Source: Malus domestica
Lineage: Eukaryota > Streptophyta > Magnoliopsida > Rosales > Rosaceae
Assembly: GCF_042453785.1 (NCBI RefSeq)
Contig: NC_091665.1
Location: 24,147,501 to 24,211,500 of the forward strand
Length of the DNA stretch: 64,000 nt
Direction: 5' to 3'
Shown: positions 1 to 64,000 of the stretch, piece by piece
Numbering within the stretch: the first letter of the stretch is position 1
Layout of the letters: each line of letters opens with the position of its first letter
Program-made: the position numbers and the translations under genes
The notes under the pieces: generated by a model
What the model was told of the DNA's origin: nothing
Database searches by the model: none
Seen by the model: the letters and a program-made list of their open reading frames with translations, nothing else

Positions 1-907
1 AGAAAGAAGACAAAGAGGTGGTAGAATCCATCATATTCTAAACTATTTTAAGTTACTGAAAGAGATTCAAACTTGTATGTAAATAGACGTTTAAGTTGTC
101 TTGACAATTGATTTAACCGATGTTTGCATTGAAATATCATAATGTAAATGTCATTAAGGATCACAATTCCAAGCACAAGCACGTAGGTCGACATTGCTCT
201 AGGTTTTTACATGCTTGCAAATTACAAATTAATCGTATGTAATTTTCTTGGACTAAACGAATCGTATGTAATTAGCAATTGATTAGGGTCTTAATTAAAG
301 GTGGAAGGGACCAAGGTATCTTGATAAGGAGCCAGATGTAAAGATGTTGATTGGAGACTAGAAGCAGCAGGAGGGCGGGTTATTCATGCACATGCACTCA
401 TGAGTGGGTCCCATGTGCTACTCAAATTTGTATTGATTTGCATTGTAAGTGTATTAAGCTTAGTTAAATAATCAGATCAATGGGATTTTTCCACAAAGTT
501 TACTATTTATTAAATAACATTTAGTGAAGAATCTTCCTCCTTCTTCTTTCTTTTATTTTTTTTTTAATTTTTTTTTTTTAAATAAGAGCAACATCTTCTT
601 TCACTTAAATTGATAGGGACTGAGCCTAAGGGTTTGGTCACCCAAACAATTGATAGCTACCTTGTCACTACATTTGTCTTGATAGGCAAGGGGTTTTTTT
701 TTCCAATCTTGTGTTTGATTAAGAACAAATGTCGATAAGATTTAAACTCAAAATATTTAGCGAAGTAAAATTTTTATACCATTATACAAAATCGACATTT
801 GATACCAATAAGCATGCTTGAATGTATCATAATTTTTTTTATCAAAATGAAAATTTTATTCATCGATGATGCAAAAGGCTTGTAGTGCTAATGTTTAAGA
901 GCATTTA
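1..907. other. AT-rich intergenic DNA, no gene seen
   Basis: No ORF, splice-consistent exon set or RNA gene is recognisable. The stretch has long A/T runs (for example around 548-582 and 830-840). It runs up to the TTA duplication that flanks the inverted-repeat element starting at 908. Confidence 0.5.
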
Positions 908-1496
908 GGCCATCTCTAACCGAAAGCTGGCTAGAGAGCTCGTTTCAGCCCTCTGGTCCTCCAAAAAATTAATATTTTAATGAACAGTATAAGGTCATAT
1001 TTCTTACCATCTCCAACTGAGAGCCAAAGAGCCATAGGGCCAAACATATTATTTAAATTTAAAAAATATAATAACTTAAATTAAATGCACATTTACCATC
1101 TCTAATAGGAAACTTATATTTGGGGCACCCATTATATTTGTCCCACATCGACTATGGGAGAGGTTTGAGCAATCAAACATGCTTATAAAAGCAACATCTC
1201 TACATAGAACCAATCACCTTTATGGTCTTAATTAAATATTCTTTTTAAATTTTTGACCTTAAAAAAATTCAAAAATAACGGGTAGCTGACGTCAACTAGC
1301 TATTGAGATTCAAAATTTTCAGCTCGACCCAGGGTTGGCTGGCTGGCTCATTTGGGCTGGCCAGTTGGCCCTTTGGCCCTTTGGCCCTTTTTTGTCCAGT
1401 GAGGCCCACGAGCTCTTTGGCCTGACCCTCAGTTGGAGACAGTTTTATGACTATTTTCGGACTCTAGCCCTCTGGACTCTTCTGTTGGAGATGGTC
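908..1496. mobile_element. Harbinger-like non-autonomous inverted-repeat element
   Basis: The left end reads GGCCATCTCTAACCG and the right end, reverse complemented, reads GACCATCTCCAACAG, giving an imperfect terminal inverted repeat. TTA flanks both sides (905-907 and 1497-1499), matching the 3-bp TTA/TAA duplications of PIF/Harbinger and Tourist elements. Related motifs occur inside near 1005 and 1095, and a TTGGCCCT-rich stretch lies near 1360-1390. The short frame at 1335-1520 crosses the right end and is not a gene. Confidence 0.6.
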
Positions 1497-1499
1497 TTA

Positions 1500-2931
1500 C
1501 TTCTACGACCGAAGTCCTAAGTTTTTAATTAACAAAATCAAAACTACAATATCTCACAAGAAGAGAAGTTCGTGCGTACAAATATTGCAGCTTATTCCGA
1601 CTCAAAACAAATAAACTGAAAACGACTTTGAAAAAACCGTTTGCTCCTTATTTCGATTCAAATGGAGCCTCGGTTTGTTTTTTATTTTCTTGACTTGAAG
1701 GCAGGAATCACAACAAACAGAAAAACATAGAAAAAGGAGAGAAAAAGGAGAGACATAACCACCTAACTACAAATTATAAAACAAAACTTTGAATCAAAGC
1801 AAATTAGCACTTATTGTGGAGCTGGTGATCAGTCCTTCTCCCAATTCAAAATTCAAATCATTAAAACCGACCACCTAAAGTATGTACTTAACTAATTACT
1901 TAAATTATGATTTAGATAAAGAATGTTCATTTACTTCTTTACCTTCCCCACATTGTCTCTCACTAATTTACTTTTGATCCTTTTTAAAAAAAAAATTAAT
2001 TGTTTTCTCAAACATTGGTTCATTTAGCATAATCTATGAAGTGCCATGACAGGGCCTGCAACAAAACTTTATGCTAATATATATCAATATATTCTATAAA
2101 ATGTGTGTGGATATCTTTCAACAAGTATGATGAGTTGGGTGGATTGGCTATTAACCGTTCAACCACCAGGAATTTAATAGAAGGAATTGCTTCGTTGCAG
2201 AGCCAGGGAGTATGATAAGATCAAATCTTCTGCATTTAAAATGAATGTGGTCCTTTTGTGACCTTAACTAATAACTAACACATATTTATATACTTAAATT
2301 TTCTTAATTTTATTATTATAAATTTAATATGTGTCAAACAACAATTAGGTGCTAAAGATTTGATCTCGAGCATGATGAGGTCAATAAACTGAAACAATGA
2401 CCATTCTCACTCCTTTTTTCAAACTAGAAATGATTTCCGCACTTTCCTATAGATTTCTGCATTCTTCTTTTATTTTCTAGTCTTACAATTAAATAAATCA
2501 AAAGAAAATCAGTCGCCAAAAACAAGAGAAATAGTGCAGAAGAACAAAACGGAGAGTGTGATCACTACCCTCCCTCTTAATTTTCTAGCTACTTTGCTTT
2601 TTTTCCCTCATAATTAGTGCACATTATATTTGGTCACCTTGAAAGCCAAGGATCCCTACAACATTAACCATACACCCCCACCTAATTAAGTATTTTCCAT
2701 ATCTTTGCTTCAGAAGAAAGCATGGATGGTACACTGAAAATCTTCACATGAAAATTAAAATTAGCATTGCAAAGTCCACTATAAAACTTGTCAACATCCA
2801 TCCTTAATGCCATTTGAACACATGCATTCAGATCTCAAGATATTCATACCCATCTTATTCATCTTCTTTAATTATGTAACCAACATATCTGCAATGGACA
2901 TTTTTATCGGTGTCGTTTTAACATGTTTTAA
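1500..2931. other. Intergenic, nothing recognised
   Basis: AT-rich sequence with no coding signal on either strand and no clear repeat boundary found by eye. Confidence 0.45.
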
Positions 2932-3106
2932 GAGCATTTTTAATGGGAGAAGCTAAAGCCAGTTTTAGCTCTTCTTTTACATTACTGTATTGAAAAAACG
3001 AGATGTAAAGGAATTTACGGTTCGCTTAGTTAAATGGAGATTCGTCACTAAAAAAAGTAATTAAATCGTGGTAGATCTCCATTTACACCCAATACTATAG
3101 ATGCTC
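2932..3106. mobile_element. Tourist/Harbinger-like MITE, 175 bp
   Basis: The left end starts GAGCATTTTTAATGGG. The reverse complement of the right end starts GAGCATCTATAGTATTGGG. TAA flanks both sides (2929-2931 and 3107-3109). Size, GAGCAT termini and a 3-bp TAA duplication fit a Tourist-type MITE. It has no coding capacity. Confidence 0.6.
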
Positions 3107-3215
3107 TAAAGCATGGGTTGGCTATGCTCTTTTGCCTAAATATATGCATTACTTAAGGCTGTCAGGTCAACTGCCTAGTTCAAGTTTGAAAATAAACACG
3201 ACCGCATATTTTACA

Positions 3216-3388
3216 GGAACTTTAACGAAAAGTTTTCGGTACTATTTACTTTAACGAAAAGCTTTCGGTATTGTTTACTTTAACGGAAAAATCATATTTT
3301 TACACTAAAATGTCACTATTTATTTTACCCTTTATTTTGTCATTTTCGTTAAAACTCAAAATTTTCAAACATTTTTAATTAGTTTTCT
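3216..3388 (-). repeat. Short dispersed repeat, copy 1 of 3
   Basis: The segment beginning near GGAACTTTAACGAAAAG and containing TTACCCTTTATTTTG recurs in the opposite orientation at about 20926-21076 and 38791-38942. Strand is given relative to those two copies. The ends (CTTTAACGAAAAG and its complement) look like a small transposon family, but no target duplication was established. This copy carries an extra partial duplication of its end, near 3240-3275. Confidence 0.55.
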
Positions 3389-4610
3389 CTATTTTATAAC
3401 TAGATATGTAAACTACAAACCTAAACAATACTTTAATTGTTTAATATTCTGCCCAAAGAAATGGAAAAGATATTGTTACTTGTCTCTCATCTTTGCAGAG
3501 AGTGATATTATCATTCTCTTAAATTTGCATATGAAGCTGATAGACTATGAACGAATAGTAGATAATTAAATCAAATTTACAGTTTGACAACATAAGTTAT
3601 CAATAAATATGTTGGGGTATGTATCCTTAGAACGAAACAAAATTACTTCTTTGGTTTGGATTTGGACACTGAAATAAAATCCATCAAACATATTTGTTAA
3701 CAGGAAAAAGAAAAGAAAAGAGGAAGATGGAAGAGACAGAATTGCCATGCACGAAGCACAGCTTTTTAGGGTTTACAACTCCACATGCAAATTCTGGTAC
3801 CAAGTTGGATGGTATAACCCCACACAGAATAAATGGATCAAACCTCGAAATTCAAATTAATAGCCTGGCTATATTCTTTTGTTTCCCCAATAGGTACAAC
3901 GTCTCGCAAGTGAACCTTTATCAGTGAAGAGTAGTATTGCTCTTGCATCACGACGTGAATTCAAACTTTGATGACTTTTTAATCTAACAAATTTATCGTT
4001 TAATAAAACAAAAACAAAAAAAATAATAAATAAGTACAACTAACTACTTCTTGTAATCTTGTGATTTTCTTTTGAATCTCTTGAATTAGAAGGTACTCAA
4101 GAAGGCATAAGAGGTGTTTTGTTGGTGGAGTTTTACTGAGTTCCAAAGAAATGTTGGAAACTTGAATTGGGACTTTGATTGGGCAACATTTAGTGCGTAA
4201 CAGTCACATTGACATACAAATTTACGTATTATAATATAAGTGGAACACTGAATACATAAGTCTTAATTCTATATATAATATTGTACGTGTGTTATACGAC
4301 AGTGTGAAAGTTACACACAACTTCACGTGACAGTGACAGTGAGACGGACACAACAGAATTTACTGAATTGGGATATCGAGTCATCGAGGTGCACAGTAAT
4401 ACATTAATATCATACTCTTTTATTATAGCTGGCAAGAGCTGGCTCTTTTAGGCCCAGCCCCCTTCATCTTTCCCTTCCCACCCGTCTCTCTGGGTCTCAA
4501 AACTTGTCTGGATTCTGGGGATTAAAGAAATCAGAAACCTCTGCTGAATTTTGGATTAGGGTTTTTGTGGAAGCACAAGTAAAGAAGGAAGAGGCAGAGT
4601 TGGGTGGAGA
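3389..4610. other. Upstream region of the ROP gene
   Basis: Non-coding. It includes a possible SINE remnant at about 3938-4018, which ends in an A-rich tail and shares its TAATCTAACAAAT segment with the repeats near 19970 and 40900. The last 170 bp before the ROP start codon contain TAGGCCCAGCCC near 4450 and pyrimidine-rich leader sequence. TGGGCC-type elements are common in plant housekeeping promoters. Confidence 0.4.
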
Positions 4611-7308
<2,698 letters not shown>

Positions 7309-8441
7309 TTTGTGATTGTCAGAAGAAAGTGCGACCAATTAGCCATTTATCCATTTATCTTTCTCAGCCCCTGTGCTATCTTTTTCCGCCTGGAGGAAGC
7401 CGCAGGCTGGGAATTGTAGTTGCGACTGACAGGTGTAGGAGCACTCTTTACGTATGCATCAAGTTCTTTGTTTGTGCTGTCCTTGCAGTGTTCTGATTTG
7501 TATATTAGTGCTTTGCATTACGATGTTAGTAACATGCAGAAACCTCTTCTCTTCGGGTTTGATTTCCCTAATGTATTGTCTCTATATAGTACTGAAATTC
7601 TACTTTTTAAGCGACGATAATATCCACATCGTGTAATCTGATTTAGTACACTTCAAAATTCAAGATTATGTATATGTATTATAAGAATCATGATAATTTT
7701 TCTTGCAGCCTTGAATGTTAGTGTGACAATGCTCTCTCTCTCTCTCTCTCTCTCTGTAATGTATATATGCGTCCGTATGAACATGTACAAAAATCTCTGT
7801 TTGTAATGTATGTGTCTGTATGAACATATACAAAAATGTTCAAGTGTGGTCCGTGAGAGGCTGGGCAAATGACCATTTTGTCATTTGTTCGGCCTCCCAC
7901 AATTTTCAACGCGAATGTCCGCACCTAAATTGATCTACAGCCCATCAACTTTGGAATTGTCCCAGAAACTCAAGACATGAACTATTTGAGGCTAAGCACG
8001 AATATATCTTTTAATTCTTTTGGGTGGTAGGAAGCATCTGCAGAAATTTTTTAAGAGCTACATGATGTTATTAGGACGACGTAGCAATCACACCGAAAAG
8101 TTCTTCCAACTTATGCACAAGTAATCAAATTTGCAGCAAATTACATGTGACATAAAGTTAGAATTCTGTAAACAGAATAATGACTAGAGATTTGTGACAG
8201 CAAATAATATCTTTGAATTTTTTGTGCTACATTTCACATTGATGCGACTCTCTTGATTCTTTTGCTTTTCAACTTTTGTTTCTGGAACTGATTCTGTTTC
8301 CCACTTTCATCAGCCCGCAGTATGAATTCATGAACCTCTCCTCCAGGTCCACCACCACCACCACCCCTCTCATTAAATACACCACGACCTCCTCCCAACA
8401 TAAACCAACAAGCTTCAGTTTTTTGGAAGTGGTTGAATTGA
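7309..8441. other. ROP 3' region, intergenic and E2 promoter
   Basis: Probable 3' UTR of the GTPase gene, then a CT dinucleotide run at about 7731-7756, then the promoter and leader of the E2 gene. CCACCACCACCACCACC near 8348-8365 lies in the E2 leader. The short frames on either strand here have no homology I recognise. Confidence 0.4.
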
Positions 8442-9628
<1,187 letters not shown>

Positions 9629-10282
9629 TTAAAACCCTAATCTTATTTAAGTGATTTACCTCCTCTTTTTACTGTCAATAATTACTGCTTCTGTTATGAA
9701 TGCTGTGGTCCCAACTTGTAATCTGAGCTCCTTTGCTTGAAACGAATATATATATATATATAGCTCACAATCAATAAATCCAATTAATGAAATAATCAAG
9801 GTAACTTTTATTAGTAACTCTTGCTCGAAAGTTTTGAAATCAGCACACAAACAAATAATATCGATTGTAAAAAAAAAACAAAAAACAAAAAATTACCAGA
9901 AAATAAGGATATGAAGATTGTGGGATCATGATTTTTTAGGGCCAGAGTAAGGCGATTGAAAAACGTATACTTTAGAGGTCCGATCATGGACTCAACAACT
10001 TTGATTGGGTTGAGCTGCTCAAATGGATGCGATGATGCCATCACATCCAGCTATGCTCCGAAAAGGTAGCGAAGTCCACTGACTTTGCTGAGATTGACCA
10101 TTTTTGTTCCGCAAGACACAAAAACCTAATCCAATTAGGATCAAATGATCGTAATGGTTTTCTTTTGATGAAAGGCATACAAAAACTTCATGCACTAACT
10201 ATTTCACCAGATATACGTCTTACAATCTATCACTCGAATATCGATTACCTTTGCTTGTTTCGGTATTGAAAAAATTCTTAAA
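9629..10282. other. Intergenic; left edge of the organellar insertion unclear
   Basis: Contains a TA dinucleotide run near 9747-9763 and no gene. The segment from about 10045 to 10280 has less skewed composition and could be further organellar DNA, but I could not match it to a named organellar gene. Confidence 0.35.
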
Positions 10283-10446
10283 ATGAGGTAACTGTATGAT
10301 TTTCCAAGGTAAAAGAGCCCCTAACCAATTCGAAACAAAAATAAATAGAAACATAGTTCCAATAAGGAGAACCCATGGACCATATTCTTCTACAATATGA
10401 GTTTTGCTCACGTCCCGAATGAATTCAAGGACATATTCAAAGAAAT
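10283..10446 (-). pseudogene. atpI: Plastid atpI fragment (NUPT)
   Basis: Reading the minus strand, about 55 codons match the plastid ATP synthase CF0 subunit a (atpI): [13 protein letters not shown], then EEYGPWV, then FLFIFVSNW, then [13 protein letters not shown]. In plastids this membrane protein is part of the proton channel. Here both ends are missing and no initiation context remains, so this is a nuclear copy of plastid DNA (or plastid DNA that came through the mitochondrion). It abuts a mitochondrial atp6 fragment on the opposite strand within about 40 bp. Confidence 0.85.
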
Positions 10447-10482
10447 TCTAACCGTCAGTAGGAATGGATAATACCTTATAGC

Positions 10483-10626
10483 TTCACAGTTACATGTCAT
10501 TTTTTTATTACTTTGGGTATCTCATTTTCTATTTTTATTGGCATTACTATAGTGGGATTTCAAAGAAATGGGCTTCATTTTTTAACCTTCTCATTACTCG
10601 CAAGAGTTCCACTGTCGTTAGAATAA
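10483..10626 (+). pseudogene. atp6: Mitochondrial atp6 fragment (NUMT)
   Basis: The plus-strand frame reads through ISFSIFIGITIVGFQRNGLH, a signature of plant mitochondrial ATP synthase subunit 6, then diverges and meets TAA at 10624-10626. Only an internal piece of about 47 codons is present, without the start or the C-terminal half. It cannot encode a working F0 subunit. Its neighbours are plastid-derived, so this is a compound organellar insertion. Confidence 0.8.
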
Positions 10627-10851
10627 GATTAGATGACTAATTAGATTACTAGTTTGTTTAACTGAGGTTTCCCACCTAAGCCCAAGACTATAACTCAACA
10701 GCAAGCTGCCTTTACTTGGCTTCAAGTCCAACTGAACTAAGAGCGCTTTATTATCAAAATAAATATTTTGTAACCCCAATTTATCTTGTAACTAATCCCT
10801 ACCCCTCCCTTCTTTTTTTCTTTGTTTTTTCTTTTTTTATTTATTCTTTCT

Positions 10852-10941
10852 ACGAAAGCTTTAGAATATTATTTTCAGGCACTAGAGCGAAATTCATTCC
10901 TACCACAAGCTTTTAATAATATGGTCGTGATATGTCATTAC
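10852..10941 (+). pseudogene. ycf3: Plastid ycf3 (pafI) exon fragment with intron start
   Basis: Thirty codons match the TPR protein Ycf3, a photosystem I assembly factor: TKALEYYF, then [15 protein letters not shown], then VICHY. The match stops exactly at the known exon end and is followed by GTGCGACTATCTCCAC from 10942, a group II intron 5' end. The fragment therefore derives from plastid genomic DNA, not from a spliced transcript. The intron match fades near 11030. Confidence 0.8.
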
Positions 10942-11044
10942 GTGCGACTATCTCCACTATAGAGAGATGAATAAGATATTCTGACATAGCGGCATCTTGA
11001 TACCATCGGAAACGGTAAAAAAAAAAATCTAAGGAATCAAAAAA

Positions 11045-11405
11045 ATTGAAAATTTGGATTTATGTCCAATGGATCACACCCACCAAGAAAAGTATTTTGT
11101 TTTGGTTCGACATGTAATCATATATGAAATGGCAGACAATATAAATTTAGCAACACTTTTCCCCCATGATCCATTGCAGGAAAGGGATAATCTAGAACTT
11201 AGAGTTGTAAATTATATACTTTATGGAAACGGTAAACCAATTCGGGGAATTTCCGGCACAAGTATTCAATTAGTTTGGACCTGTTTACTATTGAACTGGG
11301 ACCAAGATAAAAAAAAATTCTTCTATCGAGGAGGCTTACTCGTCCTTTATTGAAGTAAGTGCAAATGGTCTGATTCAAGATTTCCTAATAATCAACTTAG
11401 TTTGG
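11045..11405 (+). pseudogene. rpoC2: Plastid rpoC2 fragment, frameshifted
   Basis: Matches an internal to C-terminal portion of the plastid RNA polymerase beta'' subunit: [12 protein letters not shown], then [11 protein letters not shown], then [20 protein letters not shown] and [14 protein letters not shown]. At least two frameshifts are visible, one near 11085 and one at the A-run near 11310, so it is not functional. rpoC2 and atpI are near neighbours in plastid genomes on the same strand. Here they lie on opposite strands with foreign pieces between, so the insertion has been rearranged. Confidence 0.85.
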
Positions 11406-11715
11406 TCACTCAACACTTGTACTCTTTACCTGCTTAAGTGTTCATAGCACAAGACTTTACTACTCAAGCTGCACTATATACTCATCACCAATACATCGCA
11501 TGATTCATCATGACATGGGCTTTTGGTCGTATCTTGCCCAGATCGATAAATAGAGTTGAGGTTATAGTTTACCGAATAAATTGATAAGTCGGGCATTCCC
11601 GACCCACCAGGTGAAATCGATGGTTTCTTGGTCACGACCGGCTAAAGCTAAAGTTCTTTACTATATCATCAATTCAATATAGATCGCATAGCATATATTA
11701 TATTATAATATAATA
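11406..11715. other. Unassigned sequence between organellar DNA and element A
   Basis: About 300 bp with no gene. Its composition up to about 11650 resembles organellar DNA but I could not name the source. The last part is TA-rich and ends in the TAATA target duplication (11711-11715) of element A. Confidence 0.3.
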
Positions 11716-12230
11716 TGTTTGTACCATACTTGACCAATCCCGAAACTACTGAGCACCGGTCAACGTTATACCGTCAAGGACCCAGAAGAGTTTCCCTACA
11801 ACCAGGAGGCCAATCACAGCGCGACACGTGTAGACATCAGAAGCCAATCATAGCGCGACACGTGTCAACATCAGAAGCCAATCACAACACGATACGTGTC
11901 AATGTCAGAATGAAACTAGAAACTCTTTTCTATAAATAGAGATCAATCTCTCACTATATTTCCTAATGTCATTTGTACTAAATCATTCACTAGTACTCAC
12001 TAAAGGAGAGCTTGAACATATGTACTTGTGTAAACCCTTCACAATTAATAAGAACTCATCTACTCCGTGGACGTAGCCAATCTGGGTGAACCATGTACAT
12101 TTTGTGTTTGCTTCCCTGTCTCTATCCATTTACATACTTATCCACACTAGTGACCGGAGCAATCTAGCGAAGGTCACAAACTTAACACTTTCTGTTGTAC
12201 CAAAGTCCCTACTGATTTTGTGCATCAACA
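11716..12230 (+). repeat. Element A 5' LTR
   Basis: 515 bp, from TGTTTGTACC to GTGCATCAACA. It contains three CCAAT plus ACGTG repeats (11809-11909), a TATA box TATAAATA at 11931-11938 and the downstream R/U5 part. It is homologous to the element B LTR over its full length. Confidence 0.92.
11809..11909 (+). promoter_or_regulatory. Three 34-bp U3 repeats with CCAAT box and G-box
   Basis: Three direct repeats of about 34 bp each pair a CCAAT motif with an ACGTG core: CACGTG at 11825-11830, CACGTG at 11859-11864 and TACGTG at 11893-11898. They sit 20-120 bp upstream of the TATA box. ACGTG cores (G-box/ABRE) bind bZIP and bHLH factors and CCAAT binds NF-Y, so light, stress or ABA input is plausible but inferred. 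Confidence 0.65.
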
Positions 12231-12250
12231 TTTGGCACCATCTGTGGGAA
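12231..12250 (+). other. Element A primer-binding region
   Basis: TTTGGCACCATCTGTGGGAA follows the LTR directly, where minus-strand priming occurs in LTR elements. Element B has the same site with GCGCCG in place of GCACCA. I did not assign the priming tRNA. Confidence 0.6.
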
Positions 12251-12336
12251 CGACACTTATTCCCACTCTCTTCAGCTTTTTCAAGCTGGTTTCCACAAAT
12301 TGTACACTCTCTTTTGACTAGGCATCCCTTTCCAAC

Positions 12337-14189
12337 ATGGGGAGCGAAGGAAGCCACATCACACAGAATGACACCTCTCTTGCACCTAATGCGAAGCAAC
12401 GAAAGAATGAAGGAAAAATGGTTGTTCTTCAAGCTAAAGTCGATGAGCTAAAAGCTCAAAACAACAAGATAACAATGAAGAATAAGGTCATTCAAGAGCA
12501 GTATGAGAAGCTCTTTGAAACGCTCCACGAAACTATGCGTACTCAAACACGCGAGCTTGTTGCCCCTGTAGACATCAACCATCATCTGGGTGCCCCCCAA
12601 CACGGAGGGTCACCTTCCTTCGACATGGGTATCCCTGATGAGGAGCGAGCTAATCATCAAAATATTGATCAACATGAGACTTCTCTCAACCCAATTGCTT
12701 CGACCCGAAGCAGAAGAAGTGGAGGAAGACACCTCTTTGCAGAAAGGTTGGAATGATCGAATGCCGTTTATCGTGATTGCAGATACTTCCTAAAGCAACA
12801 TCAAGAGAATCCCCTCCACATATGCTCGAAGATCAATGACCCAAGGGTTTCTGAAAGACTCGATCCCCTCCCACGACCCAGGCCAGCTGCCAATATAGGG
12901 AAGGAACGACATGTCCTAGAGGAACATGAAGGTACAGGGGACTCTGAGATATTCCGACAGACTCGCCCAAGAAGTCATACGGCGAGTCCAAGGAAAAATC
13001 GTACGCCCTTGCTCAAACTTTCCTACTTCCAAGAGGCGATGGAAACTTACGAAAGAAAATCCCAATGGTACATGACTTCACTCAAGACCCTTTTGTCCTA
13101 CAGCTCATTGAGGAAGTAAACAAGTTGAAGGCCGAACGTTAGGCCGAGATACTTGACTGGAACCAACCGAGGCCTGGCCCTCTCACAAGGAGGATCCTTG
13201 ACACCTCATTTCAAACGAAGACAAAACAAAAGCTTGGTTTACAACTCTATACTGGAAGGGAGGACCCAATTGAACACCTTAACCTCTTTGAGTCCACCAT
13301 GGCATATCGGATGCACACCGATGAAGAGCGATGTCTTCTCTTCCCCTCCACCCTCTCTGGTGGAGCTCTAAACTGGTATTGCCGTCTTTCACCTGAGACA
13401 GTAGACTCATTTGAGGAACTGAGGAAACTGTTTATCTCTAAACACATCTTTCAAACCGATTGCTTGTATTCTGCAGATGACTTGTACATTATTCACCAAA
13501 AGCCGGACGAGTCACTACGAGAGTATGCTGGTTGTTTCAGCCATGAGTATTCTCACTGCGCTGAGGCAGATGACAAGACCGTCCTCAAGGCCTTCACGGC
13601 AGGCCTACGTGATTGTTTCTTTAAGTACATGATCAATGCCAACACTTGGAAGACTTACTATAAGGTGATGGCACAAGCTTACAACTATGCCTCCACCGAG
13701 GCAATGACATATCAAGGGAAACCCCCCCCCCCCACAACTACCCCTTATCAGCAAGTAGGGAGTGGAAGCCAGATCCAACCAAATGAGAAGACCTCGACCT
13801 TCCAAACGGCAGCGGTGCCTCCCCCTGCCTTACTTAATACTTTACCAAGTCAACAGACATATCAATCTCAGGGCAAAAGGAAAGATTTTCATCCTTACCA
13901 GTCTCATTTTAGTAAAAGGAGTAAGGGACACTACCGCGATAACCAAGGGTATAGCCATGATAATCCCTGACCCCAGGCAGTCAACACAATGGGTCAAGCA
14001 CGTGTCAGGACAACCCCTACCCCGAGGTATGATGCATACACACCTTTGAACACCACATGCGTGGTCATTTACCCCAGCATAGCACATTTGATACCAAAGC
14101 CAAAGCCGAGGCACCCGGATTACAAGCCCACGAAGAACACGGGCACGTCTTGCTGCTACCACGAGCATAACGGCCATATGTTGTCTTGA
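12337..14189 (+). pseudogene. Degenerate gag of element A
   Basis: Homologous to the N-terminal part of the element B polyprotein. It starts at the same ATG (MGSEGSH), with an N-terminal coiled-coil-like stretch and then the retrotransposon gag core at about 13299-13720 (ERCLLFPSTLSGGALNWYC). A zinc-binding CCYHEHNGH motif follows near 14150, where homology to gag ends. Disruptions include a frameshift leading to TGA near 12756, TAG at 13139-13141 where element B has CAG, and TGA at 13968-13970 where element B has CGA. The longest open piece is about 220 codons. Capsid function is lost unless supplied in trans. Confidence 0.88.
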
Positions 14190-16612
14190 GAAGGCATGGC
14201 TGCCTTTTCACCAAAGTTCAAGTCAAAACGACGATCGGATGGGCCAGACATTCTCAGAAATGATGAAGGGGAAATGAGAAGCAATAAATCTCTGAAGTAA
14301 GGGGAAAATTCCTACAAGCAATAACTCTCTTAATGTACTCCTTGCACACAATTGGTGCCCTTATAAAAGAAAATGCAACATGGCCGTTGGTTCAAAAATT
14401 GAAGAGGCACCACTCTCCGGAATCCGAAAAGGCACCAATCTCCGGATTTCGAAGAGGCACCACTTTCCACACGCAACATCAGCTCTTCAGGTACCATAGA
14501 TAACTTTGTCAAAGATCTCTGAAAAAGTTTAGACACATAAATTTTGAAGGTCCAACTACCCTACTATTACCCACAAGGGTAAAGGAACAGCACCACTGCT
14601 TGATAACTAGAAAGTCCCAATGTGTGTCAACCTCCGTGCTCCGTGGCAAAGCAGACTGGTAAAAATGCCCAACCTTTACTCACATTCGAGAAAACACTCC
14701 CAACAGGATTACTTTCTCAAAAATTGAAGAGACACTGCTCTCCGAATCTTAAGAGTCAAACTCCCAACATGATTGCTTTATTAAAAATCGAAATGGCACC
14801 GTTATCTGAATCTCAAGAGCTAGATCCCCGACATGATTTCTTGTTCGAAAACCGAACAGGCACAGTTCTTTGAACTTCGAGACCCAGATTTCCTTGGATA
14901 AAGCTTGTATGCTATCTTCACACGCAACATCAGCTTTCCAGATACCACATACCACTTTTTCAAAGCGCTCTGACAAAGTTAAAACATGTGAAGCTTGCAG
15001 CTCCCACTACATTGTTATAACCAAGAAGGGTAAATGAATAACATTATTACTTGCTCAAAAATCGAAGAGGCACCGCCCTTTGAATCTCGAGAGCCAGACT
15101 CCCGACAGGATTACTTTCTCAAAAATCGAAGAGGCACTGCTCTCCGAATCTCAAGAGCCAGACTCCCAACATGATTGCTTTCTCAAAAATCGAAAAGGCA
15201 CCGCTCTCCGAATCTCGAGAGCCAGATCCCCGACATGATTGCTTGTTCGAAAACCGAAGAGGCATCGCTCTTCGAACTTCGAGAGCCAGATTTCCTTAGA
15301 TAAAGCTTGTCTGCAATCTTCACACGCAACATCAGCTTTCCAAATACCACATACCACTTTTTCAAAATGCTCTGACAAAGTTAAAACACATGAAGCTTAC
15401 AGCTCCTACTACATTGCTACGACCAAGAAGGGCAAGGGAATAACATTACTACTTGTTGTTAGGGAGACTCCTATATATGTCAACATCCATCCTTCACGGA
15501 CAGGCAGACCTGCAAAAATGCTCAACCCTTCTTCATATTTGAGAGGGCACTCCCAACGAAGCCTCTCGAAATACTCAGCTTTCTTCCCACCCCCCCCAAA
15601 TAATACATATGCAAACCAGCCACACCAAAGCAAGTGTATCTCATATCATTAGGGTCAAAAGCAAGAGTATCTCATATCATGCTTTTTCCCTGTCTTTTCT
15701 TTTGCCTTTGTTCTTACCTGCAAGACAAGGAGAAAGAGAGCAATCAGTCAGCATTTAGAATCAAGCTTCCAGTCAGGAACTGGCTGCCTGGAACCCCTTG
15801 CCCGATTACTTACCTGGCAGTGCTCTCGAGTACTCATCTTCAACATCTTATGCTTCCATAAAAGATACCACATCTGCCTGAGGAACAGATAGGGCAAGTA
15901 AGAAGGATACAAGGAAGCATGTGGAAACAAGCGCAACAGAACACATGCCGATTCATCTATTACTTCGTCAATAGCAAAAGTATCCCATATCATCAAGGTC
16001 GAACGCATTCTTGATTTGATGGACTTGTTTTGACCTTCAAATTCTTGAGTCGGCCTTATATTCTGGAGGAAACCAGAAAACCCTCCAGCCCAGTTCAAGA
16101 ATAAGCCTGCGGAAAGTTACTTTTTCAAAAGCAAAAGTATCTCATATCATCTATTCTCCATTTGCTTCTCTTTATCCTTGTTGCTGTTTACGACACAAGG
16201 AAAATGAGAACAATCAACCGGAAGCCGAAGTCGAACCTCCGATCCAGGTTGCTTGCTTGGAAGTCTGATTACTTACCTTGTCTGTTACCTCTTTCGGCAA
16301 ATCTCCTAGCTCGGTGGCTTGGGGGACTCCTACTATAGGGTTTTGTATCACACTTAACCAAGCCCGAAACTACAAGTAAGCTTCAAGTGAAATTGATACA
16401 TTACCTTGCGCATCTTCATCGGTTAAAGATACCACCCCTGGATGGAGGAAAAGTACTTCCAGAGAAGATGTCACATCTACGTATGAGACAGATAAGGCAA
16501 GTGAAAATAATACCATACTTCGGTACTTAGAAGTTTCGTGATTACTTAATGGCTTGGATCTTGCAAGTCCCCAACTGAGGAGCTTCCCTCACTCGGGAAC
16601 TTAGGGGAGCAC
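14190..16612 (+). other. 3' non-coding region of element A with ~64-bp repeats
   Basis: No coding capacity. From about 14300 it matches, in inverted orientation, 42840-44600 of element B. It contains about ten imperfect units of roughly 64 bp with the core AAAATCGAAGAGGCACCGC (near 14395, 14717, 14783, 14845, 15055, 15119, 15183, 15247 and shorter ones). A block of about 402 bp is duplicated, so that GATAAAGCTTGT occurs at 14897 and 15299. Small frames here are translations of the repeat. Confidence 0.75.
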
Positions 16613-17127
16613 TGTTTGTACCATACTTGACCAATCCCGAAACTACTAAGCACTGGTCAACGTTATACCGTCAAGGACCCAGAAGAGTTTCCCTACAACC
16701 AGGAGGCCAATCACAGCGCGACACGTGTTGACATCAGAAGCCAATCTTAGCGCGACACGTGTTAACATCAGAAGCCAATCACAACACGACACATGTCAAT
16801 GTCAGAATGAAACAAGAAACTCTCTTCTATAAATCGAGATCATTCTCTCACAATATTTCCTAATATCATTTGTACTAAACCATTCACTAGTACTCACTAA
16901 AGGAGAGCTTGAACCTATGTACTTGTGTAAACCCTTCACAATTAATAAGAACTCCTTTACTCCGTGGACGTAGCCAATCTGGGTGAACCACGTACATTTT
17001 GTGTTTGCTTCCCTGTCCCTATCCATTTACATACTTATCCACACTAGTGACCGGAGCAATCTAGAGAGTGTCACAAACTTAACACTTTATGTTGTACCAA
17101 AGTTCTCACTGATTTTGTGCATCAACA
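16613..17127 (+). repeat. Element A 3' LTR
   Basis: 515 bp, the same length as the left LTR, preceded by a purine-rich tract and followed by TAATA. It carries the same three CCAAT/ACGTG repeats with point changes. Confidence 0.92.
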
Positions 17128-17563
17128 TAATATATATTTATTATACTTCTATATGCCCCTATTTCTACTGTTTTTAGTGTGCAATTTAAAATACTTGAAT
17201 GGTCGATTCCAACCCAATACATTTCATGACTAAAATGTGATAAATTAACCATAAGGCAGCAAAGACCAATGCACCAATTGTAGTATAATAGAGTTGTAAT
17301 TCACTAGTTATTTAACTCGATGAATTTAGTAGATCTTTTTAGGAGGCCCAAATGACTATAGATAGAACCTATCCAATTTTTACAGTGCGATGGTTAGGTG
17401 TTCACAGACTAGATGTACCTACCGTTTCCTTTTTAAGGTCAATATCAGCAATGGGGGCGAGACATGACCGCAACTTAAGATTCAAGTACCATTGAAAGGA
17501 CTATAGGAACAGGAGAGTTTACAATCTATCACAAACAAAATGTGTTAAGTTATGCTACCCATA

Positions 17564-17752
17564 GGAAAGGATCCTCTCTGGATCCTTTCCATCAAGGCCA
17601 CAAATCCAGGCGTTTAAAATTTGATCCAGCGGCTAAAAACAAGGGCCCACTTTAAAAGTTATAATAAATGTAGTCGTTGGATCAAATTTCAAATGCCCGG
17701 ATTTGTGGCCTTTATGGACTTGGTGGAAGGGATCTGGAAAGGATCCCTTTCC
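17564..17752. mobile_element. Mutator-like MITE with 9-bp duplication, copy 1
   Basis: A fold-back element of about 190 bp. The left end is GGAAAGGATCC and the reverse complement of the right end is GGAAAGGGATCC. The inverted repeat extends inward through CCACAAATCC and TTTGATCC motifs. CTACCCATA occurs on both sides (17555-17563 and 17753-17761). A 9-bp duplication is the Mutator-superfamily signature. A second copy with its own duplication is at 39092-39290. Confidence 0.8.
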
Positions 17753-17761
17753 CTACCCATA

Positions 17762-18351
17762 TATATCATTTTGTCATGTTCAACCATATTGCTTTATTGC
17801 AAACCCGCTTATTAATTATGAACTAGAAAAGTGTTGAGTCCCACATTGGCCATAGAAAATGAGAAATAATAGTTTGAATATCTTAATTCCACTCCAACTA
17901 ATATTAAGGTCTTTAGTGATAAAATTTCACACTTGACGGATTGTGCAGGTGAGACAATATCGGCAGATTGGACACTTGTTAATTATCAAGTTGGGGACAA
18001 TATCAATGTTGTTGGAAGTAGGTATTTGATCCGACTCTCTAATAATTCTACAAAATAAAGAAATAAAATATACTAAACTCCAAATGCATTCACTCAAAAA
18101 TATTCCCTACAAACTCTCTATGCCTTACTCGCAAATCTGTGCCCCTTGTGGTTAGGTGTGGGGTATTCCCTCTTTCCACTTCCGTTGGAAGTTTTGTGCA
18201 CTCAACCTCGTCGCTAATGTAAGGACATGTATTATTTGGTTTACATGTCCTTGTTATTAACACATGACGTCCTTATGGCGACAAACATGTACTATACAAG
18301 TTGTTAACCAGAAGTTGGTTTTATGTCTCAATATTTTATATAACAAGTATA
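17762..18351. other. Intergenic, nothing firm
   Basis: AT-rich. The segment near 17830 containing GTCCCACATTGG resembles LTR or TRIM termini, but no partner end was found. Confidence 0.3.
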
Positions 18352-18582
18352 GTGCTTGTTTGAATGTGTTTTAAATGATTAAAAACGCTTTTGGTGAAAA
18401 TATTTTTGGAAACAATTCTTAGTAAAAATGCTAGTAAATCCTTGAAAAACACTTGAAGTGCTTCTTGGAAGAAGCACATAATTGGTACTTCTTGTAGAAA
18501 GCACTTAAAGTGCGTTTGGAACCCAAAAACATTTTATCTAAAAGCGTTTTCAGTCATTTTAAAAGCACATCCAAACGAGCTC
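18352..18582. mobile_element. hAT-like fold-back MITE
   Basis: The left end GCTTGTTTGAATGTGTTTT and the reverse complement of the right end, GAGCTCGTTTGGATGTGCTTTT, form an inverted repeat continuing for about 40 bp to AAAAACGCTTTT. Related remnants with an AAAGCAC..AAACGAG end occur near 26490-26630 and 35215-35310. No target duplication was confirmed. Confidence 0.55.
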
Positions 18583-18809
18583 ATAAAATATATAAATAAT
18601 GCTATAAGTAACGCATAATATTTACTAATTGCATATTTATTTCTTTTTATCCCATTATTCACTTTTTATAAATGATGTATTGCCTTGATGCTTAGGATTT
18701 TCCTATTCCACTCACTCTCAAAATCATTTCACTTCCATTAGCATACGTAAATAAGAATAATAATGTCGTTTGTACTAAAAACAAGTAATTTTTTCTCATA
18801 AAATATAGG

Positions 18810-18952
18810 GTGGTGCTATCCACGCACCCATTTTTATCTCTCACACACCCCTCTCAATTTTCAATCGCTGAATCGTGTGAATTAAAAAAGATCAATGGAT
18901 AAAAATTAATAAGGGTGTGTGAAAGTAAAATAGGGTGTGTGAATAGCACTAC
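18810..18952. mobile_element. Small inverted-repeat MITE, 143 bp
   Basis: The left end GTGGTGCTATCCACGCACCC and the reverse complement of the right end, GTAGTGCTATTCACACACCC, match at 16 of 20 positions. The arms repeat an internal CACACACCC motif. There is no coding capacity and no clear target duplication. Confidence 0.6.
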
Positions 18953-21270
18953 TTAAAATTTTTTTTTTTTTTTTTTTGTCGAACTCAAAATATATTATCT
19001 AGGTTAAGCGTGCATGAATCATTAATGCATGCATGCCTTTCTATTATTTTCTATGACATTCAAACGTATTATAGTTCAATAATACAATCAAATAATGTCA
19101 TTGATGTCATTGATGGCAAATAATATTTGGAGAGATATTGATTATGTATGTGCGTACGTGATTACCGTTTTTTTCGTTAATTTATTTCGTTTATATGATA
19201 TTATTATCGAAAAGAAGGTTTAGTAGGGCATATCTTGATACTATTTGACCTACCATATATTCTCCTAACAAATAACGTGTACGCAATGGACGGCTCCAAC
19301 AAATGGTGATGGAGCAACATGGTCCATTAATTGGAAGAGCAGTTAGCTCCCTTTGCTAGACTTATAAAACGTCGGTGGAAAACTGGAAAGTGGAAAACCC
19401 TACTTTAATTTATTAATTAGGAGATGCTTAGTTGTTGCTAATGCCAGAATAATTTGTTTTCAGCTACTTATATTTAAACTAGATAGTATCTGTAACACAT
19501 TGTACGTTTTAATAGAACAATTCTTGGTACATACTCACATGTCATGTGGCTGTGCTCTCTTCTCATTCAAGTTTTTCTTGTCACAAAGAGAGGTCGAGGA
19601 GCTTAGGCTAAACTCAAATTTTGGGTTATGAGTGTAAAGGTAAATGCTCTATTACCGAAGCTAAGTAGGGAAACGATTTTCTCAACTTGAATATCATTTC
19701 AGTAATGGTTGTGTTTTGTTGTCATCTTAATTTCAATCACAAATGTTTTCTGTGTTGGGCAACCAAAAGAGTCGTAGGGGAGTTTCATATGTAATTAATC
19801 GTTTATCCCATGCAAAAGTAATTAAGGAAACGCATCAACTGATCAACATGTGGACCACGTAAATGTTTATTTTTTGAAAAATCGAAAAAACATGATTAAC
19901 ATTTGAGAAGAGAAATACTTAAAAGACTAAACACCAGCCAACTTGCAGAATTAGTTGGTATTAGAGTGATTTTTTTTTATCAACCTGTAGATTTGTTAGA
20001 TTATGGAGCTAATAGGGTTTGAACTCACGTTGTAGCGCAAGAGTTACACTCTTCTCAATCACTGTGGTTAAGGGCAACTTGCAGTACTAGAATGATTGAT
20101 ATATATAATTTGACTAAAGAAAGTTTTAAGCAGACCGAATGCATAATTTCATCAAGCTAAGGTGGTAAAACGGTTGTATTTTAAAGCTACTACATGTTTA
20201 TTAATAGGAAAGTGATTTTCACACATTTTTTTCTCTTCATTTTTTGTACGTATTTCCGGCCATTGTGTGTAGCTTCTTAATTAATTATATAGTGAATACG
20301 ACTGTAAATAAAAAGAGATGCGAGATGCTAAAATAAGTACAAAAACCAACTCCCTTACCTGAAAGTTTAAACTAACCATAATAAAGTCAAAGCATTGTAA
20401 ATGACATCTGACAATGATTTTCATCTGTGAAAACGAAAAACATAGTTCCTACGGTGGCTATTGACTAAAACGAATAATAACAAAGCAAAAACAAAATATT
20501 TCTCATCACGTAGTTTATTTTTTTCATCTTATTCATGGTAAAATTTGTCGTCTTCTAACTCTAAATATATGTGTATGTAACGATATTGGCTATAACAGAT
20601 GTGATACTTATCTACTTTCGATTAAATTACATTAAAATAAAATTATTCTTTGAAAAAGCGTCACGACTCCACCTACCAAACCATTCCCAATTACCTAGTT
20701 ATGGAACTCATTTTTTAATGGCTTAATCTAAAAAATAGACCACTAATTAATGAAAAGTCAAACACCCCAATTTACAACTAATTCATTGACATAACCAAGC
20801 TACATTAAGGTTAGGACCAACCCTAATTATAAAAATCTTCAAATAAATATGCCAAAATTAATTTCGTCCAAAAGTTTGATTTGACAATTTATTCATCGAA
20901 AAGCATGAGTTCAATTTTATTTTAAGGAAAACTAATGAAAAAAGTTTGAAAGCTTTGAATTTTAATGATAAGGCCAAAATAAAGGGTAAAGTGAATAGTA
21001 CCATGATTGACTTTTTAGTGTAAAAATATGATTTTTTGTTAAAGTAATAGTACCAAGTGCTTTTCGTTAAAGTTCCCTTTATTTTATTGCTAAAGTGTTT
21101 AATTTATTTATTTTGATTTTTTTTGTCGAATTTATTTAGTTTGATTAACCAATTCAAATAAATTGAATGAAAAAGAAATTGTACGGCCACGGCCGTCTAG
21201 AGCCCTCCTGTTGTTCGTTAATCCGCAAAAAGCTGGTGGAAGTCCGTCTGCCCTCTTTCGTCGCATTTCT
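18953..21270. other. Intergenic with repeat remnants
   Basis: No gene. It includes a T-run at 18960-18977, a probable SINE remnant on the minus strand (about 20087 down to 19969, with B-box-like GAGTTCAAACCC and an A-rich end) and copy 2 of the short dispersed repeat (about 20926-21076). Confidence 0.45.
20926..21076 (+). repeat. Short dispersed repeat, copy 2 of 3
   Basis: Contains AAATAAAGGGTAAAGTGAATAG and ends GCTTTTCGTTAAAGTTCC split across 21057-21074. It matches copy 3 at 38791-38942 closely in the same orientation and copy 1 near 3216 in the opposite orientation. Confidence 0.6.
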
Positions 21271-21274
21271 GGGA

Positions 21275-21286
21275 TTTCCCGCGAAA
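21275..21286. promoter_or_regulatory. Palindromic E2F site
   Basis: TTTCCCGCGAAA is the palindromic E2F/DP consensus. It lies about 700 bp upstream of the kinase ATG in a locally GC-rich block (about 21185-21310) that looks like a core promoter or first exon. Confidence 0.6.
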
Positions 21287-21424
21287 ACTGCCGGTTTTTA
21301 ACGTCCTCAAATTACTATCTTCGTTTCTGCTCTCACTTTATACAAGAACCAAAAAAAACAACACAGGAAACCAAAAAAAATTAAAAAATTAAAAACCCCA
21401 AAAATTAAAGAGGCTTTGTCCACT

Positions 21425-21435
21425 TTTGGCGGGAA
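21425..21435. promoter_or_regulatory. Second E2F-type site
   Basis: TTTGGCGGGAA matches the E2F consensus, about 150 bp downstream of the palindromic site. The same core occurs beside the MSI2-like gene at 34754-34766. Confidence 0.55.
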
Positions 21436-21943
21436 TTCACTCTCTCTCGAAGACATTTTTTCTTTGAATAACAACCAATTGTGTATGTAAGCTTTTTTTT
21501 GTCAGATTAGAACTCGTTTCTGTTAATATTTATTTATTTGAATTTCTGGGTGTTGAATTTAGCTGCAGTCGGTGAGGCTGATGATGCTTACTTGGCAGCA
21601 TTGGCTTTTAAACAACGTGTTTGGATTGAGCCACGAGTTGGTACAAGATTTAGGTACATGTTTCTTTCTCTCTTTTTTTCCTTCTTTTTATGTTTTTGTC
21701 GGATCACGTTTATCTTCTTCTTTATTCTGCTTACTTTTCTTCCTTTATTTATGTCAGCCGATGTTTTTTTCTTTTATTTTCAAATGGGATTTCTTGGAAT
21801 TTTATAAATCTGCAATCTGTTGATGGGATATTTGGGTTTTTCTAATTTTATGTAGCTTTTGCTGCGGGGGTTGAAATGTTAAATTCAAGAAGTGGGAAGA
21901 TTGAGAAACAGAAAGAGTTTGTAGAAATTGTGAGATTGTGAGA

Positions 21944-21960
21944 AGAGAGAGAGAGAGAGA
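21944..21960 (+). repeat. GA-repeat in the kinase 5' leader
   Basis: A run of GA dinucleotides ends 28 bp before the start codon at 21989. GA runs in plant leaders can bind BPC/GAGA-binding factors. The regulatory role is inference. Confidence 0.5.
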
Positions 21961-21988
21961 ATCAGAGGCATAAAAACATATAAAGAAA

Positions 21989-24949
21989 ATGATACTTGAG
22001 GAGGCATTGAGGGACTTGATAAAGAAGAAGAATAAGAAGAAGAATGTTGTGTTGGTTGGGATTCCAATTGATAGCCAGAGCACAGAGCTTCTCGGATGGG
22101 CTCTCGTTAAAGTCGCCCAGCCCGGAGATTGCGTGATTGCAGCTCATGTCTGTCGAAGTTCTGGTAAATGCCTGCAGACTTAGTTTCAGTTTGATATATT
22201 TTTCGATAATTTTATGTGTAATTTGGTTTATATTAGCTATTCGGATTGTTTGACAATATAACATGCGAGACTATTTGGTGACGTAACGTTTAATATGCAC
22301 AGATTATGTCTCGAAAGCCAAGACGATGTTGGATGGTTACGTAGAGGCTTATGAGGGGCTATGTGACATGAAAAAGGTTCCTACTCAATCTTCACTACTC
22401 TATCACTGCTTCAATTGTTCCAAAACTTGAGACTGGTTATGGATTTTTATGCTTAAAATTTCAGGTGGAGCTCATCAGTCAGGTCTTGACGGGAAGGTCA
22501 ATCCGAAAAGCTCTAGTTAGAGAGGCGAAAAGACATTCTACCGTGGCCATAGTTGTAGGCATAAGCAATCCAAACACTCTTGGGTAGGGCACAGAGACTT
22601 TGATCTCAAAAAGAAACTTGCATTATTTTTCAAGTTTTTTTTTTTCTCATTACTCTAAGCAGAGTTCATTTGCAGCAGTTGGGATTCTACGGCGAAATTC
22701 TGCGGTAAGAAATTGCGACCAACCACTGATGTTGTGGGCATCCACAACGGGAAAATTGTGTTCAGAAGGTGCACCAGCAACCAACTACCAGGTTGGTGTT
22801 TTGAGTCCTGGAAAATACTGAGAATTATAAATTAATTAATTATTTATTTATTTAATATTAAAAATGCACTAACAATACTAAGTTCCTTTCTTCAGCTTTG
22901 GTAGGTCTCACAGAAGACCCAAGACCAAGTCTTTGCTTTGAGAGTCTCACTCCTAAAGGATACTCATCTGAATTTGGTGACTTTGAGGAGGATACAGAAA
23001 CCCCGAAATCTTCTGATATGGCAGAGAGCTCCCTAGATGGTTCGAAGCACAGTAGTGAAGACACGATGTATGAACAAAAGAGAGTGCCTTGGAGATCAAC
23101 TTCACTTGGTGCAGCAGAACATGTGGTTAAGAACCTTGGCTGGCCCCTACTTCGAAGAGCGAGTTCTGCCAATCCTCAATTTCCCGCCACCAGGGACATG
23201 TCTGTGGTGCAATGGGTGATGAGCTTGCCTGACCGCTCTCCACAGCAGTCTCCTCAGTGTACAACTATCAAAGAAAATCCGTTCGAACGAAGTATAGGTG
23301 ACATTGTTGATGAGAGTATGAAGGATGGTTTTTCTGCTTTTGATGAGCTTCCTGAAAGGTTAAAGCATCTGCTCCAAACAAAATCATCTGGTTGCAGATG
23401 GTTTAGTCATGAGCTTCTAAAAGCTTCAACTTCTCAATTTTCTTCAGGTTTGATATATATCCTTTTCCCTTCCTTCTCTCTGTTTGGATTCTTTTAAGTA
23501 CTTCTGTTTCGAATAACTTCTTTATCTTTTAACAGAAAATCTTATCGGGAAAGGAGGATGCAACCTCGTCTACAAGGGAACTCTTTCAGATGGGAAGCCA
23601 GTGGCAGTGAAGATTATGAAATCATCCAAAGAAGCATGGAAGGATTTCACTGACGAAGTCGATATCATGTCCTCGCTGAAGCACAAAAACATTTTACCTC
23701 TGCTCGGGTTCTGCATCAAAGACAACGTTCTAATCTCTGTGTATGATTTCTTACCTAAGGGAAGCTTAGAGGCAAATTTACATGGTAAATATCAACTACT
23801 TTTCCCATTTTTTTACTTTCTTGGTAAAGATTGTTCAAACCATGTTGATTTCAAAATTGTAAGTGATGCAGGCAAGAACAACTACAAATCTCTATTGTCA
23901 TGGGAGGTGAGATTTAATGTTGCTGTTGGTATTGCTAAAGCCCTCAGTTATCTGAACAACGAATGTCCTCAACCAGTTATTCATAGAGATGTCAAGTCCT
24001 CAAACATTCTTCTCACCAAAGATTTTGAACCGCAGGTACTGCTTAATCAGAGTAACACAAATGGTGTTTTAAACACGATCAGAGTCTTATGACATTAATT
24101 AAATGCTTCCATCTACGTGACAGTTATCTGATTTTGGCCTTGCAATCTGGGGACCAACAGCTACATCTTTTAAGACCGAATGTGATGTGGTGGGAACATT
24201 TGGTTATCTTGCTCCCGAATATTTCATGTATGGAAAAATCAGTGACAAGATTGATGTCTATGCCTTTGGCGTGGTCCTGCTAGAATTATTATCAGGAAGA
24301 AAACCAATTGGCTCCGAGACACCAAAAGAACAAGAAAGCTTGGTCATGTGGGTATGATCCACCTCCCTAATTTGAATTTTTGTTCTTATTTTGTTTACTT
24401 CTTTTGCGTGTTTTGGATAAATGACGCTGAATTACATCTCAGGCAAAGCCGAAAATAGAGAAAGGTGATGTAAAAGAAATACTGGATCCAAATTTGGATG
24501 GAAAGTTTGATGAGGTTCAGGTGCTGAGAATGGTTCATGCAGCAAAACTTTGCATCACACGCTCAGCCCGCCTTCGTCCTAAGATGACTGAGGTATGAAA
24601 ATGTCATATCCAGAGTAGGATTCTGTTAGTATTAGTGTAACAAAAGAATTCCAAGTTTCATCATGCTCTTTCTTTCCACCCTCAGATACTGAAGCTTCTG
24701 AAAGGGGATTCAGATGTCGAAAATCAACCAAACTCTCAATCTTTTGACATAGAGGAATCAGAAAACTGGGATGATAATGACGATGAAGTTTATCCAAATT
24801 CAAGCGCAGAGTTGCATTTGGGTCTTGCGCTGCTCGATGTGGATGATGATACAACAACAACATCGTCAAGTAGCGTGGAGCGGAGCAACAGCCTTTCATG
24901 GGAAGAATATTTGAAAGGGAGATGGAGCAGATCATCAAGCTTTGATTAG
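21989..24949 (+). CDS. STUNTED-like receptor-like cytoplasmic kinase with USP domain
   Basis: Ten exons keep frame: 21989-22163, 22303-22376, 22465-22583, 22676-22791, 22896-23447, 23536-23784, 23872-24035, 24124-24351, 24443-24592 and 24686-24949, giving 696 residues. Residues ~15-165 form a universal-stress-protein/adenine-nucleotide alpha-hydrolase-like domain ([20 protein letters not shown] near its start). A serine-rich linker follows, then a kinase domain. The kinase has glycine loop [12 protein letters not shown] (349-360), VAVK Lys371, helix-C Glu386, HRD with Asp468, DFG at 486-488 and the [10 protein letters not shown] activation segment. All catalytic residues are present, so it should be active. 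The acidic, serine-rich tail ends RSSSFD. There is no signal peptide or membrane segment, so it is cytosolic. Relatives include Arabidopsis STUNTED, which promotes cell proliferation downstream of gibberellin; the substrate is unknown. The exon 4 acceptor is ambiguous (CAGCAG at 22673-22678). Confidence 0.9.
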
Positions 24950-25991
24950 CTTCTTTTTCTACTCTCCTGTTTTGTAAGTTTTCAGCATACTTGTGCAGCA
25001 AGGAAATTAGCATCTGTACAGTTTAGGGAAACCAAAAAAAAAGGCGTGCACCCAATGGTTGGGGTGGATTGTAGATAAACATGTATAAATAAATCGTAGA
25101 AGTGATCGTGTGAAAGGATGAACATCTGTAGCTTGTTTCATTAGCTTGTCAGAAACTCAGTTTTTCCAGCATAATCACAGAATGAGAGATCGAGATTTTG
25201 TAGATTTTGGAATAATAAAATTTGTTGCTCATGTAGCAGGCAGCCTATGGGGCTCAGATGCTAAAGTTATAGAAAGATCTTTGGTTACTACTAGTTTTAT
25301 ATTTATGTGATGCTTCATGCTCTCGCAGACACTTAAATGCATTAAAAATTGAGTGTAAATAATGTATAACAAATGGCTGAAATAATCGTAGAACAATTGG
25401 AAAAACATAAAATTTGTAGCAAAGCCCAAGTACTTCAAATTTGGGCCATGACCTCCCTTTTGGAGTGTGGTGTCACGAACAAGACGCAAAGCTTTGCCCT
25501 TACATATGGGCACTTTTGGATTTCGAACGAATTTATTGTTTACTAGCCCAAAACGGCCTTTTAAGTTTCGAAGATATTTTGTTCTTTTCTCATTTTTCAT
25601 CCCCATAGAATTCCTAGCAAACCTTATCTTATTATATTTAGATCAATAAGTTTAGGTTCTCTCAAATACCTAGTGATATCTAAATTGCTTGTAGATTCTA
25701 ATTTATGGTATTTCGTTCGATATTCGTGTTTAACTTATCACACTAAACTAAAACGGAAGTTCTGTAACAAAATTTGCAATGTAAGTCAGATAACTGAAAA
25801 TTCAAGTTTTATACTGTAATTTGATTTCAACAAAAAAAACCTACGTACACAAACTTAACGCACTAGTTTCTCGCACTAATGCCTAAAAGATTGTTGTATA
25901 TGGCTCATTGGATAATAGTATAAACCATCAATGCTAGCACTAGCTTTTTGGATTCCTTAGCGGCGCCTTATCAAAGAGCCGATCGTCACAC
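24950..25991. other. 3' UTR and intergenic
   Basis: The first 150-250 bp are probable 3' UTR of the kinase (AATAAATCG-type signals near 25086 and AATAATAAAA near 25210). The rest is AT-rich. The block at about 25440-25620, read on the minus strand, has a 125-codon frame (25229-25606) with no recognisable similarity. I do not call it a gene. Confidence 0.4.
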
Positions 25992-26189
25992 TCAGTAGTG
26001 TTTTGAGTCTTCAAGGGAGGAGGAACCCAATTCGAAGTTAGCTCTCGAAATTGCGACTCGATCTGCATAAAAGTCTGCATTGTTTTCCCTTGTCTTCCTC
26101 TTGCTCGTCTTATGGTTCTTTCTTTCACTTTCGGCCTTCTCCTTTCGTGTGTCCTTCATCTGCAGAGTAGTACACGATGCGGACATCAT
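25992..26189 (-). other. Possible small gene or decayed small gene, unknown
   Basis: On the minus strand an ATG at 26189 opens a 65-codon frame rich in Lys, Arg, Glu and Ser. About 110 bp upstream is a good TATA box (TATATATAACACC complement near 26302-26314), and a CTTCCTTCTAG acceptor-like motif sits between them. A second overlapping frame downstream (about 25940-26128) reads FRELTSNWVPPP then KTQNTTECDD, which looks more protein-like. This suggests either a frameshifted gene or an unrecognised splice joining the two frames. No family was recognised with confidence. Confidence 0.3.
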
Positions 26190-26314
26190 TGTCAAACCTT
26201 TGAACTGAGGAACTAGAAGGAAGAAGCAAGAAAATAATCAGGTCTTAATTTCTACTTTATGGTTGCTTTGGTGTCTGGCTTCGGAGCAAATTGCTATGGT
26301 GTTATATATACTTT

Positions 26315-27780
26315 CCTATTTCTATTTGGATTAGGATTAATTAGTCTGTCCAATTTTTATTTGGATTATGATTTATGAGAAACAAATTTGTAGTTGTGTA
26401 ACACAAACTGGCAGTGCAAAATACCAGGAGAATTTTTTTGAAAAAAAACATGAGAAAAATAAATTTCTGAATTAATTAAATAAAACAAACCTAACTTAGG
26501 TGCTTTTTGAAAAAGCACTTTCAATTACTTTTTCAGAATTTACAATTTTAATTCAAGTTTCAATATATTTATAATAAACACATTTCCAACATAAGCACTT
26601 TTCATAGAAGTGATTTAAACGAGTCCAAGCAATGCAGAAAATACATTTTCTTATTGTAATTGTGTTTTGGAACAAGAACTTGTCTCTGTTGGTTTCGTAT
26701 ATAACACAAATTTGAAGAATGTGGAAGGATAATGTTGGTTTCTCAGCTTCTTGGGTCCCTTTCCTCGCTCTCCAGATCAGACCTAGTAAGGTCAAACAAG
26801 CTTAATCTTCAAAACAATTGGACATCAAATCATAATTTGCCTCCATCCAGCTGTATCATTAGTTCCAGCCTTGTCTTTACTTTTGATCAAGGAGTAGGAT
26901 TCCTTCGCTCATAATTTCCCTTTCCTTCCCTTTTCACCTTTTTAAACAATTACGATTGAGTCACGTCAATTAAGATCGCCTTGAGGGTAATCCATGTAGG
27001 TGCCCACCTAGGGCCTCCACTTCGGAGAGGCCCCAAAACATATACATCATGTAAATAACATATAAATAAAGAAAATAAATAAGAAATATCATAATTCATT
27101 TGTTAGTTGAGTGGAAATGTTTGACTTCCATTTTCTTTGAGGTGATGGGTTTGAAACATGAAGCTGTTATTTTAGTCATTAATTTTTTCTTGTTTTTCAA
27201 ATTTACTCATAATCCTTCTGTCCAAATGCATATAAAGTTATATAACACAAGTCCCTTAGCAATCTATTTTTCTTTCAACTTCTCAATCTTTTCATTTCTA
27301 TCAAATGTTTAAATCAACTATCACATGGTCTTGAAGATTGTACTTTAAGATAATAAAAATTTTGAATTTATATTTTACTTTTCAATAGTTTATTATTCAA
27401 TGGATTATTTTAATATTCGATTCGTTAGTGTGATGCTGAGTTACACAAAACAAACAATTGGTGCTCTTGAATTTATTATACTCGTCAATCAAGTTTTATT
27501 GTTTTTAACTCTCTTGATCGTTAAGTTTTATTGTTTTTCACTTTCAATCTAAGGCTATTGACGGTAAACATTTGACACATTTGCTTAAAAAATGTAAGAT
27601 GTGTGATATTCAAGTAATATTTGTATATCTATCTTCTTTTTATGGTACTTTAATAATATTTGGTGTAGAAATATATTTTTTTTTATTGATTTAGTGAATT
27701 CTTTTCTTACATATCAATGTGCAAAAAATCATCTTACATATCAATGTGCAAAAAATCAAGATCCAAGAACTTTCCAAGAA
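26315..27780. other. Intergenic with hAT-like MITE remnant
   Basis: AT-rich and non-coding. The stretch at about 26490-26630 carries AAAGCAC and AAACGAG ends like the fold-back element at 18352-18582. Confidence 0.4.
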
Positions 27781-27921
27781 CTTTAGAACCCACTTCAAAC
27801 CAAATTCTCGAACACGGTTTCGAAAGAGAGTCGAGACATTTGAGAGTCAAGACGGTCCGACTCACTTTCGAAAGAGAGAGGTTGGCGGAATCTCTGAGCC
27901 ACCGGCCAATCCCAATCCGTG

Positions 27922-28235
27922 GTATGTTCATCTTTCTGGTATTTTCTTCGCGTTGAATGCTCCCATGTTTTCATCTCTAGGGTTTTCTCTTCCTTTTTCC
28001 CACCGCCTCTCTGTTCCCTAGGGTTCCTCCATTATTTTATATCTGCCACAGAACTTCAATCGCCTTGAATAGTTCTACGATTTCATCATTTTACCCTTTT
28101 GAATTGTCCCTATTGTTAATCGTCCGCGCTGGAAATCTTTCGTTTTCAGCCAATTCTAATCGATTTTAGATTTTGGGTTGTTGAATTCCTATCTGGGTCA
28201 TGATTGATTTGGTGGATTTCGCTCTTTTCGTGCAG
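27922..28235 (+). other. 5' UTR intron of the bZIP gene (predicted)
   Basis: A donor GTATGTTC at 27922 and an acceptor TTCGTGCAG ending at 28235 flank a T-rich stretch between a GC-richer presumed leader exon (about 27770-27921) and the leader before the start codon at 28402. It is predicted from splice signals only. Confidence 0.5.
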
Positions 28236-28401
28236 AACGGGAATCAAGAACCTCAAATTTTCATCGGGGTTTCTCTGATTTCAGTCTGTTAAGAGTATCG
28301 CGCTCGAAATTTGGTCTGGGTCGAGGCCAAGTTTTGAAATTTTGGTGCTTCTTCACTCGATTGGAGCTTATTCCTCTTTGGTCTTCGCGTTATTCACCCT
28401 A

Positions 28402-29175
28402 ATGGACGACCAGGAGGTGTTTCCGGGTGCAAACATGGGCGGTGAACTTGCGAGTAGTTGCTCAATGGACAGCTTCTTCGATGACCTGCTTAAGGACACT
28501 CATGCTTGCACTCACGCCCACACTTGCAACCCACCCGGCCCTGATTACTCCCACACACACACTTGCTTTCATGTGCACACTAAAATTCTGTCTTCAGCGA
28601 GTGAAGACAAGGCCGGAACTGATGATACTGCTGAGTCTGGGGAAAAGAAATCAAAGAAGCAGCCTTTGGGTAATAAGGTAGCAGTTCGTAAGTACCGCGA
28701 GAAGGAGAAGGCGCGGGTTAAGTTGTTGGAGGATGAAGTTGTGAATTTGAGAGCTGAAAATCGGCGGTTGGTGATGAGGTTGCAGGGTCAGCCTGCATTG
28801 GAGGCTGAGATTGCTAGGCTCAAGTGTTTGCTTGTTGACATTCGAGGAAGGATTGAAGGAGAAATTGGATCTTTTCCATATCAGAAATCAGTGAATCCGA
28901 TCCTGCCCAACCCAAATATGCCCGGTGCCATTTTTATGAATCCGTGTAATGTCCAATGTGATGATCAGCTTTACTGCCTTCGTCCAGGGATGGATGGGAA
29001 ATGTGGAGATGGTGCAGTGATGAATGGGCAGGATTTTAACGGCTGTGGTTTTGAGAGTCTTCAGTGTTTTGCTAATCAGGATGGAGGAGCCAAGGAGCTT
29101 CCTGATTGTGGACTTGGAAATGGGGTGTCGAATGTCAATTCTTCCGGCACAAGTAAGAGGAAAAGTAAGACATAA
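28402..29175 (+). CDS. Group F bZIP zinc-deficiency regulator (bZIP19/23-like)
   Basis: Transcription factor of 257 residues in one coding exon. Group F bZIPs bind zinc-deficiency response elements and switch on ZIP transporters. They sense zinc directly through a Cys/His-rich motif, seen here at residues 34-59 (HACTHAHTC, then HTHTCFHVHTK). It is preceded by the conserved CSMDSFFDDLL and followed by the DDTAESG block. The basic region is at about 91-107 (NKVAVRKYREKEKARVK, with the Asn-x7-Arg spacing), then a leucine zipper to about 145 and the conserved GEIGSFPYQK and NPCNVQCDD blocks. The protein ends in a basic tail. ATG 28402 is used because the frame upstream has no ATG. All zinc-sensing Cys and His positions I recall for AtbZIP19/23 appear present. 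Compared with those proteins the basic region has KEKARVK in place of KKKAKA-type residues. Confidence 0.93.
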   Translation: MDDQEVFPGANMGGELASSCSMDSFFDDLLKDTHACTHAHTCNPPGPDYSHTHTCFHVHTKILSSASEDKAGTDDTAESGEKKSKKQPLGNKVAVRKYREKEKARVKLLEDEVVNLRAENRRLVMRLQGQPALEAEIARLKCLLVDIRGRIEGEIGSFPYQKSVNPILPNPNMPGAIFMNPCNVQCDDQLYCLRPGMDGKCGDGAVMNGQDFNGCGFESLQCFANQDGGAKELPDCGLGNGVSNVNSSGTSKRKSKT

Positions 29176-32100
29176 GATCCCTTAACCTTGTAACCTGTAT
29201 GAGCGTATGGTTATGACTATTTTGCATTTGTTAGTCGGCTAAACGGAGTTATTTTTCTGATTTTACCCTTCTATTTGTTTTCTGATATTTGTTGCCGGTT
29301 CTGCTGTTTTAGTTGTGTTCTCTGTAAGCATTTTAGTTGGGTTTTAACCATGAGAGATTTTGAAATGTTGATATATACAGAACTTGTCTCATGAGTCTTT
29401 TGTGCATTGTATAGATGGGTCTTCGGGGCACTACATCTAGTTACAAAGGATTAATTTCATTGAGCAATGATGGACAGATCATTGTTAATATGACCAAGTC
29501 ATCTATAATAATTCGGTAATTGCAAAATTGGGCGTGCATGAACCCTTTATTACCTAACATAATATGAGCCAAAGTAGTAGTATTTACATTATTAATTGTC
29601 TACTTCCCGTGCGAGTTGCTGAAGATTATTCTTTTGTTGTCCTTGTCCATGAAATTAATGGACCTGAACACAGCTGTTTGGAACTTGGAAGTGTGCAATT
29701 TTTAACTGATTATTATGTTCTGCCCAATTAGGAGGGACTCGAGCCGCAGCAGCAAACTGAAGTGCTCAGGAAGGAAGCACTGACATTGTCCCAAAGAGTA
29801 CATATATCGTCATGCAATAAGTAGTTCTTCAAACTGTAGCATCAGCTTTCATTCAGGTCATTTTGTGTTTATGGTTATGTTTCCAAATTTTCTATTACTT
29901 TTAACATGTTTGGTTCTTGGAACAAGTATGGTTTATCAATGTCAAGCTGAAGTTTTGCTGGATTTGCTGCTAGTATTCTTCAAATTTTGATTTAAGTTTG
30001 CATGTCCTTTAGTGCTGTAAACTTAGATGATGTATAGCCAGCCAGTGAAACTTATGGCAAAGCAACTTAATGGTATTCTATGAAACTCATATTCTCTTGA
30101 CTCTTAGCCTTCTAATACTTGTAGGCTACTGATAAATCAGTCAAATTACCTCTGGCTCATGTTGTTTTTCCGAGTTTCATTTAATCTGCTTTAAGTAGTT
30201 CTCGTTTAGTCATTCCTGCTCTTTCTAAGACGCATAAATTCTTGATTGCTGAATTACAGAACTTAGGGAAGGTGGCATGTGATTTCTTTCATGTTTCAGT
30301 ACTATGAGCTGCGAGCAGGTGAGTGTTAATGTAAAGTTTCTCTGCATGATATAACTTAAAGAGCGGGTTTTGGTAAAAAGGAATAAAGTATACATTTATG
30401 TCAGGAAAGAAGCTTCTTGTTCTAGCTCTTAAGTTTTTTTTTAAAAGGATTCTTGTCATCCACAATTGGTGACTGACTAGTGGACAAATTTCACAGTATA
30501 TTCCCCTTTGAGTGATGCATCTGGCCATTGTGAAGGTCAATGGAAACCCTATTTCCACCATTGGCGTGAAAAATGACGAGGACGTCCGTAGGTTCATTGC
30601 CTGCCTTTTGATGGTCAGTCAGATGATGAGAAGAATGTGCTTCTGCTAACCAACCCACCCATTGAACTGATGGTGAATTTCTTATAGTTCTTTTTCATTT
30701 ATATTATGGGTAGATTTTTAGTCCAAGTATTTGAGCATTTGGTCCAAGTAACCTGATATTCATCACGAGGAAACGAACATTATAAGGTTTCTCCTTTTTG
30801 TTTCCATTCTTGTCGGATGATTGATTTGTGAATGAGGGAAAAGGATTTAAAGTGGTGGAAAAGATGATATTTTGAGAGTAATTGCTAGGAAGAAGAAGAT
30901 TGTTAGAATTTATTTCATGTGCTGTTCATAGAAAGGGAGATGGTTTGGCATCTTTCCTGACAGGGACAGGAACGGCCTTCAGGCTTACCAACTCTTGTGG
31001 TGGTGGTGGTGGTGGTGGATCTATAACCTAACTTTTACTTCTTCCGCTTATACCGACCTGCTTTTGGAATTAAAATTAAGTTTCCTCTTTGTTCTACCTC
31101 CTATTCCCCTTCTTTGTTTCTTTCTTGATCCAATATTAACCCGGCATTTTTGTTAACACGGTACACCCGCCTCCCGTTGATCTGAGCTCATCAAGACTGT
31201 TTATTTTCGGGTAATATTGTTATAGAATCTGCTCTACTTTGGAATAGTTTATGTTTGTTTTCTGGTAATAATGTCATAGAATCTGCTTTGAGTGATTTCA
31301 CATTTCTTACACAAGTCCAAGAAAACTCAAGTCGGAAGGGATGGATGTTATGAGTGTCGAATTTTACTGTGAAGATATTCATCTTTGTTGGTAGGTGAAA
31401 GGATAATTCCTTTTGTTTTCAATACCAGGTCTTTTGTTTCTCTTTTTTACGAGCGACCATGGTTTTATAAGGTAGGTGCTTCATTTTTATGTGGAGTCCA
31501 AAAATAACGTCCGATTCGGAAATTTACCTGCGATGTTGCATATAGCCTTGAGACAACCTTTAGGCCCAGTTTGTTATTGCTTATTTTTATAAAAAATGGT
31601 TCACTTTAAAGTTCAACAGTAATAAAATGTTTGGTAAAAATAAAATATATTGTTTTTTAAAAGCAATTATCTCCGAACAGCAGCTTTTAAAAACATCTTG
31701 TAGGTTGCTTTTGAAAGTTGCTTTAATAAAAAATGAAGTAGAACTTTTATAATATTTTTAATTCTTGTAATAAGCTCATTAATTTTAAACAATGATATTA
31801 TTTATCATTTTAGACATTTTTTATGCCTTGCAATCATTAGCCAATATGCTTTCATCCTAGGCATGGTGGAAATACACCAATCCATCCTCAAGTGTATACG
31901 AGTGAATGGTCTTAATCAACTGGGCCATGAGCTCCTAGCACTGAAATACGTAACGTTTCTCGATTATGGATGCATAAAGAAAACGAAACTAGTTGAAGGT
32001 TTAATTTAACGTCATTAAAATCATGCGAAAGAGATTAACCAAGTAGGAGAAAATCAAAGTTTGGCAAACCGATTATCCAACAGCAGTTTCTGAGAAGCTA

Positions 32101-32224
32101 CATGCTCTTCTACTCTCATAATCTATCTCTAGAAAGTCTTAAACACTGCTCCTAGCAAAAGACCTTTCCCACTAGCCAAAGAGGTACGAAAAATATCTTC
32201 AAGCTCACGGTCGAGATTTTCTGA
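29176..32224. other. bZIP 3' region and intergenic
   Basis: Three kilobases between convergent genes. The first part is likely 3' UTR, possibly spliced (an exon-like GC-richer segment at about 29733-29820). A GGT trinucleotide run lies at about 30997-31018. About 31190-31290 has a short duplicated phrase (ATAGAATCTGCT twice). About 31555-31760 resembles a hAT-type MITE remnant. No gene was found. Confidence 0.4.
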
Positions 32225-34705
<2,481 letters not shown>

Positions 34706-34753
34706 GGGTGCGGCTGTCACTTCGAGCTCTTTCGCTTTTCTGCTTCTTTCTGA

Positions 34754-34766
34754 TTTTCCCGCCAAA
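34754..34766 (-). promoter_or_regulatory. E2F site next to the MSI2-like start
   Basis: On the minus strand the sequence is TTTGGCGGGAAAA, a strong E2F consensus, about 50 bp upstream of the ATG at 34705. Replication-linked chromatin assembly genes are common E2F targets, so this site is credible. Confidence 0.65.
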
Positions 34767-35934
34767 TGTTGGTCTGAGACTCTGAGTGAAGGAAAGACTC
34801 GGGTCGATGGGAAATGTCAAGGGTTTATAATTGGGATGATTTAATGGGCTTTTATGTGGCACAACGGGAGCAATAGAAGCCCATTTTGTGGGGACCATTT
34901 TTGCACTTACAGTTAATGGGTGTACTTACGTTGATAATGTCTCTTATCACATTTGTTTGTGTTGCCAAACATTGAGTATGACCCTATATATTGAATTACG
35001 AAGTATATTATCGATAGTTGAAATTTAAATGGATAATTTGACAGCGAGTATTTTTCTCTAGAACTTAATATTTATATATTGAATTACAAATTATATTATT
35101 AATAGTTGAAATTTAAACGGATAATTTGACGGTGAGTATTTTTCTCTAAAACTTAATATTAAGACAAAATAATGCCAAAAAAAAAAAAACTTAACAAACG
35201 TAATGTTTTTGAATTATAGAAGTACTTTGCATTTTCATTAAAGATTCATTCCATAAACATTTTATGAAAGTAGTTTTAGTCAATTAAAAGCACTTTTAAA
35301 CGAGTCATTGATCTTTCAGCCAATTCACAATTGGCTGGAGGTACTTACCCCAAGACATTGACGGTTGTTTGCCAATCACATACTATTCTCCCCAAGAAAT
35401 TCAAGGACAGTTGCGTTATTTGTCACTATTTTGAATTTAGGTAAAAGGTTGCGCCTAATTTTCGGCACGCATATACATTAAGGTTATTGAAGCTATTAAT
35501 CATTTCAACACTGAATTCCAGCCCTTGAAAACGAAGTGCCATCTGCGATCGCTTCCATACTTTAGCTCGTTTCAATTAAGTAATCATTGTGGGTAAGTGC
35601 GTTGTATGTTTTCTTAGGTGCCAAACAACTTTTTCAACTGCCCTCAATCATTCATCCTAAATACTTAGGCAAGTTGCAACATGCCCAAAATTATTGTGTA
35701 ACGTGACTAAACACGTAATATGACTTGACATTTTTTTTTTAAAGCCTACCGACCTAGCCCCTTTTTTTTATTTTTTATTTTTCAGAAGATTATCCAGGAA
35801 CGAATTTGTACAATTTAATTTATCGTTGTTTTTGTTTGATTTTTTTATGATAAAAAATGAGTAAATGTTTATAAACTGAGAATAATGGGTCTGATTAATC
35901 AAAAAGACCCAAGAAATTAAAAATAAAGGACAGC
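34767..35934. other. Intergenic, with an 88-bp tandem duplication
   Basis: Promoter side of the MSI2-like gene, then AT-rich DNA. A tandem pair at about 34985-35160 repeats with a period near 88 bp (TTGAATTAC at 34991 and 35079). About 35215-35310 resembles the hAT-like MITE ends. No gene was seen. Confidence 0.5.
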
Positions 35935-36838
35935 TCACATGATAACGCACGCATCGGGGTTTTCATCGCTGAACGCCGTGGTGTAACGCACTTCCGTGGA
36001 GCTCGCACGTGCGAGGTTCCTCATCTGCGGGTCCTGCGAGTTCCGCACGTACCCGGACGGCGCCTTCTTGTCGTACACTCCCGCGGCGTAAGGGTGCGCC
36101 ACGACGTCGTATGGGACGTATGGCCAGAGCTCCACCTTCTTCCCCGTCCGATGCGCGACGCGCGCCAGCACCTTCCCCGGATCCACGTAGCCGACGACCG
36201 TCAGCTTGTGGGCCTTGCGCTCCACGTCCACCTGCGTTACGCCCTTCATTCCTTCCACCGATCTCTTCACCTTCCGCTCGCATCCTTCGCAGTCCATCTT
36301 CACCTTGATCTCCACCGTCTGATCAGACACAAAACAATTCCATGTATAAGTAAACTACATACGTGACATTGTACACGTGGCGATTGGGGAATGGATTTTT
36401 CTGGGTACTGTTCTTGGAGAAACAGAGACAGTAGGATGGAGCTCTAAAGAGTAAACGAAATGGATTTTATCCAACAAAAAAGTTATGAATCTAGAAAAAG
36501 AAAATGTTCGAGCTATTATGAACTAGAAAAGCAAAAAGCAGAAAAGGCTACAAAAGATAAATACTTATTTTCAGCTCCAATAAAAAAAAAGCCAAAAATA
36601 CTTGTTAGATCTCAAAACCCACAAACATTATAAGTGGCAGATTAGCATTTTTTTACAAGATATACCGAGATTTAGTCCTGCGTCGCCTCGATTCGTGTTT
36701 TCAGCCAAAAAAAAACTCAGAAATAGATAAAGGTTGAGAAGGAAAATATAGAATTACCTGGAATTGCCTGCGTTTCTTGAAGCTGGAACTCCCACCTGAG
36801 CAATCAAATAGATCAGAAAAATGATCCAAAACACCCAT
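35935..36838 (-). CDS. HIPP26/27-like heavy-metal-associated isoprenylated protein
   Basis: Two exons on the minus strand, 36838-36758 (27 codons) and 36318-35935, give 154 residues, close to HIPP26. HIPPs are plant metallochaperones that bind soft metals and are anchored by prenylation. HIPP26 acts in stress responses and interacts with the transcription factor ATHB29 in the nucleus. Visible features are the N-terminus MGVLDHFSDLFDC, an HMA domain with CxxC at 37-40 (MDCEGCERKV), then VVGYVDPGKV, ELWPYVPYDVVAHPYAAG, SSTEVRYTTAFSDENP and the CaaX box CVIM (151-154). CVIM predicts farnesylation. Exon 2 is much more GC-rich than its surroundings, which creates long spurious frames on other strands. 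The start is set by exon 1, which carries the family N-terminus. Confidence 0.94.
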
Positions 36839-38039
36839 TTTGAACCCTTTTGGATTTCGAACAGAATTTTTTAGAAGATGTGAGAAAATAAGGACTCAAA
36901 AATATCTCAAAAGCTTTGGTTTTCAATTTTCGGAGAGGAAATAATTGGACCGGGTAAACAAGTGAGTAGGGTAGAGGGGTTGCTCCAATTTTATAAGCAA
37001 AAGCCTCTTGGGATATTTTGTAATTTTAAAATAATCTGCGTCGTCCGTATGCACCATCGGAAGATCTGGGTCGTCAGTTGCTGTCAGCTGTAGGCAGAAG
37101 GGTTTATCAATCTGCTTTCGCGACACGTGTCCTTAAGGCTCTGGTGTCGATAATCTAGTGGGGGGCGAATGCAACGATTAAGGACGGGGTGGACGAGGCT
37201 CACGCACCGGTCATGTGGGGCCCGGGGATTTGGGCGCGGAGTTGCTAGTGAGGCCCACATCATGAAGTGAATGGTCAGAGTGGGACCCGCTGTGTTGAGT
37301 CCTGTTAAATGGAGTGGTGGGACCGGAGGATCAATCTGATGGGGGAGGATGGGATCCCACAGGCTACAGCATGGCTAACCGTGTGTTCAAACCTGTTAAG
37401 GACAGAGCGGGGAACCGGGATCTTTCGTGCGTAGATTCGTGACAGTGTATGGATGAGTTCGGACTCCGAGACGGTGGTCCAACCGTCCAACGGCATATTT
37501 TGTTTTCCCCTTTTCTTTTCTTCTTTTTTGTGTTGAGAAATGTAATTTCGAGATAAATTATATTTAAAAAATCGTGACTCGGAGAAAGAGAACTGAATTT
37601 TGTGATTACATTGCACGAATACCATATGACTTATAAATATGTGCATTTGTCATATAAGACTTACTACAACTTTCGAAGTAAAACTTATAAATTTATTTTA
37701 ATCAGCTCTAATTTTCAACCAAATATAAGTTTTAATCGAAAACTTATTTTTGAAACAATTTTAGCCCAAAATTTTTTTAGGTGGGTGGGCTAGGCCACAT
37801 ATATGTGTATTTTGTTTTAGTTTTATATTTATAAATTCATCAAATATAACGATTACGAAATCTATCGATTCAAATTTAAATCCAAAAGCTAAAATAATTA
37901 TAAAAAAAATCTTTCATTTGTTTCATATTCTTTCATAGTGTTCTATGAGTTTTATGGTTTCGGTCTAATGATTTTTCAATATTTATCGAAATCTAAATAC
38001 TTTTAGGTTAAAATGTTCATAAAATTATCATTTAGTACT
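36839..38039. other. HIPP promoter region and intergenic
   Basis: A GC-richer block at about 37020-37480 upstream of the HIPP gene is likely promoter. It contains an ABRE/G-box at 37123-37131. Beyond 37500 the DNA is AT-rich with no gene. The 113-codon minus-strand frame at 37305-37646 is not similar to anything I know. Confidence 0.4.
37123..37131. promoter_or_regulatory. G-box/ABRE upstream of the HIPP gene
   Basis: ACACGTGTC, a G-box with ABRE core, lies about 290 bp upstream of the HIPP start codon. It fits the stress induction reported for HIPP26-type genes. Function is inferred. Confidence 0.45.
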
Positions 38040-38194
38040 ACGCTGTAGTGGTATTCTTCTTCACTTGGAAGTGAGAGGTCTTAGGTTCGAATCTCGTGGA
38101 TGGCGAATTCGATACCAAATTAGGCTACCCATTGTATGGCTTAGCCTAACTCACATCCCCTTTAGTGTAAAAATATCAATGTACTAAAAAAAAT
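38040..38194 (+). mobile_element. tRNA-derived SINE
   Basis: A-box-like TAGTGGTATTC near 38046 and B-box GGTTCGAATC at 38084-38093 are spaced as in a Pol III promoter. A non-tRNA body and a terminal A-run (about 38185-38193) follow. The tRNA-like head does not form a full tRNA gene (no anticodon arm with matching acceptor), so it is read as a SINE. Confidence 0.65.
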
Positions 38195-38790
38195 TGTTCA
38201 TAAAATTAAATTATGATAGTCTACATAATTGTTTTTAACAAAAATTTACTATAAGAAAAAAAAAATATCCTAAATTAATTCTTTAAGAATCTCATGCTAA
38301 AGATTTAAGCCGTTTAAAACCTAAATTTATGGATTAAAAATTTTAGATTTTAACCCAAGGGTAGGAAATGGGTCTAAGTGAAGAAAATGTTTTGTTTTCA
38401 AGTTTTCTTATTTCTAAACTGGCAAATGCCCACACCTTCTGTGTATGAACAAATTTTTTGTTTTGTTTTGTTTTGTTTTTATTAAGAAGTGTGATTAGTT
38501 TTTAAAATTAAAAAAATATCAGTTAGGAAAATTGGACAATGATGAGCAGTTTCTTTTAAGTGAGCATGATGTTTTCATTTGTTATTTTATTCTTAATTTT
38601 TAAATACGGCATTCTATACTAACTTGGTTGTGAGGTTGCTGTAAAACAGAAAAATTTGTGTTTACGTAATTACTAAATTGCCCATATTTTTTATTTTTTT
38701 TATTTTGGTGAGAGAGTTAAAATAGTAATTTCATGGAATTCTAGTTGACAACGAGAATTTTATTAATAGGTAATTTAGATTAAAAAAATG

Positions 38791-38942
38791 AACACTAATG
38801 AAAATAATTTGAAAACTTTGAGTTTTAACGATAAAGACAAAATAAAGGGTAAAGTGAATAGTACCATGATTGACTTTTTATTGTAAAAATGTAGTTTTTT
38901 GTTAAAATGAACAGTACCAGAAGCTTTTTGTTAAAGTTCTCT
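38791..38942 (+). repeat. Short dispersed repeat, copy 3 of 3
   Basis: Shares AAATAAAGGGTAAAGTGAAT and the end GTTAAAGTTC with the copy at 20926-21076 in the same orientation. Confidence 0.6.
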
Positions 38943-39091
38943 AAAAAAAAGTATATCCTAGTTATGCAAAGCAGTAAATTTGGCCCAATTTTAGTTGGTG
39001 TGTGGTTGTGAGTAATCATTTATGTATACGGTAATGGATATTCCTCGTTTATTCTGATATTTGAAGGGCATAAAGAGTAATACTTGCAAAC

Positions 39092-39290
39092 GGAAAGAGA
39101 TCATCTCCGGATCTCTTCCACTAAGGTCATCAAATCAAATTATCCAGACCTTTAAAATTTCATTCAACGGACAAAAATTATTACACTTTTTAAAGTATCA
39201 AAACAGGTGGGTCGTTGGATGAAATTTCAAAGGCCCATATCACTTGATCTAGTGATTTTGGTAGAAGAGATGAGGAGAGGATCTTTTTCC
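39092..39290. mobile_element. Mutator-like MITE with 9-bp duplication, copy 2
   Basis: The left end GGAAAGAGATC and the right end GATCTTTTTCC form an inverted repeat with a fold-back interior. A perfect 9-bp duplication CTTGCAAAC lies at 39083-39091 and 39291-39299. The interior shares TTTAAAATTT and GTCGTTGGATSAAATTTC-type motifs with the copy at 17564-17752. Confidence 0.82.
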
Positions 39291-39299
39291 CTTGCAAAC

Positions 39300-42200
39300 A
39301 ACTCCAAATAACTTCAAACACTCAAGTTTTGCTTGATCAATTGGAGAAAGTTTTCATTGTGACGGAAACATGGTACACTACTTATTTTTATATAAGTGGT
39401 GGAAAATTGTATTTTTTAAATTATTAACTTATTAGCACACATATTCCACCATTGGTATAGTAACATGTGATGTACTACTCTGTGTTCCAGTCACACTGAA
39501 AAATCTCTTGATCAACTGCTCGGTTAGGCGTTCGAAATTAATTAAATCTGAGTGTTTGGATATATATATACATATATGATCTCGTTTAGTATAGGATTAA
39601 ATTGGAATCAATAAGCCACTATTATCAAGGCATGTTAAACATAGAAATAAAACATTTGTGACCAATTTAAAGGTAGAAGATGAATTATTAAAGAAATTTC
39701 AATCCCCCCCAAGTGGTGATTATAAGATGGATTTTTTTTTTTCGGTTTAATCCGTTTAAAAAAAAAAAAATCAACCTCATTTACATATTCAATATAGATT
39801 GAATTTAAAGAATGATTCGTTACAAATTAATGAGACGACGCCCGTAAGTAGTAGTTGATGATATAGCGCTAGGTAATGCTAGAAAGGCTAAATTTGGAGA
39901 CAAAGTTTTGAAAACTAAAGGATATGAAAGTTGATGATTGGTTTATTACTTCAACGTTGATAATCGTACTTATTCCTATTAGTGACACATCATTTAGTTT
40001 GTAAATCTAGTCTTCAAATTTAGTTTTCATAACATTAATATGTGCTTCCTTTTGTTGGAACACATGGTCCCATACTTGGCCACAATTGAGGATACTACTC
40101 TGATCTGGTCCTTCCCACTTCATCTTCCTTTTGGACAGCATGCTTATACCACAGCGTCCAAAGTGTAGACTTGTTAAGCTTTAGCTCCTTTTAAGAGGGA
40201 GTTCATCTCGAAAAATGAAACTTTAAAGGGACAACAAATATCGAGACAGTAACAAGTACTGTACGATGTACCATATCAATTGGCTTATGTATACTATTCT
40301 AATTGCTAGCTTTTGTTTTGTGAAGGTATATATCAAGCAAACAAGGAGGCCTTGTTCACATCCTACACTCAGTTTAACGATCAAATATTCTAATCGCTAG
40401 CTGTTGTTCTGTTAAGAGGTATATATCAAGCGCACGAGGCATTGTTCACACCACACACACATTTCAACGACTAAATACTCTAATCGCTAGTTTTTGTTAT
40501 GTGAAGGTGTATATAGCAACCGCACAAGGAGGCAATGTTCACACCACCCACTCATTTCAATGACCAAAATACTCTAATTGCTAACTTTAGTTTTGTGAAG
40601 GTATATATATCAAACGCACAAGGAGGCCTTGTTTCATCACCCACTCAATTTAATGACCAAATACTCCGATGTAATGAGTCATATATTCTTTCTTTTAACA
40701 CGTAAACGTGTTGTATACTATCTTTATCATTTTTCTCGTATACTTAATTATGCGAGTATTTGGATAAAAAAGAGAAGTGTATATTGCATGCAAGTTTCTC
40801 CCTATATTAACCATTCAATAAAGTAGCAAGTGGCTATTTATTACCTTGGTGGAAATGTGATGTGTCTTTACATGACGGTGTGTATTCGAATTCTATTAGT
40901 AGCTAATTTAACATCTAATCTAATAAAATCTATTATTTGACAAAAAAACACACGAACCATTTAATAAAGTAGTGATATACGTTAATATGTGTACGTCTTT
41001 TTGGTTGATGGTTTGGACTGTCTGTTGTTCTCAATATTACACAGTGATTTGCGGAAATTTTTTAATTGTGATGAAAACACAAGTGGTGCACCACGTTTTT
41101 TTAATAGGAGTGGTGATAAATTTTATTTTTTAAGTTATTAATTTTTTAGCATACATATTTTCTTATTTGTATAATAACACATAATGTATCATCTCATGTA
41201 CCGATAACATTGCAAAATCTCTCGTGATTTGTTTACTTGCTTGTTTACAATAAAGACGACGTTTCATGTTACCCGAAAAAAAGATGTCGTCTCACAGCTT
41301 TGAAAGCCTAATACTATTTTGTCGGATTAAATGTGATAGCTCAGCCATACATTATTCAAGCTCAGCCATACTATTTTGCGGATTAAATGTGAAAGCTCAG
41401 CCAAAGCCAGTGCCAGTAAATACCTAATAAAGTCATCATCCGATTAGTTTTTAAAGTTTGGATTTATTTGTCTGTGGACTGAAAATATGCGGAAGTCGCA
41501 TTCTGTCAGATTATCAAATAATTAACTTAATTAATTAAGGGTTTTCATACTATAATCTTCCAGCTGATGAAAATAATCATTAGGCTCTGCTGTCTGCATG
41601 TGCCTTCGCACAAGAGGACATGCATGTATCCAAACTAGCTAGCTAGATCTTACTACAATTCACTTGAATATATTACAAGTTACAAGTCCAAACCGTAAGT
41701 GTCTTTTTAGCGAGATCATTTATATAAAAAGAAAAGAAAAAGAAAAAGAAAAAGAAAAAATATGTGTTCCCTCCATTAATAGCTTTTTTTTATCCATTCC
41801 CTTAATCTGTACTATTTTATTAAAAGTTAGTATGACAAAAGCAAGAACAACAACGTTCAACGAAATAGGGAGGGTTTTATATGGGTCTTCTTTCTAATGA
41901 GGAGTTTGCTGCAAGCCTGCAACTCATTCACCGTCCTTGAATGAAATTGTTTAGACTGTAAGTATATATATGACGTTTAACAATACAAATAAAACTGCGT
42001 AAAATGTAGAACATATAGCCCTAGAAATAGATCGGTCTTCTGTGCCCAAATATTTGGAGGGTCCTTAGGACCTTCATAGACGTTTTTCTAAGACCTTTGG
42101 TGAGACCACCCGGTACCTCTATGATGCCCATGCTTGCCAATGACATCGTTTTTCAATAAAAAAAATTTACAGTGCCGAAAAAACGTTTCAAGTTCAAATA

Positions 42201-42321
42201 TCTCTTTCTCATAAATAATGAATGCATATGTTGCATCGGAGATTCATTTCCATCCTAGATATCCAACTTTATTTGTCTTTGAGATTGGCAAGCCTATGTT
42301 ATAGCATAACATGCATGGTTG
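39300..42321. other. Intergenic, tandem repeats and SINE remnant
   Basis: No gene. Contents include the 91-bp tandem array (40295-40667, listed separately), a possible SINE remnant at about 40860-40970 ending in an A-run, and an AAAAG run at about 41729-41760. The last bases are the GTTTC target duplication of element B (42322-42326). Confidence 0.45.
40295..40667. repeat. Four-copy ~91-bp tandem repeat
   Basis: TCTAATYGCTARC recurs at about 40298, 40389, 40480 and 40573, a period of 91-93 bp. Each unit also has a TATATATCAARC motif and a GTTCACA(C) motif. Copies are diverged. There is no ORF and no spacer structure, so this is not a CRISPR array. Confidence 0.7.
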
Positions 42322-42326
42322 GTTTC

Positions 42327-42839
42327 TGTTGATGCACAAAATCAGCGAAGACTTTGGTACAACAGAAAGTGTTAGGTTTTATGACCTTCGCTTGGTTGCT
42401 TCGGTCACTAGTGAGGATAAGTACGTAAATGAATAGAGACAGAGAAGCAAACACAGGATGTACGTGGTTCACCCAGATTGGCTACGTCCACGGAGTAGAG
42501 GAGTTCTTATTAGTAGTGAAGGGCTTACACAAGTACAAAGGATCAAGCTCTCAATTTAGTGAGTTCTTGTGAATGATTTAACACAAAATGGCATTAGGCA
42601 ATATTGTGGGGGAATGACCCCTATTTATAGAAAAACTTGTAGCTTTGTCACATTGACATGTGTCATGTTATGATTGGTTCTTGATGTTGACACGTGCTGC
42701 GCTCTGATTGGCTTCTAATCTTGACACGTGTCGAGTAGTGATTGGCCTCCTGGTCGGAGGGGAACTCTTCTGGGTCCTTGACAGTATAGCGTTGGCCGGT
42801 GCTCGGTAGTTTCGGGATTGGTCAAGTATGGTACAAACA
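42327..42839 (-). repeat. Element B 3' LTR
   Basis: 513 bp, TG..CA ends in element direction, identical by eye to 54678-55190. It is followed internally by the purine-rich tract (complement of GTGCTCCCCTAAG from 42840). Confidence 0.95.
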
Positions 42840-43140
42840 GTGCTCCCCTAAGTTCCCGAGTGAGGGAAACTCCTCGGTTGGGGACTTGCAAGATCCAATC
42901 CCTTGAGTAATCACGAAACTTCTAAGTACCGAAGTGTGGTCTGATCTTCATCTGCCCTTCTCTGGAAGTACCTTTCCTCCATCCGGGAATGGTGTACTTA
43001 GCTGATGTTGACGCACAAGGTAATGTATCAATTTCACTTGAAGCTTAGTTGTAGTTTCGGGCTTAGTCAAGTGTGATACAAACCCTATAGTAGGAGTCCC
43101 CCAAGTCGCCGAGCTAGGAGATCTGCCGAAAGAGGTGACA
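42840..43140 (-). repeat. PPT-proximal segment, duplicated at 45890-46060
   Basis: Contains CCCGAGTGAGGGAAACTCC followed by text on AATCACGAA and GTAGGAGTCCCCCAAGTC. The same order of motifs (CCCGAGTGAGGAAAACTTC, AGTCACGAAC, GTGGGAGTCCCCCAAGTC) recurs at about 45890-46060. The two copies bracket the antisense ORF and its upstream repeats. Confidence 0.65.
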
Positions 43141-44730
43141 GACAAGGTAAGCAGTCAAACTTCCAAGTAAGCAACCCAGGATCAGAGGTTTGACGTCGGC
43201 TTCCGGTTGATTGTTCTCATTCTCCTTGTCTCTCATTCAACTGCCAGGATAAGGAGAAGCAAATGGATAAGAGATGATATGAGATACTTTTGCTTTTGAA
43301 GAAGTAACTTTCCACAGGCTTATTCTTGAACTGTGCTGGAGGGTTTTCTGGTGCCCTTCAGAGTATAAGGCCGACTCAAAAATTTGAGGGTCAAAACAAG
43401 TCCATCAAATCTAGAGTACGTTCGACCTTGATGATATGAGATACTTTTGCTGTTGACGGAATAATAAATGTGGTATGGAAAGGTGTCGTGCTGTAGTGAT
43501 CTGTTTCAGCTCACCGTTGAACCTTCTGCTTCAATCTTTTGCATGGCAGAAGTGGTGTGCAACCTTTGCATTTAAATGGTCCTTCAGAACATTCCTTCAT
43601 AGTGACTCATCCACGCTTGGCAGCTTCAGTGTAAAGAGCCAATATCTGATCAACTGTCATGAGGTATTTGCCGGTGGAATTCGTGACCTTGACAGCAGTT
43701 GAGGATGAGTACTCGAGAGCAATGCTAAGTAAGCAACCAGGCAAAGGCTCCAGGCAGTCAGTTCCAAATTGGAGGTTTGATTTCAGGTTCCGACTGACTG
43801 CTCTCTTTCTCCTTGTCCTGCAGGTGTGGACAAGGACAAAGACAAAGACAGGGAGAAAGCATGATATGGGATACTCTTGCTTTCGACCCTGATGATATGA
43901 GAAACTCTTGTTCTTGGTGTGGCTTATTTGCTGAGGTATTATCGGGGGGAAATAAAGCTGAGTATTTCGAGAGGTTATGTTGAGGGTGCCTTTTCGAATG
44001 CGAGAAAGGGTTGAGCATTTTTGCAGGTTTGCCTGTCCGTTGAGGAGGGAGGTCAATGTATATAGGGATTTCCCAATAACAAGTAGTAATGCTATTCCTT
44101 TACCCTTCTTGGTCACAGCAATGTAGTGGGAGCTGCCAGCTTCACGTGTTTTAATTTTGTCAGAGCACTTTGAAAAAAGTGGTATGTGGTATCTGGAAAG
44201 CTGATATTACGTGTGGAGATTACAGACAAGCTTTATCTAAGGAAATCTGGCTCTCGAAGTTCTGAGAGTTGTGCCTCTTCGGTTTTCGAACAAGCAATCC
44301 CGTCGAGGATCTGACTCTCGAGATTTGGAAAGCGGTGCTACTCCGGTTTTTGAGAAAGTAATTATGTTGGGAGTCTTTTCTCGAATGTGAGTAAAGGTTG
44401 GTCGTTCTTGCCAACCTGTCTTGCCACAAAACACGGAGGTCGACACACATAGGGACTTTCCAGTTGTCAAGCAGTGGTGCTGTTCCTTTACCCTTATGGG
44501 TAATAGTAGGGTAGCTGGCACTTCGAAATTCTCGTGCCTAAACTTTGTCAGAGATCTTTGACAAAGTTATATGTGGTACCCGAGGAGTTGATGGTGCATA
44601 TGGAGAGCGGTGATTGATCAGTAAGATTCACGTGCTTTCTACTTCACCAGAAATCTTCGACAGATTGCCCGTAATTTCCGCAAAGCTGATTGTGCATGTG
44701 ACAGGTGCTGACGAGGCTGCAAAAGCAGGT
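43141..44730 (-). other. Distal 3' internal region of element B
   Basis: Non-coding sequence homologous to 14300-16550 of element A in the opposite orientation. It carries fewer copies of the ~64-bp unit (near 44255-44400) than element A. Frames on both strands are short and repeat-derived. Confidence 0.6.
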
Positions 44731-44880
44731 GCTTCTTCGATTTCTGAGATCGGCCCTCGTGGTCTCTGAGCAGCCCAGCTTTTGAGAAAGCATTCGCCTC
44801 TTCGATTTCTGAGATCGGCCCTCGTGGTCTCTGAGCAGCCCAGCTTTTGAGAAAGCAAACGCCTCTTCGATTTCTGAAGC
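44731..44880 (+). repeat. 65-bp repeat upstream of the antisense ORF, 2.3 copies
   Basis: Units start at 44731, 44796 and 44861 (GCYTCTTCGATTTCTGA). The first two are nearly identical over 65 bp and the third is cut short. They end about 135 bp before the antisense ORF start, where promoter elements would be expected. A TATA-like TTTTTATAGA lies at about 44896-44905. Confidence 0.7.
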
Positions 44881-45016
44881 TCCGTCGAGTGCAGATTTTT
44901 ATAGAGGCTGGCATTAAGTTCCACAGCACACTTGAATCTCTACCAGTAGAAGCTCATTTCTTGCACTTCTAAGATCTTGATTTGCCTGACCTCTTCCTTC
45001 TTCAACACATTTGAAA

Positions 45017-45691
45017 ATGTCTGGACCCTCCGACCGTCGTTTTGACTTGAACCTTGGAGAAGAGACATCCACGCCTTCTCCAGACAACATATGGCGCCCA
45101 TCCTTCATATCCCCTACTGGTCCTCTTACCGTTGGGGATTCTGTGATGAAGAATGATATGACCGCTGCAGTGGTGGCCAGGAACCTTATCACTCCCAAAG
45201 ATAACAGACTACTTTCCAAACGGTCTGATGAGTTGGCTGTTAAGGACTCTCTGGCTCTTAGTGTTCAGTGTGCAGGTTCTGTGTCTAATATGGCCCAACG
45301 CCTATTTGCTAGAACCCGCCAAGTTGAATCATTGGCTGCTGAAGTGATGAGTCTCAAACAGGAGATTAGAGGGCTCAAGCATGAGAATAAGCAGTTGCAC
45401 CGGCTCGCCCATGACTATGCTACAAACATGAAGAGGAAGCTTGACCAGATGAAGGAATCTGATGGTAAGGTTTTACTTGATCATCAGCGGTTTGTGGGTT
45501 TGTTCCAAAGGCATTTATTGCCTTCGTCCTCTGGGGCTGTACCTGGTAATGAAGCTTCAAATGATGAACCTCCAATGCCTCCTCCTTCTGGGGTTTTGTC
45601 AAGTACTGAGGCTCCGGATAACCACCCTCCGGTGCTTTCTCTTTCTGGGGCTCTACCGACTGCTGAGACTTCCCCTAAGCAACCTTTGTGA
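45017..45691 (+). CDS. Antisense accessory ORF of element B, coiled-coil protein
   Basis: An ATG at 45017 opens 224 codons on the strand opposite to gag-pol, inside the 3' internal region. The N-terminus has an EAR-like FDLNL (residues 9-13). The middle (about 95-145) is a heptad-rich coiled coil (VESLAAEVMSLKQEIRGL, then HENKQLHRLAHDY). The C-terminal third is Pro/Ser-rich with three imperfect ~21-residue repeats (SGAVPGNEA, SGVLSSTEA, SGALPTAET). The frame is open 6 bp further up only at a TTG. TATA-like TTTTTATAGA lies ~110 bp upstream and AATAAA lies at 45759-45764, 70 bp after the stop, so it looks like a self-contained gene. Antisense accessory ORFs are known in Tat elements (Grande gene 23, a nuclear protein). 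Function here is unknown; a nuclear or regulatory role is inference. Confidence 0.75.
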   Translation: MSGPSDRRFDLNLGEETSTPSPDNIWRPSFISPTGPLTVGDSVMKNDMTAAVVARNLITPKDNRLLSKRSDELAVKDSLALSVQCAGSVSNMAQRLFARTRQVESLAAEVMSLKQEIRGLKHENKQLHRLAHDYATNMKRKLDQMKESDGKVLLDHQRFVGLFQRHLLPSSSGAVPGNEASNDEPPMPPPSGVLSSTEAPDNHPPVLSLSGALPTAETSPKQPL

Positions 45692-45758
45692 AGGCTCCCT
45701 TTTGTTTGTTTATTTTGACTCATGTATATGTACATATTTGTGGCTTATCGAAAATATT

Positions 45759-45764
45759 AATAAA
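45759..45764 (+). terminator. Polyadenylation signal of the antisense ORF
   Basis: AATAAA on the plus strand, 68 bp after the TGA stop, in a T/A-rich context. It supports a separate transcript running against the retroelement mRNA. Confidence 0.5.
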
Positions 45765-46195
45765 TAAGCTTTGCTTCATTTCAACATATTGTGTTAAATA
45801 CACCAAAGCCTTCTTCATAAAGTTCTTTGAATTTTTGCTTTTGTTGAAACCTGTATTGTTGAAGCTTTGTGAGTGAAGCATGTAGTTTGAGGTAGTGTTC
45901 CCTTAATTTCCCGAGTGAGGAAAACTTCTCGGTTGGAGACTTGAAAAATCCAAGTCACTGAGTAGTCACGAACTTTTGAGTACCAAGGCGTAGTAGCATA
46001 TGGTGGGAGTCCCCCAAGTCTCTAGTCGAGGGAGTTGACGAATGAGGTGTCTTGCTAATAGTCCATGTCGTAAGTACCAAAACTTCATTCTTTTGTTTTC
46101 TAAGTGGTAGCCCCGGACTTTTTCTTCATAGATTTTGTTTATGAAGGTTGCTAGGCCCGAATAAGTGGAATTGCAGAAGGTGTAACCGTTGGTGC

Positions 46196-46290
46196 ATTAA
46201 CATCATAATGGAAGCATCACAATGATGGAAGCATCACAATGATGAAAGCATCATAATGATGAAAACACCATAATGATGAAACATCATAAT
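46196..46290. repeat. ~19-bp minisatellite (CATCAYAATGATG)
   Basis: Five to six units of about 18-20 bp with the core AAGCATCAYAATGATG. It is the shortest of the arrays in the 3' region of element B. Confidence 0.7.
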
Positions 46291-46378
46291 GATGTTTCTT
46301 TGGTGGAATTGTTTTTCATTTCCCCTAACAACCGGAATTGTTTTTCAACATAACACCATCATCTGTAGGTCGAATCAC

Positions 46379-47300
46379 AAAGTTGTCTTCATGAAAGTTG
46401 TTCGTTAATTCCTTAACTACAACATATCCAAATTGGAGAGCCATCGGAGCAGTACAACTCCAGAAATCCAGGTATGATGAGTGACTGTTTATCATTTGTC
46501 TGTCAACCCGTCAGATTTGTTGTGAGCTTTGAAACTCTATTTTCTCTTGCTCAGATCAGCATGCTTTCTTCATTGAAGTTGTTCCTCAGCTTGTGAACTA
46601 CAACATATCCAAATTTGAGATCCCTCGGAGCTGTATAACTCAAGAAACTCAGGTATGATGAATGACTGGTTATTATTTTTCTGTCAACCCGTCAGATTTG
46701 TTGTGAGCTTCGAAACTCCATTTTCTCTTGTTCAGATCGGTATGCTTTCTTCATTGAAGTTGTTCCTCAGCTTGTGAACTACAACATATCCAAATTTGAG
46801 ATCCCTCGGAGCTGTATAACTCAAGAAACTCAGGTATGATGAATGACTGGTTATTATTTTTCTGTCAACCCGTCAGATTTGTTGTGAGCTTCGAAACTCC
46901 ATTTTCTCTTGTTCAGATCGGTATGCTTTCTTCATTGAAGTTGTTCCTCAGCTTGTGAACTACAACATATCCAAATTTGAGATCCCTCGGAGCTGTATAA
47001 CTCAAGAAATTCAGGTATGATGAATGACTGGTTATTATTTGTCTGTCAACCCGTCAGATTTGTTGTGAGCTTCGAAACTCCATTTTCTCTTGTTCAGATC
47101 GGTATGCTTTCTTCATTGAAGTTGTTCCTCAGCTTGTGAACTACAACATATCCAAATTTGAGATCCCTCGGAGCTGTGTAACTCAAGAAATTCAGGTATG
47201 ATGAATGACTGGTTATTATTTGTCTGTCAACCCGTCAGATTTGTTGTGAGCTTCGAAACTCCATTTTCTCTTGTTCAGATCGGTATGCTTTCTTCATTGA
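46379..47300. repeat. 181-bp tandem satellite array
   Basis: The landmark TATGCTTTCTTCATTGAAG recurs at 46741, 46922, 47103 and 47284, with a CATGC variant at 46560 and a more diverged unit from 46379, so the period is exactly 181 bp over five units. The inner units are nearly identical and the outer ones diverged, as expected for unequal exchange. Diverged sequence continues to about 47530. No ORF spans the units. Confidence 0.85.
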
Positions 47301-47880
47301 AGTTGTTCCTCATCGACTCTTTCATAACATATCAAAAATTCAGGATGAACTAACGGTTAAATATTTCCAGATCTTCGAAACATCACAACAGCTTCGAAAT
47401 CTGCAAGAAGCCGACTATCATGTTTGGAGCTTCAACACTTTAATTTCCGTCGCTCAAACAGAAATGGTTCCTTCTTGAAAGTTGTTCATATGCTCAAGAA
47501 CTATAGGGTGTCCAAAATTCAGCTCCATTGGAGAAGAGCAGAGGTTGCAGAAATTTGATAGATGAAAGGAGGCGGAAGAGGGAGAGAGAGAAAAAGTCTC
47601 TTGGGTTGGATTTCTATTTTGGGGCAGATTCCAATTTTTGTAGCACCTTCATTATTGATGAATTGCTTGTACTTTTGTCCATTATGAAATTTGGGACTTT
47701 GGCTTGTTGTTGGATCTATTATAATATGTTTGGGAACATATATAAGTGAATAAATAAGAAGGAAAATTTTGGGCCCTTGTGGGTGTAAAACAAAAAATGT
47801 TTATGTTTACCCAAGTGTTTTTGTACAAGTTCAAGGGCATCTTGGGTTTTGTGAACAAAATTTGTTTATTTGGAGCAAGG

Positions 47881-48315
47881 TTTTGTGTTGAAGCTTTGTA
47901 GGTGAAGCTTTGGTGTTGAAGCTTTGTGGGTGAAGCTTTGGAGGTGAAGCTTTTCGGGTGAAGCTTGTTGGGTGAAGCTTTTTAGGTGAAGCTTTGTGGG
48001 TGAAGCTTTTTAGGTGAAGCTTTTCGGGTGAAGCTTTTTGGGTGAAGCTTTTTAGGTGAAGCTTTTCGGGTGAAGCTTTTTGGGTGAAGCTTTTTAGGTG
48101 AAGCTTTGATGGTGAAGCTTTTTGGGTGAAGCTTTTTAGGTGAAGCTTTTTGGGTGAAGCTTTTTAGGTGAAGCTTTGATGGTGAAGCTTTTTGGGTGAA
48201 GCTTTTTAGGTGAAGCTTTGATGGTGAAGCTTTTTGGGTGAAGCTTTTTAGGTGAAGCTTTGTGGGTGAAGCTTTGGAGGTGAAGCTTTTCGGGTGAAGC
48301 TTTTTGGATGAAGCT

Positions 48316-48316
<1 letters not shown>
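47881..48316. repeat. ~14-bp minisatellite (GGTGAAGCTTTTT), about 31 copies
   Basis: GAAGC recurs about 31 times in 435 bp with units of 13-16 bp and variants TTTTTGGG, TTTTTAGG, TTTGATGG, TTTTCGGG and TTTGTGGG. Higher-order pairs and triplets alternate regularly. Similar sequence (TTGAAGCTTTGTGAGTGAAGC) occurs once at about 45857-45877 and may be the seed. Confidence 0.85.

Positions 48317-48349
<33 letters not shown>
48317..48349 (-). repeat. A33 homopolymer tract in element sense
   Basis: Thirty-three consecutive T on the plus strand, A33 in element direction, about 210 nt after the polyprotein stop and directly before the minisatellite. The length may be unreliable if sequencing or assembly struggled here. 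Confidence 0.75.
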
Positions 48350-48350
<1 letters not shown>

Positions 48351-48561
48351 GCGCTTGACACGGTCTTCATTTGCTTGTTTTGTAGTGACTGTGGAAGACA
48401 GATTGCTTTCTGATTGAGAAGGGTTCCGGCATCGCTTGCTATGAATGTAAAAGAGTGAGGGCTGAGTTGGCTAAATTACCTCTTTATTGAATTCATTGCC
48501 AAATGGCCTTCATTACATAGGATGCCGAACGGCTATAGCTCAACACTTGTACATCGTGAGT

Positions 48562-50283
48562 CTATTTGTAGTAGTACTTCAAGTGATCAGCGTTCCATGG
48601 ATGGCCAAGGGTCTTGCCATCGGAGCTTCTAAGTGTGTAAGAGCCAGGGCGACTGATGCCAATGACTTCATACGGTCCATCCCAGTTTGGACTAAGTGTG
48701 CCTTCACTCGGGACTCTGTCGCAGAGTAATCTTTTCTTTAAGACCCAGTCTCCTATTTTGAAAGAACGAGGCTTGACCCTAGAGTCATAATAGTTGGAGA
48801 TGCGCTGCTTGTAGGCGACATTCCTCAAGTGAGCTTGGTTTCTGTGTTCCTCGACTAAATCCAAGTTGAGGGTGAGTTGTTTGTCATTTTCACTTTGAAT
48901 GTAGTTCTGGACTCGGAATGTTGCTTGCTCGAGCTCAACAGGGACAACCGCCTCTGTGCCAAAGGCAAGTGAGAATGGAGTTTCTCCTGTTGAAGTCCGA
49001 TATGAAGTGCGATATGACCAAAGAACTTGGGGTACAAATTCTGGCCAACAGCCTTTAGCTTTGTCCAAGCTGGTTTTCAAAGTGCGCTTGATTATTTTGT
49101 TGATGGCCTCAACTTGTCCATTAGACTGGGGATGAGCTGGAGAGGCAAAGCATAAGTTGATGTTGAACTTAGAGCAGAACAACCTGAACTTGTTGTTGTC
49201 AAACTGTCGCCCATTGTCAGTGACTATCGCATTGGGAATGCCGAATCTACAAAGGATGTTCTTCCACACGAAGTCTTCTATCTTTGCCTCAGTAATGGTT
49301 GCCAAGGGTTCTACTTCGGCCCACTTTGTGAAGTAGTCCACTGCAACGACTGCGTAACAGACTTTGCCCTTCCCTGCCGGCATTGGGCCGATCAAATCAA
49401 GTCCCCACTGGGCGAAGGGCCAAGGGCTGATCATAGGAGTAAGAGGCTCTGGAGGGGAATGAGGAATAGCCGCATATCGTTGACATTTGTCACATGAGCG
49501 GGATACTTTGATGGCATCCTGGTGGAGTGTTGGCCAGTAATATCCTTGGCGAAAAGTCTTGTGTGCTAGGGACCGAGATCCAGCATGATCTCCACAGACT
49601 CCCTCATGTATTTCCCGAAGGACGATTTCCGCCTCGGCAGGCGTAAGACACCTTAAGTATGGCAGGCTAAAACCTCGCTTATAGAGTTGATCATTGATGA
49701 TCAGGTAGCGGGTAGACTTGTATCGAATTTGCTTAGCCTGGACTTTATCATTTGGGAGGGTGCCATGAGCAAGGAAATTATAGATCGGGGTGATCCAACT
49801 ATCCCCCTGTTGTAAGTTGCATACTTCTGCGGCCATGGTGCTTGGTGTTGCCAACAGTTCGACATGAATTTTTCTTCCAATCTTGTCTTCCACAGCTGAG
49901 GCGAGGCGAGCCAGGGCGTCTGCATGACTGTTTGCCGCTCGAGGAACTTGGGTGATCTGGTAGTGGAAGTGCTTGAGCAAAAGTTGTGTTTGCGCAAGAT
50001 ATGCTGCCATGGAGCTGTCCTTAGCATCAAAGTTGTTGGTAACCTGGTTGACCACTAATTGGGAGTCACTGAAAATATCAATTTGTTTAACCCCGAGGTG
50101 TTTGGCCAAACGTAATCCTGCTAGAAGGGCTTCATACTCGGCCTCATTGTTTGATGCCTTGAATTTGAAACGAAGAGCATACTCCATTGCTACTTTGTCG
50201 GGCGTAGTCAAGACTAGTCCCGCTCCACAGCCCTGTTGGTTGGATGAGCCATCAACATACAGACTCCATGCTGAGGTCGTTGA
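48562..50283 (-). CDS. Element B second RNase H and integrase
   Basis: This is the continuation, in the same frame, of the gag-pol reading frame after two stops (TAG 50293-50295, TAA 50284-50286). The first domain is the additional RNase H of Tat elements: LYVDGSSN near 50243-50263, NNEAEYEALLAGL, IFSDSQLVVNQV and HADALARLAS. The integrase follows, with an HHCC zinc-binding region (HEGVCGDHAG, then CDKCQRYA; about 49600-49470) and the DDE core in GLDLIGPMP, TDNGRQFDN and SNGQVEAIN (about 49400-49095). A C-terminal GPYEVI-type domain ends it. All catalytic residues are present. The first ATG of the open part (50211) lies after the VDGSS aspartate, so translation from it would give an incomplete RNase H. 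Confidence 0.88.
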   Translation of the reverse strand, partial: STTSAWSLYVDGSSNQQGCGAGLVLTTPDKVAMEYALRFKFKASNNEAEYEALLAGLRLAKHLGVKQIDIFSDSQLVVNQVTNNFDAKDSSMAAYLAQTQLLLKHFHYQITQVPRAANSHADALARLASAVEDKIGRKIHVELLATPSTMAAEVCNLQQGDSWITPIYNFLAHGTLPNDKVQAKQIRYKSTRYLIINDQLYKRGFSLPYLRCLTPAEAEIVLREIHEGVCGDHAGSRSLAHKTFRQGYYWPTLHQDAIKVSRSCDKCQRYAAIPHSPPEPLTPMISPWPFAQWGLDLIGPMPAGKGKVCYAVVAVDYFTKWAEVEPLATITEAKIEDFVWKNILCRFGIPNAIVTDNGRQFDNNKFRLFCSKFNINLCFASPAHPQSNGQVEAINKIIKRTLKTSLDKAKGCWPEFVPQVLWSYRTSYRTSTGETPFSLAFGTEAVVPVELEQATFRVQNYIQSENDKQLTLNLDLVEEHRNQAHLRNVAYKQRISNYYDSRVKPRSFKIGDWVLKKRLLCDRVPSEGTLSPNWDGPYEVIGISRPGSYTLRSSDGKTLGHPWNADHLKYYYK

Positions 50284-50295
50284 TTATACTTTCTA
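50284..50295 (-). other. Two in-frame stops inside the element B polyprotein
   Basis: On the minus strand the frame reads TAG AAA GTA TAA. Both sides are open for more than 540 codons in the same frame and the domains continue across it. The site falls in the linker between the two RNase H domains. Confidence 0.9.
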
Positions 50296-53200
50296 AGCTT
50301 CCGATGGTAATGAAGCTACTGCTTCAGGTGTTGAAGCAATGTCAACAGGATATGTGAAGTCGGCGATGAAATCTGCTACTGCTTGGCCCTTCTCAGCTGG
50401 CTTTGGTTGGTAGGAGATGTCAAACTCACCCAACGCTATTGCCCATTTGATCATTCGCCCTGAAGTGTCAGGACTTTGGAGTATCTGTCGAAGAGGATAA
50501 TTGGTAAGCACGATGATGGAGTGCGCTTGGAAGTAAGGGCGGAGTTTTCGAGCAGACATGACCAATGCCAGAGCCAATTTCTCAATGTTAGAGTACCGTG
50601 TCTCCGCATCTTGTAAGGCTTTGCTAGCGTAGTAGACAGGTCGCTCAATATTCCCATCCTTTCGAATGAGAACGGAACTTACGGCTGAAGCTGATACCGA
50701 TAGGTAGATAATGAGAATGTCTCCTACCTCGGGCTTGGAGAGTAGAGGGGCTTTACTCATGTACTCCTTGAGGTTTTTGAATGCCTCGGCACATTCATCA
50801 GTCCATGTAATGTACTTCCTACTTCCCTTAAGTGCTTTAAAAAAGGGAGCACATTTGTCTGTGGCCTTAGAAATGAACCTGGTTAAGGCTGCCACCTTGC
50901 CAGTAAGGCTCTGGATGTCCTTTGAAGTTACCGGTTCCTTCATGTCGAGGATTGCTTTGATCTTCTCGGGATTAGCTTCAATGCCTCGTTGGCTAATCAT
51001 GAAACCTAAGAATTTGCCAGAGCCTACGCCGAAGGCACATTTGTTGGGGTTTAACCTCATTTGATACCTCTTCAAAATAGTGAAAGTTTCATATAGGTTG
51101 GTGATGTGTTGGTCAGCATGTTTGCTCTTGACTAACATATCATCAACGTAAACTTCCATGCTCTTCCCAATCTGCTCGGCGAACATTGAGTTGACTAGTC
51201 TCTGATAAGTCGCTCCTGCATTCTTTAGGCCGAAAGGCATGACTTTGTAGCAATATAGTCCTCTGTCGGTAGTGAAGGCTGTGTGTTCTTGATCCGAAGG
51301 GTTCATGAGGATTTGGTTGTATCCTGAGTAAGCATCCATGAAGCTCAGGAGTTCACACCCGGCCGTAGAGTCTATAAGTCTGTCAATAAGAGGAAGAGGG
51401 AAGCTATCTTTCGGACACCCTTTGTTTAGGTCGGTGTAGTCAACACACATTCTCCACAAGACCTTTTGAAGCAAAAGACTTTCTTTGGTCGGATTTTTCT
51501 TAACAAGGACCACATTTGCTACCCATGTCGGGTAATTGACTTCGCGGACAAAGCTTATGCCTTTGAGTTTTTCAACTTCTGTTTTCATTGCCTCGTATCG
51601 TTCAGCGTCATAAGATCTTCGCTTCTGTCTCACCGGCTTGATCTTGGGGTCAATACTCAAACGATGACAGATGACATCGGGAGAGATGCCTGGCATGTCC
51701 TCGTATGACCAGGCGAAGACTTCAGTGTTCTCTTTCAAAAAAGATATCAATGCTAACCGAAGGGGTGGTGACAATGTGGTGCCAATCTTCACCATGCGAT
51801 CTGGATAATCTCTTGAGATAGGTACCTTCTCCAACTCTTCAGCAGGTTGGGCTTGCTGGGTGAAAGAGTCATCTCGAGGATCATCGGGTTGATTGTTGCT
51901 ATCAGGAAGATCCAAGTTCGCTTCATCTAGGCTGGTCTTTGTGACTTGGTCATGTACAGACAGGGTTTCCTTAGGTCCGGGCAAGTGTTGTTGCTTAACT
52001 GAAGTGTTGTAACATGATCGTGCACTAAGCTGATCTCCTCTGATGTAGTCGTTGCCATGGGGGGTTGGAAATTTCATCAACAGCATATGCGTGGATACCA
52101 TAGCCTTGAGATCATTGATGCCTGTGCGCCCAAAGATGACATTGTATGCCGTTGGGCAGTCAACCACTAGGAAGTTAGTGGTAATGGTAGCCGTGTAAGG
52201 GCCTGTACCAATAGTAAAGGGTAAATGTATGCTCCCTAAAGGTTGCACGATATCACCGGAGAAGCTTATCAGAGGAGAAATCGAGCGATCGAGCAAGTGT
52301 TCAACTACACTGAGTGCCCTGAAAGCTTCGGCAAACATGATATTGACCGAAGCCCCTGTGTCTACGAGGATTCGTCTAACATCAAAGTTGGCTATGTGAG
52401 CCTCCACGATCAATGGGTCGTTATGAGGGTAGATGATGCCTCTTTCTTCCTCAGGGTAGAAACATATCGGATCCCAGTTAGGCTTTTGATACTTCCCTCC
52501 CCTAATGTCTTCCACGTGAAACACTTGGTGACCAGGCCTCAGAATTCGTTCACTGTTTTTCATGGCCCTATTGGAAGATTCAGATATGGGTGTGCCGCCG
52601 CTTATGGAATATATGACATTCACCTGGCGTTGGTTACGGTTATCCCTTTGAGGGTGAAGGAGGAATTGATCAATTTTTCCTTCTCGTGCCAAAGCTTCAA
52701 TACGATCACGGAGGATGATACATTTCTCGCTATCATGGCCGTTATGCTCATGGTAGCAACAAAACATGCCCGCGTTATTCGGGGGCGTGTAATCTGGGTG
52801 CCTCGGCTTTGGCTTTGGTATCAGGTGAGCTATGCTGGGGTAAATGGCCGCGCATGTGGCATTCAAGGGCGTGTATGTCTCATACCTTGGGGTAGGGGGT
52901 ATCTTGACGCGGGTTTGACCCACTGCATTGACTGCCTGGGGGCGAGCGTTATTGTGGCGATACCCTTGGTTATCGGGATAGTGTCCCTTACTCTTTTTAC
53001 TGAAATGAGAGTGGTGAGGATGGAAATCCTTCCTCTTGCCTTGAAATTGATATGTCTGTTGATTCGGCGAAGCATTATGCAAGGCATGGGGAGGTGCCAC
53101 TGCTGTTTGGAAAGTCGAGGTCTTCTCATTTAGGTGAGTCTGGCTTCCACCTCCCACTTGTTGATAAAGGATGGTTGTAGGGGGTTTCTCCTGATATGTC

Positions 53201-54570
53201 TTTGCCTCGGCGGAGGCATGGTTATAAGCCTGCGCCATCACCTCAGAGTAAGTCTTCCAAGTATTGGCATTGATCATGTATTTAAAGAAACAATCACGTA
53301 GGCCTGCCGTGAAGGCTTTGAGGGCAGTCTTGTCGTCTGCCTCGGCACACCGGGAGTATTCATGGCTGAAGCGGCCAGCATACATACGTAATGACTCGTC
53401 TGGCTTCTGGCGGATAGTGTACAGGTCATCTGCAGAGTGCAAGCGATCGGTTTGGAAAATGTGTTGGGAAACAAATAGTTTCCTCAATTCCTCAAATGAG
53501 TCTACCGTCTCAGGTGTAAGACGACAATACCAATTTAGAGCTCCGCCAGAGAGGGTGGAGGGGAAGAGAAGACATCGCTCTTCGTCGGTGTGCATCCGGT
53601 ATGCCATGGTGGACTCAAAGAGGTTAAGGTGCTCAATCGGGTCCTCTTTCCCAGTATAAAGTTGCAAGCCAAGCTTCTGCTTTGTCTTTGCTTGAAGGGG
53701 GGTGTTGAGGATCCTCCTTGTAAGAGGGCCAGGCCTGGGTTGGTTCCAGTCAGGTATTTCAGCCTGACGTTCAGCCTTCAACTTGTTTACTTCCTCAAGA
53801 AGTTGTAGGACAAGGGGGTCCTGAGCGGAGTTATGTGCCACTGGAGCTTTCTTTCGTAAATCTCCATCTCCTCTTGGAATTAGGAAGGTTTGATCAAGGG
53901 CATGTGATTTTTCCCTGGACTCGCTGTACTGGCTTCCAGGGTATGTCTGTCGGAACACCTCTGAGTCCCCTGTACCCTCATGTCTCTCTAGGACTTGTTG
54001 CCCATTCCCCAAGTTGGTGGCCGGCTCGGGCCGTGGCAGGGGACCGAGTCTCTCAGAAATCCTTGGGTCATTGATCTTTGAGCTTATATGGATGGAATTC
54101 TCTCGACGTTGCTTCAGGAAATCCCGACAATCGCGAAAGACGGCTTTCGATCCTTCTGCCCCTTCAGCAAAGAGGTGTCTCCCTCCGCTTCTCATGGTTC
54201 GGGTCGAAGCAACTGGGTTAAGAGAAGCCTCATGTTGATTATCAAATCGAGGGGTAATTTGTTCCCTATCAGGGATATCTATGTCGAATGCATGTGACCC
54301 TCCATGTTGGAGGGCACCCAGTTGATGGTTGACTTCCACGGGGGCAACAAGCTCGCGTGTCTGAGCTTGCCTAGCTTCGTGAAGTGTCTCGAAGAGCTTC
54401 TCATATTGCTCCTGGAGGACCTCATTCCTCATTGCTATCTTGTTGTTCTGAGCTTCCAACTCATCGACTTTAGCTTGAAGAAGAACTCGTTTTCCTTCCT
54501 TCTTTCGTTGTTTCGCACTATGTGCAAGGGGGGTGTCATTCTGTGTGCTGTGGCTTCCTTCGCTTCCCAT
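50293..54570 (-). CDS. Element B gag-protease-RT-RNase H polyprotein
   Basis: The frame is open upstream into the LTR, but the biological start is ATG 54570 (MGSEGSH), shared with element A, giving about 1425 codons to the TAG. Domains in order: an N-terminal coiled-coil stretch; the gag core near 53606-53200 (ERCLLFPSTLSGGALNWYC); a CCYHEHNGHDSEKC zinc-binding motif near 52750; aspartic protease with VDTGAS (DTGA codons 52351-52362); reverse transcriptase with FMDAYSGYNQI, MPFGLKNAGATYQR and YVDD (codons 51139-51150); and a Ty3-type RNase H (YYASKALQDAETRYSNIEKL). All key residues are intact and no frameshift was seen. Its role is particle formation and cDNA synthesis. Pol continues after the stops, so a full polyprotein needs readthrough or help from another copy. 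Confidence 0.93.
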   Translation of the reverse strand: MGSEGSHSTQNDTPLAHSAKQRKKEGKRVLLQAKVDELEAQNNKIAMRNEVLQEQYEKLFETLHEARQAQTRELVAPVEVNHQLGALQHGGSHAFDIDIPDREQITPRFDNQHEASLNPVASTRTMRSGGRHLFAEGAEGSKAVFRDCRDFLKQRRENSIHISSKINDPRISERLGPLPRPEPATNLGNGQQVLERHEGTGDSEVFRQTYPGSQYSESREKSHALDQTFLIPRGDGDLRKKAPVAHNSAQDPLVLQLLEEVNKLKAERQAEIPDWNQPRPGPLTRRILNTPLQAKTKQKLGLQLYTGKEDPIEHLNLFESTMAYRMHTDEERCLLFPSTLSGGALNWYCRLTPETVDSFEELRKLFVSQHIFQTDRLHSADDLYTIRQKPDESLRMYAGRFSHEYSRCAEADDKTALKAFTAGLRDCFFKYMINANTWKTYSEVMAQAYNHASAEAKTYQEKPPTTILYQQVGGGSQTHLNEKTSTFQTAVAPPHALHNASPNQQTYQFQGKRKDFHPHHSHFSKKSKGHYPDNQGYRHNNARPQAVNAVGQTRVKIPPTPRYETYTPLNATCAAIYPSIAHLIPKPKPRHPDYTPPNNAGMFCCYHEHNGHDSEKCIILRDRIEALAREGKIDQFLLHPQRDNRNQRQVNVIYSISGGTPISESSNRAMKNSERILRPGHQVFHVEDIRGGKYQKPNWDPICFYPEEERGIIYPHNDPLIVEAHIANFDVRRILVDTGASVNIMFAEAFRALSVVEHLLDRSISPLISFSGDIVQPLGSIHLPFTIGTGPYTATITTNFLVVDCPTAYNVIFGRTGINDLKAMVSTHMLLMKFPTPHGNDYIRGDQLSARSCYNTSVKQQHLPGPKETLSVHDQVTKTSLDEANLDLPDSNNQPDDPRDDSFTQQAQPAEELEKVPISRDYPDRMVKIGTTLSPPLRLALISFLKENTEVFAWSYEDMPGISPDVICHRLSIDPKIKPVRQKRRSYDAERYEAMKTEVEKLKGISFVREVNYPTWVANVVLVKKNPTKESLLLQKVLWRMCVDYTDLNKGCPKDSFPLPLIDRLIDSTAGCELLSFMDAYSGYNQILMNPSDQEHTAFTTDRGLYCYKVMPFGLKNAGATYQRLVNSMFAEQIGKSMEVYVDDMLVKSKHADQHITNLYETFTILKRYQMRLNPNKCAFGVGSGKFLGFMISQRGIEANPEKIKAILDMKEPVTSKDIQSLTGKVAALTRFISKATDKCAPFFKALKGSRKYITWTDECAEAFKNLKEYMSKAPLLSKPEVGDILIIYLSVSASAVSSVLIRKDGNIERPVYYASKALQDAETRYSNIEKLALALVMSARKLRPYFQAHSIIVLTNYPLRQILQSPDTSGRMIKWAIALGEFDISYQPKPAEKGQAVADFIADFTYPVDIASTPEAVASLPSEA

Positions 54571-54657
54571 GCTGGAGAGGGATGCCTGATCAAAAGAAAG
54601 TGTACGAATGATAGAAACCAGCTTGACACAGCTGAAGAGAGTAGGAATAAGTGTCGT

Positions 54658-54677
54658 TTCCCACAGACGGCGCCAAA
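54658..54677 (-). other. Element B primer-binding region
   Basis: In element direction TTTGGCGCCGTCTGTGGGAA lies directly after the 5' LTR. It corresponds to the element A site at 12231-12250. The tRNA is not assigned. Confidence 0.6.
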
Positions 54678-55190
54678 TGTTGATGCACAAAATCAGCGAA
54701 GACTTTGGTACAACAGAAAGTGTTAGGTTTTATGACCTTCGCTTGGTTGCTTCGGTCACTAGTGAGGATAAGTACGTAAATGAATAGAGACAGAGAAGCA
54801 AACACAGGATGTACGTGGTTCACCCAGATTGGCTACGTCCACGGAGTAGAGGAGTTCTTATTAGTAGTGAAGGGCTTACACAAGTACAAAGGATCAAGCT
54901 CTCAATTTAGTGAGTTCTTGTGAATGATTTAACACAAAATGGCATTAGGCAATATTGTGGGGGAATGACCCCTATTTATAGAAAAACTTGTAGCTTTGTC
55001 ACATTGACATGTGTCATGTTATGATTGGTTCTTGATGTTGACACGTGCTGCGCTCTGATTGGCTTCTAATCTTGACACGTGTCGAGTAGTGATTGGCCTC
55101 CTGGTCGGAGGGGAACTCTTCTGGGTCCTTGACAGTATAGCGTTGGCCGGTGCTCGGTAGTTTCGGGATTGGTCAAGTATGGTACAAACA
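54678..55190 (-). repeat. Element B 5' LTR with U3 G-box repeats
   Basis: 513 bp. Element-sense TATA box TATAAATA at 54973-54980. Three direct repeats of 34 bp with CCAAT and an ACGTG-like core: CACGTG at 55076-55081 and 55042-55047, CATGTG at 55008-55013. The spacing is the same as in element A. Confidence 0.95.
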
Positions 55191-55195
55191 GTTTC

Positions 55196-55511
55196 TATAT
55201 TTATTGATGAATCGACGGAGATGCCTGCACCTCTAGATTTCTAGGGCATGTAAATACTTAATTGGATTTAAGAAAACTCACCGACTACTAAACACTTAAT
55301 TAATTTAAAGTTTAAACAAGCAATGATCTTGTCTTGACTTTCCGTTTCTTGTTATGGTGAAGTAGACTTTTAAGACTATTCATGCAATCTTTAAGGCTCA
55401 CCAGCCTCACCTCACATGATAGTCTCGTTTCATCTTTTGTTCTTTTATTTTTGTTTAAACATTAAACCAATACATTAATTACAACAGACTCCTTAAGGAG
55501 ATTTTCATTTA
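55196..55511. other. Intergenic between element B and an inverted-repeat element
   Basis: About 300 bp with no coding signal. It is the right half of the sequence interrupted by element B and ends in the TTA at 55509-55511. Confidence 0.4.
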
Positions 55512-56502
55512 GAGCAACTCCACCCTTGTGGATTGCTCGGGGGACAGGCGAGAGAAGAAGGGCCCGAGGCCCTGTGGATTTGCTCCAGCGTGAAGGAGCC
55601 CAAGCAGAGGGCCTGTGAAGAGTTGACATCCCGAGAGCCCGAGCTCCAGGCCTTTTTTTAATTTTTTTTCTGTCAGGCGCGTGCACCCCACTCGAGCGTG
55701 GGGGCGCGTCGCCCGACAACTTTTCAGAAAAAACATAAGCCTTTTTAGACTTCAAAGTTACCGTTGGGAAGCCACGTGGCTTCCCACGGTCCGTTAGATC
55801 TCAACGGCTATTTAACTTGGACCGTTCGATCTTATCAGTAAAAAAAAATCTTAATTAATATCAACCGTTCGATCTGAGATCAACGGTCGATATGAATATG
55901 CTTTATAAATAAATAAAAAAACGAAAAAATAGTTTTAAAATTAAGAAAAGTTACCGTTGTGACACGTGGCACAATCTGGAGTGTTGGAATTCAATTTTTT
56001 TAAATCCAACGGCAGAGATTAATTATTTGAATAAAATATTTAAAAAAATTGTAAAAATATCTTAAATTAAAAAAAAAAATGTTTCTACTTTTCTATAAAT
56101 ACCTTCTCATTATCATCTACCTTACACCAATTATCTTGAGCAAATGGGTGGGAGTAGAACTAAAGAATCGATATCTAGTCGTTGGAAATTACTTAGCCAA
56201 TCGTTTACTATTTGGAGAGACGCCTTGGCACAAGCTAGTAGTAATATTCGAAGTGGGGAAAATGACACGTGGCGCAACGAGAACGATTTAAAATATCTTA
56301 TCCGAGATTACAAATAAATTTATTTAGTATTATTTTGTAAAAACAAAAAATTAATAAATATTTTATTGCCTATTGCTAAGGCTATTCAAGTGCAAGGGTG
56401 GAGATGCAAAAGGCAGTTACTGTTCATTATGGTAGTTACTGTTCACATGGTGGATTAAATAGTGGATTGCCTGAGGGGAGGGCTCCAAGGGTGGAGTTGT
56501 TC
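55512..56502. mobile_element. Large Harbinger-like non-autonomous element, 991 bp
   Basis: The left end is GAGCAACTCCACCCTTG and the reverse complement of the right end is GAACAACTCCACCCTTGG. TTA flanks both sides (55509-55511 and 56503-56505). The interior has several palindromes, for example GGAAGCCACGTGGCTTCC near 55769, and repeated CCGTTCGATCT and CAACGG motifs. It encodes no transposase. GC-rich ends create spurious frames. Confidence 0.7.
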
Positions 56503-56505
56503 TTA

Positions 56506-57102
56506 AAAGAAGAAGAAAAAAAAATGTATTAGTTGGGGAGCGAACTTCAACGATCTAAACGGTTTCTTTTTCAAGTTGCACTTCATAGATCATTCTTGCA
56601 AAATTTTAGCCAAATCGAAAATATTGAGGCATCTAATTGAGTTAAAAATTTGACGAACACTATGTTCTAAGAAACATTGAAATTTCATTGTAAACAATTA
56701 AATGGAGAAATCGTTTCATCTTTTGTATAGATGATCTATGATTCGAGACTTACAAAATAGCCAATTTGGATTGTTGCAGTTTGATGTAATGTAAGCCTCA
56801 CAACTAATCCCTATTTTTCGAAAAAAAAAAAAGAATAAGAATCCCTTGTTGGAAGTCAGGCTCTCAGCTTGTCTCTCTGAAAATTTTACAAAGAATCTGT
56901 AATTATAATCTTCACGTAAAGTTTTATACAGGCTGGATACATGTCAAAATTAAAAAGATATGTTTTGTAGAAGAGTGAATGAAATTCATGACAGTGATCA
57001 AGATTATACAACCATATATATTTCCTCGTAATGAGAAGGATAATGTTGATGCATTCACGAATTCTAAGTGAAGGTATATATGATAAACAACATTTAAACA
57101 AA
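56506..57102. other. Intergenic, nothing recognised
   Basis: AT-rich with no gene. It ends in the TTAAC duplication of element C (57103-57107). Confidence 0.4.
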
Positions 57103-57107
57103 TTAAC

Positions 57108-57356
57108 TGTTGTGACATATGTTCTTATCAATATGTGATTGTGTAAATCCTAAGTAGAGATAAAATAGGAATCCTTTAGGATCTAGAAGATCTTTCCTAA
57201 TATACTTTGTATTACTTGGAGAGCAAGTTTCTCTCCTCCTAATTACTATAAATAAAGGCACAAGGACTGGGGAATTAACAAACAATTCCTCAAGTCTATT
57301 CTCCAATCTCTCTTCTTCTCTTTGCTGCACATCTCTGTAAAATATAGGCCACAACA
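57108..57356 (+). repeat. Element C 5' LTR
   Basis: 249 bp with TATA box TATAAATA at 57247-57254. It differs from the 3' LTR at three positions (G/A, A/G and C/A). Confidence 0.92.
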
Positions 57357-57399
57357 CGTTATCAGCACGCTCTTCACGCTGTGCTTAGAAGAATTTAAA

Positions 57400-58822
57400 G
57401 AGAATTTATTCGTCTACAATCAGGGGAGTATTACGTTTCAATTATTTTTAATTGATTAAATCTTGATTTTATTGCATTCATATATTGTTATTGATTCAAT
57501 TTATTTTTCTTCTTATGTTGAACGTGATACAAGCTTGAAGATGAAAGCCGAAATTGAAGAAATAATTTTTCTGCATCAAACCAGTTCATTCATATCATCA
57601 CGCAATCAGGTTCTTCCAAAACAACGGTTTTTAACTCGATATTTTTGAAGCCCTGATTGCATGAACATTCACCATGATGCATGACCCAACTTTACGTTTA
57701 ACGTATTTTAGATTCTACATAAATTGTGTATGCCTCATAACCAAAATTGCTACAATTATGTGAATTTGATATTTTTCATGAATTGAATCTTACATATGTA
57801 CATGCATTGAAACTATTATTTGCATATGCATCAAAGTAAATACGTGATTCATTGAAATATATATACAATTGAATTATTTATGAATATAATTGAATTGAAA
57901 AAAAAAAATTTGGAAACGGGAAAATTAGGGTTCTTCGAACCCATGCCTTTGCATTATGCAAAAGCCGCAAGAACCCTAGGGTTCCCTCCCCGTGACCCCA
58001 ACAATACTGGGCTCACACGAGCCCACTATAGATTGCAAAGCACTGGAGCAAAACCCTTGCTCCATCTGAAAAACGCCTTCGGCATCAAACCCTAACACAA
58101 GGTGCCGCTCGAAGTCGGCCACGGCTTCAACGCCGTTATTGCTGGGCAATCACACCTGCAGTTGTGATTGGGACCTCGCCATTGTCGAAGACGATGGGTT
58201 TTTTTTTTCTTCAGAAACCCGATGAACATCGACGGGTTCTTTGAACCCCAATCGTTCTCAGACCTCTGACGTTGAAACCAAAGTTTCCGTCTACAACTCG
58301 GGTTCCCCAGTTGAACCCCCAAGCTTTGCATTGCCATAGACCCCGAGGACAGTCGCCAGAAGCGACACCGGCGTTCCCCCGGTTCGAATTTGACACCCAG
58401 CGACGCTGGGTTGTTTTGGTTTTCTTCAACCCGAGCCCTATTGGGCTCCAGTTCCTCGGCCCGTGTGAAAAGAAAAAAACATTTTTTTGGCCTGCCAGCA
58501 GCAGCCCAACCCATTCCCCGTGAGCCTGCAGCTCACCCGTGACCCCCCTTAGTTATTTCTCTCCTGCCCGTGGGCCTGCAGCCCCGCCAGAGACTAAACC
58601 TAGCCCAATTTTGGGCTTAGGTCACATGGCAAGATTTATATATAGCCACTCGAGGACTTATTTTGGGCCACAAATTTTATTTGCCTAATTATTTTAGGCC
58701 CAATGGGTTATATATTTTTTCACCCACATTTTAATTTGGCCCGAAGTCCAAATAAATTAATTCAATTATAATTATAAACCTGAAGTTATATCTTTGTATA
58801 TCCTTGTTGTATATTTGCTTGC

Positions 58823-58854
<32 letters not shown>

Positions 58855-59600
58855 TTGTCTGCAGATATTATGAACTTAAAATTCATACTTCTGAACCCCA
58901 AGTTTCGGAAAAGTGCCATATGAACCTGAAGTTTCTTAATGCGCAACACTCATGTTGAGACCCGAAGTTCTCCATGCTTAAATCCGTTTAAACCAAACCA
59001 TGTCTTAGAACCTGAATGTTCTAAATTTGTTGTTTATGGAAATTTTATTTCCTAAAACACCAATCACATTCTTGTTTCCTCCATTCAGCGTATTGTCGAA
59101 CCGTAACAAGTTCGATTTCACTGATTTGGAAGTTTCGAATAGTAAACTACTTTATGTGGATACAAGACGTGAATAAGCATCCGCCATGATCCTTATTCGA
59201 AGAATTATGCCTGAAGCATATCCAATGGAAGTACCTCCCTGCTGAGGACTCCATGACTCTTCAAATCCGTTATGGACTGTTTCAAATCATGCAAAGATGA
59301 ATTTTTGCCTGAAGCAAAACATGATTGAAACTGTTACGTCCATGAATAGGTACAATTCTCGTAGTCCATTTGTGAGACTCATTTTGCTCCACCTAATACA
59401 TTTGGAAGAGCGAAATTTGACATGGACGGCCTATTGGCCGAACCCCATTGTTTTTTTTGGTTTATTTTGTGAATAATTTATTTTGTTCTCGGATTTAAGA
59501 TTAGTGTTTGGATGTCACCATTATTCTCGAATAAAAGAGTTAATTAACGAAGATTACCACATGTGACTACAATTAACTCATGCTTAGGTATGTTTTGTGG
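57400..59600 (+). other. Element C leader and decayed 5' region
   Basis: No usable frame. 57930-58620 is clearly richer in G and C than its surroundings and contains GGTTCTTCGAACCC and repeated CCCGTG..CCTGCAGC phrases. TA and TG dinucleotide runs lie at 58824-58856. From 58870 the motif CCTGAAGTTTC/TTCT recurs (also near 61240 and 61810), a family-specific repetitive vocabulary. Confidence 0.45.
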
Positions 59601-59639
59601 GGAAGTTAGCTGTCTGGTTCTATGCTAACTTCATACCTA

Positions 59640-62600
59640 ATCATCCCCCGACAACCTTTCAGGCTTATCCAACCTGATTGTGGGGCATGGCACTGCCCTA
59701 TATTGTCCAATGGTATTAACTTTACCATAAAGGGAAGCCTTATACTCACTTCGTTCCGGAAGAAAGCATTTTTGAGCTTTAAGGATATTCGAGAGTATTA
59801 TTACCATATTGAAACCAATGTAGAAAAATGGAGTAAAATTCCTTGGCATATTACCATTTTGCACTTCTTACGAATATAGTTAAATGCATATTCTAGAGAA
59901 GATGGAACGCTTAACGAATGGATTACATCCATTCAAGTCCACTATGTGGCCGGCCAGAAGCCCGCGATTCCTAAGGAATTTTCGCTATGGATGTACGTTT
60001 GGGATATCTAGGATGATTCGTGATGCGCCGTTTTGGGCATCCTTTTACCAGAAGTAAAGAAATCATACCTGGACATGTATTATACCTTAGCACCCTCCAT
60101 CTTTTTACAAAGGATTCAAATGGGACATTTGTGGATAGATTCAACCACCCTACAGACCATTTAAATATTCTATAGTATTGGTTGATGCTTCTACACGTTT
60201 GTCACACGTGTGGTTGTTGTCCACAAGTTGCATTCTCCACACTGGTAGCTCAGATTAACAAGCTCAGGGCTCACCATCCTGATTATCTGATCAAATTTAT
60301 TTGATTGGATAAGTTGGAGAATTTACATCGACATTTACATCGAACAATTTAAATCTCGATGGATATTGCATGTCGGTTGGGTTTTTTGAAAGTTGAACAT
60401 CCAGTCCCATGTTTATACCCAGAACGACCCAGCAGAAGTATTCATTAAACGCCTTCAAATGATTGCGTGGTCGACTGGTCATACGTACCACAGTTCCCGA
60501 CCTCTGCTTGGGGCCATGCAATATTGCAAGCAACCATGTTGGTCTGCCTGAGGCCCGTCACGACCCAACCTTATAAAGCGCGTGTCAATTGGTTACCAGA
60601 TACGAACCCGACATATCGCATCTGCGCGTCTTTGGTTGTGCGGTCTATGTGCCATTTTGCGCCGCCCTTACGTACACAAAAACAAAGGGGTCCTCAGGGA
60701 AGGATGGAAATCTATGTCGGTTATGATTCTCCTTTAATATTCGTTACTAAATAACCTTTGACAGGCGATCTCTTTACCGCTCGTTTTGCGGATTATCACT
60801 TTTATGAGACAGTCTTCCCGTCGTTAGGGGGAGATAAGAACGTCACCGTTCCTAAAGAACGACGCGAATTATCGTGGACGTCCCCACTATGTCTCATATC
60901 GATCCCAATCTAGATCGTTAGAGTTTAACCAGACACTTCCTCTGATCTAGTAAAAGTGACGAGATCACATATACCAGCTGCAAATGTGCCTGCAAAGATG
61001 TGTACCAAATGTACTTCGGACCTTTGTCCTGAAAGTAGGAAAGCCACAATTGTGGCCGACCCTCGTACATTGACGGCTAGCCAATCAATCTATCTTATGC
61101 CAGAAGCATGGTAGATCACTCGGTTCGAGGATTCACCTCCCCAAAAGAGGAGGAACGTGGCACGAATGAATCCGCCCCTCGATCGCTGTCTCAGACCTTT
61201 TCATCTCATGAGATTAAATCCGGATAACTCCCGAGACCTGAAGTTCTTGGTCCAGTATACTAGTTTGGATGAGATATGGAATTGGAATGAGATTATCATA
61301 AATGATGTTTCATTTATATGGTACCGACATAAATGAAAAGTGACGATAACGAATCGCGTTCCGTTGATTAATATCAACGTAGAACTGATTGGTCAACTAA
61401 AAGAATCAATCTATGACGAATGAGATGAATGAAATAGTGCAATATGACGCCTTGTGGCGCAAGGTTTCTCTCATACGCCATGTGATTGATCGCAGCATTA
61501 CAAACGTGGTTGTAGTATCTCTGGGATCGTGATATGAACCTACATGGAGTTTCCAAAGGACTTACATGTACTGATTCAAATAGTTCTAGACCACAAGAAC
61601 ATCCTCTTGATTCTCAAGCGGCCTTCACTTTACGGATGCAGAACTATCCGGGCAGATGTGGTATACCCGTCTAAGTGAATATTTGATCAGTTAGGGATAT
61701 ATGCCCCTGCGTGTATAAAATCCGAAATTGCTAAAGTTGAGAAAATTAACTCACATATCGGACTATAAGATGAACGATCTTGGGAGAACTTGACATTACC
61801 TCGACCTGAAGTTTCGAGCTAGTTTTGATAGTATTCTGGTTCACCACTCAAACTAGACCCAGAAGGTGTTACGTCTGAGTATATCCTGATCATCTGTATG
61901 CTAGATGCAAATGAGACCTTTACGGAGGGTATGGAGCATAAGGTTCCATATTGGAACGTGAGGCAGCCATATCTAAGTACCATTGGCGTTTGTTGTACTT
62001 AGCTCAAACGCACTAGATCAGACATCTTATGTGCTGATAATCTTTTGGCATAAAGCAGCACTGCGCCTAACACGCCACCACCAAATTTGGTGTTAAAGAC
62101 GTTTTTCTGTTACTACGGATTTGGGCTTATTCCCTATGCATCTCAGAATAGACCACACCCCCTTGATCTTCGGAATGATGCCTACCTTGTGGGATTCGCT
62201 GAATCAGACCATTTGTCTGACCGCACAAGGTACGTTCCCGCATGGTTATGTCTTTACCATTAAGGAACACCGCAATATCTTGGAGGTTAATTAGATAGAC
62301 CTTTTGTTGCGAAATCTTTTTGAATCGTTCCAAGACTCACTATGTCTCATCACGTGAGAGATATGGTCGAGAATTCTTGTTGAGCATATTCAAAAATCCT
62401 TGCGATTTTCATCCATTGTTGAGTCCCAACAACGATCCATGAATACAACGCTGTATGTATCGACCAGATCATGATACATCCAAAAAGTCAACACCAAGCA
62501 TATTGTATCTACATCAGCATGAGCATCAGAAGATTGAAGTCAAGCAGTCCAATCCCAGACAACCTTACCAACATCTACACAAAGTCACTACCAAAGTCTA

Positions 62601-62640
62601 CCTTCCAGAAGCTTGTCCAATGAATTGGTATGCGTAACTT
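59640..62640 (+). pseudogene. Broken copia gag-pol remnants of element C
   Basis: Copia-type pieces are visible in different frames. HLRVFGCAVYVPF (integrase C-terminal side) is at about 60620-60655, followed by GRMEIYVGYDSPL near 60705. ILVHHSN is near 61840 (end of the reverse transcriptase) and NIYTKSLPKSTFQKLV near 62570 (end of RNase H). Stops and frameshifts occur every few dozen codons, and the YVDD core region is missing. It cannot make its own proteins. Confidence 0.75.
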
Positions 62641-63092
62641 TCTCATTTGCAATGCTTGTAGTTTCATTTGGAAGTTTTGTCAAACTCAGGGGGAGTATCT
62701 AGAAGTATACTCACTTGATCTTAATGTACTCTTTTTCCCTACGATTAGGAGCATTTTTCCCACTGGGTTTTTGCTACCTAACTAGGTTTTAACGAGGCAC
62801 CCATCCTGGGCTGATCATACCCTTGTGAGCTCTTCTACTTGCGTCCAGAAGACGTATAGTTTTGACTTAATGCAACTTCTCACTTTTCTCCTTAGCCTAT
62901 GGGCTTTTCTCCCACCTTGGGTTTTGCCATAGTAAGGTTTTGTGAGTTTTACCACTCCTGCATTCTTCCGTCTTTTGAGACTCGCATTCGCTACTTGTGC
63001 CGACTAAACGAGACGATTTCATCCACTACTTCTACATTTGCCTGAAGATCTGATGCGCCATCTACTTGAGTATTTGCACACTCAAGGGGGAG

Positions 63093-63341
63093 TGTTGTGA
63101 CATATGTTCTTATCAATATGTGATTATGTAAATCCTAAGTAGAGATAAAATAGGAATCCTTTGGGATCTAGAAGATCTTTCCTAATATACTTTGTATTAC
63201 TTGGAGAGCAAGTTTCTCTCCTCCTAATTACTATAAATAAAGGCACAAGGACTGGGGAATTAACAAACAATTCCTCAAGTCTATTCTCCAATCTCTCTTA
63301 TTCTCTTTGCTGCACATCTCTGTAAAATATAGGCCACAACA
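63093..63341 (+). repeat. Element C 3' LTR
   Basis: 249 bp, preceded by the polypurine tract ending at 63092 and followed by TTAAC. Confidence 0.92.
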
Positions 63342-63346
63342 TTAAC

Positions 63347-64000
63347 TACTTTTTAATAGTGTTTCAAAAATTAAAAAATGTCTTGAATTCGAATGTCTGT
63401 TGAATATAAAACTTCAAAGAAACATAATTGAAGAGTGTGGATGTAAATTTCTCCATTCTTGTTCTTGGACAAAATTGCACCTACAAAATAAATAACACCT
63501 TAGGTCAAGGTCAAAAGCCTCGTCCATGATGAATTGGGAGGGCTTTGACTGAAGAACCTCCGATGCCAAAGTTAGAATTTTGAGGGAATATTGTTTGAAG
63601 AATTTAGAGAATTTAGCAAGAAGATTTAACTTGGGTTTTTGGAGAAAATAGAGTGATATTTATAGGGGTGTGGCCGGCCACTTGGGTGGTTTTTTGAGTG
63701 TGATTCACAATTTATTAGCTAATTAATATAATCTGAAATTAATGATTTGGGGGTTACCTTGTGGAGAAGATTTGATGAGGATAGATGAAATAGGTTTTGA
63801 ATAATTACCTATTTTAAGCACTTTTGACCTTGATTGAATCATGATTGTCCACTGCTCGTGTGTAGGAGTTTCGGTATGTACTTGAGAATAATTTTGTCAT
63901 TTTTATCCTGCAATCCACGTGTCGTCTTCATATTTTTCTCGGTTAATTTTTGCTCTACAAACAGCATCAAAACCAACAAATTAAACGTTGTCTGGATGCC
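63347..64000. other. Right edge, possible LTR fragment
   Basis: No gene. The stretch at about 63500-63690 has GATATTTATAGGGGTGTGG, a TATA-like motif with short-leader context as in plant LTRs, but no boundary or partner repeat lies in the window. Confidence 0.3.

Follow-up and report, generated by a model that had tools for sequence, protein, structure and literature searches.

Comparison of element copies in the apple genome shows that a 224-codon, ATG-initiated ORF lying opposite to gag-pol is, on sequence grounds, an antisense accessory gene that codes for a protein and belongs to a high-copy LTR retrotransposon of the Tat/Retand type. Purifying selection evidently acted on its core, codons 32-176, during the activity of the element families. 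The antisense gene seems to be a real and testable component of the element, not a chance reading frame, because it has been kept by selection, has promoter-like signals of its own, and is a relative of a known gene class. Taken as such a selected gene, its product is probably an oligomeric nuclear regulator of the element. The DNA analyzed, hereafter the window, is a stretch of 64,000 nucleotides of Malus domestica (NC_091665.1, 24,147,501-24,211,500, forward strand), and all positions given below are those of the window unless a locus is named.

The host element occupies 42.3-55.2 kb of the window and reads along the minus strand. Its 5′ LTR (54678-55190, minus strand) and 3′ LTR (42327-42839, minus strand, 513 bp) both have TG..CA ends and agree at all 515 aligned bases, and the element is flanked by a 5-bp target duplication, GTTTC, at 42322-42326 and 55191-55195 (LTR ends and duplication were read by eye). 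The first gag-pol ORF (50293-54690, minus strand) contains gag, RT, and RNase H (PF03732, PF00078, PF17919, and PF17917), and the second pol ORF (48562-50211, minus strand) contains an additional RNase H-like domain (aRH) followed by integrase (PF13456, PF17921, and PF00665). The coding region is broken into these two ORFs at 50211-50293, with RNase H on one side of the break and the additional RNase H on the other. In angiosperms, an additional RNase H between RH and INT marks the Tat elements Ogre and Retand (PMC6317226, in excerpt), and the same order is found here, with RT_RNaseH ending the first ORF and RVT_3, then integrase, in the second. The region between pol and the 3′ LTR (42840-48561) is 5.7 kb long and holds the antisense ORF along with two arrays, namely a tandem array at 46415-47312 and an array of about 31 copies of a 14-bp unit at 47889-48319, close to the end of pol; in Retand elements, this region measures approximately 2.9-6.6 kb, carries an antisense ORF, and includes tandem arrays in about half of the cases (PMC11963269). 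By these features, we classify the element as a Tat/Retand-type LTR retrotransposon of Ty3/gypsy. In a pairwise comparison, its RT shares 66% identity with the RT of a TRP28-bearing element from this genome. The TGTT/AACA elements of PMC5659011, which that source, in excerpt, presents as Copia or TRIM elements, were set aside as a comparison.

As the sequence-only reading had proposed, the 224-codon frame runs against gag-pol in an element with identical LTRs, at 45017-45691 on the plus strand. Its length is beyond what chance usually gives, being reached by one of 1000 Markov sequences of the region and by none of 3000 of the local stretch, which argues against the very improbable alternative that the ORF is accidental or hitch-hiking, so that antisense RNA alone, or nothing, matters. 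In favor of that alternative, convergent transcription could form double-stranded RNA, as discussed for the class (PMC7264820, in excerpt). The predicted protein consists of an FDLNL motif at residues 9-13, a homologous block at 26-89, a coiled coil at about 88-150, and a Pro/Ser tail at 166-224. The long coiled coil and the repeated tail, both anticipated from the sequence, were recovered: in a simple custom heptad scan, the best 28-mer (residues 101-128) scored above all 500 shuffles, and the tail is made up of three degenerate units of about 19 residues each. Values of dN and dS among the three tail repeats (0.40/0.93, 0.54/0.45, and 0.49/0.32) were inconsistent and were rejected as evidence. 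Searches against Pfam, NCBIfam, and PDB returned weak matches alone, mostly to the coiled coil and under curated cut-offs, and no DNA-binding domain was recognized with Pfam and NCBIfam. Codon usage, compared with that of gag-pol and host ORFs, did not distinguish the antisense frame from the other frames, and a short-peptide scan of viral contigs turned up nothing related to either the ORF or the RT. Among the top literature matches, from which subscription papers were mostly outside scope, there was no paper on this ORF or on any EAR-like antisense ORF.

Kinship was found with the antisense genes of TRP28-bearing Retand elements. A search of the genome with PF04195 gave 24 matches among the best 150 scored of 420 candidates, none of those 150 matching inside the window. 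At one of the matching loci (L078), TRP28 scores 27.2 bits against a cut-off of 26.2, and the strand opposite to it encodes the gag, RT, RH, aRH, and INT of an element whose 515-bp LTRs are 96% identical. Approximately 850 bp past this TRP28, on the same strand, a frame reading WRPEF...VTLGD...AVARGL..PSD matches residues 26-89 of the ORF (E 3e-4 with 20 TRP28 loci as the database; none of 150 shuffles attained the best score), and the comparison of residues 24-90 with this sister WRPxF frame scored 75, the maximum in 1000 shuffles being 45. Three relatives of this locus (L068, L070, and L077) align in the same register with E values of 0.036, 0.28, and 0.64, each non-significant alone, so that significant homology is limited to L078, one of the 20 TRP28 loci. 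The WRPxF...AVAR...PxD block, which is our own unpublished criterion for kinship outside TRP28, is thus present in the antisense ORF. The sister WRPxF frame reaches a candidate AG|GTATG splice boundary and then a coiled-coil-like frame, and no intron was seen in the antisense ORF at the corresponding place. Homology between that coiled-coil-like frame and the coiled coil of the ORF was rejected, as 718 of 1000 shuffles scored as high. TRP28 itself was not found: PF04195 was not among the 14 families matched at E up to 1 in the profile search, and 11 TRP28 stretches searched against the 3′ internal region and 30 loci of the related subfamily B (about 3 kb each) gave a best E of 0.63, with a positive control of L078 against ten other TRP28 loci yielding E values of 9e-33 to 3e-4. 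In the TRP28-bearing sister element (L081:1874-2566, plus strand), a second antisense frame, free of stops over 231 codons, was observed, with a basic N-terminus and a coiled-coil-like end.

The shared block and the missing TRP28 point to the same gene class with the same order of parts, minus TRP28; the ORF is thus a variant of the antisense accessory gene known from Retand elements, shortened and apparently with a single exon. As regards the first reading, the product does have relatives, residues 26-89 being homologous to part of such a gene in a TRP28-bearing Retand-type element. Antisense ORFs were reported in all 63 Retand clusters of a large survey (Vicient 2025, PMC11963269), and the apple ORF resembles the TRP28 ORFs described there in being antisense, in lying between pol and the 3′ LTR, and in belonging to a long region with tandem arrays; it differs in that no TRP28 was found, no intron was seen, and the coiled coil is not recognizably homologous. 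The TRP28-less state is not unique to the apple element, because the antisense ORF clusters Helianthus annuus 4 and 5 of the same survey, likened here by description, have also kept the ORF and are without TRP28.

Copies of the element family were searched for in the window's own genome (651 Mb, 19 contigs). With the ORF as query, 3089 first-look candidates were obtained, and the best 40 of these were scored, all of them about 100% identical. These belong to subfamily A, in which 28 of 30 fetched loci share one ORF sequence, two bases off the window copy, with three haplotypes overall. The ORF is intact in all 30 fetched loci, a count that is biased because the loci are best hits; moreover, the mutual identity of the 28 would suit an accidental ORF as well, and open frames in fresh copies say little because the copies are nearly identical. 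A second, older, and internally deleted copy of the family, which represents subfamily B, lies at 11716-17128 (plus strand), with LTRs identical at 490 of 516 bases (95.0%). Of the antisense ORF, it retains codons 1-26 (14251-14174, minus strand); it also has fragments of gag and a long 64-bp array. When the start block of this older copy was used as query, there were 2807 candidates, of which the best 40 were scored, and 30 B loci were fetched, one of which (L031) is the older window copy itself and was excluded from the dN/dS counts. Among the 29 others (L032-L060), 26 align across the whole ORF, 18 are exactly 675 nt long, and 5 are intact, with 181-192 of 224 residues identical to A; the dN/dS counts thus omit the 3 of 29 loci without full-length alignment and the 8 of 26 whose length is other than 675 nt. 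That only 5 of the 26 full-length B copies are intact is again what an accidental ORF would lead one to expect. Across 17 B copies, the ORF and the next 300 nt are 90% identical to A. A and B each represent one lineage, so that the statistics below treat copies of shared descent, which are not independent.

Where at least 80% of the 18 B copies had a difference from A in common, it was taken to have arisen during lineage activity, and private changes were taken to be mostly post-insertion. The whole ORF shows 39 shared differences, 20 synonymous and 19 nonsynonymous (dN/dS 0.34, P 0.0008), falling on the three codon positions as 17/4/18, and the corresponding values for the other five frames were 0.60, 2.25, 0.75, 0.59, and 1.55, none of them significant (lowest P 0.08). 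Private mutations of the whole ORF comprise 63 synonymous and 140 nonsynonymous changes, a ratio of 0.80 (shared versus private, Fisher P 0.013). For the core (codons 32-176, covering most of the WRPxF block and the coiled coil, with a boundary picked after the positions of the changes were known), 13 synonymous and 4 nonsynonymous shared differences were counted, and the private ratio was 0.75 (Fisher P 0.0005). Neutral evolution of the frame across copies had been named by the sequence-only reading as an outcome that would speak against it, and the core is not neutral (dN/dS 0.11, P 2e-5). By region, dN/dS was 0.62 for codons 1-40, 0.12 for 41-165, 0.10 for 88-150, and 0.68 for 166-224, so that the N-terminus, including the neighborhood of FDLN, and the tail evolve in a near-neutral fashion. 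In the older window copy, the 26 remaining codons carry 10 differences, and their dN/dS was not used alone.

The choice of threshold affects the core and the whole ORF differently. At 60, 80, and 95%, the core gave dN/dS values of 0.13, 0.11, and 0.14 (P 2e-5, 2e-5, and 0.016), and the whole ORF gave 0.33, 0.34, and 0.52 (P 0.0002, 0.0008, and 0.10), significance at 95% surviving in the core only. The comparison of Ka/Ks across family members suggested earlier therefore has a divided outcome, with the core below neutral at every threshold and the whole ORF losing significance at the strictest, a value that agrees with an accidental ORF. That reading is nonetheless largely refuted by dN/dS, as the synonymous excess is significant in the antisense frame only, is concentrated in the core, and is missing from the private mutations. 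The selection results indicate that the frame encodes a selected protein, chiefly by virtue of its core.

A protein under such selection might serve the replication cycle instead of transcription, for example as a coiled-coil chaperone or as a nuclear-import adaptor for the particle or integration complex, an alternative that we consider possible but unlikely. Selection on the core is about as strong as on gag of the two window copies, which was used as a control (dN 0.078 and dS 0.569 over 220 codons), and stronger than on a 139-codon N-terminal gag segment of the same copies (dN 0.155, dS 0.386); the coiled coil is the best recognized feature of the protein, and a function in retrotransposition has been proposed for antisense ORFs (PMC7264820, in excerpt). 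However, no sequence feature indicating RNA or capsid binding was noted, and the separate antisense promoter with its repeat array, as described below, suggests expression uncoupled from gag-pol.

Comparison of the copies shows that the antisense ORF has promoter-like signals of its own, consisting of a 64/65-bp array and then a TATA approximately 115 nt before the ATG. In the window, the TATA of the proposed antisense promoter (TTTTTATAGAGG) lies at 44900-44903 (plus strand), 117 nt before the ATG, where a TATA-like motif had been noticed from the letters. TATA occurs in 19% of 100-bp windows of the region; it is located at -117 in all 30 A loci, which are near-identical copies, and at -112 to -122 in all 27 B loci counted, three others (L039, L048, and L051) being omitted from the promoter counts as loci in which the ATG block was not found. 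In random sequences of the window's B upstream composition, TATA fell within 5 nt of -117 in 30 of 2000. The sequence around it differs between the subfamilies, through either replacement or rapid divergence: from -110 to -1, A and 17 B copies have an identity of 0.47, compared with 0.445 after shuffling and 0.90 in the ORF, and are hence unalignable. In all six B loci compared, A/B homology breaks at -22 (-16 in L041) and restarts at -401 to -423 in A and -181 to -225 in B. Searched at E 0.001 against 52 other loci and the remaining window, the subfamily A promoter segment without an alignable B counterpart (44613-44993, plus strand) had no match. An ungapped A-A distance over 3675 nt was discarded, being distorted by array indels.

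The 65-bp tandem repeat itself (44731-44877, plus strand; 44734-44877 according to TRF) comprises 2.2 copies, with a 17-nt core occurring three times, at 44731, 44796, and 44861; it lies upstream as claimed, but 139 nt from the ATG and not immediately adjoining it. Degenerate units of the same 64-bp array are present at 44249-44400 (plus strand), with cores at 44249, 44273, and 44337 bearing 5, 3, and 5 mismatches. The core thus recurs every 64/65 bp upstream, in variable copy number and on the strand of the antisense ORF, and a scan of both window strands, allowing up to 3 mismatches, gave ten core matches, every one of them situated upstream of the antisense ORF in one or other of the two copies and sharing its strand. 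Downstream, a polyadenylation-signal-like AATAAA (45759-45764, plus strand) begins 68 nt past the last base of the stop codon, close to the 70 bp originally reported. This hexamer is found in 8% of 100-bp windows of the region and occurs within 85 nt past the stop in all 30 A loci and in 23 of the 27 B loci, in a stretch that is conserved anyway.

The FDLNL at residues 9-13 had been read as EAR-like. FDLN is invariant in 56 of 56 copies, and the fifth residue is L in the 30 A copies and F in the 26 B copies. In the ERF-type repressor motif L/FDLNL/F(x)P, both L and F are permitted at the fifth place (PMC6479872 and PMC4103849, in excerpt), so that the first five positions fit in both subfamilies (FDLNL and FDLNF), and the proline is absent; DLN motifs without a conserved proline have also been reported (PMC6479872, in excerpt). 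What stands of the EAR-like reading is therefore [L/F]DLN[L/F] near the N-terminus, with no proline and with neither the LxLxL nor the DLNxxP pattern anywhere in the ORF. Six sister TRP28 loci are readable at the loosely aligned place, five with SDSN and one with YDLN. An EAR function of the motif is only possible, because the proline is missing and the neighboring codons drift. It seems doubtful, and slightly less likely than a replication role, that the protein is an EAR-type repressor adaptor, with the element or host loci as the sites to which it would recruit TOPLESS-like corepressors: the invariance of FDLN and the tolerance of such motifs for either fifth residue and for a missing proline would fit, whereas the absence of LxLxL and DLNxxP, the almost free change of N-terminal codons (0.62), the different residues in the sister loci, and the lack of a recognized DNA-binding domain speak against it.

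A role as a nuclear oligomeric regulator of the element remains the likeliest that we infer, because the shared block and coiled coil are under selection, the gene has its own promoter-like region, and the Grande gene23 protein is reported to be nuclear. In the proposed mechanism, RNA polymerase II would start about 85 nt before the ATG, yielding a short unspliced mRNA that runs against the genomic RNA of the element; the protein would oligomerize via its coiled coil, enter the nucleus as the gene23 protein does, and control how the element is transcribed or silenced; host corepressors might make contact at the invariant FDLN close to the N-terminus. Maize Grande gene23 (Gomez-Orte 2013) encodes a nuclear protein and has its own promoter, according to PMC7264820 (in excerpt). 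The likeness, drawn by description, is that of an antisense accessory gene in the 3′ internal region with its own promoter there and promoter-like signals here; transcription and nuclear location are reported for gene23, whereas the apple gene is known from its sequence.

A more specific version of this role, which we think improbable, is that an oligomeric EAR-like coiled-coil protein targets the 17-nt cores that recur every 64/65 bp upstream of its own TATA, directly or via a host factor, and thereby sets the silencing state of the element sequence-specifically, in the manner of VANC but as a product of an LTR retrotransposon's antisense strand. VANDAL is a DNA transposon, unlike an LTR retrotransposon. 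The anti-silencing VANC proteins of VANDAL (PMC5735166, in excerpt) are comparable, again by description, as accessory proteins encoded by transposable elements with variable tandem repeats of a target motif; binding to the motif is reported for VANC, whereas motif targeting here is a proposal.

Elsewhere in the window, a pair of LTR-like 249-bp direct repeats (57108-57356 and 63093-63341) are 98.8% identical and 6 kb apart, with one ORF of at least 120 aa between them (58092-58514, minus strand). Additionally, two ORFs are presumably of host origin, one at 28342-29175 (plus strand) resembling a bZIP factor with a His/Cys-rich stretch and the other at 35935-36330 (minus strand) resembling a heavy-metal-associated (HIPP-like) protein.

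We know of no function for the antisense ORFs of Retand elements. Between the two apple subfamilies, the promoter segment has become unalignable, yet the position of the TATA and the repeat core have been kept; if the protein did target its own array, array expansion and promoter turnover between the subfamilies would then reflect an arms race against host silencing. The apple gene is a natural variant that lacks TRP28, the single domain commonly recognized in the class, but retains a selected core. This suggests that what Retand antisense genes do in common may depend on the WRPxF-plus-coiled-coil part. As a small, apparently single-exon gene, it makes the role of the Retand antisense genes directly testable.
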